Under the pieces are notes generated by a model, which saw only the letters and a program-made list of their open reading frames with translations, was not told where the DNA came from and searched no databases. The position numbers and the translations under genes were made by a program. A stretch of DNA of 64,000 bases from Opitutus sp. ER46 (GTDB lineage Bacteria > Verrucomicrobiota > Verrucomicrobiia > Opitutales > Opitutaceae), in the NCBI RefSeq assembly GCF_003054705.1, contig NZ_QAYX01000018.1:62001-126000 (forward strand), written 5' to 3'. Below, piece by piece: positions 1 through 64,000 of the stretch; within the stretch, counting starts at the first letter, position 1; each line of letters opens with the position of its first letter.

Positions 1-2245
1 AGTCGAGCAGTTGGACGGTGGCGGGCGGGTTGTAGGTTTCAGCGTAATTGAAGTACGGAGAAGCCCACTTCGTGACGTGCACGATGGTGCCCAGGTTCTT
101 CGTCAACTTGCTCGAGCGTACATCCGGGGCGTTATAATCATCCTTGAACCGATCGTTGGCGTACTGGGCCAGCCGGTTGCCGTTGCCGTCGCGCGGACGG
201 GTGTCGGCCGCAATCGCGGGCCCCGTCACCTGCCCCGCGGCGTTCTTCGGCAGGTACGTCAGCGAGGTATAATCCTCCGGCGCATCCGGACGCAGGATGC
301 CGGTCACGCCATCCCAGCTATCCGGATCGTAGTCGCCGGCGCGGATCTGTTGGCGGTTGGTGTTGTAATATTTGTCCGCGCGGAGGGCGCCGAGAAACAC
401 GAGCCGGCCATCGAAGTACTTCGCGTTCAGGGCCGCGACCCCATGGGTGTAGCTGCTCTTCTTGTCGGTGAGCGAGTCGGCGCGGTCGTTCTCCTGGGCC
501 CAGATGGGGGAGATGGTCGTGTCGAGACCGGTCTGCGGATTGATATAGCGGATCGTTTCCGGCATATTGAAGGGCCGGGAGTCTTCATTCCAGTAGCGAC
601 GCACGCGAATGATGTCCGTAGCCGTCATCTCATTGCTGCTCGCGCCCCAGCGGCGATGGTCCGCGTTCTGCGCGATGCTGCGGTTCTGGGCACTGTTGGT
701 GAAGGTGTACTCCGAATACCCGCCCATGAGGTTCCAGGTGTAAAAGCCCCACTTGTTGAGGTCCTTGAACGAACCCACCGCGAGGCGGGCGGAATTGGCG
801 TCGGCGGTGTTGATATTCCGCCGGAGGGAGGCATCGCCATACGGGTAAAGGACGTGCGGATTCGGCGCGCCGTTGGGCAGGAGATTATTGATATCGATAT
901 ACATCTGGTTCGAGCTCCGGACGTCCATCGTATAGGTCCGCTGGTCGGTGCGGTTCGCATCGGCAGCCAACTGGATATAGATATTCTTGATCCGATGATC
1001 GATCGTGAACTGGAGATCGCGAAACCGCTCGGTCAGCACCGGCCAGTCGGTCGCGAGACTGAACGTGCGCGAGGGGATGACGAAATGGGAGCCGCTGATG
1101 GCGTTATCGAACCGCCGCTCCGGGATGTTGAACGAATAGTGGATGTTGCTGTTGTTGCTGTTGAACCCCGGCAGCGTCTGGCCCTGAAGATAGCCCGCGA
1201 TCGGCACCTGGCGATTCTCGCCCCCGCCCATGGTCATCGGGTCGTTCTGGTAGTTCATCACGGCATTCAGGCCGGAGAAGGGGTCCCACACCTGGTAGCC
1301 GGCGGGGCGGCGGGAGACGCCGATGCTGTTGGCGTTCGACGGCAGCTTGGCGAGGAGGCCGCTGAACGTCGTCTTGCCGTCCCAGCCGCTGAGGCGATCC
1401 GTCAGGTTGTTGAAGGTGCTGTTGCGGGCGGTCTCGCCGTACTCACCTTCGACCCGAACGGTGGTCTCGGGCGTGAGCTTGTACGAAAGCGTCAGGAACG
1501 CGGACTTGATCCGGCTGAAGTAGCGGTCACGCCAGCCGTCGCTGTCGACATGGACGAGCGCCAGGCGGGCCGCGAACTTCTTACCGAAGGACCGGTTCAC
1601 GTCGGCCGTCGTGCGGAAGTTGCTCCAGGAGCCGACCGACTGGGAAAGCTCGGCGAAGGTCTGGTCGAAGCGCGCCTGCTTGGTCATCGTGGTCGGCACA
1701 CCACCCAGCGACCCGTTGCCGAAGAGCACCGCATTGGGGCCGCGGCCGATGTCGAAGCGCTCGACTGCATACGCGTCGTTCGGCGCCTTGTACGTAAAGA
1801 AATTGCGCATGCCGCGCCCGCCGCCGGAACCGCGGACGTTGAACGAGCCGGGATCGTTGGACTGGTCGTTGCCGAGACCGGCACCGACGGTTGAGACGAC
1901 GCGGACCGAGTTCGGCGCCCAATCCGCCGCTTCTGTGATGTTCTCGAGACTCAGCGCATCGATGAAGTCGCGCGTGATCACCGAGTAGGCGACCGGCGTG
2001 TCCTTCAGGTCGGTCGCAAGGCGGCCACCCGCGAGCGAACTCGCGGCGACGAAGCCCGTATCGCGGTCGGTGCTCACTGTGAAGGGAGACAACTGAACCG
2101 TGTCGTCCTCCGTGGTGATGGGAACCGGTTTCTTGGTTGCCGCGGCGGCGGCCGCGTTGGGCGTCGGGGCGGTCTGGCCGAACGCCGTGGCCGCGGCAGC
2201 GAGAAGCAGCGCGGGCAAGGCAGCGTAGCGTGCGTGATAGGTCAT
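1..2245 (-). CDS. TonB-dependent receptor, 3' part beyond window edge
   Basis: Outer-membrane, energy-coupled importer, probably for an oligosaccharide. Translation from the ATG at 2245 gives a signal peptide (MTYHARYAALPALLLAAAAT), an Ala-rich spacer, then the motif LSPFTVSTDRDTGFVAAS and a plug domain with VERFDIGRGPNAVLFGNG at roughly residues 155-175. The reading frame is still open at base 1, where it reads PYFNYAETYNPP, a typical barrel segment, so about 748 codons are inside the window and the C-terminal barrel is outside. It is the last gene of a minus-strand run starting with the sensor kinase at 6701, though a 216-bp gap separates it from the hydrolase gene. The substrate cannot be read from the sequence; the surrounding glycosidases suggest a plant or algal glycan. 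Confidence 0.93.
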   Translation of the reverse strand, partial: MTYHARYAALPALLLAAAATAFGQTAPTPNAAAAAATKKPVPITTEDDTVQLSPFTVSTDRDTGFVAASSLAGGRLATDLKDTPVAYSVITRDFIDALSLENITEAADWAPNSVRVVSTVGAGLGNDQSNDPGSFNVRGSGGGRGMRNFFTYKAPNDAYAVERFDIGRGPNAVLFGNGSLGGVPTTMTKQARFDQTFAELSQSVGSWSNFRTTADVNRSFGKKFAARLALVHVDSDGWRDRYFSRIKSAFLTLSYKLTPETTVRVEGEYGETARNSTFNNLTDRLSGWDGKTTFSGLLAKLPSNANSIGVSRRPAGYQVWDPFSGLNAVMNYQNDPMTMGGGENRQVPIAGYLQGQTLPGFNSNNSNIHYSFNIPERRFDNAISGSHFVIPSRTFSLATDWPVLTERFRDLQFTIDHRIKNIYIQLAADANRTDQRTYTMDVRSSNQMYIDINNLLPNGAPNPHVLYPYGDASLRRNINTADANSARLAVGSFKDLNKWGFYTWNLMGGYSEYTFTNSAQNRSIAQNADHRRWGASSNEMTATDIIRVRRYWNEDSRPFNMPETIRYINPQTGLDTTISPIWAQENDRADSLTDKKSSYTHGVAALNAKYFDGRLVFLGALRADKYYNTNRQQIRAGDYDPDSWDGVTGILRPDAPEDYTSLTYLPKNAAGQVTGPAIAADTRPRDGNGNRLAQYANDRFKDDYNAPDVRSSKLTKNLGTIVHVTKWASPYFNYAETYNPPATVQLLD

Positions 2246-2405
2246 TGCGGTGCGGTTTGGGGCGGGTCCGTTCCGGGGGATTCGAGGAACGTCTGAAGCG
2301 GCGCCGAGTATCGGCCAAGGGCCCCGCGCCGCCTATTGTCCGAACGGACAGTCCTTCGTGTCACTTGCCCGCGACATTGACAATGGCCGGCTCACGCCCG
2401 GCTCC

Positions 2406-2426
2406 CCAGATGGCGCAGCCATCTGG
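2406..2426 (-). terminator. Hairpin downstream of the alpha/beta hydrolase gene
   Basis: A perfect 9-bp stem CCAGATGGC / GCCATCTGG with a GCA loop lies 36 bp past the stop of the minus-strand hydrolase. There is no T-run, so it is at best a weak or Rho-assisted terminator or a transcript-end stabiliser. It is the only structure I see between 2246 and 2461. Confidence 0.35.
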
Positions 2427-2461
2427 ATTGGCCGGCGGTCGGAGGCAGGCGCGGCCGCCTG

Positions 2462-3781
2462 CTACGCCAGCCAACGCTCGAACCACGCGAAGGCCTCTGC
2501 CTGCAGCGGCGCGCGGAAGCAGTGGGGCACGTCGTGAAACGTTCCGCGGAAGCGTTCCGGGATGCCCGCCTTGGCGTAGAGCCGCGCGAGCTTGGCGATG
2601 GCTCCCTGCAGCCCGCTCATCGGGTAGAGCCGGTCCTGGCTGCATTGCTGCACGAGGAGTGCGCCCGGCGCGTGCAGCGCGGCGGCATCGGGGAGGTCGA
2701 GCGCCGGGTACAAGCCCGGCACATACGCCATCCAGGTGTGGTGCCGCAGGTGATTCCGCAGCTGCGCCGCAAACTCGGTCATCCAGCCCGTCACGCAGGC
2801 GGCCTTGATCCGCGGGTCGGCGGCGATGAGGTGCGCGGTGCGCAAGCCGCCGAGCGAAAGCCCGGCGCAACCCACGCGCGCGGGATCGACCTCGGGCCGC
2901 GTGAGCAGGTAGTCGACGGTCCGCATGTCGTCCCACACCAGGAGCCCGGGCCAGGTCGCACCCGCGGCGAAGATCGTCTTGGCCGTGAGGTGCTCGTACT
3001 GGCCGCACGTGCGATCGATCGCGGCCATCCACTCGGACGAACCGGGGCGCGCGGTACGGGCGGTCTGGATCGCCGCGCGCACGTCGCCCGCCGCGCGGGC
3101 CGGGTCAAGTTCCTCCACTCGGAGCCGCCGCGCGCCGAAATAGAAGGCGTCGGACACCAGCACCACGAAACCGCGCGCGGCCAACGCCTCGGCCCAGGCG
3201 CCGTCATAGGCATCCGCGCGAAACGCCGCGAGGGCCTCCGAGTCGGAGGCCGCCGAGAGCACCTTCTCGTGGGCCCAGACGTAGCGCCCGCTGTGGTCAT
3301 GCATCGCGATCACGGCGGGCAGCGGTCCGCGCCGCCCACGGGGCAGGAGAACGCGCGCGGGTATGTCGTACGCGGCGGTGGCGCGAATGCGCACGGTCTC
3401 GACGGTGAACGCCGCGCGCTCCTCGCGGCTGACGAGAGTGGCGCCGAGTGGCTCCGCCGGCGGCGCGTAGCTGAGCTGGCGATGAAAGACCGGCCGCGCC
3501 TCACGTTTCCACGTCTCGAGGTCCCGCCAACGCGAATCAAGAAACGACAGCGCGGGTCCGCGCACGCCGGCGAGCCAGGCCAGCGGCGCGTGCAGGTTGG
3601 CGAGGTCCGGCGGGTTGCCAGTGACGGGCGGGATCGCTGGCGGGGACGCGGCGGGACCGGAATTCTCCGCGGCGACGGCCGACAGCGGCAGGCCGGCAAG
3701 CGGCAGCGCCAGCCCCCCGAGCACACCGAGGGCCTCGCGACGGGAAAGTTGGGTTGAAGGCGGCAACGGAGTTGAGGACAT
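2462..3781 (-). CDS. Tat-exported alpha/beta hydrolase (esterase-like)
   Basis: Predicted serine hydrolase of 439 aa acting outside the cytoplasm. The N-terminus has a twin-arginine signal (SRREALGVLGGLALP, about residues 13-27). The nucleophile elbow is GLSLGG near residue 305, the acid is probably the Asp in CSQDRLYP, and the histidine lies in HDVPHCFR near the C-terminus, which ends FAWFERWLA. This order fits the dienelactone hydrolase/acetyl-xylan-esterase branch of the fold. It follows the response-regulator gene by 29 bp and precedes the TonB receptor, so release of acyl groups from an imported glycan is plausible. The substrate is not determinable here. The start is supported by the complete Tat signal. 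Confidence 0.82.
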   Translation of the reverse strand: MSSTPLPPSTQLSRREALGVLGGLALPLAGLPLSAVAAENSGPAASPPAIPPVTGNPPDLANLHAPLAWLAGVRGPALSFLDSRWRDLETWKREARPVFHRQLSYAPPAEPLGATLVSREERAAFTVETVRIRATAAYDIPARVLLPRGRRGPLPAVIAMHDHSGRYVWAHEKVLSAASDSEALAAFRADAYDGAWAEALAARGFVVLVSDAFYFGARRLRVEELDPARAAGDVRAAIQTARTARPGSSEWMAAIDRTCGQYEHLTAKTIFAAGATWPGLLVWDDMRTVDYLLTRPEVDPARVGCAGLSLGGLRTAHLIAADPRIKAACVTGWMTEFAAQLRNHLRHHTWMAYVPGLYPALDLPDAAALHAPGALLVQQCSQDRLYPMSGLQGAIAKLARLYAKAGIPERFRGTFHDVPHCFRAPLQAEAFAWFERWLA

Positions 3782-3810
3782 GAGAGACGCGGCCGCGCCC
3801 GCCGGGCCGG

Positions 3811-4431
3811 CTAGACCTTGAGGAGCCCGCGCTCGAAGCCACGCGCGACGGCCTCGGCGCGGTCGGCCGCCTGGAGCTTGACCAGCAGCGCGGCAACGTG
3901 GGCCTTGGCCGTGCGCTCCGAGATATCGAGCAACCGGCCGATTTCACCGTTGGTGAAACCCTGGCGCACGAGGCTCAGCACCTCCAGTTCGCGCCGCGAA
4001 ATCTGTCCGTTTTCCTCGCTCGCCGCCATCTGGCGCGCCGCGGTCTCGCCGATCGTACGCTCGCCGGCCACGACCCGGCGGATCGCCGCGACCAGTTCGG
4101 CCCGGCGGACGTTCTTGGTGACGTAGCCGTCGGCGCCGGCGTCGAGCGCGTGCCGGACATCTTCCGGCGCCTCGGACGAAGTCAGGATGAGCACGCGCGC
4201 CTTGGGAAACTCCGCGCGCAGCTTCTCAAGGGTCTCAATGCCGTCCATCCCGGGCATGCTTAGGTCGAGCAGCATGATGTCGGGCTGGTGCTGGCGCCAG
4301 GCAGCGATCGCCCCGGGGCCGTCGTCGGCCTCGGCGATGACCGAAAAATCGGGCTCGCAATTCAGCACGTTGGCAAGCCCGGCGCGGAGCACAGGGTGAT
4401 CGTCCACGAGCAGGAGGTGAATCGTCGACAT
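3811..4431 (-). CDS. NarL/LuxR-type response regulator
   Basis: DNA-binding response regulator. The receiver domain (residues 1-120) shows VDDHP (acidic pocket), the phospho-acceptor Asp in LLDLSMPGMDG, the conserved Thr/Ser switch in LILTSSE and Lys in YVTKN. The C-terminal LuxR HTH has RELEVLSLVRQGFTNGEIG and TAKAHVAAL. I place the start at 4431 (MSTIHLLLVDD) because GGAG lies 9 nt upstream. An in-frame ATG at 4473 would add 14 residues without known homology. It sits 89 bp downstream of the sensor kinase on the same strand and is surely its partner. Likely targets are the adjacent hydrolase and TonB-receptor genes (inference). Confidence 0.93.
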   Translation of the reverse strand: MSTIHLLLVDDHPVLRAGLANVLNCEPDFSVIAEADDGPGAIAAWRQHQPDIMLLDLSMPGMDGIETLEKLRAEFPKARVLILTSSEAPEDVRHALDAGADGYVTKNVRRAELVAAIRRVVAGERTIGETAARQMAASEENGQISRRELEVLSLVRQGFTNGEIGRLLDISERTAKAHVAALLVKLQAADRAEAVARGFERGLLKV

Positions 4432-4520
4432 GCGGGGAAGCTCCGGGGTGGCCCGGACTTGAGCGCGGATCATAAACGTTTCGGGTTCAGGGGACCATCG
4501 TACTTTCGGCCAGCGGCGGG

Positions 4521-6701
4521 TCAGGCGACGTCCTCATCGTAGGCGCGCACCGGCACCTCGAGGTGAACCACAGTGCCGCGGCCCGGCGCGCTCTCGACGC
4601 GCAGCGTGCCATCGAGCCGCTCGATGCGCTCGCGGATGCCGGCGAGACCAAAATGGCCCTCCTTGGCGCCGACCTGCCGGCCCGGCGTGAAGCCGACGCC
4701 GTCGTCGCGCACCTCGACGACGATCCAGCCCGGCTTTTCGCCGTGGCGCGCCTCGAGGATCACGCGGCGGGGCCGGCCATGCTTAAGCGCATTGTGCAGC
4801 GCCTCCTGGGCCGCGAGCAGGAGATTGCCGGCGACGAAATCCGGGACGCGCCCGAGATCGGCGGCGACGCGCACCTCGACCTCCGCCGCGTGCAGGTTGC
4901 GGGCGCGTTCCACCAGCGACTCGAGCACCTTCGAAAAATCCAGGTCCTTCAGCGGCAGGCTGCGCAACGCCCAGACCGAGCTGCGCAATTCGTTCACCGC
5001 CACGTCGAGCATCCGCCGGGCCACCTCGAGGTGGTTGCCGCGGCTGCCCTCGGGGCGGCTGGCAGTGGCTTCGCACGCCTCAAGCTGAAAGCCGATCCCG
5101 CTGACGGTCTGCAGGAGCGTGTCGTGCAACGTGGCGGCGAGCCGGTTGCGCTCGCGCAGGGTCGCGCGGAACTCGAGCGCGGCGTCGTGCCGCGCGCGCA
5201 TCTCCGCCGCGAGTTCCTGGGTCTTGCGCCGCACCTGCTTCCGCAGCTGCCACGCCCACAGCAGCGACCCGCCGAGGGTGAGCGCCCCAACCGCGATCAC
5301 CGCGAGCAGCCGCCGGGGCGTCCACCAGGGCGGCGCGCGCAGGACGACGACCTCCGTCGGATCGCGGAGCAGGATGCTCATCTGCACCGGCTGCAGGAAC
5401 GACCGGCTCTGGGGGACGGCGCCGTATTCGAGCTGCACCACGCCGGTGACCTCCACCTCGCTGCCGGGCAGGAGCGCGGCCAGAGCCTTCTCGTTCCCGT
5501 AGGGCAGCGTCGCCTCGAGAATCATCTTGCCCTGACGCAGCGTGAGCCGGCTGCGGGTCTTGGCGTCAGCGGGAGGCACGTCGACGCTGATGAGCGCGGC
5601 GCGAAACCGGATCAGGTGCCCGTCGTAGTCATGCGGCCGCGCCGCCTGGCCGGTCTCCACGGCGAGGGCGTTGATCCGCATGACCTCCTCCGGCGTGATC
5701 GCCTCGGGCGGCGGCGGCGCCTCGCGCCCAATCCGCCGCACTTGCGCCCCGCCGAGGCCGCCGATCTGGCGCGTCATGTCGATGAAACCGACCGCCTCCA
5801 CGCGGTCGCCGGGCGTGAAGCTCTCTGCCGCCGTGACGGACTTGGCCTCGACCCGGACCACCTTGGCGCCGTCCTGCAGGTAGAAGCGCGACGGCCCGAG
5901 GACGCTCGAGACGGTGCCCACGACGCGCACGCGATGGGCGGGCTCGGGATCGGGCTGGAACACCCGTAACCGGTCGAGCTGGGCAAACGGCCCGGAGAAC
6001 GGGACCTCCGGCGCGTCCTTCTCGACGATGACATCCCCCGGGATGCTGACCATGACGCGGGCATTGAGAAACTCACTCCGCGTGTTGAAGCCGCAGCCGC
6101 CGACACCACGGACGCGCACCTCGGCGCCCAGGATCGTGAACGGGTCCTTCAAGACGGCGTTGGAAACCATCACGAACACGATGTCGGGGCCCATCTGCAT
6201 GTTGAGGCGCCAGCCGTCCACCACCCGCTCGAAGGCGAGCACCACGCCGCGCGCCTCGATGCGCTGGCCGGAATCGTGCCCGTTGAAGAAGCGTAACCGG
6301 TCGAACGGCCGCGCCGGCGGCAGCGGCTTGGTGCCCAGAATGCGAATCGCGCGCGGGGAGATCGCCGGGGCGAAGCCCGCCGGATTCGTGACGCCCTCGA
6401 TCTCCAGCTCCATGCCCTCCCGCACGCGCTTGAGCTCGGCGTCGTCGCCCGCCCACACGCCCATCTTCCGCGCACTGGGCACCTGGATCCAGATGCCGCC
6501 GGAGTCGTCCTGCAGCGCGAACTCGTTCGCATCGAAGCGCCACGTCACCACACCCCGCACCTGAACCGGCGCTGCATGCGCCATCTCCTCGCGGGGCATC
6601 GCACGGATGTCGGCGAGGCGCGTCAGCGGCGCAGCCGCCGCCAGCAAGCCCGACAATGGGAGCAAGAGGGCGAACAGGAACGCGCGGCGGGGTGAAAACA
6701 T
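4521..6701 (-). CDS. Membrane sensor histidine kinase with large periplasmic region
   Basis: Two-component kinase of 726 aa. An N-terminal export/anchor segment (FLFALLLPLSGLLAAAAP) is followed by about 430 extracytoplasmic residues with repeated 'VRGVVTWRFDANEFALQDDSGG'-type units resembling OB-fold strands. A transmembrane helix lies near 463-486, then a short coiled linker and a HisKA_3 domain with the phospho-accepting His in AATLHDTLLQ (about residue 526). The HATPase domain carries ALHNALKHG, DDGVGF and GHFGLAGI. This is the NarX/DegS class, which matches the NarL-type regulator encoded next. It is divergent from the GH3 gene, with 150 bp between the starts. The periplasmic part probably senses a sugar or cell-envelope ligand; the ligand is unknown. 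Confidence 0.92.
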   Translation of the reverse strand: MFSPRRAFLFALLLPLSGLLAAAAPLTRLADIRAMPREEMAHAAPVQVRGVVTWRFDANEFALQDDSGGIWIQVPSARKMGVWAGDDAELKRVREGMELEIEGVTNPAGFAPAISPRAIRILGTKPLPPARPFDRLRFFNGHDSGQRIEARGVVLAFERVVDGWRLNMQMGPDIVFVMVSNAVLKDPFTILGAEVRVRGVGGCGFNTRSEFLNARVMVSIPGDVIVEKDAPEVPFSGPFAQLDRLRVFQPDPEPAHRVRVVGTVSSVLGPSRFYLQDGAKVVRVEAKSVTAAESFTPGDRVEAVGFIDMTRQIGGLGGAQVRRIGREAPPPPEAITPEEVMRINALAVETGQAARPHDYDGHLIRFRAALISVDVPPADAKTRSRLTLRQGKMILEATLPYGNEKALAALLPGSEVEVTGVVQLEYGAVPQSRSFLQPVQMSILLRDPTEVVVLRAPPWWTPRRLLAVIAVGALTLGGSLLWAWQLRKQVRRKTQELAAEMRARHDAALEFRATLRERNRLAATLHDTLLQTVSGIGFQLEACEATASRPEGSRGNHLEVARRMLDVAVNELRSSVWALRSLPLKDLDFSKVLESLVERARNLHAAEVEVRVAADLGRVPDFVAGNLLLAAQEALHNALKHGRPRRVILEARHGEKPGWIVVEVRDDGVGFTPGRQVGAKEGHFGLAGIRERIERLDGTLRVESAPGRGTVVHLEVPVRAYDEDVA

Positions 6702-6851
6702 GGGAGCCGGAAAGCAGCGGCAGAGCGGAGCCGAGGTTGCAGCGCCGGCCCGCGCCCGGGCAAACGCAATTCACTGCGGCGCGGTTGGCCGGTCGGCCAA
6801 TAGCGCGCGGCTCCTCGCCCGGAGATACTTCCGCCCATTTTTCCGCTGCCC

Positions 6852-9272
6852 ATGATTCTCGTCTCCGCGCCGTCACGACGGCTCGCCCTGCCCTGCCTCT
6901 TTCTGATGTCCGTCCTCGCCGGCCCGGCGGTCCGCGCGACGGACTTCAACAAGAACGGACGCGTGGACGGGTACGAGGATCCGCAGGCCCCGGTGGAGCG
7001 CCGTATCGAGGACCTGCTCGCGCAGATGACGCTCGAGGAAAAGACGTGCCAGCTCGCCACGCTCTACGGCTACGGCCGCGTGCTGCGCGACCCGCTGCCG
7101 ACGCCCGAATGGAAGACGCGCATTTGGAAGGATGGCATCGGCAACATCGACGAGATGCACAACGGCATCGGCCCCCGCGCGGTGTCGCCCTACAACCAGA
7201 CGCCCGCCGCCACGGCCGAGGCGCTCAACACCCTCCAGCGCTGGTTCATCGAGCAGACGCGACTCGGCATCCCGGTCGACTTCACCAACGAGGGCATCCG
7301 CGGGCTGAACTACGTCGGCTCGACCAATTTCCCGTGCAACCTCGGGCTCGGCGCCACGTGGGACCGCGACCTCGCGGGCCGGGTCGGCGCGGTGATCGCC
7401 GCGGAGGCCCGGGCCGTCGGCTACACCAACGTGTATGCACCGATCATGGACACTGCCCGCGATCCGCGCTGGGGCCGCGTGGTGGAAAGCTACAGCGAGG
7501 ACCCTTACCTCGTGACGGAAATCGCGATCCGGATGGCGCGCAGCCTGCAGGACGCGGGGCTCACGGCCACGGCGAAGACCTTCGCCGTCTACTCGGAGCC
7601 CAAGGGCGGCCGCGATGGCGCCGCGCGCACCGATCCGCACGTGACGCCGCGGGAGATGGAGATGATCCACCTCTGGCCGTGGGAGCGGCTCGTGCGCGAG
7701 ACCGGCATCCGGGGCGTGATGAGCTCCTACAACGACTACGACGGCGTCCCGGTGTCGGGCAGCCACGAGTTCCTCGTCGACCGGCTGCGCCGGCAGTGGG
7801 GATTCACCGGATACGTGGTGTCGGACAGCGGGGCGGTGGAGTTTCTGCAGACGAAGCACCGCGTGGTGGGGACATACCCGGAGGCGGCGGCGATGTTCGT
7901 GCGCGAGGGCGGCAATGTGCGGACGAATTTCACGTTTCCCGACGCGTACATCCTGGGGCTGCGGGCGGAGGTGGCCGCGGGCCGGCTGGATCCCCGCGTC
8001 GTCGACGAGCGCGTGCGCGACGTGCTGCGGGTGAAGTTTCTCGCCGGGATCTTCGACCATCCTTACGTGGAGCACCCCGAGCGCGCCGCCGCCGTGATGC
8101 ATCGCGCCGAGCACCAGCAGGTCGCGCTCGAGGCGGCGCGGAAATCGCTCGTGCTGCTGAAGAACGAGGGCGGCGCCCTCCCGCTCTCCCCCACCCTGAA
8201 ACGCATCCTGGTGTGCGGGCCAACGGCGCAGAACACGGAGACGTGGTTCGACCGCTATGGCGCAAATCACGGGCGCGTGGTCTCGCCGCTGGAGGGGATC
8301 CGCGCCCGCCTGGCGGGCATGCCCGTCGAAGTGACCTACGCCGAGGGTTGCCCGGTGATCGACGGCGACTGGCCGGAATCGGAGATCATCCCCGAGCCGC
8401 CGACGGGGGGCGTGGCCGCGCAGATCGCCGCCGCGGCGGCGCAGGCCAAAGCCGCCGATGTCGTGATCGTGTTCCTGGGCGACGCCAACGCCACGATCGG
8501 CGAGGCGCGGAGCCGCACGAGCCTCGAGCTCCCGGGCCACCAAAACGATCTGGTGCGGGCGCTGGTCGAGACCGGAAAACCCGTGGTGGCCGTCCTGCTC
8601 ACCGGCCGGCCGGCCTCAGTCAACTACCTGCAGCGGCACGCCGCCGCGATCCTCTCGGCGTGGTTCCCCGGCGAGGCGGGCGGCACCGCGATCGCCGAGG
8701 CGCTCTTCGGGGACCTCAACCCGGGGGGCAAGCTGCCGATCACCTTCCCGCGCACCGTCGGCCAACTGCCGTACAACTTTCCCTTCAAACCCGGCAGCCA
8801 TGCGACCCAGGATGGGAAGGATGATCCCAACGGCCTGGGCGCCGCCGCCATCGAGGGCGCCCTGTACCCGTTTGGCCATGGCCTGAGCTACACCACCTTC
8901 GCGTACCGCGACCTGCGGGTGAGCCCGGCCGCCGTCGCGCCGGACGGCGAGGTGAGCGTCACTTGCACGGTCACCAACACGGGCCGGCGTGCCGGTGACG
9001 AAGTCGTGCAGCTGTATTGCCGCGACGTGGTGAGCAGCGTTACCACCTACGAACTCAACCTCGTGAACTTCCAGCGCGTGTCCCTCCAACCCGGCGAAAG
9101 CCGCACCCTCGAGCTGCAGGTGCCGGCGCGCGCGCTGGCGCTCATCAACCGGCAGGGCCGGCGCGTGGTCGAGCCGGGCGCGTTCGAGCTGCACGTCGGT
9201 TCCTCCAGCACCGACCTAAGGCTGCACGGCGGCTTCGAAATCCGGTCGCCCGGCAGCGGCTCTCGGCCATGA
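6852..9272 (+). CDS. GH3 beta-glucosidase/beta-xylosidase
   Basis: Secreted glycoside hydrolase family 3 enzyme of 806 aa that releases terminal beta-linked sugars. A signal peptide covers about residues 1-29. The N-terminal TIM barrel contains VDFTNEGIRG and the nucleophile Asp in YVVSDSGAVEF near residue 325. An alpha/beta sandwich domain follows (VLLKNEGGALPLS, GDANATIGEA), and then a C-terminal fibronectin-III-like domain with FGHGLSYTTF and DEVVQLY. Length and domain order are those of standard GH3 enzymes. The stop overlaps the next start by ATGA, so the two genes are translationally coupled. The region upstream, to the divergent kinase gene, is 150 bp and must hold both promoters. Confidence 0.95.
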   Translation: MILVSAPSRRLALPCLFLMSVLAGPAVRATDFNKNGRVDGYEDPQAPVERRIEDLLAQMTLEEKTCQLATLYGYGRVLRDPLPTPEWKTRIWKDGIGNIDEMHNGIGPRAVSPYNQTPAATAEALNTLQRWFIEQTRLGIPVDFTNEGIRGLNYVGSTNFPCNLGLGATWDRDLAGRVGAVIAAEARAVGYTNVYAPIMDTARDPRWGRVVESYSEDPYLVTEIAIRMARSLQDAGLTATAKTFAVYSEPKGGRDGAARTDPHVTPREMEMIHLWPWERLVRETGIRGVMSSYNDYDGVPVSGSHEFLVDRLRRQWGFTGYVVSDSGAVEFLQTKHRVVGTYPEAAAMFVREGGNVRTNFTFPDAYILGLRAEVAAGRLDPRVVDERVRDVLRVKFLAGIFDHPYVEHPERAAAVMHRAEHQQVALEAARKSLVLLKNEGGALPLSPTLKRILVCGPTAQNTETWFDRYGANHGRVVSPLEGIRARLAGMPVEVTYAEGCPVIDGDWPESEIIPEPPTGGVAAQIAAAAAQAKAADVVIVFLGDANATIGEARSRTSLELPGHQNDLVRALVETGKPVVAVLLTGRPASVNYLQRHAAAILSAWFPGEAGGTAIAEALFGDLNPGGKLPITFPRTVGQLPYNFPFKPGSHATQDGKDDPNGLGAAAIEGALYPFGHGLSYTTFAYRDLRVSPAAVAPDGEVSVTCTVTNTGRRAGDEVVQLYCRDVVSSVTTYELNLVNFQRVSLQPGESRTLELQVPARALALINRQGRRVVEPGAFELHVGSSSTDLRLHGGFEIRSPGSGSRP

Positions 9273-11251
9273 GCGGACGCATCCGCCCGCCCCGAAGGTC
9301 CGCGCCAGGGTGCGCAGCGGGAGGCGCGGCCCGGTGGCTCGGACTCGCGCTGGTCGTCATCTTCCTGGCAGTCGGCCCCGCGGCATGGGCCGAGGTAACC
9401 GACGTCCTCGCGACGCTGCGGCCCGGGCATCCGCGGCTGCTGGCAACAGATGACGAGCTCGCGCGCGTGCGGCAGCGGGCGACCACTGACCCGCTGCTCC
9501 GTGAACTGCTGGCGCGCCTGCAGGCACAGGCGGAGGCGACGCTCAGCGAGCCAACCGTCCAACATGCACTCGTCGGGCCCCGGATGCTCGAGCAATCCCG
9601 CCAGGCGCTCCGCCGCGTACTGACCGGCGCGCTCGCGTATCGGATCAGCGGTGACGAACGCTTCGCGGCGCGGGCGAAGCGGGAGATGCTGACGGCGGCC
9701 GCGTTTCCGGACTGGAATCCGACGCACTTTCTCGACGTGGCCGAGATGAGCCTGGCCCTCGCGGTCGGCTACGACTGGCTGTACGCGCAGCTGACGCCGG
9801 ACGAGCGCGCGACGGTGCATCGGGCGCTGGTGGACCATGCGCTCGCGTTTGCCCCGGCGGCCTATGCGGAGGGGGGACCAGCCGACCATCGCGTGTGGTG
9901 GGTCGACGCTGAGCAGAACTGGAACCAGGTCTGCAATGGCGGGCTGCTGGCGGCGGCGCTCGCGCTGGCCGAGGATGAGCCCGAACTCGCGCGCCTGACC
10001 ATCGCCGGCGCGCGGCGCTCGCTCCCGCGCGCCATGGCCGCGTACCGACCCGATGGCGCGTACCCGGAGGGCCCCGGCTACTGGGATTACGGCACGACCT
10101 ACAACGTGCTGGCGATCGCACTGCTCGAGTCGGCGTTGCAGCAGGAGAGCGAGCTCGCGCGGATCGACGGACTGGGCCGGACGGCGCGGTACCGCGTGCA
10201 GGCGGAAACGCCGGCCGGTCAGGTGTGGAACTATGCCGACACCGCCGCGGGCTTCTCGGCCGCGCCGGTGCTGGGGTGGCTGTCCACGCGTTACGGATAC
10301 CGGCCAGGCCAGCGCGACGCGCGCGAACGGCTCGCCACCGCGTTGCAGGCGAAGGGCCGGGGACACCCCGCGGGCCAGCTGGCGTGGCAGGTGCTTTGGC
10401 TGCCGCCGCCGACGGAGGCGGGCACCGGAAAGCGGACCGCCGCCGGAGGGGCAGACGGCGAGGAGCCGAAGGACGCGCGATTTCGCGGCGCCGCGGAGGT
10501 CGCGATGTTTCGCTCGGCGTGGCACGACCCAGCGGCGCTCTTCGCCGGCCTGAAGGCGGGACGAAACGACGTGAACCACGCCCACCTCGACCTCGGCTCA
10601 TTCGTGCTGGAGTCGGACGGAGTCCGCTGGGCGCTCGATCTCGGGCCGGACAACTACAACCTGCCCGCCTATTTCAGCCACGAGCGACGCTGGGGTTACT
10701 TTCGACTGGGCAACCTGAGTCACAACACGCTGACACCAGGCGATCGCCTGCAGGAACGCGCCGCCGCCGCGCCCATCGTGGGGTTTCGCAGCACGACCGA
10801 ACGTGCCTTTGCCGTGGCCGACCTGACCTCGGCCTATCCCGGCTCCGCGACGACTTGGCGCCGCGGAGTGGCGATGCTCGACCGCGCGCGGGTGCTGGTG
10901 GCGGATGAATGGCGCGGCCGGCGCGCGGGCGAGAACCTGAGCTGGCGGATGATGACCAGCGCCGAGATCACGCTCGGCGCAGATGGCCGCTCCGCGATCT
11001 TGCGCGCGAACGGGCGCACGCTGCGGGCCGAGCTCAGCGGACCGGCAGACGCGCGGTTTACCGTGGCGAGCGCGACGCCCCCGACGCCGGCTGAGCGCCA
11101 GAACGTCGAGGCTCGCATCCTCACGGTGATCCTGCCGGCGATCAACGCGCCCGCCGACGCCGAGCTCTACGTGCTCTTCACGCCCGTTGGCCCGAAGTGG
11201 CCGGCCAAGCTACCGCCGCCCGCGCTCACGCCGCCGTCGGAGTGGCGCTAG
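9269..11251 (+). CDS. Heparinase II/III-like polysaccharide lyase
   Basis: Predicted exported lyase of 660 aa. The signal peptide includes LGLALVVIFLAVGPAAWA. The middle of the protein is an alpha/alpha toroid (FLDVAEMSLALAVGYDWLY, WWVDAEQNWNQVCNGG, PEGPGYWDYGTTY). The heparinase II/III beta-sandwich follows, with DVNHAHLDLGSFVLES, LGPDNYNLPAYF and LSHNTLTPGD. The His residues and Tyr there are the usual metal/catalytic positions of this fold. The start is fixed by the ATGA overlap with the GH3 stop. Families with this architecture cleave uronic-acid polysaccharides such as alginate or heparan-type glycans. Which one applies cannot be told from sequence, and pairing with a GH3 enzyme suggests that the unsaturated products are trimmed further. 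Confidence 0.85.
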   Translation: MSGRIRPPRRSAPGCAAGGAARWLGLALVVIFLAVGPAAWAEVTDVLATLRPGHPRLLATDDELARVRQRATTDPLLRELLARLQAQAEATLSEPTVQHALVGPRMLEQSRQALRRVLTGALAYRISGDERFAARAKREMLTAAAFPDWNPTHFLDVAEMSLALAVGYDWLYAQLTPDERATVHRALVDHALAFAPAAYAEGGPADHRVWWVDAEQNWNQVCNGGLLAAALALAEDEPELARLTIAGARRSLPRAMAAYRPDGAYPEGPGYWDYGTTYNVLAIALLESALQQESELARIDGLGRTARYRVQAETPAGQVWNYADTAAGFSAAPVLGWLSTRYGYRPGQRDARERLATALQAKGRGHPAGQLAWQVLWLPPPTEAGTGKRTAAGGADGEEPKDARFRGAAEVAMFRSAWHDPAALFAGLKAGRNDVNHAHLDLGSFVLESDGVRWALDLGPDNYNLPAYFSHERRWGYFRLGNLSHNTLTPGDRLQERAAAAPIVGFRSTTERAFAVADLTSAYPGSATTWRRGVAMLDRARVLVADEWRGRRAGENLSWRMMTSAEITLGADGRSAILRANGRTLRAELSGPADARFTVASATPPTPAERQNVEARILTVILPAINAPADAELYVLFTPVGPKWPAKLPPPALTPPSEWR

Positions 11252-11338
11252 CGGTTTTGACCCGGCCGCACGATCCGGTGTGAAGGAGCCCGGGACAGGA
11301 GGGTGCAATTATTAACGCCTCCCATTCAGCGACTAGCG

Positions 11339-11399
11339 ATAATGTCCGGATACTCCCAAGAATAATGTCCAGATACTCGAAGGATAATGTCCGGATACA
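11339..11399. repeat. Three-copy 16-bp repeat at 22-23 bp spacing
   Basis: ATAATGTCCGGATACT and close variants occur at 11339-11354, 11362-11377 (CCAGATACT) and 11384-11399 (GGATACA). All are in the same orientation, starting 23 and 22 bp apart, in an otherwise gene-free stretch (11252-11570). Two more copies lie at 19534-19570. Helically phased short direct repeats are typical of transposase or regulator binding arrays, such as IS21- or Tn7-type ends. No transposase gene is nearby, so the role is open. I see nothing else in this gap. Confidence 0.85.
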
Positions 11400-11570
11400 T
11401 CCCGGGGCTGTGTCGGCCGACGCGACTCGCCTGGCGTTGGGGCCGGCCTCGGTGAACCGGTTTGCGCCCACATCCTGCTCGGAAATGTGACGCGGTGACG
11501 CCCCATCCGGACGGGGTCAGCGTCACGGCGTCACACGCCCCAACGATGGATGCTCTGAGATCGCGGGCGC

Positions 11571-13274
11571 TTAGCGGAGGCGGAGCAACAGCACCCCGTG
11601 GGCGCTGACATGAGCGGAGAGCGGCTGCGCGAGCACGCCGAGATCACGCTGACGCCAGAGGTCGCGGGCCTTGGCGCCGGCGAGGCCCAGTTGGGCGGGA
11701 TCGAGGGACAGAACCTGGTCAGTGTCGGCGAGATTGAACAGCCCCACGGCCTTGCCGCCGTCGGCGAGATCCTTGGCCCAGATCTCCCACTGGCCCGGCA
11801 CGTGCGCCACGCGCTGCGCGGGGCGGCAGAGCGGATCCTGGTCGATCGCGAGCACCTCGTCGTTGGTGACGAGGTTGAGATCGAAGGCGTCCATCGTCGG
11901 CACGTGGCACGAGAGCAGGAGCGGCTGGGTGAACAGGCACCAAAGCGTGACCTGAAAGTACTGTTCGGCCGGGGTGAGCGGCGACGGCTTGAACACCTTC
12001 TCCGCGCGATTCGGTTCACCGAGCGGCCCAATCTGCAGCATGTCGAGGTCGCCGAAGTGGCCGGGGCCCGTGAGCTGGAGACGCGCGCCCATCTCAAACG
12101 GCGCGATCAGGCGCGGCCAGCGGGCGTCGATGTCGCCCGTGAGACGCCAGAGGTTGCAGTACTTCGGTACGAACGTGTCTTCGAGTTCGCGGTGGTGGGG
12201 CGAGAAGCTGATCACGATATCGCGGTCGACGGCCCGGAGGTCCTCGGACACGCGCCGGGAGACGGCCTCGGTCTTGCGCTGGGGCTGGGTCTTGTCGACC
12301 GCGTAGCCGGCAGGCGTCTGCTTCAGCGTCTGTTCGATCCAGTCATACTTCACGTACTCGATGCCCCAGGCGGCGAACTGGCGCGCGTCACGATCGACAA
12401 GCCAGACCGGCCCAATGGTGGCGAGACCCTTGCGGATACCGTTCGGGTAGCGGCCGAAGGGCTGTTCCGGGTTCTCACGCTTTTCGGGCGGGACGAAGTA
12501 CGCCGAGTAGTCGCACGCCTCATTCGGAGCGCTGCCGCCGACGTGGCCGGCATAGGTGGACATCCACGCGGTCGAGTAGAGGCCAAGCTTGAGGCCGCGG
12601 GCGTTCACGAAGGCGACGAGCGCCGTCATGTCGGGGAACTTCGCGTTGGGCTGGATGGCCTTGGTCGCCGGATCGCGCAGCCCGGACCAGCAGTCGTCGA
12701 TGTTCACGAAGGTCCAGCCGTGGTCGGTCAGGCCCTTGTCCGCCATGGCCTGGGCCATTTCGCGGATGGCCTGGTCGCTCACGCCCTCGGAGTGCACGTA
12801 CCAGCTGTTCCAACCCATGGGCGGGGTGAGGCAGATTGTTTCACCCACGCGCAGCGTGAGCGCGCGCTCGGCGCGGCCGTGGGCGTTGGTGACCTGAAGC
12901 TGGAGCGTGATGTCGCCGGGCTGAGCCGGCACGCGGCCGGTGATCCACCCGGTGGCCGGGTCGAGCGTCACACCAGTGGGGAGCCCGGTGGCAGCGTAGG
13001 TGAGTGGCTTCGCGCCGGTGGCGGAGACGCGGAAATGCAGCGGCTTCCCCGGGCGCGCGCCGTAGATCGTCGGACCGGTGAACCGTGGGGCGGCGGGCGC
13101 GGCCGGCGTGAGAATTTCGCGGCCGGCGATGCGGGCGTCGTAGCCGGCCGGCGCGGCGACCGCGGTACCGCCGGAAGCGGGAGACGCCGAGGCGGCGAGC
13201 GCGGCGGCGGCAACGGTCAGCGCGAACGCGGCCATGCCGCAGTGAAGTGAAGAACGCAGATGCAGTGAGCGCAT
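11571..13274 (-). CDS. GH27 alpha-galactosidase with N-terminal Ig-like domain
   Basis: Secreted alpha-galactosidase of 567 aa. It has a signal peptide (AAFALTVAAAALAASA), then an Ig/cadherin-like domain (KPLHFRVSATGAKPLTY to ALTLRVGE). The GH27 barrel starts with LTPPMGWNSWY and FVNIDDCW and carries the nucleophile Asp in YVKYDWIEQ near residue 310 and the acid/base region HFGDLDMLQIG. The C-terminal beta domain ends HVSAHGVLLLRLR. I chose the ATG at 13274 (MRSLHLRSS); an internal ATG 13 codons later (MAAFALTV) is an alternative. The esterase gene is 17 bp upstream on the same strand, so the two form an operon. The activity fits galactose side-chain removal from galactomannan or raffinose-type sugars. 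Confidence 0.93.
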   Translation of the reverse strand: MRSLHLRSSLHCGMAAFALTVAAAALAASASPASGGTAVAAPAGYDARIAGREILTPAAPAAPRFTGPTIYGARPGKPLHFRVSATGAKPLTYAATGLPTGVTLDPATGWITGRVPAQPGDITLQLQVTNAHGRAERALTLRVGETICLTPPMGWNSWYVHSEGVSDQAIREMAQAMADKGLTDHGWTFVNIDDCWSGLRDPATKAIQPNAKFPDMTALVAFVNARGLKLGLYSTAWMSTYAGHVGGSAPNEACDYSAYFVPPEKRENPEQPFGRYPNGIRKGLATIGPVWLVDRDARQFAAWGIEYVKYDWIEQTLKQTPAGYAVDKTQPQRKTEAVSRRVSEDLRAVDRDIVISFSPHHRELEDTFVPKYCNLWRLTGDIDARWPRLIAPFEMGARLQLTGPGHFGDLDMLQIGPLGEPNRAEKVFKPSPLTPAEQYFQVTLWCLFTQPLLLSCHVPTMDAFDLNLVTNDEVLAIDQDPLCRPAQRVAHVPGQWEIWAKDLADGGKAVGLFNLADTDQVLSLDPAQLGLAGAKARDLWRQRDLGVLAQPLSAHVSAHGVLLLRLR

Positions 13275-13291
13275 GGACAAGGAGCGGGAGA

Positions 13292-14740
13292 TTAGCGCGA
13301 GGGTCGCGCGTGCTGGAGAATGAAATCCACGATGGGCGTTGGGTCGGCCAGGCTGTGCGGGTGGTGGTCCACGCCGGGTTTTCGGATCACCTGGATCGTG
13401 CCGCCGAGCGCACGATAGCGGGCCTCGACGAGATCGGAGTTCTCCTCGGGGATGGCGGCCGTGTCGGCGGTGCCGAGGACGTGAATGATGGGAATTCCGG
13501 CCGCGGCGAGCGGCGCGAGGTTGTCCACAGGATTGGGATACGCGAGCGCCTGCGAATCCGATTCGAATCCGTAAGCCGCCATCAATTCCGGCCAGAGGCC
13601 CGCGGGGCCGGTGCTGCGGCCACGGCGACCGGGCCAGCTCTTGAAATCGCAAACCGGCGCATCCCCGTAGATCGCCGCCACGGTTTCCGGGTGGAGGGCG
13701 GCCCAGTTGTAGCAGTAAAGGCCACCGCGGCTCATGCCGATGAGGACAATCTTGCCGGTGAGTTCCATGTGCCGGAACGCATCGAGTGCCTCCCCCCAGA
13801 ACCGCATCGCCACCGGCGCGCCGTACAGGTTCTGCGCCTTCACGTAGACAACGTGGTAACCGTGATTGAGCAGGGCGAGGTCCACCTGCGGTTGGTGCCC
13901 GAAGAACTCGCCGCGCCAGACCAGCGGGTGGCCCGGCGCGGTGCGATACGGCCGCACGATCGTGACCTCGCGGCCGCTCTCCGGCAGATGGAAGCCAAGC
14001 TGCCTGAACCCGTAGAAGGACTTGGGCGTTCGCCGGATGCCGTTGGCAAGAAGCTTCAGTTCGAGGTCGTACTCCCGGTCCACGGGTTGGCTGATCACCT
14101 CGGCGACACTCGCGGCGGCATGCTCCTCACCGGAGAAAACATACACGGGCTCAACCGCCGCGGCGAAGGCGGCGGCGCTCAACTTGGGCAACTGGGCCGT
14201 CCAGGCGTCGGCCGGGCGGGACTCGGCGTCGAACGCCGGGCCGCGCAGCACCAGGAGGATTCGGGCGGGGCTTGAAGCCCCGCGCGTCGCCTCGACCCAG
14301 CCGGGCAGGACGTCGGCCAGGCGGGCGACCTCGGCGGCGAGCTCGGCGTCGGCGCCGAACCGCGGCGCGATGACGATCACCTCGGTAGCGGAGGCCGCCA
14401 CCGGGGGCGGCGGCGTGGCAGGGTCGAGCGTCACCGCGACGCGGCGGACCGGCAGGCCGGGACCGGGGTCCGCGGGCGCTCGGAGACGTTCAGGTGTGAC
14501 CGTGTCGCTGCCGGATGCGCGACCGAGCGCCACGTCGACCCAGACGGCGCGGCGCGGTCGCGCGGCGGTCGACGATTGCTGGCAGCCGACCAACAGGACA
14601 CCCGCGACGGCAAGCAGGCCGAGCGCGGCCCCAAGCCGCCGCGCCCGCGATCGGAACGGCCGCTGCCAACAGGTGCGGATGACTTGAAGCAGGCCGGCAG
14701 GCGCAGCAGGACCGCGGGGATGAGAAAGCAGGCCGATCAT
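13292..14740 (-). CDS. Lipoprotein alpha/beta hydrolase (esterase-like)
   Basis: Predicted envelope-anchored serine hydrolase of 482 aa. The N-terminus contains a hydrophobic stretch ending in a lipobox-like VAGVLLVGC (about residues 44-52). The long region before it suggests that the true start may be internal. The hydrolase half shows the nucleophile elbow GMSRGG, a candidate acid in VLGTADTAAIPEENS and the histidine in PGVDHHPHSL near the end. Residues 75-200 form an extra N-terminal region with no family I recognise. It is encoded immediately upstream of the GH27 enzyme, so it may deacylate the same glycan; this is inference. An acetyl-xylan or feruloyl-type esterase cannot be distinguished. 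Confidence 0.75.
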   Translation of the reverse strand: MIGLLSHPRGPAAPAGLLQVIRTCWQRPFRSRARRLGAALGLLAVAGVLLVGCQQSSTAARPRRAVWVDVALGRASGSDTVTPERLRAPADPGPGLPVRRVAVTLDPATPPPPVAASATEVIVIAPRFGADAELAAEVARLADVLPGWVEATRGASSPARILLVLRGPAFDAESRPADAWTAQLPKLSAAAFAAAVEPVYVFSGEEHAAASVAEVISQPVDREYDLELKLLANGIRRTPKSFYGFRQLGFHLPESGREVTIVRPYRTAPGHPLVWRGEFFGHQPQVDLALLNHGYHVVYVKAQNLYGAPVAMRFWGEALDAFRHMELTGKIVLIGMSRGGLYCYNWAALHPETVAAIYGDAPVCDFKSWPGRRGRSTGPAGLWPELMAAYGFESDSQALAYPNPVDNLAPLAAAGIPIIHVLGTADTAAIPEENSDLVEARYRALGGTIQVIRKPGVDHHPHSLADPTPIVDFILQHARPSR

Positions 14741-14812
14741 GGATAACGAGGGCGCGGATACTCACGCATCGAGATCCTACGCGCCACCGCAAACCCATTG
14801 GCCGAACGGACA

Positions 14813-14880
14813 GTTTTCGCCGCCGCGAAAACGGAAAGAGGCAGGCAACCATGCTGTGACAGTGAGAGTGAAAGTGGCCA
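14813..14880. repeat. CGTTTTCGC-type palindrome followed by GTGAAAGTG-type repeat
   Basis: A hairpin with arms GTTTTCGC / GCGAAAAC (14813-14832) is followed by GGAAAGAGGC and AGTGAGAGTGAAAGTGGCC (14861-14879). The same two components recur, inverted relative to each other, at 19276-19474. Members of the GTG-type family also lie at 50899-50956 and 53726-53758. This is non-coding DNA between the esterase start and the tRNA. Confidence 0.7.
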
Positions 14881-15043
14881 GGCTCATGCCGGGACCGATG
14901 GAGTGACCTGAGAAGTGGAGCGCCGATGGGGCGGGACGGGAGCAGGCAGGAGGGAGTGAGGGAGGCGAACGTGAGGACGAAGAGAATGCCATTCGGCGCG
15001 CGAGAGCGGGAACCTGCGACATGCAACCTTCCAACCTGGAACA

Positions 15044-15070
15044 CTGTCGCGGCGGTATCCGCCGCGACAG
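15044..15070. repeat. 12-bp perfect hairpin upstream of the tRNA
   Basis: CTGTCGCGGCGG / CCGCCGCGACAG with a TAT loop lies 45 bp before the tRNA. It follows a low-complexity GCAACCTTCCAACCTGG run that resembles the repeats at 56865-56955. It has no T-run on either side. Its role is unknown; it may be a REP-like element. Confidence 0.55.
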
Positions 15071-15115
15071 GGCTTGCCGGCGGCGTAATTTTCGCCGTCC
15101 TTGTCGCTCTGCGCC

Positions 15116-15188
15116 GGGCCTATAGCTCAACGGTTAGAGCAGAGGACTCATAATCCTTTGGTTCTGGGTTCAAATCCCAGTGGGCCCA
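15116..15188 (+). tRNA. tRNA with CAT anticodon, probably tRNA-Ile2 (lysidine) or elongator tRNA-Met
   Basis: A 73-nt cloverleaf can be folded. The acceptor GGGCCTA pairs with TGGGCCC, the D-arm is GCTC..GAGC, the anticodon stem GAGGA pairs with TCCTT around loop CTCATAA, the T-arm is CTGGG TTCAAAT CCCAG, and the discriminator is A. CCA is not encoded. The GGGCCTA acceptor is like that of many tRNA-Ile(GAT), which favours tRNA-Ile2 with a lysidine-modified C34. Met identity cannot be excluded by eye. Confidence 0.9.
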
Positions 15189-15275
15189 TTCCTTGTCGGC
15201 AGTCGCAGCGGAGGGAGGGTCAGGTCAGGGCCAGTTTTGCATTCTACCCTCGGCGGAACGCGCTAGGCTTTCTGA

Positions 15276-16286
15276 ATGGGTCTCTTCCACCTGATCTCAC
15301 TACGGATATTGAGGGCCCTCAGCGAACTGGAATTCGAGTACCGGAGAAACAACACCGATACTCGTTTCCGGAGAAAGTACCTGAGGGCGCTGGGAGTTGA
15401 GTTTGAGTCACCGATCTCGATCGGGGTGGATTTCTACCTTCGCGACAAAGGACATTTGAGGGTCGGCCGGAACTGCTCTTTCGGCAGTTTCACCCGGATT
15501 TGGAACTATGCGGATATCGAGATCGGGAATGATTTTCTAAGCGCCGGCGGACTCACGATCAACTGTGGGGGGCACGATGTAGAAACCCTGCAGCCGACCG
15601 GGGGCCCTATTCGAATTGGCGATAGAGTATGGGCCGGGCTCAACGTCACGATCCTCGGCGGAGTGGTGATCGGCGACGATGTCGTGATTGGCGCCGGCAG
15701 CGTCGTGACGAAAAGCCTGCCGCCGATGGCGGTATACGGAGGTGTACCAGCCAAGAAGCTCCGGGAGCTAGACCGGTCGCGATGCACAACCTTGTGGGGT
15801 GGCTGGGGACCCATAAAAATGCCCGCCAGTGCGCTGGCCGAACCGGTGGCGTTGGTTGAAAGCCGCCTGCAGGCCGGGGACTTTTCTGGCGCACTCCAGG
15901 AAGCAAAAGCCAAACTTGAGGCCCACCCATCGGATGTCCGGCTGCATCTGCTTCGGGCCCGAGCCGCCGTGCAATTGGGGCAGATCGAAGAGTTCGAGAC
16001 CGCGCTCGCACGAGCCTTGGAGATTGAGCCCGAGTATCCGCCGGCCCATCGGCTTCTGGGCGATCTCTTGCTGGCCAATGGGCAACCCCAAGTTGCCATC
16101 GGACATCTTGGATTGGTCCTCCGACACGCGCCCGACGATATCGAACTTCGCCTCAAGTACGCGTCGTGTCTTGCGGACTGCGGCCAACGTGCCCAGGCAA
16201 TCGCAGCGTTCGAAGACGTGCTACAACGCGACCCGGGAAACCAGACAGCGACCGAGAAATTGCAGCCCCTCCGTAGAACGGTGTGA
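15276..16286 (+). CDS. Hexapeptide-repeat acyltransferase fused to TPR domain
   Basis: Cytoplasmic protein of 336 aa in two parts. Residues 1-175 form a left-handed beta-helix O-acetyltransferase of the maltose/galactoside or capsule-modifying type: repeated hexapeptides such as IRIGDRVWAGLNVTILGG, VVIGDDVVIGAGSVV and the terminal VYGGVPAKKL; the usual catalytic His is in INCGGHDVE. Residues 190-330 are tetratricopeptide repeats (ALQEAKAKLEAHPSDVRLHL, ALEIEPEYPPAHRLLGDLLL, IAAFEDVLQRDPGNQTA). The start ATG is 87 bp after the tRNA. The protein probably acetylates a surface sugar, with the TPR part recruiting a partner; that is inference. It has no operon partner. Confidence 0.85.
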   Translation: MGLFHLISLRILRALSELEFEYRRNNTDTRFRRKYLRALGVEFESPISIGVDFYLRDKGHLRVGRNCSFGSFTRIWNYADIEIGNDFLSAGGLTINCGGHDVETLQPTGGPIRIGDRVWAGLNVTILGGVVIGDDVVIGAGSVVTKSLPPMAVYGGVPAKKLRELDRSRCTTLWGGWGPIKMPASALAEPVALVESRLQAGDFSGALQEAKAKLEAHPSDVRLHLLRARAAVQLGQIEEFETALARALEIEPEYPPAHRLLGDLLLANGQPQVAIGHLGLVLRHAPDDIELRLKYASCLADCGQRAQAIAAFEDVLQRDPGNQTATEKLQPLRRTV

Positions 16287-16473
16287 TACCACGCCTTGCG
16301 GGAGTGGGACCGCATCGCCGTGCGGACTGAGGGCGTCGGCGCGACCCCGCGCCGCCGTCGCGGCCGGGCGCCGGCCCGAGGGTGGATCCGGTTTTCCCGG
16401 ATAAAATCTCGGCACATCGCCTGAGGCGTATCCGGTTGCCAAAGACCTCCGGCCGGACGTCATACGCGGCGCA

Positions 16474-16992
16474 ATGAAAATCCTGACCAAACTCACCGTC
16501 TGTCTGGTACTCAGCGCTGCCGCCGCCTTCGGGGCCGGCACCTACGTCGGCGCCGGCGCCGGCTACTGGATCGACAGCGAAGACATGGTGTTCAATGCGC
16601 GCGTCGGCTTTGATGTCGCCCAGCAGGGCAACCTCACCCACGCCATCGAACTCGAAGGTTACAGTGGGGAGGACGACGAAGGTCGGGGCATCAAGCTGCG
16701 GCTCGCCGGCGCGCTTGTGAACTACCGATTGACGGTGGATCTCAACGCGCCGCTCTACGTCTCGTTCGGCGCGGGTCTCGGCGCCACGCGGGCCAAGCTG
16801 CGCGGGTATTGGTACGCGGGTACGGACAATGCCTTCACTTACCAGGCAATCGCCACGCTCGGGTATCGCATCACCCCACAGTTCAGCGTCGAGGCGTCCG
16901 CCCGTTATCTGAACATCGGCAAAGTCGACTTCTCCCGCGAAAAAATCGGTGACGACGTGTCGGCCGAACTCGGCGTGAAGTACCACTTCTAG
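16474..16992 (+). CDS. Small outer-membrane beta-barrel protein
   Basis: A 172-aa exported protein with signal peptide MKILTKLTVCLVLSAAAAFG. Alternating aromatic/glycine strands follow (GTYVGAGAGYWID, LYVSFGAGLGATRA, FTYQAIATLGYRITPQFSVEASARYL), and it ends in Phe (VKYHF), the usual barrel-assembly C-terminus. Size and pattern fit the eight-strand OmpA/OmpW-like porin-family fold. The specific role is unknown. It is a single gene, 187 bp after the acyltransferase; I see no structure worth noting in the gap apart from GC-rich sequence. Confidence 0.8.
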   Translation: MKILTKLTVCLVLSAAAAFGAGTYVGAGAGYWIDSEDMVFNARVGFDVAQQGNLTHAIELEGYSGEDDEGRGIKLRLAGALVNYRLTVDLNAPLYVSFGAGLGATRAKLRGYWYAGTDNAFTYQAIATLGYRITPQFSVEASARYLNIGKVDFSREKIGDDVSAELGVKYHF

Positions 16993-17053
16993 TGGTTATC
17001 GCGGACGAAAAATCCGCCGCGCATCGGCCGCGGCCGGCCGGTGCGCGTGAAGG

Positions 17054-17359
17054 TCAAACCTGGCGACGGTCGTCGGCCGCCGGCGTGGCGGCGGGCAACT
17101 CGGCGGTTGCCGGGGCCGGGACCTCCGTGGCGCTGACGTCGATCACGTCGCCCGTCGCAGTCGGCCGCCGCGCCGCGGGCGACGGCACGGCCGCGCCGCG
17201 CGATTGCCCAAACCGATGCTTCGCCCAGCGCACGAGCACGACGGCGAGGAAGCAGGTGGCAAACACGACCGTCACGACAATCCCGGCCGTCAAAGCCAGG
17301 ACCAACAGGACTGCCGCGATGACGTATTTGAGTAGGCGCACGGTTGCAGGACCCTCCAT
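17054..17359 (-). CDS. Small membrane protein of unknown function
   Basis: A 101-aa protein from the ATG at 17359. A long hydrophobic block (LLKYVIAAVLLVLALTAGIV and on to FLAVVLVRW, residues 8-45) spans the membrane once or twice and is followed by a basic stretch (KHRFGQ) and a Pro/Ala-rich soluble tail. I do not recognise a family. A start at 17395 would add 12 residues. It is divergent from the SLC13 gene (start 17478) and shares its short promoter region. The stop codon is just past the outer-membrane protein gene's stop, tail to tail. Confidence 0.6.
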   Translation of the reverse strand: MEGPATVRLLKYVIAAVLLVLALTAGIVVTVVFATCFLAVVLVRWAKHRFGQSRGAAVPSPAARRPTATGDVIDVSATEVPAPATAELPAATPAADDRRQV

Positions 17360-17477
17360 GGGTAGGAAAGTTGCACGCCCGCCGGGTGCAAGCATGGGCT
17401 GCCCGTGAAGTGAAGGTTGGGGTGGCCACCCACCGGGGCCCGCGGAACCGCCCGGGGGCGCGCCACACGATGCTGGC

Positions 17478-19262
17478 GTGACCTTCCAGATCGCGCTCCT
17501 GTTGGCGCTCATTGCGGCCGCCCTGGTCTTCTTCTCGTTCGACTGGGTTCCCAGCGACGTGGTCGCGCTCGGGCTCGTGCTAACGCTGATCATGACGGGG
17601 CTGCTCTCGCCGGAGGATGCCTTTGCAGGATTCGGAAGTGACACCGTGATCATGATCCTCGGGCTGCTGATCATGACCACGGCGCTAATCCGAACGGGGG
17701 TCGTGGACCTCGCGGGGCGCGCGATTCTGCGGCACGCCGGCACCAACCCCAGCACGCTGCTCGCGGTGATCATGATCGGATGCGCAGCGCTGAGCGCCTT
17801 CATCAGCAACACCGCGGCGGCGGCGTTCTTCCTGCCGATCGTGCTGGGCGTGGCCACCAAGGCGAAGATGTCGCCCTCCTGCCTGCTGATGCCGCTCGCG
17901 TTTGCCTCAATCCTCACGAGTTCGGTCACGCTGATCAGCACCTCGACGAACCTGGTGGTCAGCGGGCTGATCCAGCGCGCGGGCATGCCGCCGATGGGCA
18001 TCTTCGAACTCACGCCGGTGGGAGTGCCCGTGGCGATTGCCGGCCTGCTCTACATGTACTTCATTGGCCGGCATCTGGTGCAGGACCGCGCGGAAGTCCC
18101 GGGCCTGCTCGAGCAGTTTGGGCTGCGTTCCTACATCTCGGAAGTCGTGGTCATGAACGACTCGCCCCTCGTCGGAAAGACGATCGCGGAGGCGGGGCTC
18201 GGTCGCGACATGGACCTGGCAATCGTGCGCGTGGTGCGCGACCGCGACCGCTACCTCCTGCCCCGCTCGGAAATGATGCTGCAGGCGGGCGACATGCTGC
18301 TCGTCGAAGGCGCGCAGAGCGACGTGCTGAACGTGAAGGACACCGCGGGCCTCGAGATCCGCGCCGACCTCGAGCTGTCGGACCCGGATCTGCGCGACGA
18401 GGATGCCGCGCTGGTTGAGGCGCTGATCGTGCCCGGGTCACGGCTGGCGGGTCGCAGCCTGCGCGACGCGGCCCTGCGGCAACGTTACGGCGTGCAGGTG
18501 CTCGGGCTGAACCGCCACGGGAAGAACATCCTGACGAAGCTCAGCCATGTGACGCTGCGTGCCGGCGACGTGCTGTTGATCCAGGGGCGGACGCAGGGGC
18601 TGCAGCGTCTGGCAGGCGAAGGGCTCGTCAGCATCCTGCAGGCGATCGAAGGCGAGACGGGCAAACGACCGAAGGCGTGGCGGTCGGTGATCATCTTTGT
18701 GGCGGCGCTGACGCTCGCGGCGACGAACCTCGTGCCGCTGGCGGTCGCGGTGCTGGCGGGGGCGTTTCTGACGCTCGCGACGCGCTGCATCTCGCCGACG
18801 GAGGCGTACCGTGACCTGGACTGGCGCGTGGTGATCCTGATCGCGTGCATGCTGGCGCTGGCGCAGGCGATGATGAAGACCGGCGCGGCGCAGTACCTGG
18901 CGGAGCACGTCGCGGCGCTCACCAGCGGGTACTCGCCCCTGTTGATCGTCGCCGGTTTCTTCATTCTCACCGTCGCGCTCACGCAACCGATGTCGAACCA
19001 GGCAGCGGCGGCGGTGATCGTGCCGATCGCGATCCAGACCGCGCTGCACCTCGGCCTGAACCCCAGGACCTTCGTCATGGCGATCGCGGTGGCGGCGAGC
19101 TGTTCGTACATCACGCCGCTCGAGCCCGCGTGCCTGATGGTCTACGGCCCGGGGCGTTACCGGTTCTTCGACTTCGTAAAAGTCGGACTGCCGCTCGTGG
19201 TCGTGGTGTTCGTGATCGCAATGATCCTCGTCCCGCGGATCTGGCCGCTCGGGGCACGATGA
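17478..19262 (+). CDS. SLC13-family anion/cation symporter with two RCK_C domains
   Basis: Inner-membrane permease of 594 aa, probably moving sulfate, dicarboxylate or a similar anion. The N-terminal half has five to six helices with FISNTAAAAFFLPI and STSTNLVVSG. Two consecutive TrkA-C (RCK_C) domains lie at about 215-290 and 305-390 (GKTIAEAGLGRDMDLAIVRV, GRSLRDAALRQRYGVQVLGL). The second membrane half contains TQPMSNQAAAAVIVPIAI and ITPLEPACLMVYGPG. This order (membrane, RCK_C pair, membrane) is standard for the TrkA-C SLC13 group, where the cytosolic domains gate transport. Translation appears to start at GTG 17478. The transported ion is not deducible. Confidence 0.88.
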   Translation: MTFQIALLLALIAAALVFFSFDWVPSDVVALGLVLTLIMTGLLSPEDAFAGFGSDTVIMILGLLIMTTALIRTGVVDLAGRAILRHAGTNPSTLLAVIMIGCAALSAFISNTAAAAFFLPIVLGVATKAKMSPSCLLMPLAFASILTSSVTLISTSTNLVVSGLIQRAGMPPMGIFELTPVGVPVAIAGLLYMYFIGRHLVQDRAEVPGLLEQFGLRSYISEVVVMNDSPLVGKTIAEAGLGRDMDLAIVRVVRDRDRYLLPRSEMMLQAGDMLLVEGAQSDVLNVKDTAGLEIRADLELSDPDLRDEDAALVEALIVPGSRLAGRSLRDAALRQRYGVQVLGLNRHGKNILTKLSHVTLRAGDVLLIQGRTQGLQRLAGEGLVSILQAIEGETGKRPKAWRSVIIFVAALTLAATNLVPLAVAVLAGAFLTLATRCISPTEAYRDLDWRVVILIACMLALAQAMMKTGAAQYLAEHVAALTSGYSPLLIVAGFFILTVALTQPMSNQAAAAVIVPIAIQTALHLGLNPRTFVMAIAVAASCSYITPLEPACLMVYGPGRYRFFDFVKVGLPLVVVVFVIAMILVPRIWPLGAR

Positions 19263-19275
19263 CGTGGCCTCCGGA

Positions 19276-19474
19276 GTGAAAGTGGCCTTCGGAGTGAAAG
19301 TGAAAGTGAGAGTGAAAGTGGGACGGACCACGAGCCTGCGGCCCAAGAGTGAAGGTGGGGGAGACCGGGAAGTGGCACGGGGCCGCACAACCGCACCGCT
19401 CATTCTCTGCCGTGCACTTTCAGTTTCGCCGCGGCGCTCGCTCTGCCTCTTTCGTTTTCGGGTGAGCGAAAACG
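19276..19474. repeat. GTGAAAGTG-type repeat plus CGTTTTCG palindrome
   Basis: AGTGAAAGTGGCC, then AGTGAAAGTGAAAGTGAGAG occupies 19276-19320. Further on is CACTTTCAGTTTCG and a hairpin CGTTTTCG / CGAAAACG (19453-19474) preceded by CCTCTTT. Relative to 14813-14880 the order is inverted. It sits just past the SLC13 stop in gene-free DNA (19263-19657). Confidence 0.7.
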
Positions 19475-19533
19475 GAGGACACGAGGGCACGAGGGCTACA
19501 ATTATAAAATCGGAGACACGGGGTACTTCCGGG

Positions 19534-19570
19534 ATAATGTCCAGATACTCCAGAATAATGTCCGGATACT
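19534..19570. repeat. Second cluster of the 16-bp repeat (two copies)
   Basis: ATAATGTCCAGATACT (19534-19549) and ATAATGTCCGGATACT (19555-19570) are 21 bp apart and in the same orientation as the 11.34-kb cluster. The cluster ends 87 bp before the first codon of the truncated trehalase, so it marks or borders the deletion junction. Confidence 0.85.
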
Positions 19571-19657
19571 TTTCTCCTGCCGGCGCCAACGTGGGGCGGA
19601 GACCGGGCTGCGGAAAGGGCAGAACCGGGTTAGGTTCGAGGCCATGAGACCCAGGGC

Positions 19658-20728
19658 ATGGAGGTGGCTATGCGCGACGGGAATCGGACGTACTACCTGA
19701 GCCGTTCGCAGCCGCCGTTCTTCGCGCTGATGGTCGAGTTGCTGGCGGAGAAGCGCGGCCCGGCGGTGTACGCGCGCTACCGTGCCGCGCTTGAGCAGGA
19801 GTACGCCTACTGGATGGATCTCAGCTTCGCGACCCAGCACGTGGTCAGGTTGCCGGACGGCAGCCAGCTCAACCGCTACTGGGATCGGCAGGACACGCCG
19901 CGGCCCGAGTCATTCGTCATCGATGAAGCCCTCGCTGCCCGGCGTCCCAGTGCCACCGCCGAGGAGACGAAGCGCCTGTATCGCGACCTCCGCTCGGCCG
20001 CCGAAAGCGGCTGGGACTTCAGTTCCCGGTGGTTCGCGGATGGCGAGACGCTGGGGACGATCATGACGACGGACCTCGTGCCGGTGGATCTGAACGCGCT
20101 GCTGTGGCAATTGGAGCGCACGCTCGCGATCGCGTTGCGGCAGGGCTCAGCGGCGGAGCGCGCCCGGGCGGAGCGGCTGGAGGCGACGGCGGAGAAGCGG
20201 CGCGCGGCGTTGCAGCGCGCGTGCTGGTCGGACCGGGCCGGGTTCTTTGTCGATTTCGAGCTGCGGCGGGCACGTCCGGCCGAGGCGTTGACGCTGGCGG
20301 GCGTGGTGCCGCTCTTTGTCGGCCTCGCCACCCCGGAGCAGGCAACGACCGCGGCCCGCACGCTGGAGCAGCGGTTTCTGCGTCCCGGCGGCGTCGTCAC
20401 AACGCTGCGTCGCACGGGGGAGCAATGGGACGCGCCGAACGGTTGGGCGCCGCTGCAGTGGATGACGATCCGCGGGCTGCAACGGTATGGACACGAGCGG
20501 CTGGCGCAGGAGATCGCGCGGCGCTGGCTGAAACTCAACCGCGACGTTTATGTCCGAACGGGCAAGATGATGGAGAAGTACAATGTGGAAGACTTGAGCC
20601 TGCCCGCCGGCGGTGGGGAATATCCGGCGCAGGATGGGTTTGGCTGGACCAACGGCGTGGCTCTCACGCTGCTGCGCCCGCCCTCGCCAGCAGCAGCTGC
20701 GACCGCGGCGGGAAGGCGGAGGAACTGA
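19658..20728 (+). pseudogene. N-terminally truncated trehalase (GH37)
   Basis: A 356-aa reading frame equals the C-terminal two thirds of trehalase. It begins at the conserved DGNRTYYLSRSQPPFFALM segment and contains the general acid Asp in ESGWDFSSRW, signature 2 (QWDAPNGWAPLQW) and the general base region GGGEYPAQDGFGWTNGV. Full-length bacterial trehalases are about 550 aa, so around 190-200 N-terminal residues are missing: signal peptide, signature 1 and the first helices of the (alpha/alpha)6 barrel. No matching sequence is found upstream, only repeats. Both catalytic acids are retained, but a partial barrel is unlikely to fold. I call it a decaying gene; a functional short form is possible. 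Confidence 0.85.
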
Positions 20729-20915
20729 ACAAGCGCCTCCACCTAACCCTTTGCCCACCAACCCGCCGATCGCGCCCGCCGGCCGCCACTTCGGTCGTCG
20801 CGCCGCGAAAACCGCCTAGAAGGAGGGCCGGGCCGGGTCATCAGTTACCCGTGAAACCGCCGGTCGCAGCGGGTTTGCGGGTGCCATCAGCGCGAACCTC
20901 GGGCCTGCTGGCACC

Positions 20916-21146
20916 ATGCTGAACGCGATCAAGGACACCACCAAGCACGTGTACTGGAATTCTCGCGACCACTGTTATGTCGCCGTGATGTCGGATGTCC
21001 CCACGTGCCGGGCGGAAGGCGCGAATCCCGCCGAGGCCATCTCCAACCTCGAGCGCTGTTACGCCCGCGGGGAGTACCTGGAGGCCGAGCCGCGCCTGCA
21101 GCGCGCGGTCCGCACGCCCGGCTACATGCCGGTGCTCGCGCGTTAG
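20916..21146 (+). CDS. Small HicB-like protein
   Basis: A 76-aa protein reading YWNSRDHCYVAVMSDVP and AEGANPAEAISNLERCYA. This matches the partial RNase-H-like fold of HicB antitoxins (aromatic-rich strand, 'P.C..EG.....EA..N'). It lacks an obvious DNA-binding tail and no HicA toxin gene is adjacent, so it is either an orphan or an unrelated small protein. It lies between the trehalase and kinase remnants, in a region of gene decay. The assignment rests on pattern only. Confidence 0.5.
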   Translation: MLNAIKDTTKHVYWNSRDHCYVAVMSDVPTCRAEGANPAEAISNLERCYARGEYLEAEPRLQRAVRTPGYMPVLAR

Positions 21147-21314
21147 CCGCACCGATTTCCGGTTGGCCGGCGGAGATTTTCCGACCGGCCGTTGGGGAGA
21201 ACATTCATGGCCGCGTCAATTGCGCGGCGTTGGCGGGGCGGTACGCTGGACGCCTCGGGAGAATGGATACGCCTGCGCCACTGACGCCCCAGCAGCGCTT
21301 CCAGATGTTTCTGG

Positions 21315-21683
21315 ATGCGGCCTGCGACTACGCTCGGAACCGTGCACGCCGACCGCGTGACTCTGGAGCACGTGTTCCTGAACCTGCTCTCCAATGCCCT
21401 GAAGTTTCGCCGGGCGGAGGAGCCGCCGCGCATCCGGGTGCATACCGAGCAGAGCGACGAGCGGCTGCGCGTGTGGGTCGAGGACAACGGCATCGGCATC
21501 GACCCGCGGTTTCGCGACCGCGTGTTCGGGATGTTCGAGCGGCTGCACCCGGAGCGGAAGACTCCCGGCACGGGCGTGGGCCTGGCGATTGTCGCCACGG
21601 CGGTGGAGCGGCTCGGGGGGCGCCGCGGCGTGGAGCCGAACCATCCGGCCGGCAGCCGCTTCTGGGTCGAATTCGTGCGGTAG
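21315..21683 (+). pseudogene. Histidine kinase remnant (HATPase domain only)
   Basis: A 122-aa frame covers only the ATP-binding domain of a sensor kinase: the N-box in FLNLLSNALKF, G1 in VEDNGIGIDP, the F-box in FGMFERLHP and G2 in GTGVGLAIV. The upstream phospho-acceptor and sensor domains are absent. The first in-frame ATG (21315) gives MRPATTLGTVHADRV, where 'HADRV' is the usual sequence just before the N-box. Another frame just upstream (ATG 21263) encodes MDTPAPLTPQQRFQMFLDAA, perhaps the joined start of another gene. It is 15 bp before an intact receiver gene whose partner kinase this probably was. Confidence 0.8.
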
Positions 21684-21698
21684 GTCGCACCCTGATTT

Positions 21699-22172
21699 AT
21701 GGAAAACGCTGATCCCGTAATCCTCGTCGTTGAGGACGACATCAATGACCAGACCTTCATCCAGCGCGCGTTTCGCCGGAGCGGTGTGACCAACCGCATC
21801 GCCATCGTGAACGACGGCGAGGAAGCCACGGCGTACCTGCGCGGGCTGGATCTCTATTCCGACCGGACGCTGCACCCGCTGCCGCGGCTGATCATCACCG
21901 ATTTGAAGATGCCGCGAATGAGCGGCATCGAGCTGCTGGGCTGGCTGCAGGAGCGCGAGGAATTCCGGCTCATCCCGGCAATCGTGCTGACATCGTCGAG
22001 CGACCAGACCGACATCACGCGGGCGTTCGAACACGGTGCGCGCGGCTACATGATCAAGCCGGTGGGCTTCGGCGAACTGGAGAAACTGGTGCACACCATC
22101 GCCGAATACTGGAAGGCCTCCTGCGTCCCCGCCGCGGTCGTGCCCCTCGGGGCAGGCCTCGGACGGAGATGA
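21699..22172 (+). CDS. Single-domain response regulator (Rcp1-like)
   Basis: A CheY-like receiver of 157 aa without an output domain. The acidic pair is in VVEDDINDQ, the phospho-acceptor Asp in LIITDLKMPRMSG, the Thr/Ser switch in IVLTSSSD and the Lys in YMIKPVGF. The elongated loop before the acceptor and the ending AEYWKAS match the Rcp1 group that pairs with phytochrome-type kinases. The adjacent kinase is reduced to its ATPase domain, so this regulator is orphaned locally. The last residues run up to the 102-bp repeat (22160), so the natural C-terminus may have been altered. Confidence 0.88.
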   Translation: MENADPVILVVEDDINDQTFIQRAFRRSGVTNRIAIVNDGEEATAYLRGLDLYSDRTLHPLPRLIITDLKMPRMSGIELLGWLQEREEFRLIPAIVLTSSSDQTDITRAFEHGARGYMIKPVGFGELEKLVHTIAEYWKASCVPAAVVPLGAGLGRR

Positions 22173-22261
22173 TCGGCCAATGCCTGGCGCGGCGCTAAGG
22201 TCCGCGCCCCACTCTGCTCAATCCTGCAACGCCAGCCGAAAACTGCCCACAGGCAGCGCGG
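22160..22261. repeat. 102-bp direct repeat, left copy (island flank)
   Basis: This is 98/102 identical to 32298-32399 with no gaps. Read on the minus strand it contains the last codons of the SASA-type esterase (ALPVGSFRLALQD then TGA at 22220-22218) and the gene's downstream hairpin GGCGCGG / CCGCGCC (22186-22208). Here it is not attached to any esterase gene. It lies between the receiver gene and the end of the first glycosyltransferase gene. Confidence 0.93.
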
Positions 22262-22274
22262 ATTTCGTCTCGGG

Positions 22275-24827
22275 CTATCGCGGGACGGCGCCCGTCGTAG
22301 CGGAGGCGCGAGCCTTGGCAATCGAGGCAAGCAGGGATTTGGCCAGGCCTAGATCCTCTGGTGTCATCGCCGGCCGGACCGCCCGTTGAATGCGCTGGAT
22401 GGCGCCCGCATAGTCCTGCTTCGCCAAGGCGTCCGCTGCCAGTCGAAGCTCTCGACGCAGTTCGGTCTCGGACTCCGTCACGGGCGCATCCGACCCCTCC
22501 GGGCTTGGACGGTAGTACAGCCACGTCTCGGAAACGTGAACGTCCGCGCTGCTTCCCGAGGCCCAATTCATCCACCCATTCCATTCTGATCCATCGCGAC
22601 CCGCGCCCGTCTGCAGGGCGACATCACGTCGGAGAAGAACGCATGGCGGAACCGAACCCTGCCACCGCGAGCGGTCACCGCCCCCGGTCTGTACCGGCGT
22701 CGTGTTCCCCGAAGCCGAAGTGCAACCTTTCCGCTTGAGCAGTGCCGTTGTGCCCTGCTCCAGAGCCCGAGGCGCGAGTCGATCCGTCGCGCGCATGGCA
22801 AGTATGTAGTCACCCCGTGCGGTCGCCATGCCGGCATTCCAGCAGCCGGCCAATTGGCTCGTGCCCGCCGCCACGAACTTGATGTTCCGTTCGGGATAAC
22901 AGGCTGCGAGGTGCGTCACGACTTCGCCGCTTTTGTCAGTGCTGCCAGCAGCCACCACGACGACCTCAAGGTTGCCCATCGTCTGGCTCATCACCGAGCC
23001 AATGGCTTCAGGAAGGAATCGAGCCCCATCATGGCTGAGCATCAGCACCGAAACCAGCGGCGGCTGGCCAGTGCCAGTGCTCGGTCCCTGGTTCCGGCTC
23101 AGCAACGTCCATTCCGCCGGCATCAGATCCATGTACTCAGTGGCCAGGTCATTGAACCAAGGCGTCGGCGCGATCACGATGCTCTGTGGTCCGGCGCCCA
23201 AAAAGGCGGCCCACCAGGCGAACGAACTGTTGGGGATGATAAAGTGTCGGCACCCCATCATCAGTTGGAGGTAACTGCTGAAGCGCTCGCCAGCGTAGGC
23301 ATGCGACACGATCGTTCGCGGAGCATCGCCCACGAGGTCGGCCTTGCGGCACCATTCCACGTCGTCAGAGAAGATAAAGAAGTGTGCGTCCGGAATCTGA
23401 GACCGGATATGGCGCACGGCGGAATGGAAGTAGCTCTCGGTGCAGACACCGTGGCAGGCGTTCGCTGCGGGATTGGTGACGTAGTCTGCCCGCCGCACGT
23501 TCAGACAGACGGAGGAGCAACTCGCGATGCGATCCGCGAGTTCCGTTTGCAGGGCATCCAATGGACGCGTGAACCGAGTGAACGTGCGACGCACCTCGGA
23601 GATCACCTCCGCAAAGTAGCGAGGCGACTGCCAGTAGCCGTCGAGATACACGCCCGCCCCCGCCGACGCGAAACGGGAATCAAAGCCATACTGCCGCTCC
23701 AAAAGGATGGACAGGTTGGCTGATGCTGGAGCCGATCCCTTTAGGATCTCGCAGTCCCGATCGAGGCTGAAGAGATCAAGATCGAAGTCGCGATAGGTGA
23801 AATTCGCGCGCGGCGTGCGGTCCAGAAGAAAGCTAAGGTCGAGAGCCAACTTGGCGCCGCTCCGGCGGGCAAGCGCCAGGCCGGCGGCGTACTGGAACAT
23901 CTGGTTTCCCATCCCGCCCTGGAGCTTGACCACGACCTTCCTCGGCCCGGAGCCGCAGGGTTCAGTTAACGTGGCCGCATGCGCCTTTTCCGGCGTGCTC
24001 GCAGGCGGTTGCGGAACGGGCAGTGCCGTCGCCAGAAAGGCACGCATGTCACGACGCCACACGTCCCACATCCCAAGTTCGCTGGGCACTTCAGCCACGA
24101 TGTACTCGCGCAGGAGAGCGTCAGCGGCGGCGAGTAATTCGTCCCGTCCCATGTCGGTCACCTTGACCGCCATCGCCTCGACGTTGGCCAGGTAGGGAGG
24201 ACGGGCCCACCGCCAGGTCTTGGTCTCAACGCTGAAACCCAGCCGGCTGAGCACATGCCGGTATTTCTCTTCGCTCCATCCGTCGTAGTGAATCGCCCAT
24301 CCCGCCTCTTGAGAGCCAAAGCAGTGACGGATTACTGCTTGTTTGATTCCGAACGGAGCATCGGAAACAAGCTGCTGGGCGCAGCCGAGCACGTCGGGCG
24401 TCTCCAGGTGCAGCCGACCACCAACCTTGAGCGCCTCATGCCAGATGATCAGCATGCCAAGCGCGTCCGACCGTTTAAAATGCTCAAAAACATGGTGCAG
24501 GCGGATCTCATCCACCGAGCGCGGCTGCATCCGCAGTTTGGTGACGTCCGCAAAGACGTCTGCCCCGATCACCGTCTGGCAGGTGTGCTCTGAGGGCGGA
24601 TAATCCACGTTCACATAACCATCGAAGTGCTTCTCGCCGCATCCAAGGTGCAGTCGCAATGGCGTGCCCTCGCGGTGCAGGCGAAGAGTCCGTAGTCGAG
24701 GCACCACATCATCTACTGGATCAAGCCGCGGTCGATTAGTGCGCGGAGATACAACGAACGGCATCATCTCTTCGGAGGGGAAAACTGAGTCTGGACTAGA
24801 AGAACTCATGAAAGGCGGCAGCGGCAC
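22275..24827 (-). CDS. Methyltransferase-fucosyltransferase (GT11)-GT2-like fusion protein
   Basis: An 850-aa multidomain sugar-modifying enzyme without signal or membrane segments. Residues 58-265 are a class I SAM methyltransferase-like domain (LRLHLGCGEKHFDGYVNVD, HHVFEHF), shared almost unchanged with the next gene. Residues 297-575 are a GT11 alpha-1,2-fucosyltransferase (KLQGGMGNQMFQYAAG, VRRADYV, NSSFAWWAAF); the motif usually written HxRRxD begins with Asn here. Residues 589-775 resemble GT2, but the nucleotide-binding 'DDGS' is VAAGST and the DxD site is RATD, so this domain may be inactive. The C-terminus (785-850) is helical. It lies 63 bp downstream of the FkbM fusion gene on the same strand. 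It probably builds a methylated, fucosylated surface glycan or decorates a protein. Confidence 0.87.
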   Translation of the reverse strand: MPLPPFMSSSSPDSVFPSEEMMPFVVSPRTNRPRLDPVDDVVPRLRTLRLHREGTPLRLHLGCGEKHFDGYVNVDYPPSEHTCQTVIGADVFADVTKLRMQPRSVDEIRLHHVFEHFKRSDALGMLIIWHEALKVGGRLHLETPDVLGCAQQLVSDAPFGIKQAVIRHCFGSQEAGWAIHYDGWSEEKYRHVLSRLGFSVETKTWRWARPPYLANVEAMAVKVTDMGRDELLAAADALLREYIVAEVPSELGMWDVWRRDMRAFLATALPVPQPPASTPEKAHAATLTEPCGSGPRKVVVKLQGGMGNQMFQYAAGLALARRSGAKLALDLSFLLDRTPRANFTYRDFDLDLFSLDRDCEILKGSAPASANLSILLERQYGFDSRFASAGAGVYLDGYWQSPRYFAEVISEVRRTFTRFTRPLDALQTELADRIASCSSVCLNVRRADYVTNPAANACHGVCTESYFHSAVRHIRSQIPDAHFFIFSDDVEWCRKADLVGDAPRTIVSHAYAGERFSSYLQLMMGCRHFIIPNSSFAWWAAFLGAGPQSIVIAPTPWFNDLATEYMDLMPAEWTLLSRNQGPSTGTGQPPLVSVLMLSHDGARFLPEAIGSVMSQTMGNLEVVVVAAGSTDKSGEVVTHLAACYPERNIKFVAAGTSQLAGCWNAGMATARGDYILAMRATDRLAPRALEQGTTALLKRKGCTSASGNTTPVQTGGGDRSRWQGSVPPCVLLRRDVALQTGAGRDGSEWNGWMNWASGSSADVHVSETWLYYRPSPEGSDAPVTESETELRRELRLAADALAKQDYAGAIQRIQRAVRPAMTPEDLGLAKSLLASIAKARASATTGAVPR
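24048..24679. repeat. 632-bp duplicated methyltransferase segment, copy A
   Basis: Gap-free match to 25755-26386 with 12 differences by direct alignment (about 98%). All but one are silent; the exception is Met/Leu near residue 100 of the first protein. It encodes about 210 residues of the methyltransferase domain. Both copies are in the same orientation, so they could recombine and delete or fuse the two genes. Confidence 0.95.
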
Positions 24828-24890
24828 TCAGGTTGCTCAGCAGCGAGGTGGGTCGGAGATGGCCCGAGACAATGCCCGGTCAAGAACAGG

Positions 24891-27521
24891 TTACTGGTGG
24901 GCACGATCTGAGGCCAGCGCCCGCTCCGCCGATTGGATGGCGCTTTGCTCGACGATCCCCGGCGCGAGCGCGAGGTAGTTCGAGTAACGAAAGTTCTCCA
25001 AGCTACTATCCCAGGCATCAACTGCGATCAGAGCGTCGGTACAAATCCTGAACACGCGATACCCAAACCCAGTCAAGTATTGGTATACCTCGCGCAGCGT
25101 AATCCCAGCATCCCGGTAGGTGCCGCCATACTCGAACTGAAGGACCTTGATTCGCTCATGGCCCAAAGCCTCGGAGGCACCGCGAAGGACCTCCAGTTCT
25201 CCGCCTTCGGTATCGATCTTCAAGAAGCTGACCTCTGCGATACCGATCTCTGCCATGAAACAGTCGAGACGCCGAGCCGTGACGACCGTCTGGGTGCCAT
25301 GGATACCCAGCCTATGCTCCACGTCGGCCCGTCGAAAGAACGAGTTCATTCCAGAGAACTCCGAACGGTCCTCGAAACAGATTAATGGCCGCTGCTCATC
25401 CATGGCGGCAAACGCCAGCCGATGTAATGTTGCATCGGTACCTCCCAGGTTAGTGGAAAGTATTTCAAACGTGCTTGGCGTCGGCTCAAACGCGTGGACG
25501 CGAACGCCCGGGGCAGCCGAAAGCACCGCCCGGCTCCAGTCGCCAATGTTCGCCCCGACATCAAACACCGTATCGCCCGCCTTGATAAAGGAGTGTACAA
25601 CTCTGAACTCCCCGTTCGTTTGGGGATTGTCGTTGTCAAAGCCGCAGTTCAACGCTGCCTCGCCAGCCATTCGCAGCATGGGCATGCCTCGTTGTGGAAG
25701 AACGTTATCTTTCGCGCCGGCTGGTGTCGTGATTTGAGCAAGATATTTGCGCAGGTCACGACGCCACACGTCCCACATCCCGAGTTCGCTGGGCACTTCG
25801 GCCACGATGTACTCGCGCAGGAGAGCGTCAGCGGCGGCGAGCAATTCGTCCCGTCCCATGTCGGTCACCTTGACCGCCATCGCCTCGACGTTGGCCAGGT
25901 AGGGAGGACGGGCCCATCGCCAAGTCTTGGTCTCAACGCTGAAACCCAGCCGGCTGAGCACATGCCGGTATTTCTCTTCGCTCCATCCATCGTAGTGAAT
26001 CGCCCACCCCGCCTCTTGAGAGCCAAAGCAGTGACGGATTACTGCTTGTTTGATTCCGAACGGAGCATCGGAAACAAGCTGCTGGGCGCAGCCGAGCACG
26101 TCGGGCGTCTCCAGGTGCAGCCGACCACCAACCTTGAGCGCCTCATGCCAGATGATCAGCATGCCAAGCGCGTCCGACCGTTTAAAATGCTCAAAAACAT
26201 GGTGCAGGCGGATCTCATCCACCGAGCGCGGCTGCAACCGCAGCTTGGTGACGTCCGCAAAGACGTCTGCCCCGATCACCGTCTGGCAGGTGTGCTCGGA
26301 GGGCGGATAATCCACGTTCACATAACCATCGAAGTGCTTCTCGCCGCATCCAAGGTGCAGTCGCAACGGCGTACCCTCGCGGTGCACGCCGCATCGGATC
26401 AACGCGGCGCACGCGTCCTCGCCGGGGTTAAGCCGAGGCCGGTCCTTACTGGGCTGGGAAGCCGGAGCAGCGGTGGCCGGTAGGTTTGGAGCGAGCGTCT
26501 TCAGCAGCGTCTGCGCCGGAAGGAAGTCCGGTACGCCCGCGACAAACTCGCGCAAACGCTCGATCGCGAGAACGTTGTTACCAGCGAGATGAAGGGAGAC
26601 GCATCCATACCATCGGCCTCGCCACTGCGGAAACCCAAGCTGCACCAATTCGGCAAACCGCTCGCTCGCGTCGGACATCTGGCCGCCGGCCATCACCACG
26701 AGGGCCTGCCAAAGCCGATAGTGGAGACCCAGGCCGAAAGCTTCGGAGCTCCGCGCCGCCTCCGGCAAGGCGAGCAGCGCCGCCCTTTCCTCGCCGCGCG
26801 CGGTGCCGATGACGCCCTCGGCCGACATCAGCTCTTCGATTGGCAAGTTCGCGCCGTCGAACAAACGGCTGATGGTGATGGCTTGGACGACATCGGTCGC
26901 CTCGCAGGGACAAGCCGGGGGCACCGCCACGGCCACGTCGCCGAGGACCAGGAACTGGTAGGCTTCGTCGATCGCGAGGACCGCCCGATGGACATCATTG
27001 AGCGACGGAAAACCACAAAAGTGGGCAGGCGTTTCGACGGCGAGGGCGCGGTTCTCAAACAAACGAATATCGCCGATCAGGATAATGACGTCTTTGCGAC
27101 CGCCCCTACCAATCGCCTGCAGTTCGGAAATCACGGGAATACCCGCGCGGCGCACAACCTCCGCGTCCCGCCGCCCATAGGCGTTCAACGAAACGAGCAC
27201 CCGGCCCGTCGCAGAAGGCAGGATCTGGCTGATCAGCTCAGGAGCCGCACCTTCGTGCACGGTGATGTTCCGAACCTGTTTACACCTAACGCGGGTCGCG
27301 GCAGCCACTGGGCCAGATCGGACGCAATCCACCGCCTGAACATTCGTGGCGGCGCTGACCGCAGATTCGCCCTCATCCGAGCCCACATCCACCATCGCGG
27401 TAATCCCGAAACGTCGCGTGATGTCCTGGAGAAAGTCAGCGCGCAGAGAACCGGATAAAGTCTGGGCCCGCCAGACCCTAAGGGGTTCGTTCTGGGCACG
27501 GTCGGAGTGAGGTGAACTCAT
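24891..27521 (-). CDS. Double methyltransferase fusion (class I + FkbM) with unknown N-terminal domain
   Basis: An 876-aa cytoplasmic protein. Residues 1-185 form an alpha/beta domain beginning ITAMVDVGSDEGESAV, reminiscent of a degenerate SAM-binding site. Residues 190-360 are mostly helical, with TPR-like content. Residues 379-588 are the methyltransferase module duplicated in the neighbouring gene. Residues about 635-850 are an FkbM methyltransferase (TVFDVGANIGDWS, VHAFEPTPSTFEIL, FLKIDTEGGELEVL), a family that O-methylates sugars and antibiotics. It is the first gene of the leftward pair and is transcribed from the AT-rich region it shares with the rightward glycosyltransferase gene. Probably involved in glycan methylation; the acceptor is unknown. 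Confidence 0.87.
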   Translation of the reverse strand: MSSPHSDRAQNEPLRVWRAQTLSGSLRADFLQDITRRFGITAMVDVGSDEGESAVSAATNVQAVDCVRSGPVAAATRVRCKQVRNITVHEGAAPELISQILPSATGRVLVSLNAYGRRDAEVVRRAGIPVISELQAIGRGGRKDVIILIGDIRLFENRALAVETPAHFCGFPSLNDVHRAVLAIDEAYQFLVLGDVAVAVPPACPCEATDVVQAITISRLFDGANLPIEELMSAEGVIGTARGEERAALLALPEAARSSEAFGLGLHYRLWQALVVMAGGQMSDASERFAELVQLGFPQWRGRWYGCVSLHLAGNNVLAIERLREFVAGVPDFLPAQTLLKTLAPNLPATAAPASQPSKDRPRLNPGEDACAALIRCGVHREGTPLRLHLGCGEKHFDGYVNVDYPPSEHTCQTVIGADVFADVTKLRLQPRSVDEIRLHHVFEHFKRSDALGMLIIWHEALKVGGRLHLETPDVLGCAQQLVSDAPFGIKQAVIRHCFGSQEAGWAIHYDGWSEEKYRHVLSRLGFSVETKTWRWARPPYLANVEAMAVKVTDMGRDELLAAADALLREYIVAEVPSELGMWDVWRRDLRKYLAQITTPAGAKDNVLPQRGMPMLRMAGEAALNCGFDNDNPQTNGEFRVVHSFIKAGDTVFDVGANIGDWSRAVLSAAPGVRVHAFEPTPSTFEILSTNLGGTDATLHRLAFAAMDEQRPLICFEDRSEFSGMNSFFRRADVEHRLGIHGTQTVVTARRLDCFMAEIGIAEVSFLKIDTEGGELEVLRGASEALGHERIKVLQFEYGGTYRDAGITLREVYQYLTGFGYRVFRICTDALIAVDAWDSSLENFRYSNYLALAPGIVEQSAIQSAERALASDRAHQ
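25755..26386. repeat. 632-bp duplicated methyltransferase segment, copy B
   Basis: Partner of 24048-24679. The identity starts and stops abruptly, inside coding sequence on both sides, and preserves reading frame in both hosts. This is as expected for a module copied between two genes or for repeated gene conversion. Confidence 0.95.
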
Positions 27522-27925
27522 AACGTAAGGATGGAATGCCGACTAGGCTGGCGGGGCGGCGTGCAGCAGAAGTGCGGTCCTATGCGCGACAGCAGCCGAT
27601 ATGCACGGGGAATTGTTTGCCAGTGTCTGAGGGCACACTGCCAAACAGCAGCAATTCTGCCACAAAGCGTGTATATTCCGTAACAATCTATTTGTTATAT
27701 ATTTATACGTATCAAGATCAACCATCGGCAGAAACTTCCGCATGGATGCTCAAAGGCGTTTCACACCCCGGACGTCCCGTCAGGTGTTTGCAGCGCGGCC
27801 GTAAACCGAGAATGGCCGCAGGCGTCCCAGGCTGACCGCCGCCGCGACAATGCGCTCGAGCCCTATTGGGCAGTTTTTGCCTGGGGCAATGGGGCAATAC
27901 ATAACGTTCTGTTATTCAACATTAA
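27522..27925. promoter_or_regulatory. Divergent control region with inverted repeat and AT-rich core
   Basis: This 404-bp gap separates the leftward methyltransferase genes from the rightward glycosyltransferase gene and must hold both promoters. GTTTGCCAGTGT and ACACTGCCAAAC (27615-27646) form a 12-bp inverted repeat with one mismatch and an 8-nt spacer, a plausible operator. Immediately right is a markedly AT-rich stretch (27660-27725, including TTGTTATATATTTATACG), the likely promoter core. No regulator gene is adjacent. Confidence 0.55.
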
Positions 27926-30900
27926 GTGGACCAATACCCGCAAATGGCAGAATTACTGCTTCGCGACCGTGTGCACACCGCTGCAGCAAACAATTCCCCC
28001 GGCACCTTGGCGCCGGGCGGCGTCGTTACCCCGGATGCCTGCCGCCAAGTGTTGGCGCAGGCCAATATCTCGTCCGAGCAGGCGCCGACGACAGCGGTTT
28101 CTGTGGTGATCAATTGCCACAACTATGCCCGCTACTTGCCGACGGCGGTGGCGAGCGTCCTCGCCCAATCGTACCGTTCGTTCGAGTTGGTGATCGTCGA
28201 TGACGGCAGCAACGACGGTTCGAGCGAGGTGGCAGCCGAACTTATACGGAAGCACTCGGATCAAGGCGTCACCTTGCGGTTGCTCCGGCTTGATGACGTC
28301 GGTCCGACGTCGGCGCGGCGCGCTGGCATCGCCGCAAGCTCTGGAAAGTACCTCTTGCTCCTCGATGCGGACGACAAGGTGGCACCCACGTTTCTCGCGA
28401 AGACGGTGCCCGTGCTGGAGCGCCATCCGAAACTCGGCTTCGTCTACACGGACTCCGAGTATTTCGGCGACGTCCAGCAACGGCATCGCCATCTCGATTA
28501 CGACTTCTCACGGCTCTGCGCCGGCAACTACATCAGCTATTGCGCGCTGATTCGCCGTGACGCCTATACCGCGGTGGGCGGGCACGATCAGACGAATTGG
28601 GGTTACTACGAAGACTGGGACCTGTGGCTCCGGCTGGGGGCAGCGGGCTGGGCGGGGCATCGGGTGGCGGAGCCACTCTTTCTCTATCATCAACACTTCT
28701 CTTCATCTTTGTCGGCGTTCGCGCGACGGCTCGATCCGATCTACAAAGCCTATGTCGTCCATCAGCACGCCACGCATTATCGCCCCGAAGCCGTGGCGAC
28801 GGCTCGAGCGCTACTGGCGGAAATGCCGGCCGGCTGGCACGCCAAGCCCCCGCTGCGGGACCTCGCAAGTATTCAAGCGGTGCTCTCGCTGAACCCGGGC
28901 AACCGCCACGTCCTCTATTTCCTCGCCCTTGCGCAGGCCCGCGCAGGCGGGATTGCCGCCGCGATCGCAACGTTACGAGAACTGCTCACCCGTCATCCCG
29001 GCGATGAACAGGCCCTCGAGCTCAGTACAGAATTGACAACAAAGCAGGGAAATGGCGCGACCCCGCCAAGTGCACCCATCGACCTGCGGGCGAAGACAGT
29101 CCTGCTCTTTACCGACGATGTTGGGCGGGGCGGGGCCGCCCACTACAACCATAGCGTTCTCCTGGGATTGCGCCGGGCGGGGGCGACCGTGGGCAACGCC
29201 CAGCCCAAGCACGATTCGCCCTTGCTGCGCGAGCAGGCCGCCGCCGGGGTGACGCACCACTGGCTTGCATATGAGCCGGAGCATGATTTTGCCCGCTCCT
29301 TTACCGACGAATCGGATGCCGAGCGCATCATCTCCGCCACTCGTCCCGACATCGTCTTCTTCAGCGACTGCTGTGCCCTTTCCAACCTCGCCGCCAAGGA
29401 GGTGGTGTTGCGGCGGGGCATCCCCTACGTGCTGATCTGCCACTCCGAGGCCGCATACCTCGCGGAGCGCTTTCCCCAGATTCTGCCACGGGCGACCAAG
29501 CTGCTCCGCGCCGCCGCCGGCGTGATCGCGGTCTCCAAGAGCAGCCTGCAGGTCCTGCACACGGCGTTCGGCCTTCCGCCCACGAAGGGTACGGTCGTCT
29601 ACAATGGTCGGGCGCAAAAATACTTCTCGCCCCAGAACCCCATCGCACGGGAACGCATTCGAAAAGAGCTGGGGCTACCGGCGAACGCCGTCCTCTGCCT
29701 GACCGTGGCGCGGCACGATGCCGCGAAGGGATTCCAGTTCCAGATTGAGGCGGCGCACCAGCTGCGGGCGAAGCAGGAGCTCGGCCCGCTGCACTTTGCC
29801 TGGGCCGGAGAGGGCAATGCCCAAGCCCAGCTCGCCGCGTTGGTGCAACAGGCCGGGCTCTCCGACCGCATTCACATGCTCGGCTACCGCTGGGACGTGA
29901 CGGACTTGGTAGACGCCGCCGACATCTTCGTCCTGCCCAGCTGCAGCGAGGCCCTGCCCTTGTGCATCATGGAAGCGATGGCGAAAGGTGTTCCGGTCAT
30001 CGCCTCGGCCGTCGGTGGCATTCCAGAGGAGCTTGGGGACACGGGTATTCTCGTCGCCCATCCGAACCTGGATCCCAAGCGAACTGTGGCCGAGCTGGCC
30101 GCGGGACTGTCGCGCTGGGCAAAGGACACCGCCGCACGCAAGCGCTCCGGCGTCGCGGCAAAACAACGGGCGAACGAGCTCTTCCGGGAGGAGCTGATGC
30201 TGACGCAAACGCTGGCCGTCATTGCGACCGGTCTGGCTCAGCCACGCGGGCTGCCGGTGACCGGGGCCTCGCCAGCGCCGGCGTTTCAGAACCTGATTCG
30301 CGAAGCACAGCTGGCGCTCCAGGCGCGCAAGCCGCGCGAGGCCGTTGCCCTGCTGGAAGCAGCCGCGGAGATTGCGCCGACACCGGAGGCTGCCGCCAAG
30401 GCGAGAGCCCTGGCCGCGGACGTGAAGCAGAAACTCGCGGGCGCGGTGGCGACACCGGCGGTGCGGGCCGACAATCTCAGAGAGGCGGAGAACCTCATCC
30501 AGCAGTACCACTCGTCTCCCGCGGACACCCTGGTGCTCACCAGGTTGAACGAGATCCGACGCGCGCTAGTGCAGGGTTTGCTCGCATCGGACCCGGGCCG
30601 GCTGGAAGGATTGTTTGCCGGCGAGTTTGGCCGCGTCTTCCGATCGCTCATTGCGAGCGGGTTTGTGGCGGAACCCGCCTCCGCTGAGCTCGAGGCACTG
30701 TTCCGACCGGCAGCCGGATCCGAGGCCAAGTCGGTGCTTTCCCGTCTGCTCGCCGGCATGCTCGTGCTGCCGGCGCACCGCGCATCGGTGCCACTGCAGT
30801 TCGATACGCTACCGCGCTGGTGCCTGGACGACGTGCTCGCGTATCTGCTCGCCGCTCCCCGGGTATTCACCGCCATGGGCGAGGCCGAGCAGTATCTCCG

Positions 30901-32269
30901 GCATCAGACCGCCCTGGGCGCGACAATCGTGGAGCGCACTCGGACGATGCCGTCTGATCCGCTAACCCTGCGGCTCGCGTCAGACTATGCGCTGAAACTG
31001 AACTGTATTCCGGCGTACGTTGCCCATGCGAACACCCGGGAGCTGATGCGGCACCGCGCCGCGCTACTCGAGTTCACGCTCGAACAGAAAGGAGCATCTC
31101 TCGACGCGAATCTGCCCAGGAGCCGGCGAAGGAGACTCCGGGTCGGCTTCCTCAGCGGCCATTTTGGGGCGCAGACCGAGACGCACGTCACTCTGCCGGC
31201 GCTGCACTTGGATCGAGAGCGATTCGAGACGTGGCTATTCCCCCTGCAGCTGAATCCGTCGCCAGTGGAGCAGCGTTGCCGCGAGCTGGCCGACCATTTT
31301 CACCCGCTCCCGCCGGAAGTCGGCCAGCAGGTCGCAACCATCCGCGGCGCCTCGCTCGACGTGATCATCATCGGCACCAACGTGACCGCGGTGACCAATA
31401 GCGTGGCCCTCCTCGCCGCCCATCGGTTGGCGCCCATCCAGCTGGTCAACTACTGCTCGCCGATGACCACCGGCTTACGCAACGTCGATGGCTATCTGTA
31501 CGGCTCGCTGAGCGTCTTCCCCGATGCAGCGGAGCACTTCACCGAGCAACTCGTCGTATGTGAGGGGGCGCCGGGCGCCCTCGACTATACCGGCGAGAAG
31601 GCGGGCACGATGCGCTTCGATCGCAAGTCGCTCGGGGTCGGTGAACAGGAGGTGCTCTTCGTCAACGCCGCTGCCTGCTACAAGATTCCGCTCGAGCTGC
31701 AGGAGACGTGGGCCTCGTTGCTCGAGCGGGTGGAAAACTCGCGGCTCCTGCTGCTCCCGTTCAATCCCAACTGGTCCAGCCGCTTTCCCACCCAGCGCTT
31801 TGCGCAGACCCTGCACGCCGCATTGCGCCGTCGCGGCATTGCCGAGGATCGCGTCATCCTCGCGGCATCGTTGCCCACCCGGGCGGACGTAAAGGAGATC
31901 GAGCGGCTCGGGGATGTGTACCTTGATACATTTCCCTTCTCCGGCAGCCTGTCCGTCATCGACCCGCTGGAGATCGGCCGGCCGGTTGTCGCCTGGGAGG
32001 GTAACACGCCTCGATCACGTGCGGCCGCGTCTCTGCTACGTGCGATCGGGCTCGACGAGCTGATTGCCAAGGACGAGGCGCACTACCTGACCCTTGCCAC
32101 GCGCCTCGCTCGCGACGGCGCCTATCGCAGCCGAATCGAAACCGCGATCCGGACCGCAATGGAACGTCGCCCGAAGTTCTTGGATCCAGTGGCCTATGGT
32201 GCCGACTTGAGTGATGCGCTGGAAAAGCTCGTGAGCAAGAGACCGACGCAGCGACTGGTCGCGGTCTGA
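27926..32269 (+). CDS. Tri-functional glycosyltransferase: GT2, GT4 and GT41-like domains
   Basis: A 1447-aa cytoplasmic protein with three predicted sugar transferase modules. GT2 lies at about 57-270 (VVINCHNYARYL, VIVDDGSNDGS, LLLLDADDKVAP), with intact nucleotide and metal sites. A short TPR-like segment follows (290-370). GT4 lies at about 391-770 (LLFTDDVGRGGAAHYN, VARHDAAKGFQFQIEAA, PLCIMEAMAKGVPVIASAVG). A helical linker (800-1050) precedes a C-terminal O-GlcNAc-transferase-like GT41 domain at about 1069-1430 (VGFLSGHFGAQTETH, the catalytic-site Lys in CYKIPLELQETW, LDTFPFSGSLSVIDPLE). Such a chain could prime and extend a glycan on a protein Ser/Thr. It is monocistronic and divergent from the two methyltransferase fusions. 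It lies inside the repeat-flanked island. Confidence 0.9.
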   Translation: MDQYPQMAELLLRDRVHTAAANNSPGTLAPGGVVTPDACRQVLAQANISSEQAPTTAVSVVINCHNYARYLPTAVASVLAQSYRSFELVIVDDGSNDGSSEVAAELIRKHSDQGVTLRLLRLDDVGPTSARRAGIAASSGKYLLLLDADDKVAPTFLAKTVPVLERHPKLGFVYTDSEYFGDVQQRHRHLDYDFSRLCAGNYISYCALIRRDAYTAVGGHDQTNWGYYEDWDLWLRLGAAGWAGHRVAEPLFLYHQHFSSSLSAFARRLDPIYKAYVVHQHATHYRPEAVATARALLAEMPAGWHAKPPLRDLASIQAVLSLNPGNRHVLYFLALAQARAGGIAAAIATLRELLTRHPGDEQALELSTELTTKQGNGATPPSAPIDLRAKTVLLFTDDVGRGGAAHYNHSVLLGLRRAGATVGNAQPKHDSPLLREQAAAGVTHHWLAYEPEHDFARSFTDESDAERIISATRPDIVFFSDCCALSNLAAKEVVLRRGIPYVLICHSEAAYLAERFPQILPRATKLLRAAAGVIAVSKSSLQVLHTAFGLPPTKGTVVYNGRAQKYFSPQNPIARERIRKELGLPANAVLCLTVARHDAAKGFQFQIEAAHQLRAKQELGPLHFAWAGEGNAQAQLAALVQQAGLSDRIHMLGYRWDVTDLVDAADIFVLPSCSEALPLCIMEAMAKGVPVIASAVGGIPEELGDTGILVAHPNLDPKRTVAELAAGLSRWAKDTAARKRSGVAAKQRANELFREELMLTQTLAVIATGLAQPRGLPVTGASPAPAFQNLIREAQLALQARKPREAVALLEAAAEIAPTPEAAAKARALAADVKQKLAGAVATPAVRADNLREAENLIQQYHSSPADTLVLTRLNEIRRALVQGLLASDPGRLEGLFAGEFGRVFRSLIASGFVAEPASAELEALFRPAAGSEAKSVLSRLLAGMLVLPAHRASVPLQFDTLPRWCLDDVLAYLLAAPRVFTAMGEAEQYLRHQTALGATIVERTRTMPSDPLTLRLASDYALKLNCIPAYVAHANTRELMRHRAALLEFTLEQKGASLDANLPRSRRRRLRVGFLSGHFGAQTETHVTLPALHLDRERFETWLFPLQLNPSPVEQRCRELADHFHPLPPEVGQQVATIRGASLDVIIIGTNVTAVTNSVALLAAHRLAPIQLVNYCSPMTTGLRNVDGYLYGSLSVFPDAAEHFTEQLVVCEGAPGALDYTGEKAGTMRFDRKSLGVGEQEVLFVNAAACYKIPLELQETWASLLERVENSRLLLLPFNPNWSSRFPTQRFAQTLHAALRRRGIAEDRVILAASLPTRADVKEIERLGDVYLDTFPFSGSLSVIDPLEIGRPVVAWEGNTPRSRAAASLLRAIGLDELIAKDEAHYLTLATRLARDGAYRSRIETAIRTAMERRPKFLDPVAYGADLSDALEKLVSKRPTQRLVAV

Positions 32270-32297
32270 CACCGCGAGGTTCACTCGGCGCGGGTCC

Positions 32298-32399
32298 CGG
32301 ACGGAGATGATCGGCCGATGCCTGGCGCGGCGCTAAGGTCCGCGCCCCACTCTGCTCAATCCTGCAACGGCAGCCGAAAGCTGCCCACGGGCAGCGCGG
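32298..32399. repeat. 102-bp direct repeat, right copy
   Basis: Overlaps the 3' end of the SASA-type esterase gene (stop at 32356-32358) and its hairpin GGCGCGG / CCGCGCC (32324-32346). The matching copy is at 22160-22261, in the same orientation. The hairpin could terminate both the esterase operon and the convergent glycosyltransferase gene. Confidence 0.93.
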
Positions 32400-34179
32400 C
32401 GGAGTTCTCGAGCGTGGCGACGGGATTGTCCTGCCAGGCGTACCGAAGTGAGACCGGCGCCGCCACGGCGGGCGACGACACGCGCACGCCATCGGGCGCG
32501 CATAGCTCGGTGGTGGCGGCGTGCCAGACGCCGTCGGCGCCAGCGAGCTCGAAACCTTGCGGCGCGCCACCCTCGCGCGTGCGGAGGCCCGTGCCCACCG
32601 CGGAGAATCGCACCCATGCGATGCTCCGCTCGAGGCCTTGGGCCATGGGCGCCGGGCTCACCACCGGCTCCTCGGCGCGGCCGTACACGGTCGCGAGAGC
32701 CCAGCGCGCGAGGCGCTCGGCGACGGGGCGCTTCTCGACCGGGTGAATGTTGTCCGCCTCGCCCACGTCGAGCGCCACGACCAGCCCGGTGCGCGGCACC
32801 GTTGCCACCACCTGGCGCTGTGCGTCACGCAGCTCCGCCCAGTCACTCTTGCCCGGCTGGGAGCGGCGTGGCCCGTAGTTGGCCAATTGCACGATGCCAA
32901 AGGGCAACGCGGGATCGCGCCACAGCGTGCGCCACGTGGCGATCAGCTGCTCGAGCCGCGCCGGGTACTCGGCGGCGCGGGCGACATCACTCTCGCCCTG
33001 ATACCAAAGCACGCCGCGCACCGGAATTCCGGCCAAGGGATGTATCATCCCGTGGAACAGCACCGAGGCCGGCAGCCGACGCGCCGGCGCGCGCCAGGCC
33101 AGCGCCCGCTCAACTCGCGCCCGCCACACCCCGTCGAGCGTGAGCGGGACACTGTCGGCCGACCCAGACCGCAGCGTCACGCCACCGACGATCCCGCCAT
33201 TGCCCCAGTGATCGAAAACCCGGATCGCGATCGTCACCGTGCCGCTGCCGGTTACCGAGGCCGGCACCTGATAAACGCGGCGGGCGGCGTAGGCGTTCGG
33301 GATGTCCGAGCCGAGACCGCCCACCTTGACGCCGTTCACGTACGTCTCGTCGAAGTCGTCGCACGCCCCGATCTCCAGCACCAGCGGCTGCGCCTGCCAC
33401 GCGGGCGGCAGCGCCACGGTCCGGCGATACCAGACCGCTCCATTGTGACACCAACCCTGGTCCTGCCAGTAGCCGGGAACCGGCAGCTCCGGCCACGCCG
33501 CGTCGTCGAGCGCCGGACTCTCCCACCCGCTCGCGACCGCGCCGCGCGCCTCATACGCGTACGGCGTGAACGCCACGGCCGTGGTTTCCGCCGCGCCAGA
33601 AGCCGCCAGCGCTCCGGCACTCTCCGTCGGCGGCAACCAGGCGGCGATTTCACTGCCGCCGTACGCCGCGACGATCAGGCCGACCGGACGTCCGGTCGCT
33701 GCCCGAAGCCGCCGCGCAAAATAGTACGCTACCGCGGAAAAATCGCGGCGATGCTCGCGGGTCGCTGGCCGCCACGTCCCGGTGACCTCGCTCGCGGGCG
33801 TGTCGTGCGGCACCCGGCCCACGGTGAACACGCGCAGCGCCGGATCGTCGGCGTCGGTCTCCGCCTCCGGATGGCCGAGCATGCCGAGTGTCCACTCCAT
33901 GTTCGATTGTCCCGACGCCAGCCATACCTCACCGGCGAGCAGGCCGGATCGGCGCGCCTCGTCCTCACCGCTGCGCACGACCAGCTCGTGAGGACCACCC
34001 GGCGGGACTGGCGACAGCTCCGCGCGCCAGCCGCCGCCGCGGTCAGCCACAACACTCGCGTGCTGGCCGGCCAGGGTCAGCGTGACGGTAGCGTCGGGGC
34101 CTGCGGTGCCGCGGAGCACCAAGGGACGTTCGCAAGGCAGCACGGCGTGGTCGCCGAGCCAGGACGGCAGCGTGAGCAT
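32356..34179 (-). CDS. Sialate O-acetylesterase-family (SASA) carbohydrate esterase
   Basis: A 607-aa SGNH-type esterase that removes O-acetyl groups from sugars. The catalytic Ser is in GEVWLASGQSNMEW (residue 92). The second block is GLIVAAYGGSEIAAWLP, there is an inserted beta-sandwich (WYRRTVALPPAWQAQPL), and the catalytic His is in GEADNIHPVEK near residue 478. No signal peptide is evident, suggesting cytoplasmic action, or export by another route. I chose ATG 34179 (MLTLPSW), which starts 1 bp after the stop of the preceding gene; an in-frame ATG 14 codons upstream lies inside that gene. It is the last gene of the GH38 operon. In glycan-use loci this family deacetylates xylan, mannan or sialic acids; acetyl-mannan fits the context. 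Confidence 0.9.
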   Translation of the reverse strand: MLTLPSWLGDHAVLPCERPLVLRGTAGPDATVTLTLAGQHASVVADRGGGWRAELSPVPPGGPHELVVRSGEDEARRSGLLAGEVWLASGQSNMEWTLGMLGHPEAETDADDPALRVFTVGRVPHDTPASEVTGTWRPATREHRRDFSAVAYYFARRLRAATGRPVGLIVAAYGGSEIAAWLPPTESAGALAASGAAETTAVAFTPYAYEARGAVASGWESPALDDAAWPELPVPGYWQDQGWCHNGAVWYRRTVALPPAWQAQPLVLEIGACDDFDETYVNGVKVGGLGSDIPNAYAARRVYQVPASVTGSGTVTIAIRVFDHWGNGGIVGGVTLRSGSADSVPLTLDGVWRARVERALAWRAPARRLPASVLFHGMIHPLAGIPVRGVLWYQGESDVARAAEYPARLEQLIATWRTLWRDPALPFGIVQLANYGPRRSQPGKSDWAELRDAQRQVVATVPRTGLVVALDVGEADNIHPVEKRPVAERLARWALATVYGRAEEPVVSPAPMAQGLERSIAWVRFSAVGTGLRTREGGAPQGFELAGADGVWHAATTELCAPDGVRVSSPAVAAPVSLRYAWQDNPVATLENSAALPVGSFRLPLQD

Positions 34180-34180
34180 G

Positions 34181-34771
34181 TTATTTCTGGCGCTCGCCGG
34201 ATGCCCCGGCAGCGGGCCCAATCAACGGCAGATCGATCGGACGGCCGGCCCAGTAGAGCAGGACGCCGCCGATGACCGCGCCGCCCAGGCCGGCGAGGAT
34301 CAGGACGGCGGGCGCGAGCCAGGTGCTGATGACGAGTGGGAAGATCGCGTGCGAAGGCTGCGCCGGATCGTAGCAAACCAGCACGGTGGTCGGCAGCCCG
34401 TCGGCATCGGTCAGGGGAAAGAGCGGCTTGAGCTGGCTGCCAACCGAGCCGCGTAGTTCGACCGTGGCGCCGCTGCGGGTGCGGAGTCGAAACTCGTTCC
34501 AGAAAACGAAGCTCCGGTCGCGGATTTCCAGTTCGCCCTGCAATGCGTGATCCTCGGTGAAAACGCGCGGAGCAACGCCCGGTTTCTCCTTCACGACGCG
34601 CACCACCTCGGCGCGGGCCCGCTCGCCCGTCAGGAGCACCCGCAGCGGCGTCCAGATCTGCGTGACGCCGAATCCGAAGACCAGGAGCGAGCCGACGAAC
34701 ATGAGCTGCTTGGGCAGCCGGTAGCCGGGGGTATACGTGGCCGGCGCCGGGGATGATGGGGTTGGGTTCAT
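34181..34771 (-). CDS. DUF3592-type membrane protein
   Basis: A 196-aa protein with two transmembrane helices (about 24-44, QLMFVGSLLVFGFGV; and 148-175, LAPAVLILAGLGGAVIGGVL). They enclose an extracytoplasmic beta domain with ARAEVVRVVKEKPG, DRSFVFWNEFRLRT and TTVLVCYDPAQPSHA, the usual DUF3592 pattern ending in 'VxYDPxxP'. The function of the family is unknown. It overlaps the transporter gene by four bases (ATGA) and abuts the esterase start, so it is translated as part of the operon. It may assist the transporter (inference). Confidence 0.78.
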   Translation of the reverse strand: MNPTPSSPAPATYTPGYRLPKQLMFVGSLLVFGFGVTQIWTPLRVLLTGERARAEVVRVVKEKPGVAPRVFTEDHALQGELEIRDRSFVFWNEFRLRTRSGATVELRGSVGSQLKPLFPLTDADGLPTTVLVCYDPAQPSHAIFPLVISTWLAPAVLILAGLGGAVIGGVLLYWAGRPIDLPLIGPAAGASGERQK

Positions 34772-37248
34772 GATGTCTCCGCCTCCTCCACGCCCCGCTT
34801 GCGAATGACGCCGCGTCGTTCGAGGCGGCAGAAGTACAAGGTGAGGGCGATGCCGATCACCGCCACGAGGAACACCCAGAGATAGCCGCTCATGTAGTCG
34901 AAACGCATCGGGACATATGCGCTCGCGAGGAATGGGTGGACGACGGTGAGCCGCTGGGCGGCGGCGGCTTTCTCGACGCGGTCGACAAAGGCGCGGGCCC
35001 GGCCCAGCCGCTGCGCCTCGGCGGCGTTGCCCAACAGCTGAGCGAGACGGCGCGCGACGGCATCGACGGCGGTGACCTGCGTGGCACCGTCATCGAACAA
35101 CGCCGTGACCGCCAGCCGGCGAGCGTCGGGTTCGGCGGTGACCCTCACGTGCGGGGTCTCCTCGGCCACGCGGAGCGCGCGGGCGAGGGCCTCGAGCCGC
35201 CGCGCGGGATCTGGCTCGTGCCCGAACCAGGAGAGCACGGTGTTCACGACCCGGGTGACCGGGGAAACGTAAGTCGAGACCGGCTCCTCCACGACCGCCA
35301 GTTCGAGCCGGAACGCGCTCGTCTCCTCGAAACCGAGCCACGGATCACCCTCGCCGATCAGCTCGGGTGTGCGCGCGCGGGCGGCCCGGACGACGACCTC
35401 CTGGAGCCGCCGGGCGGCGGCCTCGGCATCACCCTCAACCAGCGCGCTGGCGGCGATCCCGTAGCCGGAAGCGCGCTTGAGCGGCCGCAGGTCGAGAAGG
35501 GGAAACGCCAGCCGCACCTCCTGCGCGAGACGCTCGAGCGTGACGCGCTCCGGGCGTTCGCGCGCGGCGAGTTCGACCACGACGGCGGGTTTCACGGCGA
35601 CACCGGTGATCTGCTCGCCCTCGGCGATCAGGCGATCGCCGAGCCGGCTCGCGACCTGTTCGCGCCAGGCCTCCGCGCGCTTGGCCAGTTCTTCATCAAT
35701 ATGGGCGATCTCGGTCGCCAGGGCACCGACGGCTTGTTCGGCAGCCGCCACTTCGGCAGCGGAACCCGTGGGGCGACGCCGCAGCGTCGCGAGGTCCGTG
35801 GCGCGGCGCGCACGCTCGCGTTCCTTGTCCTTGCGCGTGTCAGCGAGCGCAGCACTCGCCTTGTCCTGCAGGCGGATCTCCCAGGTGCGGCTCTGGTTGG
35901 GCACCACGCCGTCGGCCTGCCACGCCTGCGCGTTGACGGCCTTGATGGGAGCGGGCTGGGCATCGGAGGGCCGCGTCCAGGGCGATGCGCGCAGCTCGGC
36001 CACGAGGGCCGAGGCCGAAGTTTCTTCGCGCAGCACGACGCGCGTCATCTCGCCGGCGGGTGGCTGGAAGAGGACGGCGTACGCCCAAACGAAAAGGCCC
36101 ACGCCGTTGAGCGTGATGAGCTGGGTCCCGCGCGTGGCGATCTGCGCGCCGGCGGCGAACGTGCCCATCTTGTTGCGGCGAACATAGTCGTAGATGAGCG
36201 GGGTGTAGACGAGCGACAGCAGGAGGCTGAGGATCGAGAGCACCTCGCCGAACGCGATGATCTCGATCAGCGACGGCCGTTTGTCGGGCAGGACAAAATT
36301 GACGTAGCAGAAATAGAAGACGTTCCAGCCGAGGATGAGCCAGATGAAGAGCTTGAACGCGCGCATACGCGGCAGCCGGTCGGCGAGGAACGTGAGCGCG
36401 CCGATGATGAAGACATTGAGCACGCCGCCGATGGCGACGTTCATCCCCATCTCCTGCTTCGTGTAGTTCCACTGCTCGGTGTAGAGGAGCGTGCTGAGGA
36501 AGGGGCCGAAGCCGGAGAAGAAGTTGAGCAGGCCGAAGCTGAGCACGAGCAGGTACACCGGCCAAAGCTCGCGGTCGAGGAGCCCGCGAACGAAGTTGCC
36601 GAGCGACAGCTTCTGCCCGACGAGCGGGCTCTTCTGGTCGAGCTCGCGGATGCCGAGCGTGATGAGCAGAAGCATCACCAGCAGGAGGAGCGCAGCCGAC
36701 CAATAGATCATCTCCTCGCCGTGCAGCGGGATGCCGGCGAAGAACCGCACATCGTCGAACCGCCCCAGCATGACCGAGTAGAACACGACCGTGGCGAGAT
36801 TCTGGCACCAGTACATCGCCCCGGTGGCGCGGCCGCGCTCGTGGGGCGGCACGACCTCCTGCTTCAGCGGGTCGCGCGGCGCGGAGAGTCCATCGCCGAG
36901 GTGATAGAGCACATACGCCGCGACGAGCCATCCGAAGCTGGTGGCCAGCGGCATCGCCACCAGCGCGACGATCATGCAGGTGGACGCGGTCACGACGAAG
37001 GGCTTGCGCCGGCCGAAACGCGTCCAGATCCGGTCCGACAGGAAGCTCGAGAGTGGCGCGATGACGATGGCGAGCAGCCCCGGCAGGCTGAGGATGAACG
37101 TGAGCCCGGCCGGGTTATCGACGAACTTCTTCAGCGAGAAGATGAACGCCGCGTTCACGACCGCGAAGTTGAAGGCGAACGACGCCCACGGCAGGATCAT
37201 GAACCCGATCCAGCGCGGAGGGATCTGGGGTTTGCAGGTAACAATCAT
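34768..37248 (-). CDS. GPH-type sugar:cation symporter with large periplasmic insertion
   Basis: An MFS-fold inner-membrane carrier of 826 aa. The usual length for the family is about 450-500. The first eleven helices occupy residues 10-395. The family motif SDRIWTRFGRRKPFV follows helix 2, and GDGLSAPRDPLKQEV and ERGRATGAMY lie further on. Residues about 396-785 form a soluble insertion: a coiled-coil-prone stretch (RKDKERERARRATDLATLRR) and two alpha/beta segments. The last helix is GYLWVFLVAVIGIALTLYF (about 789-807). With the N-terminus inside, this loop is periplasmic. It is coupled by ATGA overlaps to both GH38 and DUF3592. Probable uptake of mannose-containing sugars released by the operon's enzymes. 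Confidence 0.87.
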   Translation of the reverse strand: MIVTCKPQIPPRWIGFMILPWASFAFNFAVVNAAFIFSLKKFVDNPAGLTFILSLPGLLAIVIAPLSSFLSDRIWTRFGRRKPFVVTASTCMIVALVAMPLATSFGWLVAAYVLYHLGDGLSAPRDPLKQEVVPPHERGRATGAMYWCQNLATVVFYSVMLGRFDDVRFFAGIPLHGEEMIYWSAALLLLVMLLLITLGIRELDQKSPLVGQKLSLGNFVRGLLDRELWPVYLLVLSFGLLNFFSGFGPFLSTLLYTEQWNYTKQEMGMNVAIGGVLNVFIIGALTFLADRLPRMRAFKLFIWLILGWNVFYFCYVNFVLPDKRPSLIEIIAFGEVLSILSLLLSLVYTPLIYDYVRRNKMGTFAAGAQIATRGTQLITLNGVGLFVWAYAVLFQPPAGEMTRVVLREETSASALVAELRASPWTRPSDAQPAPIKAVNAQAWQADGVVPNQSRTWEIRLQDKASAALADTRKDKERERARRATDLATLRRRPTGSAAEVAAAEQAVGALATEIAHIDEELAKRAEAWREQVASRLGDRLIAEGEQITGVAVKPAVVVELAARERPERVTLERLAQEVRLAFPLLDLRPLKRASGYGIAASALVEGDAEAAARRLQEVVVRAARARTPELIGEGDPWLGFEETSAFRLELAVVEEPVSTYVSPVTRVVNTVLSWFGHEPDPARRLEALARALRVAEETPHVRVTAEPDARRLAVTALFDDGATQVTAVDAVARRLAQLLGNAAEAQRLGRARAFVDRVEKAAAAQRLTVVHPFLASAYVPMRFDYMSGYLWVFLVAVIGIALTLYFCRLERRGVIRKRGVEEAETS

Positions 37249-40200
37249 GCCGGGGAGCCGGAGGAGACCGGCGGATTCGGGCGGAAGCGCAAGCTGACAA
37301 TCTGGTTGGGCCGGTACGCGATGCGTCCTTCGCTAAGCGGCGGGCCAAGCGGCACGTCCCGCAAATTGACCGGCTCAACCGTCCAGCCGGGGGCAACGTC
37401 GAGCTCCGCCACCCCGCGGCGGCCGAGTAGCTCGTGCAGCCGCAGCGTCCACGTACCATCGGCGCCGGGTTTCGCCCAGCACGGCCAAAGCGAGTCGCTT
37501 TTGACGCCGCGGAGCGCGGCGGCAAAGGGCCGGCCCCGATAAGGCACCGGCGGCGTGAACAGGAGATCGGCCAGCGCGGCCGGCTGTTCCTCAAGGGGCA
37601 ACTCCGGCCGGATCACGCCCAACGCGAGGTCGATGCGGTGGGCGCCGAGGTCGGTGTAGGGACGCTCGACGACGTGGCGGCTGAGTCCGGTCGGGTACGC
37701 GGGACGGTGCCCCTCGTAGCCGACGAGCACCGGGCTGCGTACGAGGGAGAGACCGACGTCGCCCGACCGGCAGCTGACGCCGTACTTCGACTCGGTGACG
37801 ATGAAGAAGCCCTCGCGTTCCCCGGCGTCGGTCAGCGCCACGTGGCGACTCACCGGCATCTCCCACATGGCCTCGGCCTGGGGCATGCCCGGCAGCTGGG
37901 AACGCAGGATCGTGCCGAAAGGCGCGCCGCAGCGCACGGATTCCCCCGCGTAGGCGGTGGGGAAATGCAGTTTGAGAAGCGTCTCCGCCTCGTGCCAGTC
38001 GAGCGTGATGCGCAGGCGCAGGACACTCTCGCCCGGCACCAAGGCGTAGCGGAGTTCGATCCGGCTCCCCTGCCCAATCGCGCGCTGCACCACGATGGCA
38101 TCGGGTTCGGCGCGGACCGTCGCGGGCGTCGCCACGGGCGTCGCCAGCGCGAGCGTGTGCCGGTCAATGTCCCAAGCATCGAACGCCGACGGTTTGTCGG
38201 CGTAGGTGACGAGCCGGCCCGCGACGCCGGCGAAGGCGACGGGACGGCCTTCCACGACGAGTTCCGCGAGGTGGCCATCGGCGTCGACCCGCGCCGCGAC
38301 GCGTCCGTTGCCCAGGACGCCATCGCGGACGGTGACGGCGGCAGGAGCGTCCAAAGCGGGCGCGGAGAGCGCGACGCCGCCGAGCGGCGGCAAGGCCAGG
38401 AGCCGTCCCTCATGGAGGACGGTACGGGCGACCGGCAGCGGGTTGAAGAGGCAGTCGGAGCCGGCGGCGTCGGTGAGCACGGCGGTGGTCGCGGTCTGCT
38501 GCGCTCCGGTGAGCGCGGCGAGTTCCGGCAGGATCTCGGCGTACACGTCCGGGACTGAACTGCCGGGGAGGCAGTCATGGAACTGGGCGAAGACCGCGCG
38601 CCGCCAGGCGGCGGCGAGATCTTCGGGCAGCGAGCCGGCGCCGCGCGCCACGAGGGCGGCCTCGCGGGCCTGCAGCGCGCGTTCGAGGGCGCGGTAGGTG
38701 GATTTGATGGCGGCCTGGGTGGTGTACGTGCCGCGGTGATACTCGAGATAGCACTCGCCCTGATACACCGGGAGTTGCGGGCGCAGCGCGGCGAGCCGGG
38801 CGAAGAACGCCTCGGGGTGATCCCAGTGCGGGGCGGGCAGCCCGCGCAGCGCGCTGAAGCGGCGGACGCGTTCACACATTTCCTCGGTGGGGCCACCCCC
38901 GCCGTCGCCGTAGCCGGTGGGCTGGAGGAACTCGGGATGGACGTCGGACTGGGCGTGGCCCTCCGCGCCGGCGCGCAGTTCGTCGATCTGCATCGCGCAG
39001 GAGTAGCCGGTCTCCTGGGTGACGTGGGTGAGTACCTCGCTACCGTCGGTGCCGCGCCAGACAAAGCTGGAGAATGGGAATCGGTTCACCGCGCTCCACG
39101 TGAGCTTGGTGGTGAAGAAACTCTCGACGCCGGACAACCGCATGATCTGCGGGAGGCACCCGCTGTAGCCGAAGACGTCGGGCAGCCACGCAAGCTTCGT
39201 CGGCGCGCCGCGGAGCGCCGCGAACGCCGCCTGGCCCAAGGTGAAACTGCGCGCCAGCGCCTCGCCGCAGGCGAGGAGCGTGTCGCTCTCAACGTAGAGC
39301 GCCCCAGTGGGCTGCCACTGGCCAGAATGGATGCGGCCACGGATGGCCTGGGCGAGCGTGGGCGCGCGGCGGGCCACCGCCTCGTAGCTGGCCGGCTGGG
39401 AATACGCGAAACGGAACTCCGGATACGCGTCCATCAATCGGTTGACGGAGGCGAGCGTGTGCACGGCCTTGGCCTCGCCCATGCGTTCGGGCCAGAGCCA
39501 GACCAGGTCGAGGTGGGCGTGGCCGGTGAGCGTGGCGCGGACGAGAGGCTGGTCGTCGCGCAGCTCGACGTAGGCGGCGGCGAGCGAGGCGCGCAGGCCC
39601 GGGACGTCGGCGGTGTCGAACGCATCAATCGCCTCGTTGAGCGCGCGCAGCAACCGGCGCAGGAGCACGGGCGCGCGCCAGAGCGTCGGCTGGAAACCAA
39701 ACATGGAGAACCGCGCGGTGTCGGGCCGCTCGGCGAGCGCGAGATCGTAGAGGCACTTCAGGTCGTGATAAGCGGCCCACACCTCGTCGTCGCGTCGCAG
39801 CAGCGTGGCGCCGGTGAGGACGCTGCCGTGCGGGCTGAGACCCTTGGCGTCGGGATGCCAGAAGGCGGACTGGCAGCAGTAGCACTCGATCCACACCTCG
39901 CGCGCGGGACCAACCGGCAGCGGGGCGCGCCGGTGGGCAACGTCGAAGCCATAATGAGGCACGCCATCGACCCACAAGGTGGCCTCGCCCTCGTCGATCC
40001 ACTGCAGGTAGGTCGACGCCGGCACCGTAGGCAGCGAGAGACGCGCCCAGCGTTGGTCGTACAGGCGACCCCAGACCTCACCTCGCACAGCCGGGCGGCG
40101 GGTCGCGTGCTGGATCCGGGCGAGTGGCTGATGCTCGACCGTGGGCTCCGTCACCTCGACCGCGAGCGCGCGGGGATCGCGCCAAAGACGCTCCTCGAGG

Positions 40201-40265
40201 CGGCGGAGGGCCGCGGCGACACGGGCGGGAATGAGTTGAGGGAACGGATGCGGCAGGTTGGGCAT
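37245..40265 (-). CDS. GH38 alpha-mannosidase
   Basis: A retaining alpha-mannosidase of 1006 aa, with no signal peptide, so probably cytoplasmic. The N-terminal domain precedes the catalytic barrel. Zinc ligands are in TGHAHLDLVWLWPE (about 248-260), and the nucleophile/zinc Asp is in WLPDVFGYSG (about 363). The central helical bundle and C-terminal beta domains (LLKLHFPTAYAGESVRCG, EREGFFIVTESKYGVS) are complete. Length fits the eukaryotic/bacterial class II group. It is the first gene of the tightly coupled GH38-transporter-DUF3592-esterase set and follows the GH5 gene by 88 bp on the same strand. It suggests that the operon's substrate carries alpha-mannosyl residues. Confidence 0.93.
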   Translation of the reverse strand: MPNLPHPFPQLIPARVAAALRRLEERLWRDPRALAVEVTEPTVEHQPLARIQHATRRPAVRGEVWGRLYDQRWARLSLPTVPASTYLQWIDEGEATLWVDGVPHYGFDVAHRRAPLPVGPAREVWIECYCCQSAFWHPDAKGLSPHGSVLTGATLLRRDDEVWAAYHDLKCLYDLALAERPDTARFSMFGFQPTLWRAPVLLRRLLRALNEAIDAFDTADVPGLRASLAAAYVELRDDQPLVRATLTGHAHLDLVWLWPERMGEAKAVHTLASVNRLMDAYPEFRFAYSQPASYEAVARRAPTLAQAIRGRIHSGQWQPTGALYVESDTLLACGEALARSFTLGQAAFAALRGAPTKLAWLPDVFGYSGCLPQIMRLSGVESFFTTKLTWSAVNRFPFSSFVWRGTDGSEVLTHVTQETGYSCAMQIDELRAGAEGHAQSDVHPEFLQPTGYGDGGGGPTEEMCERVRRFSALRGLPAPHWDHPEAFFARLAALRPQLPVYQGECYLEYHRGTYTTQAAIKSTYRALERALQAREAALVARGAGSLPEDLAAAWRRAVFAQFHDCLPGSSVPDVYAEILPELAALTGAQQTATTAVLTDAAGSDCLFNPLPVARTVLHEGRLLALPPLGGVALSAPALDAPAAVTVRDGVLGNGRVAARVDADGHLAELVVEGRPVAFAGVAGRLVTYADKPSAFDAWDIDRHTLALATPVATPATVRAEPDAIVVQRAIGQGSRIELRYALVPGESVLRLRITLDWHEAETLLKLHFPTAYAGESVRCGAPFGTILRSQLPGMPQAEAMWEMPVSRHVALTDAGEREGFFIVTESKYGVSCRSGDVGLSLVRSPVLVGYEGHRPAYPTGLSRHVVERPYTDLGAHRIDLALGVIRPELPLEEQPAALADLLFTPPVPYRGRPFAAALRGVKSDSLWPCWAKPGADGTWTLRLHELLGRRGVAELDVAPGWTVEPVNLRDVPLGPPLSEGRIAYRPNQIVSLRFRPNPPVSSGSPA

Positions 40266-40353
40266 GGGCGGCGGACGTAGGTACGGCGGGCCGCGAGACC
40301 CGTCGTCCGGCCCTCCACACCGCGGACGCGGCGCGGAGGGCGAATAGCACGCG

Positions 40354-42639
40354 CTAGAGTCGTTTCTTCACGCTGAGGTCATCGAAGTACGAGTACCCGC
40401 CGGTGCGGTTCTCGTTCCAGAGATAGATGTGGAGCTTGGTAGCGCCCGCCGGGGCCACCTCTTCGGCGAGCCGCTGCACCCAGTCGCTGCCCGGCGGAAC
40501 GATGCCGGCCAGCGAGTGCTGCAGGAGGATGGTGTCGGCGGAGTCGGTCCATTTCAGGAAGATCCGCACCCAGCCCGAAAGCGTCGCGTCGGTCTTGACC
40601 CAGCCCTCGAGCCGATAAGTCGCGCCGGCTTCGATTCCCGTGAGCACCTGGCGCCCGGCGCTGTTGGTGCCGGGCACCGAACGCAGGGCCAGGGCCCCGC
40701 CGTGGACCGGATCCGAAACGATCGTATGGGCGGTGTCGCTGGCCCAGTAGATGTCGCCGGCTTCCAGATTCCCGTTGCGCGAGAGCTCCGTCGAATAGGC
40801 GGCCGTGATGGTCAGCGGCTTGGCGGCGGAACGGGTGGGCGCGCCGAGCGAATCGTAGGCGATCGCGCGGATCTCGTGTGCTCCCGGCGTCGGAAAGCTG
40901 ACCGCGAGCGAATACGGTGCGGTGTCGTCGACACCGAGGAGCTGGCCATCCGCGAGGAACTCGACGCTGCCCACCGCGCCGTCGGCGTCGGTGGCGTTCG
41001 CGACCAACGTGATAGAGGTGCCCGCCACGAACGAACTCGCGCCCGAGCTGGTATCGACCGTCACGGTCGGCGGGACGTTGTCGGGCGCCATGACGCCGAT
41101 GTCATCGATCCAAACCTCGTGGGTGGAGCCGTCGCGTGGATAAACGTCGAACTTGACCCGCTCCAGCGGCGCGGTGCCGGTCACGGTGGCGTTGACGAAC
41201 GCGGCGAGCGGGACCTCGTAGCGTTGCCAGGTGCCGTTGAGCGGCGCGAGGCTGTTGGTGCTCACCCAGTTTCCGCTGCCGCTGGTATTGCCGAGGGTGA
41301 ACTGGAGGCTCGAGCCGGGCGTGCCCTTGGCGAAGAAGCGCAGGACGTGGCCCCGGGCAAAGTTCGGCGCGAGCTTGGCGCCGCCGTTCGTGTGGATGCC
41401 GATGCCCGCGTAGCCGCCGGTCGGGATCGTGTAGTTGAGGCGAATCGACTTGGCCGCGGAGCCCGGAACGTAGTCGGCGGTGGAAGCGAAGTCGGCGGTG
41501 AAGGTCGAGCCGGCGGAGTTGAACGGGTAGCAGTACCCGCCAGCCGCCGTGTTCCGATACCAGTAATAGGCCGGCCAATACAACGTGCCCGGGCCGGCGA
41601 CATGGTCCCGCAGCACGCTCATCTGCGCAGATTCCGCATGGTCGGCGCGGCGGATATGGGCGTTGAGCGTGTAGTTGTCGGCCCAGCGCTCGCCGGCGGC
41701 CCAGTAGGTGCCACCGATGCCGTTGGCCGCCAGGTAGGTCATGAAGTTCTGCAGGGTGACGTTCCAGCGCGCATCGGTCCGCGGCACCCCAAACTCTCCG
41801 ATGAAGCCGCGGACGTTGTTGGCCTGACACCAGTTCACAAACGGCGTCACCCGCTCCACCCCGATCGTGGCGGTGGCGCCCTCGCCGTCGTAGGTCTGGT
41901 CATATTTGCCGGAGTGGTTGTCGTCGAAGTACTGGTGAGCTTCGAAGACGAGGTTGTTGGCGGGATCGACGATCCCGATCAGGTCGGCGCTGTAGGTGTT
42001 CCAGTACCACGCATTGCTGAAGAACTCGCCGGGGATGAGGATCGTATGGGCCGCATCGACGCTACGGATGGCGTCCACTGCGACCTGGGCGGTATCCTTC
42101 CAGGTGTACTCCCCCTGGCCGTGCGGCTCGTTCATGATGCCGTAGGCCCACAGGCAGGCGCGGCCCTGGAAGTGCGTGGCCAGGCGCTGCCAGAGGTCGG
42201 CGTAGGCGGCGCGGGGCGCTTCGGCCGAGCCGATGACGTAGCTCGTGTCCGTCGTGGGCTCATAGCGGCGGCCGTAGTTGTGCAGATCGAGGATGACGCG
42301 CAGCCCGCGCTTGTCGGCCTGGTCGAGCACGCGGTCGAGCTCGGCGAGGTCCGGATCGTGCAACGGGACGTTGAGCGCACGCTGGATCCGCTCCCAGCGG
42401 AACGGCACCCGGATCAGCTGGAAGCCGCGGGCCTTGTAGTAGTCGATGTCCGCGTTCGTCGGATACGCGTAATCCGTGTAGAGCACGCCGGGCATCTTCG
42501 TCGGCGTGAGGTCGCCAAATTCGCCGCCGGCGGCATTGATGCCGAAGAGCTGGGATTCGCCCGCCTGGGTCGACGGCGGGGTGAGGCACAAGAGCGCAAG
42601 GGCCGCGAGAGCCCCGAGGGTAGGTTTGGACGTGGTCAT
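40354..42639 (-). CDS. GH5 endo-glycanase with carbohydrate-binding and Ig-like modules
   Basis: A secreted endo-beta-glucanase or mannanase of 761 aa. The signal peptide is within MTTSKPTLGALAALALLCL. The GH5 barrel covers about 25-345 (RVPFRWERIQ, VILDLHNYG, acid/base Glu in GIMNEPHG, nucleophile Glu in FIGEFGVP). A jelly-roll binding module follows (about 365-530, WQRYEVPLAAF, VWIDDIGVM), then a bacterial Ig-like domain (SVEFLADGQLLGVDDTAPYS) and a C-terminal CBM4/9-like module (RNGNLEAGDIYWASD to YSYFDDLSVKKRL). I chose the ATG at 42639 because it begins the signal peptide; an upstream ATG at 42726 overlaps the previous gene's end. It is the third gene after the TonB receptor. Confidence 0.92.
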   Translation of the reverse strand: MTTSKPTLGALAALALLCLTPPSTQAGESQLFGINAAGGEFGDLTPTKMPGVLYTDYAYPTNADIDYYKARGFQLIRVPFRWERIQRALNVPLHDPDLAELDRVLDQADKRGLRVILDLHNYGRRYEPTTDTSYVIGSAEAPRAAYADLWQRLATHFQGRACLWAYGIMNEPHGQGEYTWKDTAQVAVDAIRSVDAAHTILIPGEFFSNAWYWNTYSADLIGIVDPANNLVFEAHQYFDDNHSGKYDQTYDGEGATATIGVERVTPFVNWCQANNVRGFIGEFGVPRTDARWNVTLQNFMTYLAANGIGGTYWAAGERWADNYTLNAHIRRADHAESAQMSVLRDHVAGPGTLYWPAYYWYRNTAAGGYCYPFNSAGSTFTADFASTADYVPGSAAKSIRLNYTIPTGGYAGIGIHTNGGAKLAPNFARGHVLRFFAKGTPGSSLQFTLGNTSGSGNWVSTNSLAPLNGTWQRYEVPLAAFVNATVTGTAPLERVKFDVYPRDGSTHEVWIDDIGVMAPDNVPPTVTVDTSSGASSFVAGTSITLVANATDADGAVGSVEFLADGQLLGVDDTAPYSLAVSFPTPGAHEIRAIAYDSLGAPTRSAAKPLTITAAYSTELSRNGNLEAGDIYWASDTAHTIVSDPVHGGALALRSVPGTNSAGRQVLTGIEAGATYRLEGWVKTDATLSGWVRIFLKWTDSADTILLQHSLAGIVPPGSDWVQRLAEEVAPAGATKLHIYLWNENRTGGYSYFDDLSVKKRL

Positions 42640-42728
42640 GGGGTTTTGGGGGTTGACCGGGAAAAGGGGGAAACGACGGACACCCGCGGACGGCGGCAAA
42701 GCGGCCCGGAGCACGAGCGGCGGCAAGC

Positions 42729-43877
42729 TTAGCGCAGACGCTTAAGCTCAAAGTGGCGGCCCTGCAGGGCGGCCTTGGCGAACTCACCCCAGAAAGGCGT
42801 GGGCGTGAAGTTCCAGTCGGAGATCAGGACGGGGGTGGCGACGGGGTGGAACGAGAAGGCGGTCCAGTGGAGGTGGTGTTTCTGGATGAGCCCGAGAACG
42901 TCGGGCGCCCAGGTGTAGGGGTCCTCGTGGCGCTCGGGCGGAATGAAGGGCATGCGCTTCACGTCGCAGCCGACCTCGCCCACGAAGATCGGAAACTTCG
43001 CCGCGGCCACGAGCACCTTGCCCTGCCAGTCGGATTTCCACGGGTAGATGTGCGTCGAGTACATGATCCCGTGGCCGGTCTTGTCCTCGAGGGCATAGCC
43101 CTGGACGACGCCGCTGAGGTCGTAGGCCCAGTCGAGGCCGCCGGCGATGATCACGTTGCGCGCGCCGGTGGCGCGGATGGCGTTGACGACGGCCTGCATG
43201 CCCGGCGAGCGGAAGGAGCGGACGGCCTTGGCGCGGTCAGCGGCGGAGAGAAACGCGTCCTCATCGGCGGGCTTGGTCCGCTCGGTCACTTCGCCGCCGT
43301 TGCGCCAGACGTCCCAGGAGATGGAGTGCGGCTCGTTGAGCAGGTCGAAGAGCACCGCGGGGTGATTGCCGTAGAGCCGGGCCACTTTTTCCCAGAAGAC
43401 GACGTGCTCCTCGCGCACCGCGCGGTAGAGGTGGAGATCGATGACGGTGTAAGCGCCGCGATTGGCCGCCAGGGTGATGACCGCATCGACCAACGCGCGG
43501 TAGGCGGCGCCGCCGTCAGTCTGGCCCTTGGCGCGACCGTCCCAGTAGTCGTCGCGCACCGACAGCCGGATGACGTTGGCCTTCCAATCGTCGAGGGCCA
43601 CCTGGGTCGCGCGCAGGACGTTCTCGCCGCGCGGCGTCCATTCCAGGCTGACGACATGAATTCCCTGCAGCCACGCCGGCCGGCCGGAGGCGGTGAGCAA
43701 CTGGGGCCCGGCGACGTGCAGCTGCTCGGGCCACGCGGAACGGCGGGGCGCCTCGACGGGAGGCGCGGGCAACTCGGGCGCGGGCGGCATGCCCGCCCGG
43801 CCGGGGAGCGCCGCGCCGACGAGGAGGGCGGCGAGCCCCAGCAGACGGAACGGACCGGGGGGCGGGAGGAAGGACAT
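42729..43877 (-). CDS. GH5 glycanase (single domain)
   Basis: A 382-aa exported GH5 enzyme. The hydrophobic signal FRLLGLAALLVGAALPGRAG is followed by a compact TIM barrel: LQGIHVVSLEW, VIRLSVRDDYW, YTVIDLHLY, acid/base Glu in FDLLNEPHS, STHIYPWKSDW and the nucleophile Glu in IFVGEVGCD. No binding module is attached, unlike the GH5 gene downstream. Start 43877 (MSFLPPPGP) gives a normal signal peptide; ATG 43928 would add 17 residues. It lies 56 bp after the TonB receptor stop, so it is cotranscribed with it. Whether it is a glucanase or mannanase cannot be decided by eye. Confidence 0.9.
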   Translation of the reverse strand: MSFLPPPGPFRLLGLAALLVGAALPGRAGMPPAPELPAPPVEAPRRSAWPEQLHVAGPQLLTASGRPAWLQGIHVVSLEWTPRGENVLRATQVALDDWKANVIRLSVRDDYWDGRAKGQTDGGAAYRALVDAVITLAANRGAYTVIDLHLYRAVREEHVVFWEKVARLYGNHPAVLFDLLNEPHSISWDVWRNGGEVTERTKPADEDAFLSAADRAKAVRSFRSPGMQAVVNAIRATGARNVIIAGGLDWAYDLSGVVQGYALEDKTGHGIMYSTHIYPWKSDWQGKVLVAAAKFPIFVGEVGCDVKRMPFIPPERHEDPYTWAPDVLGLIQKHHLHWTAFSFHPVATPVLISDWNFTPTPFWGEFAKAALQGRHFELKRLR

Positions 43878-43933
43878 GGCCACGGGCGTTGGGGTGGGCC
43901 ACGCCGTCGCGACGAGCGGCGCGGCCAATCCGG

Positions 43934-46429
43934 TTACAGCTTGAAACCGACGGTGAAACTGAAGGTGGCGGGCATCGTATAGTAGTACGGATCCGGGCCC
44001 ATCTTGCCCAGCTCCGTGGGCCGGAAGCCGCGCCAGCGCTCGAGGCCGAGCACGTTGTACGCGTTGACGGCGAAGGTCGTCTGCCGGCCCCAGAGCTTGG
44101 TCTCGTAGCCGACCTTGAGGTCACCGGTGATGTCGTCGCGGGCGTAGAGGTTCTGGATGACCTTGCCCGGGGCGAGCACGTCGGTGCCGTCGGTGTTGAA
44201 CGAGCCGCGGAACAGCCGGCCGCGGTAGCGCAGGCCCGCCACGACATCGAAGCCCTTCAGCATGCCCTGGGTGAAACGGTATTTGGTGATCAAGGACGCC
44301 TGGTGCTTCACGGACCCGGAGAGCGGGCGGCCGTTGTAGTTGGCCGTGTTGTTGTTAGTGTCCCGCACGGCGTAGGCATCGAGGTACGAATAGCCGACCA
44401 TCGTCTGCCACGCATTGTTGTGCGTGTAGACCGCCTCGATTTCGAAGCCCTTGTTCATGGCCTCGCCGACCGCGACGTTGGCGCCCTTGTTCTGGCCGGG
44501 CAGGTCGGGGTTGTAGCGCGGATCGTTCGGACCGCTGATCGGCTGATGGTTGCCGTTCGCGTCGAGGTAGAAGGAGTCCTCACGGGGGGCGTTCGGGTCG
44601 TTCACGATGCGGCCGAGCTCCTTGATGCGGAAGGCGGAGATCGTGGCGGTCAGCCGGCCGGCCCACGGGTCGAGCTTCACGCCCACCTCGTCGCCATCGC
44701 CCCGCTCGGGGGCAAACGGACGGCCGAAGCCGTCCCGAAGGCCGGTGTTCGGGTTGAGCGACTTGGAAGTCTGGGCAAAGAAGCCGGCCCACGGGGCGGG
44801 GCGAACCATCACGCCCAGGAGCGGGCTGTTGGCTTGGGCATCGGTCGTGACGCCGCTGATCGCGCCCGGGCCGGCGGCCGTGGTCGACTGGGACCAACGC
44901 GCCTGCTGGAAGAGCGTGCGGGTGACGCCGCCGGTGAGCAGGAGGCGATCCGCGAGGAAGGCGCCCTGATAGGAAACGAAGCCGAGGTCGAAGTCGCTGT
45001 CCTCATGGGCGAAGCCGGAGCGGCGCACCTCGCCGACGAACGCGCCGGGCCCGCGGGCGATGCCGGCGGGGTCGCTGAGGGAAATGAAGTGGTTCACCTG
45101 GGTGTTGGTGCCGGCGACGTATTCGCGGGAGACGGGGTTCTCGTAGTTTTCCTCCTGGCGCTGGACGCCCGCGACGAGCTTGTGGGTGGTCTCGCCGACC
45201 CACGGCAACTTCAGGGCCTTGTGGTAGGACAGCGTGACGGCGTAGCTGTCGATCTCGTTGGCGTTGTCGGAGTCGACGTAGACGCGGACCAGCCGGAGCT
45301 GCGGCGCGCCCTGGAGTGTGGAGCCGAAGCCGACGACGCCATGGTGGCGGCGCTGGCGCTCGAACTGGGCGTTGAGGGAGAGGTCGTCGGTGAGGCGCTG
45401 CGTGACGGTGAACGCGGCCTTGCGGGCGCGGTTGTAGACCTTCTGCACCTCGCCCACGAAGCTGGCGCTCTCGGTGTAGGCGGGGAGGCCGACCAAGGCG
45501 GTGATCTTGGCGACCGGGTCATCGGGGCCGGTGGGGCGAACGTAGAACGGCACCTGCGACCGCGGATAGCCCGGGGCGGAGAACACCGGCAGGTTGAACG
45601 GGGCGGGCGATTCGCGATCGGTGATCTCGAACTCGGCGGTGACCTGGGTGTTCTTGAACGGCCGATATGAGATCGAGGGGTTGAATGCGCGCTCCCAGCT
45701 CTGGGTGAAATCGGAGAACGCCTCGGTGTCGGTGTAGCTGCCGATGAGCCGGATCCCGAGCTGGTTGTTGAGCAGCTGGCCCGCGTTGACGTCGAGGGTG
45801 GTGCGGGTGCGGTGATAGGAGCCGACCGTGAAGGAGCCGCTGACCTCGTTCTTGCCGAAGACGGGCTTCTTGGTGAGGAAGTTCACCACGCCGCCGGGCT
45901 TGGTGATGCCGTACAGCACGGAGGCGGGACCCTTGATGATCTCGATGCGCTGGGTGGCCGCGGAGGAGGGCGGCTCGTAGGCGCGGAAGCCGTTGCGGAG
46001 ATTGAAGTACGTGCCCGTGCCGCGGATCTGGATCTGCGACTGCCAGGAGTTGATGCCGCCGATCTGGGCATCGAGCGTGGCCCCGCCATGCTGGACGATG
46101 AGTGACGGCGAGTACTCGAGGACGTCGGTCGCATTGACCGCGCTCAGGTCGCGCAGGAAGTCCTCGGTGATCACCGACATGTTGACCGGCAGGTCACGCA
46201 GCGCGGTGTTGGTCTTCGTGGCGGAGAGCGCGCTGCCCGCGAGATAGCCGCGATCGCTCGAGGTGCTGACGGTGAACTCCTCGAGCCGGACGACGTTCTC
46301 GTCGGCGGCGTCGGCCACGGGCGCCGGCGGCGAGGCCTGGGCCAGCAGGCCGAGGGGCAGCGCCAAGGCGGGCAGCACAGCGCGCAGCGCGCGCCGGCCG
46401 GATAGGAAACGGGGAAGGAAGACGGTCAT
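43934..46429 (-). CDS. TonB-dependent receptor of the glycan operon
   Basis: A complete outer-membrane TonB receptor of 831 aa. The signal peptide RALRAVLPALALPLGLLAQA is followed by a TonB-box-like LEEFTVSTSSDRGYLAGSAL. The plug has VNMSVITEDFLRDL, IQIRGTGTYFNLRNGF, IEIIKGPASVLYGITKPGG. The long barrel ends YYTMPATFSFTVGFKL, with terminal aromatic/hydrophobic residues. ATG 46429 gives a normal signal; upstream ATGs (46450, 46558) would add an Arg/Pro-rich tail. It is divergent from the LacI gene. A 15-bp palindromic site at 46592 lies 163 bp upstream, so it is probably LacI-controlled. It imports the oligosaccharide handled by the GH5, GH38 and esterase genes. Confidence 0.93.
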   Translation of the reverse strand: MTVFLPRFLSGRRALRAVLPALALPLGLLAQASPPAPVADAADENVVRLEEFTVSTSSDRGYLAGSALSATKTNTALRDLPVNMSVITEDFLRDLSAVNATDVLEYSPSLIVQHGGATLDAQIGGINSWQSQIQIRGTGTYFNLRNGFRAYEPPSSAATQRIEIIKGPASVLYGITKPGGVVNFLTKKPVFGKNEVSGSFTVGSYHRTRTTLDVNAGQLLNNQLGIRLIGSYTDTEAFSDFTQSWERAFNPSISYRPFKNTQVTAEFEITDRESPAPFNLPVFSAPGYPRSQVPFYVRPTGPDDPVAKITALVGLPAYTESASFVGEVQKVYNRARKAAFTVTQRLTDDLSLNAQFERQRRHHGVVGFGSTLQGAPQLRLVRVYVDSDNANEIDSYAVTLSYHKALKLPWVGETTHKLVAGVQRQEENYENPVSREYVAGTNTQVNHFISLSDPAGIARGPGAFVGEVRRSGFAHEDSDFDLGFVSYQGAFLADRLLLTGGVTRTLFQQARWSQSTTAAGPGAISGVTTDAQANSPLLGVMVRPAPWAGFFAQTSKSLNPNTGLRDGFGRPFAPERGDGDEVGVKLDPWAGRLTATISAFRIKELGRIVNDPNAPREDSFYLDANGNHQPISGPNDPRYNPDLPGQNKGANVAVGEAMNKGFEIEAVYTHNNAWQTMVGYSYLDAYAVRDTNNNTANYNGRPLSGSVKHQASLITKYRFTQGMLKGFDVVAGLRYRGRLFRGSFNTDGTDVLAPGKVIQNLYARDDITGDLKVGYETKLWGRQTTFAVNAYNVLGLERWRGFRPTELGKMGPDPYYYTMPATFSFTVGFKL

Positions 46430-46591
46430 TTTGGGGACAGGTTGAGAGGGCATCGCCCGCGGGCCCAACGGCCGGTGATTCCTCCGCTGCACCGGCGCCG
46501 CGGCAGGGAAAGGAACACCCGGCCGTCGAGCCCGGGAACATGATGCGCGCGTACTCAACGCGGCGGACCTGGAGACGCGAACTCGACAAGA

Positions 46592-46606
46592 CTAACGCCG
46601 TTAAGT
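46592..46606. promoter_or_regulatory. Probable LacI-family operator (site 1)
   Basis: CTAACGCCGTTAAGT contains the perfect 11-bp palindrome TAACG-C-CGTTA (46593-46603), with a central CG typical of LacI/GalR operators. It lies just upstream of the proposed GTG start of the LacI gene, on the other side from the TonB receptor start. The same 15-mer with one change is at 49511-49525. Confidence 0.75.
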
Positions 46607-46617
46607 TTGATGGCCGC

Positions 46618-47652
46618 GTGCCCACGCCCGTCACCCTGCAGCAGCTGGCCGACCGGTTGAAACTCTCCCGCGCGGCGGTGTCGTTTGCGCTGCGCAACCA
46701 GCCCGGCGTGTCCGACGCGGTGCGCCAGCGGGTGCAGGCGCTGGCGAAGACGCTCGGGTACCGGATGAACCCGCTGGTGGCGGCGCACATGGCGCACATC
46801 CGCTCGGGCCGCACGCCGCGATACCGGGCGACCGTGGCCTTCGTGCTGTTCTGGCGGCCCGATCGCAGTGACAAGCTGCACCAGCTGTATCGCAGCGGGA
46901 TGGAGACGCGGGCGCAGGAGCTGGGCTACCGGATCGAGGAGTTTGTCGTTGGCCCCGAGCTGAGCGTCGCCCGGCTGGCCGCGATCCTGCGCAGCCGCGG
47001 GATCAACGGTGCGGTAATCGGGCCGCTGCTCGCACCCGGCGCCTTCGCCGAGTTCGCGTGGGAGAAATTTGCGACGGTCACCATCGGCTATTCGCTGCGC
47101 GAGCCGGAGACCCACCGGGCGAGTTTCGACCACTTCGGCGGGATGGGAAAGCTACTCGAGGAACTCGCCCGGCGCGGCTACCGCCGGCCCGGGCTGGTGC
47201 TGCCGACCGACGACGATGAGCGCGTGATGCACCTGAGCGTGGCCCGGTTTCTCGCGTGGCAGCATCTCGAAAGCACGGCGCGGCCCGTGCCCCCGCTGCT
47301 GGCGCCGACACTCACGCCGGAAACGATCGTACGGTGGGCGCGGCGGCACCGGCCGGACGTGGTGATCAGCCCGCGGCACGCGGTGCGCACCGCGCTCGAG
47401 CAGGGCGGCTACTCGATTCCCGACGAGATCGGCTTTGCCACGAACTGCTGGCTGCCCTCCCACCCCGCGTGCTCCGGCATCGACCAGAACCCGCGGGCGC
47501 TTGGCGCCGCGGCGGTCGAGCTGCTCGTCACGCAATTGCAGCGCAACGAGCTCGGGATCCCGGTCGACCCGCAGCTTACCTTGCTGCAGGGACGCTGGAT
47601 TGAAGGTGCGACAGTTCGCCCCACAACTGGTGCAGCGCGGCCGCGCGGGTGA
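46618..47652 (+). CDS. LacI-family transcriptional regulator
   Basis: A sugar-responsive repressor of 344 aa. The N-terminal HTH has VTLQQLADRLKLSRAAVSFA and the hinge-helix region GYRMNPLVAAHMAHIR. The periplasmic-binding-protein-like effector domain follows (YRATVAFVLFW, GINGAVIGPLL, RRPGLVLPTDDDERV, PDVVISPRHAV). I prefer the GTG start at 46618 because it places the palindromic operator in non-coding DNA and gives the normal family length; ATG 46540/46543 would add 26 residues spanning that operator. It is divergent from the TonB receptor and overlaps the convergent FAD gene by 77 bp at the 3' ends. It probably represses the glycan operon, itself and the FAD gene. Confidence 0.9.
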   Translation: MPTPVTLQQLADRLKLSRAAVSFALRNQPGVSDAVRQRVQALAKTLGYRMNPLVAAHMAHIRSGRTPRYRATVAFVLFWRPDRSDKLHQLYRSGMETRAQELGYRIEEFVVGPELSVARLAAILRSRGINGAVIGPLLAPGAFAEFAWEKFATVTIGYSLREPETHRASFDHFGGMGKLLEELARRGYRRPGLVLPTDDDERVMHLSVARFLAWQHLESTARPVPPLLAPTLTPETIVRWARRHRPDVVISPRHAVRTALEQGGYSIPDEIGFATNCWLPSHPACSGIDQNPRALGAAAVELLVTQLQRNELGIPVDPQLTLLQGRWIEGATVRPTTGAARPRG

Positions 47653-49402
47653 GCATCGCAAATGGCGCGAACGGCGTCGGTGGTAGCGCGAGCGCCTCGC
47701 GCCACGCCGCCAGTTCCTCCGAGCGCACGACGTCGTCCGGCCGCGCCTCCCATTCCGGAAGCAGGCCGCGCAGCCCGAGCAGTTGGACGGCCTCATAGTG
47801 CGGATGGCCGGGGCGGACGTCGGCAAAATGGAGCAGCACAGCGCCGTGGCGCAGGAGGTCCCGTTGCACGGCTCCGACATCGACCTCCCGAGGGGCAACT
47901 CCCGCGCGTCGCGCCAGCGCCGCGGCCGTGCCCGCGGCTTCGCCCAGCGCCATCCAGCACGGCTCCATCCGCAAGGTGCTGTAGCCCACGTGGCTCGCCG
48001 AGGCCGCCACCGGCACCAGCAGGCCGTCGACGCCCTGCGGCAGGATGACGCGGTACGGCACGGTGTAGGGAGCGGAAGGCGCGCTGAAAAAGCCGTCGAG
48101 GTGCACGCGGCCCGGCTCGCGCTTGCGCACCGCGTGCGAATCCAGCGCGTAGTGGCTCGCCGTCACGCTGTCGGCGTGCACCGGCGGGCGTCCGCCTTCC
48201 TGCGCCGGCATCGCGTCCTGCGCGGTGAAAACGTGTTCCCCAAGGATCCGCCGCGCCTCGCGCACATAAACCTGGCGCGGAAAATTTCCGTTATCCTGAT
48301 ACTCGTCCGCCGCGAGGCCCCACGCGGCGCAGGCGGCGCGAAAATCCGTCGGCAGTTCGGGGTCATGCTGGCAGAACCAGAGCAGGCCGAGGGTGTAGTC
48401 GCGCAGGCGGGCGGCAAAGGCGTCGCGCCACGCCCAGTCGGCGGTCGGCCAGGGCCAGTTTTCCTCGGGCAGGTCGGTGGAGACGAACGCCGCGTGCTGG
48501 TTGTTGGCGTCGAACTTGCCGTTGGGGAGCGGCTCGAGATTTACGACGCGGCCGAGGCCGGACCACTCACGCTCGGGCCGCGGAGCCCCGGGCAGGCCGG
48601 TGGCGCGGTCGAGCTGCAGGTCGGCGACGAGTGAGGCGTACTCGTCGCGCTGGTACGACGCGGGCCGCTCGATCGGGCGGCGGTTGGCGGGGTCGCGGGT
48701 CAACGCGACGCGGAAATTGTACGCCTGAACCGCTTCGTCCGCCTCACCGGTCGAACCGTCGGCCACCGGACCCTCCCAGTATTTGTAGAGCCGGCCGGCG
48801 AGCGCCTCGCGGTGCTGGCACACCCCCTCCCGGCCGAGCCGGAACGGGGCACCGCAGGCAGCCGCGAGATCGCCCTCATAGGTCGCGTCCACAAACGCAC
48901 GGGCCGGCACGGTGAAGCGTCGGCCCGTGCGGCGCTCCGTGACCACCACCGCGGTGAGCACCCGACCGGCGAGCACCACGGCGTCAGGCGCCACGTCAAA
49001 CTGCACCCCGGTGACGATGATGACGTTGGGGTGCTCGGCCACCATCGCCTGGAGCACGGTTTCGGCAACGTGCGGCTCGAAGTGATGTCCCTCCCGGCAG
49101 TCGCGAACCTGGGCGGAATCGGGGCCGAAGCGGGCGACGTAATGCGCACGAATGCGGCGCAGAAACTCGGCAAACAGCCCGCCGGTGGCCCCGCGCGTCC
49201 CGATGTCGGTGGCCCCGAGGCCATTGGCCGGCAGCCCGCCGAGATGCGCGGACCGCTCGAAGACGACGGCGGAGCCGCCCAGGCGGGCGGCGGCGATCGC
49301 GGCCATGAGTCCGGCCGGCGTCGCGCCGATCACCACCAGATCAGGATACGGGTGGCGCGTCAGCACGGACTCGAGGGAAGGGAAAGCAGACGAAGAGGGC
49401 AT
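47576..49402 (-). CDS. FAD-dependent oxidoreductase (PF12831 type)
   Basis: A 608-aa flavoprotein. A Rossmann dinucleotide site at residues 22-45 (LVVIGATPAGLMAAIAAARL, FERSAHLGG) is followed by GATDIGTRGATGG. FVDATYEGDLAAACGAPFRLG, ASHVGYSTLRMEP and ALGEAAGTAAALA are the blocks characteristic of the FAD_oxidored family found in polysaccharide loci. A Tat or Sec signal is not apparent. The substrate is unknown; sugar or sugar-acid oxidation is a guess. A LacI-type site (49511) lies 109 bp before the ATG, matching the one at the LacI/TonB region. The 3' end overlaps the LacI coding sequence by 77 bp. Confidence 0.87.
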   Translation of the reverse strand: MPSSSAFPSLESVLTRHPYPDLVVIGATPAGLMAAIAAARLGGSAVVFERSAHLGGLPANGLGATDIGTRGATGGLFAEFLRRIRAHYVARFGPDSAQVRDCREGHHFEPHVAETVLQAMVAEHPNVIIVTGVQFDVAPDAVVLAGRVLTAVVVTERRTGRRFTVPARAFVDATYEGDLAAACGAPFRLGREGVCQHREALAGRLYKYWEGPVADGSTGEADEAVQAYNFRVALTRDPANRRPIERPASYQRDEYASLVADLQLDRATGLPGAPRPEREWSGLGRVVNLEPLPNGKFDANNQHAAFVSTDLPEENWPWPTADWAWRDAFAARLRDYTLGLLWFCQHDPELPTDFRAACAAWGLAADEYQDNGNFPRQVYVREARRILGEHVFTAQDAMPAQEGGRPPVHADSVTASHYALDSHAVRKREPGRVHLDGFFSAPSAPYTVPYRVILPQGVDGLLVPVAASASHVGYSTLRMEPCWMALGEAAGTAAALARRAGVAPREVDVGAVQRDLLRHGAVLLHFADVRPGHPHYEAVQLLGLRGLLPEWEARPDDVVRSEELAAWREALALPPTPFAPFAMLTRAAALHQLWGELSHLQSSVPAAR

Positions 49403-49510
49403 GGGAAGGCCGGGGCCGGCGCGGCGGCCGGGGTGGAACGCGGGGAGCGGCAGCCTCCCGCGTGCGCACGAAGAGGCCGGCGGACGCGCGGATTGGCCAA
49501 CGCTTCGCGA

Positions 49511-49525
49511 CTGACGCCGTTAAGT
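49511..49525. promoter_or_regulatory. Probable LacI-family operator (site 2)
   Basis: CTGACGCCGTTAAGT matches 14 of 15 bases of the site at 46592-46606. It keeps the CGCCG core and the right half-site CGTTA intact. It is 109 bp upstream of the FAD oxidoreductase start and about 64-78 bp upstream of the divergent mutT start. Confidence 0.7.
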
Positions 49526-49588
49526 GCGGGGCAGGACTGACACGGCGAAACCTCGACGCACGGCGGCGCCGTCGTGATGCTCGCCGCC

Positions 49589-49987
49589 ATGTCGACTCCA
49601 CCGCTGCCCGTCGTGTGTGCCCTCATCGAGGATGGGGCGGGCCGTGTGCTCGTGGCGCAGCGGCCCGCGCACAAGCACCTCGGGCTGAAGTGGGAGTTCG
49701 CCGGGGGCAAGGTCGAGCCGGGCGAGGCGCCCGAGGCCGCGCTCGTCCGCGAGATCCGCGAAGAGCTGGGCTGCACGATCGTGCTGCGCGCTCCCCTCCC
49801 CCGCTACACGCACGACTATGGCACGGTCGTGATCGAGATGATCCCATTCCGGTGCGCGCTCGGCCCGGGCTCACCCGCGCCGCAGGCGCACGAGCATGTT
49901 GCGCTGCGCTGGGTAACCCCCGCGGAGCTGCCCGCACTCGACCTCGCCCCCGCCGACCGCCCGCTGCTGGCGAAGCTGGGTGGGTGA
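49589..49987 (+). CDS. mutT: MutT-type Nudix hydrolase
   Basis: A 132-aa Nudix enzyme, probably 8-oxo-dGTP diphosphatase that removes oxidised dGTP from the pool. The full Nudix box is visible: GGKVEPGEAPEAALVREIRE followed by ELGC, at about residues 32-55. The flanking sheet strands VVCALIEDGAGRVLVAQRP and KWEFAGG match MutT, including the WEFPGG-like block (here WEFAGG). Start 49589 (MSTPPLPVV) is chosen; GTG/ATG codons at 49574-49579 would add a few residues. It is monocistronic, and a large inverted repeat follows the stop. Confidence 0.87.
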   Translation: MSTPPLPVVCALIEDGAGRVLVAQRPAHKHLGLKWEFAGGKVEPGEAPEAALVREIREELGCTIVLRAPLPRYTHDYGTVVIEMIPFRCALGPGSPAPQAHEHVALRWVTPAELPALDLAPADRPLLAKLGG

Positions 49988-50004
49988 GGGGATTGGCTCT
50001 CTTT

Positions 50005-50126
50005 CTCTTACTCTTACTCTTACTCGTTCTCTTACTCTACTGATTTGATATGAATAGATATATATAAATATAGATTTACAATAGTATATATTGTATTTAG
50101 AGAACGAGTAAGAGTAAGAGTAAGAG
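50005..50126. repeat. 28-bp perfect inverted repeat around an AT-rich core
   Basis: The left arm 50005-50032 (CTCTTAC units then TCGTTCTCT) is exactly complementary to 50099-50126. The 66-bp spacer is almost pure A/T, extreme for this GC-rich genome, and itself contains TACAATA / TATTGTA. The arms are built from tandem CTCTTA hexamers. It occupies most of the gap between mutT and the next gene. It could form a long cruciform or terminate transcription from both sides; a MITE-like origin is possible. Confidence 0.93.
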
Positions 50127-50187
50127 TTTTGGGGGCCGAGCACTCGCGGGTTGATCTCCGCGGCGGGGATTGGCGGAATCGGCGGCC

Positions 50188-50886
50188 ATGGCCGGTGAAC
50201 TCCCCTCTCATGTTGTCAGCGCGATCAGCTTCGTGGGCCGAAGCGGTGGCGCGATCAAGCTGCTGGGCGGGTTTCGCAAGCCGCAGCACTCGGTGCCGGA
50301 TGCGGCCAATGCGGCAACGAACGCGTTCCTCGCCAGGATCTGCGCCGGGGAGCTCGGGGAACAGGCCGAGCAGCTCTTTCAGGACGTCCGCGCCGCGCTC
50401 GCGTACAAGCGGAAGGACGTCTCGCTCAGCGTCACGAGCCCGGTGGCGACGCTGGCGGCGAAGGACTTCGCCGTGGAGCTCGCGTACGCGGTGGACGAGG
50501 CGAACCCGGCCCACTACCGCGTCACGACGACCCTGCGCGACCTGCACGACGTCGACTTGGCGCGAAGCGAGCCGTTTGCGCGGGTGTTCGCGGGGCGGTT
50601 CTCCGAGATCGAGTTCATGTTCGCCAAGGCGGCGCGAGTGGAGGCGGTTATCGACGCGATCGAGGCGTTGGACGGTGAGAACGGGATCGCGGTCGACTAC
50701 CCGTCGGATTACCGGGACTGCACGATTCGCGTGGAGGGCGTGGACGCCCAGGTGCGGTGCAGCGGCGTGGCGCTGGAAGTGATTTTTCCCCGGGGCGGGG
50801 CCCCGGCGGAGCTGATCGATGCGTTCGCCACAGTGCGGGACGCTTTCCAGATCAGCAAAGTCCTCAGCGGGCTCATCGGCGGGTAA
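50188..50886 (+). CDS. Conserved-looking hypothetical protein
   Basis: A 232-aa soluble protein from ATG 50188 (MAGELPSHVV). I recognise no domain. It reads as alternating beta/alpha segments: VSAISFVGRSGGAIKLLGG near the start, EQLFQDVRAALAYKRKDVSL, FAVELAYAVDEANPAHYRV and FARVFAGRFSEIEFMFAKAA in the middle, and a C-terminal DAFATVRDAFQISKVLSGLI. No signal peptide, membrane helix or Cys/His cluster is visible. Codon use matches neighbouring genes, so it is coding. It stands alone between repeat clusters. ATG 50170 (six codons upstream) is an alternative start. Confidence 0.7.
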   Translation: MAGELPSHVVSAISFVGRSGGAIKLLGGFRKPQHSVPDAANAATNAFLARICAGELGEQAEQLFQDVRAALAYKRKDVSLSVTSPVATLAAKDFAVELAYAVDEANPAHYRVTTTLRDLHDVDLARSEPFARVFAGRFSEIEFMFAKAARVEAVIDAIEALDGENGIAVDYPSDYRDCTIRVEGVDAQVRCSGVALEVIFPRGGAPAELIDAFATVRDAFQISKVLSGLIGG

Positions 50887-50898
50887 CCGGCGTCTGCC

Positions 50899-50956
50899 GG
50901 AGTGACGAGTGAGAGTGGCCTGCGGAGTGACGAGTGAAAGTGAGAGTGAGAGTGGA
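50899..50956. repeat. GTGAGAGTG/GTGAAAGTG-type repeat cluster
   Basis: AGTGACGAGTGAGAGTGGCC, then AGTGACGAGTGAAAGTGAGA and GAGTGAGAGTGG follow the hypothetical gene. The family is the same as at 14861, 19276 and 53726. Non-coding. Confidence 0.75.
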
Positions 50957-51066
50957 CGGCCTCCAGAGCAGGTAGCCTTCGAGGCGAGTGTGAGGCTACT
51001 GATCCGAGGCGGACACCGGCACGTACCCGACCCCGCGGTGCGGTCAGCCGGCTTTGAGCCGGCGGC

Positions 51067-51321
51067 TCAGCTCTTGGCGGTCGCGCGGCGGCAGAGCGCC
51101 ACGATGCCGACGATGATCAGGACGGGCAGCCAGATCGGCGCGAGGACGGCGGCGAGCACCGCCAGGATGCCGAAGAGCAGGACGGCGGCCGAGGCACCGA
51201 CGACCAGCGCGAGGACGGCGGCGCCCGCGAGGAGGCAACCGATGGCGAGGGTCACGGGCAGGAGCTTCACCGCCACGACCACGAGGAGGGCGACCAGGAG
51301 AATCTTGAGGAAGGTGTTCAT
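51067..51321 (-). CDS. Small multi-helix membrane protein
   Basis: An 84-aa, almost wholly hydrophobic protein from ATG 51321: MNTFLKILLVALLVVVAVKLL, then TLAIGCLLAGAAVLALVVG and LLFGILAVLAAVLAPIWLPV, ending in a basic CRRATAKS. Two to three membrane helices are likely. There is no family assignment. It lies downstream of mdh on the same strand, but beyond a strong terminator (51409-51442), so it needs its own promoter in the 90-bp gap. Confidence 0.6.
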   Translation of the reverse strand: MNTFLKILLVALLVVVAVKLLPVTLAIGCLLAGAAVLALVVGASAAVLLFGILAVLAAVLAPIWLPVLIIVGIVALCRRATAKS

Positions 51322-51408
51322 GCCCCAAGAACCCGGCGAGGGTGCGAAAGTCGCAGGAAATCGCGCGGGCGCCGGCGGGCCCAGGGCCGTGGGCGGCGGC
51401 GCAGGCAC

Positions 51409-51442
51409 AAAAAAGCGGCGCCCGGGAAGTACCGGGCGCCGC
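51409..51442 (-). terminator. Intrinsic terminator of mdh
   Basis: On the minus strand a perfect 11-bp stem GCGGCGCCCGG / CCGGGCGCCGC with a 6-nt loop is followed directly by six T residues (51414-51409). It lies 28 bp after the mdh stop. Textbook Rho-independent terminator. Confidence 0.95.
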
Positions 51443-51469
51443 GAAGGAAAAGGAAGCAGCCGGGGGCGA

Positions 51470-52456
51470 TCAGCCCTTCAGCATGTCGGCAACGAACGCG
51501 CGCTCTTCGACGAGCTCCTTGTTCGTGGCGGCAATCTTCTGCTTCGCGAAGTCGTCCATCTTGTAGTTGGTGATGACCTCGTAGTGGCCCGGGCCGGTGG
51601 TGCGAACCGGCATGCCGGCCCAAACCTCGGGATCGAAGCCGTACAGGCCGTTGGACTTGACGGCGACCGAGTGGATCGCACCCGGGGTCATGAGGTCACG
51701 GACGTGGTCGACGAGGGCGTTGGCGGCGGAAGCGGCCGAGGAGGCGCCACGGGCGGCGATGATGGCGGCGCCGCGCTTGCCGACGGTCTCGCAGAAGGGC
51801 CCCTGCAGCCAAGCCTGGTCAGTGATCACCTGGGTGGCCGGACGACCATCGATCTTCGCGTGCGCGAAGGCCGGGAACATGGACGGGCTGTGGTTACCGT
51901 AGATGAAGATGTCCTTCACCTTGGTCAGGTCGACGCCGGCCTTCTTGGCCAGCTGGGTCTGGGCGCGGTTCTGGTCGAGGCGGACCATGGCGGTGAACCG
52001 ATCGGGCGTCAGGCGCTTGGCCTGGCTGGCAACGATCATGCAGTTCGTGTTCGCCGGGTTGCCGACGACCGCGACGCGGGCATTCTCGGCCGCGACCTGG
52101 TCGATGACCTTGCCCTGCGCGATGAAGATCTTGCCGTTGTCCTTGAGGAGATCGGCGCGCTCCATGCCCGGGCCACGCGGCTTGGCGCCGACGAGGAGGC
52201 ACCAGTTGGCGTCCTTGAAGCCGACATTGGCGCTGTCGGTGAGGACCATGCCCTTGAGCAGGGGGAAGGCGCAGTCATCGAGCTCCATGGAGACACCCTC
52301 GAGGGCCTTCATGGCCTTCTCGACGGGCACTTCGATCAGCTGGAGGATGACGGGCTGGTCGGGACCGAACATCGCGCCAGAGGCGATGCGGAAGAGAAGA
52401 GAGTAGCCGATCTGGCCGGCAGCTCCCGTAACGGCGACGCGGATGGGGGTCTTCAT
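51470..52456 (-). CDS. mdh: Malate dehydrogenase
   Basis: NAD-dependent malate dehydrogenase of 328 aa, TCA cycle, cytoplasmic. The nucleotide-binding loop [18 protein letters not shown] (residues 10-27), the substrate Arg region [15 protein letters not shown], the NAD loop [13 protein letters not shown], the catalytic Asp/Arg block [15 protein letters not shown] and the catalytic His in [12 protein letters not shown] are all present. This is the cytosolic-type (MDH group with PRxPGMER loop) found in many bacteria. It is followed by a strong intrinsic terminator. The 127-bp gap before the DAHP synthase gene's 3' end contains nothing I can name beyond the mdh promoter. Confidence 0.97.
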
Positions 52457-52583
52457 AAGTTAAAGAAAGGGCAGGTTGAGCGGCCGTGCAGGGGGAATCA
52501 CGGCAAATATTTACCGGTAGAAGGGAATCAGTGGACGTTGTGGCGCAAGCGTCTGCCGCTGCTGGCAGCAGGTCTGATGCAGG

Positions 52584-53639
52584 TTATTTGAGCCGGCAGG
52601 CCAGGGCCGCGTGGACGTCGCGTACGAGCGCCTCGGTGGTTGGCCAGTCGATGCAGCCATCGGTGATGGAGACGCCGTAACGGAGCTGGGACTTCGGCTG
52701 GGGGAACGGCTGGTTCCCGGCCTCGAGGTTGCTCTCAATCATGGCGCCGAGGATGGAGCGGTTGCCGCCGGCGATCTGCGTCAGCAACGCGCGCAGGACC
52801 TCGGGCTGACGCTCGGGCTGCTTGGCGGAGTTGTCGTGCGAGCAGTCGACGACGATCGCGGGGCGAAGCCCGGCCTTGGTGAGCAGGGCGTCGGCCTTGG
52901 CGATGTCGTCCGGCGAGTAGTTGGGGCCCTCGGAACCGCCCCGGAGGACGAGATGGCAGTCGGGGTTGCCGCGGGTGACGATGGCCGAGGCGGAACCGTC
53001 GACGTTGATGCCGAGGAAAGTCTGCCGCTGGGCGGCGGCCTTGATCGCGTTGATGGCGGTCTGGATGGAGCCGTCGGTGCCATTCTTGAAACCGAGCGGC
53101 ATGGAAAGGCCGCTGGCCATCTGGCGATGGGTTTGGGACTCGGTGGTGCGGGCGCCGATGGCCGACCAGCAGATCAAGTCGGCGATGTACTGCGGCGTGA
53201 TCGGGTCGAGCAGTTCGGTGGCGGTCGGCAGGCCCAAGTCTAGAACCTCGCGGAGGAACTGGCGGGCAAGCCGCAGGCCGGAGGCGATGTCGTACGAGCC
53301 ATCCAGGTGCGGATCCATGATCAGGCCCTTCCAGCCGACCGTCGTGCGGGGCTTCTCAAAGTAGACGCGCATCACGATCATGATCCGGTCGCGAACCTCC
53401 CGGGAGAGCGCGGCGAGGCGCCGGGCGTATTCGCGGCCGGCGGACAGGTCGTGGATGGAGCACGGGCCGACAACGAGGAGGAAGCGCCGGTCGCCGTTGA
53501 ACATCAGGTTGTGGATGTCGCGGCGGGCGTGAGCCACGAACTCGGCCTCCGACTCCGTCTTCGGAATCTCGCGGAGCAGGTCGGCCGGCGAGGGAAGCAG
53601 ACGGGTTTCAACGACATTGATGTCGGAGGTTCTGTGCAT
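52584..53639 (-). CDS. aroF: DAHP synthase (class I, AroG/AroF type)
   Basis: 3-deoxy-7-phosphoheptulonate synthase of 351 aa. It condenses phosphoenolpyruvate with erythrose 4-phosphate, the first step of aromatic amino-acid synthesis. Visible motifs: VVGPCSIHD, RVYFEKPRTTVGWKG, WSAIGARTTESQTHR, GFKNGTDGSIQTAINA, RGGSEGPNYS and VDCSHDNSAKQ. The metal-binding Cys, His, Glu and Asp positions are kept. The N-terminal extension typical of the feedback-regulated alpha subclass is present. The symbol aroF is chosen by family; aroG or aroH would be equally valid. Its 5' region (53640-54040) contains unusual hairpins and an intrinsic terminator on the same strand. Confidence 0.95.
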   Translation of the reverse strand: MHRTSDINVVETRLLPSPADLLREIPKTESEAEFVAHARRDIHNLMFNGDRRFLLVVGPCSIHDLSAGREYARRLAALSREVRDRIMIVMRVYFEKPRTTVGWKGLIMDPHLDGSYDIASGLRLARQFLREVLDLGLPTATELLDPITPQYIADLICWSAIGARTTESQTHRQMASGLSMPLGFKNGTDGSIQTAINAIKAAAQRQTFLGINVDGSASAIVTRGNPDCHLVLRGGSEGPNYSPDDIAKADALLTKAGLRPAIVVDCSHDNSAKQPERQPEVLRALLTQIAGGNRSILGAMIESNLEAGNQPFPQPKSQLRYGVSITDGCIDWPTTEALVRDVHAALACRLK

Positions 53640-53686
53640 GGAGGGCGCAGATTGCTACGCGCGCGCCGCCAAGGAAAGGCAGAAGG

Positions 53687-53758
53687 CCCGTTTCGCGCCT
53701 CTGGTGACACAGAGGCGCGAAACGGGAGTGAAGAGGGAAAGTGAAAGTGAGAGTGGCG
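53687..53758. repeat. 17-bp hairpin upstream of DAHP synthase, plus GTGAAAGTG repeat
   Basis: CCCGTTTCGCGCCTCTG (53687-53703) pairs perfectly with 53710-53726 around a 6-nt loop. GGAGTGAAGAGGGAAAGTGA and GAGAGTGG follow directly. The hairpin begins 48 bp from the DAHP synthase ATG, so it would lie in its 5' leader. It is related in sequence to the CGTTTTCGC palindromes elsewhere. Confidence 0.8.
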
Positions 53759-53846
53759 GGACAGACAGAACCCGCGGCAAAACTGGCAGACAACAGGGAG
53801 GCTCTCGAAAGGATACGAATCGGGGCTTGCCTCGCTCGCGATGGGC

Positions 53847-53884
53847 AAAAAAGTGGCCGGCCGCTTACCCCTAAGCGGCCGGCC
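53847..53884 (-). terminator. Orphan intrinsic terminator
   Basis: The stem GGCCGGCCGCTTA / TAAGCGGCCGGCC (13 bp, 4-nt loop) is followed on the minus strand by A, C and six T residues. On the plus strand it is followed by TTTGCTTTCTT, so it could work both ways. No gene ends here: DAHP synthase starts downstream and ygfZ points away. It may end a small RNA or an attenuated leader. Confidence 0.8.
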
Positions 53885-54011
53885 TTTGCTTTCTTAGTTA
53901 CCCCAAAACTCCCGCTAGGCGGGAGAAAGTGTTGAACTTGATGAGAAGAGAGATACCCGCCGCGGGGGTTTCGTCAATCCGAAGTTAGCAAAATCTACCA
54001 GAAATTTTGCT
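53885..54011. ncRNA. Candidate structured RNA or leader region
   Basis: Two more hairpins lie beside the orphan terminator: CTCCCGC / GCGGGAG with a TAG loop (53909-53925) and AGCAAAAT / ATTTTGCT (53987-54011, 30 bp before ygfZ). A minus-strand transcript starting near 54000 would fold these and end at the terminator at 53847, giving an RNA of about 150 nt. I recognise no known family and see no leader peptide rich in aromatic codons. The call is structural inference only. Confidence 0.35.
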
Positions 54012-54040
54012 TCCTTCTGATTTATCGATTATTACGACAT

Positions 54041-54943
54041 ATGAATTCCGATCAAAATACCGAGCTGCTCGTTTGGAAACCGGCCTGCTGGCTGCGCGTG
54101 AGTGGTCCGGACGCCGCGGAATTCCTCCAAGGGCAGTTCACGAACGACCTGCGCAGGCTCCTTCCCGGCGAGGCCGTTTACGGGCTCTGGCTCTCCGTCA
54201 AAGGCAAGGTCATCGCCGACAGCCATGTTCTCCGCGGCGCGGCGCCAGACGAATTCTGGGTCGGCAGCGTAAACGCGCCCGCCGCGGTGGTAAGGGAGCG
54301 GCTCGAGAGCCACATCATCGCGGACGACGTGTGCGTGGAGGACCAGACGGAAGCATGGGCAGGACTGACGGTCTTCGGGGCCGAGCGGGTCACGGTCGAG
54401 GCGGCAGCCGGCAGCGCCGGACCGGCTGGCGGAGGATTCGTCTTTGCCGGGAGGCGCAGCCGGGACGTGCACTGGGAATGGATCTTCCCCGCCGCCCAGG
54501 CGACCGCCGCGCGCGCGGCGCTAGGCAACGCGGTCGAACTCACGCCGGACGAGGTCGAGCGTCGGCGTATTCTGGCCGAGATCCCGGCGGTGCCGGCCGA
54601 CATCGGTCCGAACGACCTGCCCAACGAAGGCGGGCTCGACGTCGACGCCATCTCCTACACGAAAGGCTGCTATCTCGGGCAGGAGATCATGTCGCGGTTG
54701 AAATCGATGGGCCAAATCCGGCGTCGGCTGGTGCGCGTAAGCGGCGCCGGGCCGCGACCGCCGTTGCCCGCGCCGCTGCACGCGGGCGAACGGCTCGTCG
54801 GCGAACTGCGCTCGACCGCCGCGTCTTCAGACCACGGGTGGATTGGGCTCGCGCTGCTCACTCGGACCCAGGTCGCAGCCGGCGCCACGCTTGGCCTGGC
54901 TCCGGGAGAGCCGGGCGTGGTCCAGGTGGAGGAAACGCCATGA
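54041..54943 (+). CDS. ygfZ: YgfZ/GcvT-like folate-binding protein
   Basis: A 300-aa tetrahydrofolate-dependent factor for assembly or repair of iron-sulfur enzymes. The N-terminal GcvT-fold part has LRVSGPDAAEFLQGQFTNDL. The family signature KGCYLGQEIMSRLKSMG at about residues 207-223 contains the essential Cys. The C-terminal barrel follows (RRRLVRVSG). Length is normal. The stop overlaps the next ATG (ATGA), so a 79-aa protein is translationally coupled. The upstream 8-bp inverted repeat and AT-rich DNA (53987-54040) probably include its promoter. Confidence 0.92.
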   Translation: MNSDQNTELLVWKPACWLRVSGPDAAEFLQGQFTNDLRRLLPGEAVYGLWLSVKGKVIADSHVLRGAAPDEFWVGSVNAPAAVVRERLESHIIADDVCVEDQTEAWAGLTVFGAERVTVEAAAGSAGPAGGGFVFAGRRSRDVHWEWIFPAAQATAARAALGNAVELTPDEVERRRILAEIPAVPADIGPNDLPNEGGLDVDAISYTKGCYLGQEIMSRLKSMGQIRRRLVRVSGAGPRPPLPAPLHAGERLVGELRSTAASSDHGWIGLALLTRTQVAAGATLGLAPGEPGVVQVEETP

Positions 54944-55179
54944 GCGACGAGAAACAACTCACGCAGCTTTGCGTGCGCCTCGGCGCCCCACCCGCCCAGG
55001 CCGCGACGATGGCGGCGCAGTTGCTCAAACGCGCGCGCCAGCTCGCCGCGGAACGCGGCTCGACGCCGGAAACGGAGCTGAAGCGGCTCCTCGAACTGGT
55101 GACGCGGGGCCGCGCCGGCGAGGTGCCCAAGGACTTCGTGCCGCCCCCACCCCGGCCGCCAATGGGAAATATTCCGTAA
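54940..55179 (+). CDS. Small protein coupled to ygfZ
   Basis: A 79-aa acidic-to-basic soluble protein: MSDEKQLTQLCVRLGAPPAQ, a helix with AAQLLKRARQLAAERGS and TELKRLLELVTRGR, then a proline-rich end (VPPPPRPPMGNIP). There is no known domain. The ATGA overlap with ygfZ and the proper frame argue that it is real. HU follows after 76 bp. Its role may relate to the folate/Fe-S function of ygfZ (inference from position only). Confidence 0.7.
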   Translation: MSDEKQLTQLCVRLGAPPAQAATMAAQLLKRARQLAAERGSTPETELKRLLELVTRGRAGEVPKDFVPPPPRPPMGNIP

Positions 55180-55255
55180 AGGTGTTCGAGTTGGGGTGGA
55201 TACAGGGCAAATGCGTTTGACCGAGTTCAAGCGCGTCACTCGAAACTTACGTGAC

Positions 55256-55531
55256 ATGAACAAGGCCGAGCTGGTGATCGAAGTGCAGAAGCTGATGGGC
55301 GCCGCCACATCCAAGGCGGCGGCGGAGCGCGTGATCGACGCGGTCCTCGCGGGCGTGAAGCGTGGGCTGCGGCGCGACAAAGAGGTCACCCTCGTCGGCT
55401 TCGGCACCTTTGCCGCGGCGGTACGGCCGGCGCGCCGCGGGTTCAATCCGCACACGAAGAAGCCGATGAAGATCCCGGCGATCCGGACCGTGCGCTTCAA
55501 GGCGGGGACGGACCTGCGGGCGATCGCCTGA
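55256..55531 (+). CDS. hup: HU-family DNA-binding protein
   Basis: A 91-aa nucleoid protein. It starts MNKAELVIEVQKLMGAATSK, has the helical dimerisation part AAAERVIDAVLAGVKRGLRR, then VTLVGFGTFAAAVRPARRGF and the beta-arm FNPHTKKPMKIPA with the DNA-intercalating Pro position, ending VRFKAGTDLRAI. It matches the HU/IHF fold over its full length. The ATG at 55256 is chosen because it gives the normal family N-terminus; upstream in-frame ATGs would add 15-20 residues. Confidence 0.94.
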   Translation: MNKAELVIEVQKLMGAATSKAAAERVIDAVLAGVKRGLRRDKEVTLVGFGTFAAAVRPARRGFNPHTKKPMKIPAIRTVRFKAGTDLRAIA

Positions 55532-55616
55532 GGCCGGCTGGCCGGACGGACATCCTCCGGGGAGCCTTTTGGGTCGACCTGCCGGCGGCGGCTGGTTTTC
55601 TGCTGCAGCTCACCCC

Positions 55617-56759
55617 ATGAAGTCCGCTCTCATCGCGAAGTTTTCCCAAGCCTACGGGCGTTCGCCCGAGATCATCGCCCGCGCACCCGGGCGGATCGAA
55701 TTCATCGGGAATCACACCGACTACAACGGCGGCACCGTGCTCGGTGCGGCCATCGACCGCGGGGTGTGGGTCGGACTCGCCCGGCGGGAGGATGGTCTCC
55801 GCCGCTTCGCGAGCGACCAGCGCGAGGGCATCATCTCGCAGTGCGCGGACCAGCTGGCGAAGGGCACGGGCCAGGCGAGCTGGGTCAACTACCCGCTCGG
55901 CGTGATCGCGGCGTTTCCCCACTTCGGGCTGAAAGCGCCGGGTGGCTTCGACTATTACGCGATCTCAGACCTGCCGGTCGGCGCCGGCCTCAGCAGCAGC
56001 GCGGCGATCGAACTCGCGTCGGCGCTCGCCTTCGTGGCCGCCACGGGCCAGGAGCCGGACCGCGAGACCCTCGTGAAGGTCGGCAAGCACGCGGAGAACA
56101 ACTTCGTCGGCGTGCCCTGCGGCATCCTTGACCAGGGCGTCTCCGGCTTCGGCCGCAAGGATCACCTCGTCTTCATCGACTGCCGGGGGCCGCGGTTCGA
56201 CACCGTGCCGCTGCCCAGCCAGGCGCACTTCTGGATCTTCAACACGCACACCAAGCACGCGCTCGTCGACGGCCTGTACGCCGCGCGTCACCGCGAGTGC
56301 ATGGAGGCGGCCCGCACCCTCGGCGTGGGCCTGCTGGTGGAGGTCACGCCGGCCACGCTCAACGCGAACCTGGCCAAGCTCGAGCCCACCGCCGGCAAGC
56401 GCGCCCGGCATGTGGTGGAGGAGATCGCCCGGGTGGATGAAGCCGGCCAGGCGCTCCGCGCCGGCAACCTGGCGGCGGTCGGCCGGCTGCTGACGGCGTC
56501 GCATCGCAGCTCGCAGCACCTCTTCGAGAACAGCACCCCCGAGCTCGACTTCCTCGTCGACACGCTGGTCGCGGCGCCGCACGTGTACGGCTCCCGGCTC
56601 ACCGGCGGCGGCTTTGGCGGCGCGGTGATGGCGCTGACGTCTCCGGACTTCGGAGACGTCCAGGCGCAGGCGGTGGCCGACGCGTACGCGCGGAAATTCG
56701 GCGCCAAGCCCGACATCCTGCACGCGCAGACGGGCGACGGCGCGCAGCTCTGCCGCTGA
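55617..56759 (+). CDS. galK: Galactokinase-family GHMP kinase
   Basis: A 380-aa sugar kinase, predicted to phosphorylate galactose at C1 (Leloir pathway). Motif 1 is GRIEFIGNHTDYNGG (about 25-39), the GHMP ATP loop PVGAGLSSSAAIEL lies near 118-131, and motif 3 is TGGGFGGAVMAL. The classic galactokinase signature has Glu-His-Thr-Asp-Tyr; here the Glu, a sugar-contacting residue in GalK structures, is Asn, so specificity may differ. The start at 55617 (MKSALIAKF) is chosen over an upstream in-frame ATG (55569). It could serve sugars released by the GH27 enzyme. Monocistronic. Confidence 0.9.
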   Translation: MKSALIAKFSQAYGRSPEIIARAPGRIEFIGNHTDYNGGTVLGAAIDRGVWVGLARREDGLRRFASDQREGIISQCADQLAKGTGQASWVNYPLGVIAAFPHFGLKAPGGFDYYAISDLPVGAGLSSSAAIELASALAFVAATGQEPDRETLVKVGKHAENNFVGVPCGILDQGVSGFGRKDHLVFIDCRGPRFDTVPLPSQAHFWIFNTHTKHALVDGLYAARHRECMEAARTLGVGLLVEVTPATLNANLAKLEPTAGKRARHVVEEIARVDEAGQALRAGNLAAVGRLLTASHRSSQHLFENSTPELDFLVDTLVAAPHVYGSRLTGGGFGGAVMALTSPDFGDVQAQAVADAYARKFGAKPDILHAQTGDGAQLCR

Positions 56760-56864
56760 TGCGGCAGCCCGCAGGCGATAGGCGGTAAGCGGTAGGCTTT
56801 AGGCTCCAAACGCCGGCGGATGCGCCGGTGTGGGAGCGTTGCCGGCGGAGGGGCGGGAAAAGTC

Positions 56865-56955
56865 GCAGACGTTGCAGGTTGGAAAGTTGCAGGTGGAAAG
56901 GTTCCAGCCAGCGGCCCCGCAGAACCTGCAACCTGCCAACTTGCCGACCTGTAAC
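56865..56955. repeat. GCAACCTG-type inverted low-complexity repeat
   Basis: GTTGCAGGTTGGAAAGTTGC and AGGTGGAAAGG on the left are mirrored by CCTGCAACCTGCCAACTTGC on the right. Just before it, GGCGATAGGCGGTAAGCGGT is another short tandem motif. It lies between the convergent galK and lipoprotein genes and resembles the run at 15010-15040. Confidence 0.7.
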
Positions 56956-56976
56956 GCGCCGCGCGGGAGCGCGGCG

Positions 56977-57405
56977 CTACCGCGCCTGGCGCACGCGGAT
57001 CGTGTACTTCTTCGACAGCGGATTCGTGGCGGTGAAGTGCACGGTCGCGGTGGCGTTCTCGGCGATGCTCACCGGCTGCCACGCCGTTTCCTCGAGCAGA
57101 TTGATCCCGGACTCGTCCTTGAACACGCAGCTCGCCTGAACCTCCAGCTTGTGCTTCTCGCGGTTGCGCAGGTTGGCGACGACCTCCATGCGCCCGTTCG
57201 CCAGCAGCCGGTCATACAACCCGGTGCAGGTGACCGCGTGCTGCGTCGCGCGATCCACCGCCAGCCGGTCGGTGTTCTCCAGCGTGTACTTCGTCGTCTC
57301 AAGCGGGTGGAACGGCTCGGGTTCGGTGGCACAGCCGGCCAGCAGCGCAAGCGCCCCCGCGGCGGCAAGGACGACCGGGCGGACGGAGGGAAGGGAGTGT
57401 TTCAT
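56977..57405 (-). CDS. YcfL-like (DUF1425) lipoprotein
   Basis: A 142-aa envelope lipoprotein. The signal with lipobox LALLAGC ends at about residue 25. The soluble part has MEVVANLRNREKHKLEVQAS, CVFKDESGINLLEETAW and the ending ATNPLSKKYTIRVRQAR, which is the pattern of the DUF1425/YcfL family, often next to LpoB-type lipoproteins in other bacteria. The function of the family is unclear. The start at 57405 follows a normal lipoprotein signal; the longer upstream reading is Arg-rich and unlikely. It is the last of three minus-strand genes, with DUF1653 141 bp upstream. Confidence 0.78.
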   Translation of the reverse strand: MKHSLPSVRPVVLAAAGALALLAGCATEPEPFHPLETTKYTLENTDRLAVDRATQHAVTCTGLYDRLLANGRMEVVANLRNREKHKLEVQASCVFKDESGINLLEETAWQPVSIAENATATVHFTATNPLSKKYTIRVRQAR

Positions 57406-57546
57406 GGGACTACGCGGCAGAGCGCGGATGAGACGTCGAGAAGCAGCCCGTGGCGAGCGCGCTTTTGCGCCGAGTGGCGGCAACCAGCGCAAGACTCCGA
57501 CCTCCGTCCCCGCCCGCGGCCCCCCAGGAAAAACGCGGGCGTGAAA

Positions 57547-57789
57547 TCAGCGCATCGGCTGATCGCCGACGAACGCGAAGCGCGGCACGCGCTGCCCGTC
57601 GATCTCGACAAGCTCGCTGAACATCACCGCGGGCCGGAGCCAGAACCTGGCCTTCGGGTTGTCGTAGAGCGCTTCGTAAGCGACGTAGTCCTCGAGCGTC
57701 TCCGAGTGCTTCGCCACAAAGTGCACGCGGTAGAGGCGTCCGCTCTTCGCGTGCCGGTAGATGCCGGGTTGGGTGGTCACAGGTTCCAT
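57547..57789 (-). CDS. DUF1653 protein
   Basis: An 80-aa cytoplasmic protein with the full DUF1653 pattern: PGIYRHAKSGRLYRVHFVAK, HSETLEDYVAYEALYDN, ARFWLRPAVMFSE and the ending DGQRVPRFAFVGD. The family is widespread and of unknown function. It starts 3 bp after the stop of the preceding Pro/Ala-rich protein gene, so the two are cotranscribed. Confidence 0.9.
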   Translation of the reverse strand: MEPVTTQPGIYRHAKSGRLYRVHFVAKHSETLEDYVAYEALYDNPKARFWLRPAVMFSELVEIDGQRVPRFAFVGDQPMR

Positions 57790-57792
57790 GGT

Positions 57793-58221
57793 CTAGCGCT
57801 TTTCAGGTGGCGGCGTGGCGGGAGCGGACGCCGCGGCCGGCGCAGGACTAAAGGTGACGTTGGCCGCGGCCGCGTTCATCTGCTCCACCGCGCGGTTGAT
57901 GGCGGCCTTCTCCTGCGGAGTGTCCCGCACGACGGGCTTGCCGGTCGAGAAGTCGATCGTGGCGGCATCCTGGATCGGCACCTCGGGCTTCGCGGCTGCG
58001 GGTGCCGGCGCGGACGCCGGGGGGCTGGAGGACGTCGCTGCGGGAGCCGGCGCAGCGACCGTCGACGGCGGGGTGGTCAGGGGTTCGGCGGCAGGGGTCG
58101 CCGGGGCGGTCGGCGCAGGCCCGGGGGGGGCGACCCGGGGGGCGACACCTCTCCGCTTGAGCCAGACGCCGAAAACGACGAGTCCGGCCGCGATGAGGAA
58201 AACGATTATCCGGAGTTTCAT
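57793..58221 (-). CDS. Membrane-anchored Pro/Ala-rich protein
   Basis: A 142-aa protein with a single N-terminal helix (IIVFLIAAGLVVFGVWL) and then a long low-complexity Pro/Ala/Ser region. In the middle is a short conserved-looking block PIQDAATIDFSTGKPVVRDT and EKAAINRAVEQMNAAAANV. It is probably a periplasmic, flexible protein; I recognise no family. The start at 58221 is the only one giving a membrane helix. It is 42 bp from the divergent MATE gene. Confidence 0.65.
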   Translation of the reverse strand: MKLRIIVFLIAAGLVVFGVWLKRRGVAPRVAPPGPAPTAPATPAAEPLTTPPSTVAAPAPAATSSSPPASAPAPAAAKPEVPIQDAATIDFSTGKPVVRDTPQEKAAINRAVEQMNAAAANVTFSPAPAAASAPATPPPEKR

Positions 58222-58263
58222 CGGAAAGCGGATAGAACATAGGCAGCCGCCGATGCGGCGCCA

Positions 58264-59661
58264 GTGAGAATCCCGGTTGCGGCCCACGCCGCGGCGGCAA
58301 AGCTCACCCCTCCCGTGAACCGTTCCAGCCGATACCTCTGCGAGATCCGCCCCACGCTGATCCTGGCGCTGCCGATCATCGTTGGGCAGGTCAGCCAGAC
58401 GCTGATGAACGTCACGGACAGCATGATGATCGGCCACGTGGGCACGGTCCCGCTCGCCGCGGCGTCCTTCGGCGGGACGCTGTTCGGCCTGTTCTACGTC
58501 ATCGGCATCGGGCTGCTCGTGCCGGTGTCGATTTTCGTGTCGCGGGCACGCGGCGCGGCGCAGCCGCAGGAGGCGGCGGAATACCTGCGTCACGGCGTGG
58601 CGATGGCGGTGGGCTTCGGCGTTCTCGAGACGCTGGTGCTCGCCGCACTCTCGACGCAGTTGCACCGCTTCGGGCAACCGCCGGAGGTCCTGGCGATCGT
58701 GACGCCGTTCCTGCTGCTGAACGCGGCGTCGATCACGCCCGTGCTGGTTTACCTGGCGCTCCGGCAGTTTGCCGAGGCGATGGGCCGGCCCTGGCTCCCG
58801 ATGTATGTCATGCTGGGCGGCGTCGGCCTCAACGTGCTGCTCAACTGGGTGTTCGTCTTCGGCCACCTGGGCGCGCCCGCGCTGGGGCTCACCGGCTCGG
58901 GCATCGCGACGCTGCTGGCCCGCACGATCGGTGCGGCGGTGATCTTTGCGTGGATCCGGCTGGACCCGCGCCTCCGCGCCGCCTGGCCGACGCAATGGTT
59001 CGCGCCGCTGGCCCGCGCGCGGGTCCGTGAGATGATGCACGTGGGGCTGCCCGCCTCCGGCATGCTGTTCTTCGAGGTCACGGCGTTCGCCGCCGCGGCC
59101 ATCATGGTGGGCTGGCTGGGCGCGGTGCCGCTGGCGGCGCACCAGATCACGCTCACGTGCGCGTCGTTCTCCTTCATGTTCCCGCTCGGCCTGTCGATGG
59201 CGGCGGGGATTCGCATCAGCCATGCGGTGGGCGCGCACGAACTGCACCGGTTGCGTCCGATCGCCGTCACCGCGGTCGGCATCAGCCTCGCGATGGCCGC
59301 GGCGTTCGGGCTGGCGTACGGTTTCGGCGGCCGGCTGATCAGCACCTGGTTTGTGAAGGACCCGGTGGTGATCGCGCTGGCCACGCAACTGCTGATCGTC
59401 GCCGCGCTCTTCCAGCTCTTCGATGGCTGGCAGGTCACCGGCGCGGCCCTGCTGCGCGGGATCACCGACGTGAAGGTCCCGGCCGTGATCACCTTTGCCG
59501 CGTACTGGCTCATCTCGCTCCCGCTGGGTTACCTCCTCGGCGTGCGCGGCTCGCTCGGCGCGCTCGGCATCTGGATCGGCATCGCCGGCGGCCTCGCCTG
59601 CGCGGCCGTGCTGCTGAGCGCACGCTTCGCCCGGCTCACGCGGCCCCGGCCAGAAGCCTGA
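58264..59661 (+). CDS. MATE-family efflux transporter
   Basis: An inner-membrane multidrug/toxin exporter of 465 aa with twelve predicted helices. MATE features: LALPIIVGQVSQTLMNVTDSMMIGHVG at the start of the first bundle, GSGIATLLARTIGAAV, PASGMLFFEVTAFAAAAIMVG at the second bundle and DGWQVTGAALLRGITDVKVP. It resembles the NorM/DinF type driven by Na+ or H+. It appears to start at GTG 58264; a second GTG (58315) is possible. The last codons (PRPEA-stop) are supplied by the intergenic GCCTGAAGCC repeat. Confidence 0.92.
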   Translation: MRIPVAAHAAAAKLTPPVNRSSRYLCEIRPTLILALPIIVGQVSQTLMNVTDSMMIGHVGTVPLAAASFGGTLFGLFYVIGIGLLVPVSIFVSRARGAAQPQEAAEYLRHGVAMAVGFGVLETLVLAALSTQLHRFGQPPEVLAIVTPFLLLNAASITPVLVYLALRQFAEAMGRPWLPMYVMLGGVGLNVLLNWVFVFGHLGAPALGLTGSGIATLLARTIGAAVIFAWIRLDPRLRAAWPTQWFAPLARARVREMMHVGLPASGMLFFEVTAFAAAAIMVGWLGAVPLAAHQITLTCASFSFMFPLGLSMAAGIRISHAVGAHELHRLRPIAVTAVGISLAMAAAFGLAYGFGGRLISTWFVKDPVVIALATQLLIVAALFQLFDGWQVTGAALLRGITDVKVPAVITFAAYWLISLPLGYLLGVRGSLGALGIWIGIAGGLACAAVLLSARFARLTRPRPEA

Positions 59662-59830
59662 AGCCAGAGGCCGGAAGCCAGAGGCCGAGATACAAACGTC
59701 AGATGAGCCCCACAGTCGGACTGCAAACGATAACTCGCCAAATCTGGCGAGTTATCGCCATTCAGACCGGCCGCTGGCCTTCCGTCTTCCGGCCTCCGGC
59801 CTCCGGCCTCTGGCTTCTGGCCTCTGGCCT
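59645..59830. repeat. GCCTGAAGCCAGAGGCCG-type repeats flanking a 13-bp palindrome
   Basis: Left of centre the motif runs GAAGCCTGAAGCCAGAGGCC; right of centre (59778-59830) it is in reverse complement. In the middle CGATAACTCGCCA / TGGCGAGTTATCG (59728-59757, 4-nt loop) makes a perfect 13-bp hairpin. The cluster lies between the convergent MATE and DUF167 genes and supplies both their stop codons. It may act as a bidirectional terminator. Confidence 0.85.
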
Positions 59831-60099
59831 CAGCGGACCAACGCTGACCGGACGGCGGCGAGATCGAGGCCGTCGATGCGGACGACCTTCTGGCGCGAGG
59901 TGTCGCCGCGCAGGACAGTGACCGCGCGGCGCGGAAGCTGCAGCGTGTCGGCAAGAAATTCGCAAAGCGCCTCGTTGGCCTTCCCCTCCACCGGCGGCGC
60001 GTGGACCTTCACCTTGAGCGCGTCGCCCAGCCAGCCGACCACCTCGGTGCGTGGGGCATTCGGGATCGCCTTGATGGCAAGGGTGCAGGACGGGGCCAT
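59830..60099 (-). CDS. DUF167 (YggU-like) protein
   Basis: An 89-aa protein with the DUF167 pattern: LAIKAIPNAPRTEVVGWLGD, LKVKVHAPPVEGKANEALCE and QLPRRAVTVLRGDTSRQKVV. It is a small alpha/beta protein of unknown function. The start at 60099 gives the family's usual N-terminus. The TGA stop lies in the neighbouring repeat cluster. It is 44 bp downstream of the PncC-like gene on the same strand. Confidence 0.88.
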   Translation of the reverse strand: MAPSCTLAIKAIPNAPRTEVVGWLGDALKVKVHAPPVEGKANEALCEFLADTLQLPRRAVTVLRGDTSRQKVVRIDGLDLAAVRSALVR

Positions 60100-60143
60100 G
60101 CGCACGAGGGTCGGGCGATGCCGGCGCCAGTCAAGGCGGCGGC

Positions 60144-60647
60144 TCAGGCGGTCGGCCGCGTGGCGGCGAGGTAGCTCACGAGCTCGGCGAGCACCGCGGC
60201 GGCGACGATCTCCTGGGCTTCGGCGCGTTTCGCGCCGGGACACTCCACGCGACCGCTGCGCAGCACGAAGCGCCCGCGCGGCTGGCGATGGGCGAGCGCC
60301 CACCAGGCAAACGGCTGCTCCACGCCGTCGGTCGGCGAGGGTTCCGCGTAGCCCGTCGTCGCCACGCCCAGGTCGCTGCCAAAGAGCTCGCATACGCCGC
60401 GCGCCATCTGCTCGGCGACCTCGGCGGACACCGAGTTGACCCGCTTCGCGGCGGCGCGGTTCACGCCGAGGTGGCGCACTTTCTGGTCGAGCGAGTAGGC
60501 GGTGATGCCACCGCGGAAATACTCGGAGGCGCCGGACGCCGCGCCGATCGCAGCCTGCACGCGGCCACAGGTCAGGCTCTCCGCCGCCGCCAGCGTCAGC
60601 CGCGGCGCCTGCAGCAGGCGCTGTTTCAACTCAAGCGCGAGGGGCAT
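60144..60647 (-). CDS. pncC: CinA C-terminal-type nicotinamide-nucleotide amidase
   Basis: A 167-aa stand-alone CinA-C/PncC domain protein that probably deamidates NMN to nicotinate mononucleotide in the pyridine nucleotide cycle. Motifs: LTLAAAESLTCGRVQAAIG (Ser/Thr active-site region), SEYFRGGITAYSLDQK, LGVATTGYAEPSPTDG and AEAQEIVAAAVLAEL. In most CinA proteins the second motif reads VVAYSNE; here the Ser-Leu-Asp variant is slightly divergent. It lies 10 bp downstream of the exonuclease III gene, so the two form an operon with DUF167. Confidence 0.85.
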   Translation of the reverse strand: MPLALELKQRLLQAPRLTLAAAESLTCGRVQAAIGAASGASEYFRGGITAYSLDQKVRHLGVNRAAAKRVNSVSAEVAEQMARGVCELFGSDLGVATTGYAEPSPTDGVEQPFAWWALAHRQPRGRFVLRSGRVECPGAKRAEAQEIVAAAVLAELVSYLAATRPTA

Positions 60648-60657
60648 GGCGCGAAGG

Positions 60658-61416
60658 TCACTTGAGCTCGAGGCCGACGGGGCAGTGATCGCTGCCCATC
60701 ACCTCGGGCGAGATCCAGGCCCGCTTCAGGCGCGCGCGCAGTTTCTCGCTGGCAACGAAGTAATCGACGCGCCACCCAATGTTCCGGGCGCGGCAGTTCA
60801 TCATCTGGCTCCACCAGGAGTAGTGGCCCGGCCCCTTTTCGAATTCGCGGAACGTATCCACAAATCCACTCGCGAGGAGCTTGGAGAAGTTTTCGCGCTC
60901 CTCGTCGGTGAAGCCGGCGTTGCGGCGGTTGGTCTTGGGATTCGTGAGGTCGATCTCGGTGTGCGCGACGTTGAGGTCGCCGCAGAACACCACCGGCTTC
61001 TTCTTCTCGAGCTTCTTGAGGTGCGCGAGGAACGCGGGGTCCCACTCCTGCGTGCGGTACTCGAGCCGGGTGAGCCCGCGCTGCGAGTTGGGCTGGTACA
61101 CGTTGAGCAGGTAAAAGTCGTCGAACTCCGTGTTGATCACGCGGCCTTCGGCGTCGTGGTCCTTGCTGCCGATGCCGAGCGTGACGTTGAGCGGCTGGAC
61201 GCGCGTGAACGTGACGGTGCCGCTGTAGCCCTTCTTCACCGCCGGGTTCCAGAACACCTCATAGCCGTGCGGCCAGAGGATGTGCTGCACGTCGCCGGGA
61301 TGGCACTTGGCCTCCTGCAGGCAGATCACGTCCGCCTGGACCTTCTCCATGAAGTCGAGCAGCCCCTTCTTGTGCGCCGCGCGGACGCCGTTGACGTTCC
61401 AGGAGACGAGTTTCAT
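60658..61416 (-). CDS. xth: Exodeoxyribonuclease III
   Basis: An AP endonuclease/3'-5' exonuclease of 252 aa in base excision repair. All metal and catalytic blocks are visible: VSWNVNGVRAA, CLQEAKCHPGD (metal Glu), NVYQPNSQRGLTRLEYR, VFCGDLNVAHTEIDLTNPK (catalytic Asp/Asn), WRVDYFVAS and GSDHCPVGLEL (catalytic His). The start at 61416 (MKLVSWNVN) is the family's usual N-terminus. It leads the operon with the PncC-like gene, 10 bp apart. Confidence 0.96.
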   Translation of the reverse strand: MKLVSWNVNGVRAAHKKGLLDFMEKVQADVICLQEAKCHPGDVQHILWPHGYEVFWNPAVKKGYSGTVTFTRVQPLNVTLGIGSKDHDAEGRVINTEFDDFYLLNVYQPNSQRGLTRLEYRTQEWDPAFLAHLKKLEKKKPVVFCGDLNVAHTEIDLTNPKTNRRNAGFTDEERENFSKLLASGFVDTFREFEKGPGHYSWWSQMMNCRARNIGWRVDYFVASEKLRARLKRAWISPEVMGSDHCPVGLELK

Positions 61417-62049
61417 CGCGGTGAACCGTAGCAGCGGAGCCGGCGGGGCGCGCAATCGTTTTGTCGCCGGGCAACGCGCAAACCTGCCGCCGGTCGTGGT
61501 CGCCCCAGCGCACCGCCCGTCCTTCCCGCCGGCAGGCCCCTCCCCGCCAAAAGGCGGGCACAAAACCGAACGCTCGAACCGCCAGGAGGGAACGGAGGCA
61601 GCAGAGGGTTCGAGCATGAGTCGGAAGCGTACCCGCCATCGATCTCTGTTTTCTCCCTTATCTCCTGTGAGACGGCCTTGGACTCCGTGGTTTCTTTTGT
61701 GCCTTCTGCGCTGCTTTGCGGCCAGCCCCGCCTTGGAAATCCGTGCTGAGATCCACGCCTCTCCAATCCGCTTTACAGGAGAAAACGGGGGTAAGGGAGG
61801 GACGGCGGGAATCAGACTGCTCGCGTTTTGGCTGGCGCGAAAATGCGACGAGTAGCGGCTGCCCCCGGCGCCGCGTCCGAAACCCCACTGACTTTAGTTT
61901 CCGTGCCGTCGAAAACGTCACACTTGGTGGCGGGCCGGCGGGCTTGATGCCACGACATGCCACGGCGGGCCCTTGCCTCGGGGCGCCCGCGCGACTGAGT
62001 ATGCCAGCCCTTCCACTCTCGCGTCCGTCGCTCCCTCTCCCACCCGTCG
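61417..62049. other. Gene-free stretch, 633 bp
   Basis: No convincing coding region or RNA. It contains GC-rich sequence with a CCGCC/GGCGG stem near 61550 (CCCCGCCAAAAGGCGGG), and a less GC-rich segment at 61640-61790. The promoters of the divergent xth and PLP-enzyme genes should be near its two ends. Confidence 0.6.
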
Positions 62050-63621
62050 ATGTCCTTCACCCGTCTCCCCCTCGGCCAGCCCATCCCGGCCCGCCCGCAC
62101 GCGGTCTCCTGCAGCCTGCCGACGATGCAGGACGTCCTTGGCTACGAAGAGAAGAACCCGGCGACGATGCGGCACGTCGGCTCGGCGTACCCGCGGTTTG
62201 TGGTGCATCCGTTTGCGCGCCAGCTCGCCCGCCATCTCGCCGAAAACCGCCCGGAGCTGGCCGGGCGCACCTTGTGGCTGACCTCCTCCGCGCGAATGGC
62301 CGAGGCGCTGATCGCCTGCCTGGGCGACGGGGTCGGGGCCAAGCGCTTCGAGGACGGTCGCGTGCACGGGGTGTCTCACCCGGCGGACGCCGCCGACGTC
62401 GCACAGAAGGCGAAGGTCTTCCTGCAGAACATCGGGGGCTTCCTCAGTTCGCGCGAGGCCGAGGACGAACTGGTCGCGCGCCGGGTCCTGCCGGGCGCCG
62501 CGCCAGAAACGCTTTTCGCCGGCAACGCCGCCGCCGAGGTGCGCCGCTGTCTCCAGCCTGCCTTTCCCGAGTGCGCGGCAGCCGACCTGCTGCTCGCCAA
62601 CACGGGCATGAACGCGATGTACGCCGCATACCGCGCCTCGGCCGAACTCCAGGCGGCGCGCGGCCGCACCGTGTGGATCCAGCTCGGCTGGCTGTACCGG
62701 GACACCATCGCCATCCTGCAGCGGTTCGCGTCCAAGCCCGACGACTACGTCTATCTCCGCGACCCGCTCGACGAGGAGGCGATCACGCGGATTTTCCAGC
62801 GCTTCGGCGCGCGGATCGCCGGCGTCGTTTCGGAGCTGCCGACGAATCCGCTGATCCAGACGCCCAATCTCGCGCTGCTGGGCCGGCTGTGTCGCCAGCA
62901 CGGCGCGCACCTGCTGGTGGATCCGTCGGTGGCGTCGCCGTACAGCGTCTCGGTGCTCCCGGAGGCCGACCTCGTGATCAACAGCCTCACCAAGTACACG
63001 GCGAGCGAGGGCGACATCATCGCGGGGCTGGTGGCGGTGAATCCGGCCGGGCGTGATGCCGCCGCGCTGCGCGCGCGCGTGGCCGAGCTGCTCGAGCCGG
63101 TGTATCCGCGCGACCTCGCCCGCCTCGCCGCGGAGATTGGGGAGACGGAGACGGTGCTCGCGACGATCCAGCGCAACGTGGCGCAGGTCGTCGGGTTCCT
63201 GGAGCAACACCCGGCGGTGCGCGAGGTATTCTGGGCGCGGCACGCGGCGTCGCGGGAGAACTTTGCGCGGATCGCACGCTTGCCCGCCTCAGCCGGCGGC
63301 ATGCTGTCCTTCACCTTGCGCGTGCCGATGACGCCGGTGTACGACGCCCTGCGGCTGCCGAAGGGCCCGAGTTTCGGGATGAAGACGACGCTCCTCTGCC
63401 CCTTCATCTATCTCGCCCACTTCGAGCTCGCGACGACGCCCGCGGGCGTGGCGGAACTGGCGGCGAGCCGGATCGATCCCGAGCTGCTCCGCCTTTGTGT
63501 CGGCACCGAGCCCGCGGAGGAAATCATCGGCGCGCTCGCCGAAGCCCTCGCCGCCGGAGGCCGGACGTCAGACGTCAGATGTCAGACGTCGGAGGTCAGA
63601 AGCCTGAAGCCTGAAGCCTGA
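62050..63621 (+). CDS. PLP-dependent Cys/Met-metabolism family enzyme
   Basis: A 523-aa fold-type I PLP enzyme related to cystathionine gamma-synthase. The PLP lysine is in VINSLTKYTASEGDIIAG near residue 312-315. Upstream are LLLANTGMNAMYAAYRA (cofactor-phosphate region) and SELPTNPLIQTPNLALL, and the ring-stacking/Asp region LLVDPSVASPYS. It is about 100 residues longer than the typical family member, with an extended N-terminus (1-170). Exact reaction unknown; transsulfuration or methionine degradation are candidates. The last 20 or so residues (RTSDVRCQTSEVRSLKPEA) are encoded by intergenic repeat sequence that has become part of the gene. Confidence 0.85.
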   Translation: MSFTRLPLGQPIPARPHAVSCSLPTMQDVLGYEEKNPATMRHVGSAYPRFVVHPFARQLARHLAENRPELAGRTLWLTSSARMAEALIACLGDGVGAKRFEDGRVHGVSHPADAADVAQKAKVFLQNIGGFLSSREAEDELVARRVLPGAAPETLFAGNAAAEVRRCLQPAFPECAAADLLLANTGMNAMYAAYRASAELQAARGRTVWIQLGWLYRDTIAILQRFASKPDDYVYLRDPLDEEAITRIFQRFGARIAGVVSELPTNPLIQTPNLALLGRLCRQHGAHLLVDPSVASPYSVSVLPEADLVINSLTKYTASEGDIIAGLVAVNPAGRDAAALRARVAELLEPVYPRDLARLAAEIGETETVLATIQRNVAQVVGFLEQHPAVREVFWARHAASRENFARIARLPASAGGMLSFTLRVPMTPVYDALRLPKGPSFGMKTTLLCPFIYLAHFELATTPAGVAELAASRIDPELLRLCVGTEPAEEIIGALAEALAAGGRTSDVRCQTSEVRSLKPEA

Positions 63622-63776
63622 GGCCGGAAGCCAGAGGCCAGACGTCAGACGTCAGATGTCAGATGTCGGAAGCCAGAGGCCGGAGGCCTGAAGCCAGATG
63701 TCAGATGTCGGAAGCCTGAACCCAGAAGCCTGAATCCAGAGGACAGAGGACGGCCAGATGGCAGAAGCCAGAGGCC
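63556..63776. repeat. Dense GACGTCAGATGTC / GCCTGAAGCC repeat array
   Basis: Irregular tandem copies of CAGACGTCAGATGT and GAAGCCTGAAGCC/GGAAGCCAGAGGCC fill the 3' end of the PLP-enzyme gene and the following DNA. This is the same family as at 59645-59830. The units are degenerate, with no unique spacers, so it is not a CRISPR array. Confidence 0.85.
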
Positions 63777-63805
63777 AACCGACGAAGTCCCAAGACCTGC
63801 CCCTT

Positions 63806-63834
63806 CTTCCGTTTTCGCGCAGCGAAAACGGAAG
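63806..63834. terminator. Bidirectional hairpin between convergent genes
   Basis: CTTCCGTTTTCGC / GCGAAAACGGAAG (13 bp, GCA loop) sits just before the stop of the last minus-strand gene and after the PLP-enzyme gene. It is the longest member of the CGTTTTCGC palindrome family seen at 14813 and 19453. Confidence 0.75.
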
Positions 63835-63842
63835 CCGGAAGC

Positions 63843-64000
63843 TCAGGGCGCGATGCGGCGGACGAGGTTCATCAGCGGGATGACCTCGGGGGCGACGCTG
63901 GCGGACGGCTGCACCCAGTCGCTATAGAGCAACTCGGGGAGGCTGTAGCTCGTGTTGTAGAGAACGAAGTTCGCAGCGTCGTCGCGGGAGATGTGACCCG
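63843..64000 (-). CDS. C-terminal end of an unidentified protein
   Basis: Only the last 52 codons lie inside the window: GHISRDDAANFVLYNTSYSL, then PELLYSDWVQPSASVAPEV and IPLMNLVRRIAP before TGA. The frame is open to the right edge. No family is recognisable from this piece. The stop lies 8 bp from the hairpin at 63806-63834. Confidence 0.6.
   Translation of the reverse strand, partial: GHISRDDAANFVLYNTSYSLPELLYSDWVQPSASVAPEVIPLMNLVRRIAP

Follow-up and report, generated by a model that had tools for sequence, protein, structure and literature searches.

A glycan-modifying gene island between two copies of a convergent gene junction in Opitutus sp. ER46, probably inserted as a circle without an integrase of its own

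In a window of 64,000 nt from Opitutus sp. ER46 (the whole stretch of DNA analysed here), three large glycan-modifying genes lie between two direct copies of a 116-nt sequence, R. Each copy contains the entire convergent junction of a response-regulator receiver gene and a carbohydrate esterase gene; of these two genes, the receiver stands complete on the left of the island and the esterase on the right. The locus is probably an integrase-less genomic island, formed when a circle carrying R inserted by a single crossover at this junction. Surface-glycan genes differ greatly among strains, and how they spread when no mobility genes accompany them is understood only in part; at this locus R preserves both target genes, which provides a clean, testable junction.

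A repeat search of the window identified the pair at 22146-22261 and 32284-32399, on the same strand and 93% identical (blastn E 2e-44 within the window). The preliminary description had reported a 102-bp gap-free repeat in the same orientation with four mismatches. This block is present as claimed, with mismatches at 22179, 22232, 22242 and 22251, yet the full repeat is slightly longer: 14 nt to the left of the block extend it and add four further mismatches, and the receiver-tail match beyond the 102-bp core is confined to these 14 nt, which counts against the circle reading given below. When 400 nt were included on either side, a stringent local alignment still covered exactly 116 ungapped nt, showing that R ends abruptly on both sides. 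It is the single such pair genome-wide (5.7 Mb), with R at no other locus, and among 373 genomes of the order, own genome included, the only matches outside the own genome were chance-level fragments of 21-57 bp. The pair is not due to chance. Both copies lie between converging genes, as would be expected if they were instances of a common terminator module and not traces of recombination. Such a module, or a chance resemblance, is nevertheless extremely improbable, as 116 nt matching at 93% and including the coding tails of two unrelated genes is very unlikely to arise in this way, the genome holds no repeat family of this kind, and the hairpin in R folds no better than shuffled sequences.

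The left target gene encodes a stand-alone response-regulator receiver (21699..22172, + strand; PF00072, 1.2e-18) whose 3' end lies inside R, and the right target gene a SASA-type carbohydrate esterase (32356..34221, - strand; PF03629, 1.9e-22) whose stop codon, 32356-32358, lies inside the right copy. To the left copy (22146..22261), the complete receiver gene contributes its final 8 codons and stop; a 45-bp spacer with a 7-bp GC stem follows, and then the last 13 codons and stop of the esterase without its gene. In the right copy (32284..32399), the same receiver tail occurs without its gene, followed by the spacer and the 3' end of the complete esterase gene. The receiver tail on the + strand reads LGAGLGRR-stop in the left copy and LGAGPGRR-stop in the right; on the - strand, the 13 codons and stop that end the real esterase gene in the right copy recur in the left with no gene attached. 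The repeat had previously been derived from a single gene 3' end, with the right copy described as the end of the SASA esterase plus a terminator-like hairpin and the left copy as the same last 14 codons without an esterase gene. The esterase end stands in both copies, as 13 codons plus stop, but the receiver 3' end on the right and the tail of the receiver gene on the left had been overlooked. The derivation is thus incomplete, since each copy reaches across the convergent junction from one gene into the other, and this also argues against the left copy being a leftover second esterase. We considered the spacer hairpin as a terminator and rejected it: the 7-bp GC stem has no T-run, its fold is no better than shuffles (z -0.4 to -0.8), and a terminator scan did not call it.

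Five of the seven coding differences between the copies are synonymous (null mean 2.3, P = 0.044), a marginal bias suggesting that the copies may have diverged as if still part of working genes. Directly upstream of the receiver gene is a histidine kinase cut down to its ATPase domain (21263-21683), apparently a remnant, and a trehalase gene at 19658-20728 lacks its N-terminal third (Pfam positions 169-509 of 512).

Both outer genes are intact, and the tail of each recurs across the insert, next to its partner, which is the expected product of a single exchange between a circle-borne R and a chromosomal R. We propose that the receiver and esterase genes once met, in an ancestor, at a single convergent 116-bp junction R, and that a DNA circle bearing one R together with the three glycan-modifying genes would have entered through a single reciprocal exchange inside it. 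The outcome would be the order receiver-R-island-R-esterase with both outer genes intact, and this is the order observed. An earlier suggestion that the cassette arrived by homologous recombination of a circle is retained in part: the circle is the best-supported reading, while RecA-type homologous recombination and a recombinase acting in trans could each have made the exchange and are not separable by sequence. The two copies would accordingly represent the footprint of a single-crossover circle insertion or of paired attachment sites. Recombination between them would be predicted to remove the island precisely, leaving receiver-R-esterase in frame again. Their 93% identity would mean that the event is old or that the donor had diverged, and the circle model leaves the acquisition of R by the circle unexplained.

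A tandem duplication would likewise put both tails in both copies, if the receiver-esterase pair had been doubled and the island had then replaced almost all of the inner esterase and of the inner receiver. The truncated genes in the left flank indicate that the region does lose DNA. We regard this history as quite improbable, as it requires an insertion and, besides, two cuts made independently of each other, one within 44 bp and the other within 27 bp of the same spacer, and there is no other trace of the inner genes, the stringent alignment stopping at the repeat borders.

No other 10-kb stretch of the window is as poor in GC as the body of the putatively circle-borne island (22262..32283; 10,022 bp), whose GC content is 0.628 where the remainder of the window has 0.683. 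The GC3 of the island genes is 0.71-0.78, against a mean of 0.87 (sd 0.05) for 27 other genes. Low GC is common in glycosyltransferase genes even when there has been no recent transfer, which counts against an argument from composition. The lowest GC3 of the set (0.67) belongs to a TPR/hexapeptide-repeat gene at 15276-16286, possibly foreign too. The first island gene (22275..24827, - strand) encodes an 850-aa protein with a GT11 domain (fucosyltransferase-type; PF01531, 4.6e-35), a GT2 domain (PF00535, 2.1e-11) and a methyltransferase-like domain, the last assigned through the domain it has in common with the adjacent 876-aa gene. The 876-aa protein (24891..27521, - strand) combines this same domain with an FkbM methyltransferase (PF05050, 7.8e-23; TIGR01444 above cut-off), and the third gene (27926..32269, + strand) encodes a 1447-aa protein with GT2, GT4 and GT41 (OGT/SPINDLY-type) domains. 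All Pfam domains in the island are glycan-modifying or TPR, which bears out the earlier view of three giant glycan-modifying genes and nothing else between the repeats; 13 and 14 bp separate the repeats from the outer stop codons. The own genome contains no further copies of island DNA. Used as a query across the order, the FkbM protein matched only itself and revealed no related island, and against a plasmid collection it gave single-domain matches only, none covering 80% of the query.

The methyltransferase-like domain is encoded by a duplicated segment of 640 bp, present at 24043..24682 in the 850-aa gene and at 25750..26389 in the 876-aa gene, both on the - strand. The copies are in frame and 97.8% identical, and both appear to be kept working, since 11 of their 14 differences are synonymous. 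Recombination between them would remove 1,707 bp (569 codons) and fuse the two genes in frame. It is conceivable, though improbable, that the cassette is still active, with host recombination alone excising and inserting it at the convergent junction and so toggling a surface or flagellar glycan, and with the 640-bp duplication allowing gene fusion.

Pfam scans of 37 gene models in the window detected no integrase, transposase, relaxase or transfer domain, so that the reported absence of integrase, transposase and relaxase holds among the scanned genes; the models were picked by a GC-frame rule, which might overlook a short or atypical gene. Genome-wide, the tyrosine recombinase family gave seven matches, none on the island's own contig (C18) and none linked to R. 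On another contig, C23, two large tyrosine recombinases lie ~5 kb from a second SASA esterase (locus L048, G000:C23:112001-132000), and a 171-bp stretch of this recombinase region is repeated at 77%. A tie between that esterase and these recombinases was considered and rejected, as the sole long repeat (L048 8271-8441 / 9847-10017) lies away from the esterase end.

The absence of relaxase, integrase and transfer domains is also expected of a fully decayed integrative element, which would have carried an integrase, used R as its attachment site and, after shedding that integrase and its transfer genes, left attL/attR-like ends behind. Gene 3' ends are the usual targets of integration, attachment repeats around plain cargo are known as CIMEs (PMC5704250), and the two copies of R are identical over a 52-bp core that surrounds a 7-bp inverted repeat. 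We nevertheless consider this origin unlikely. The locus retains no integrase remnant, and its genes fill the island to 13-14 bp of the repeats, so the loss would have had to be total. Moreover, the R core found no match in viral contigs, and the uniqueness of R in the genome likewise speaks against an element of this type.

The closest described system is the microcin H47 island of E. coli, which spans 13 kb between imperfect direct repeats of 148/144 bp, contains no recombinase and has been detected to excise and integrate (PMC3191183), with RecA-independent mobility (PMC5426353). The H47 island thus demonstrates that such a recombinase-free design can be mobile. The two islands are alike in a cargo of ~10-13 kb, in long imperfect direct repeats (116 bp here vs 148/144) and in having no recombinase inside. 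They differ in that the cargo is not the same, R here spans two gene ends, and excision and integration of H47 were seen by experiment and its empty sites are widespread, whereas the present island is known from the sequence of one locus alone. As in CIMEs (PMC5704250), the cargo lies between attachment-like repeats without integration or transfer genes; in contrast to CIMEs, neither a parent ICE/IME nor an adjacent element sharing these sites was seen for the island, and no integrase remnant. Replacement flexible genomic islands (PMC4033161) share with it a glycosylation cargo, probable spread by homologous recombination and mostly synonymous border differences, but they exchange one cluster for another at a fixed locus whose flanks are conserved, whereas the present island has a duplicated junction and looks additive. 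The ssrA islands of Dehalococcoides (PMC3146451) are similarly low in GC and flanked by a duplicated gene 3' end, yet their repeat is 20 bp of one RNA gene and a serine-recombinase integration module is present in sixteen of them. The locus is a further example of a known, uncommon recombinase-free island arrangement, and if our reading is true, the design of E. coli H47 would reach another part of the bacterial tree.

No empty R site was found, as the searched genomes yielded no orthologs of the flanking genes, only distant paralogs, and no sister strain was among them; nor was a circle junction or donor found. The esterase had no match at 1e-110 in 372 other genomes sampled from the order, its best matches at genus level were 36-38% identical, and a search of wider genome contigs returned distant homologs only, mostly titled Planctomycetes/Planctomycetota. 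Among 27 genomes of the genus there was no receiver ortholog (best match 46%) and no match at 1e-100 for the downstream MFS-type gene.

Relatives of the cargo give some indication of its function. In two genomes of the same genus, G006 and G008, there are genes 52% identical to the GT41-type C-terminal half of the 1447-aa protein, and in both genomes this relative shares an 18-kb stretch with genes for flagellin, one resembling fliD and one resembling pseI (pseudaminic acid synthase). A more distant GT41-type relative occurs in G310 (41%) and a partial one in G023, with no flagellin within the stretches read. The four flagellin matches of the own genome are on a different contig, C25, where the GT41-type domain has a 41-43% paralog at a distance of ~10 kb from two of these matches; the island itself is not adjacent to flagellin genes, as a flagellin glycosylation locus would be. 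With GT41-type relatives in flagellin/pseudaminic-acid loci and the own flagellins on another contig, the cargo was probably brought in from elsewhere as a cassette for flagellin or surface glycosylation. Judging from its domains and the setting of these relatives, it would probably glycosylate and methylate flagellin or another surface glycoconjugate, flagellin being a reasonable guess as the target.

Two further features were seen in the window. ARAGORN called a tRNA-SeC at 14214-14305 on the - strand, which is absent from Rfam at the gathering threshold and possibly false. Repeat arrays based on 7 nt, of the GCCAGAA/GTCAGAC type, occupy 59649-59705 and 63539-63763, with an inverted stretch at 59781-59831.
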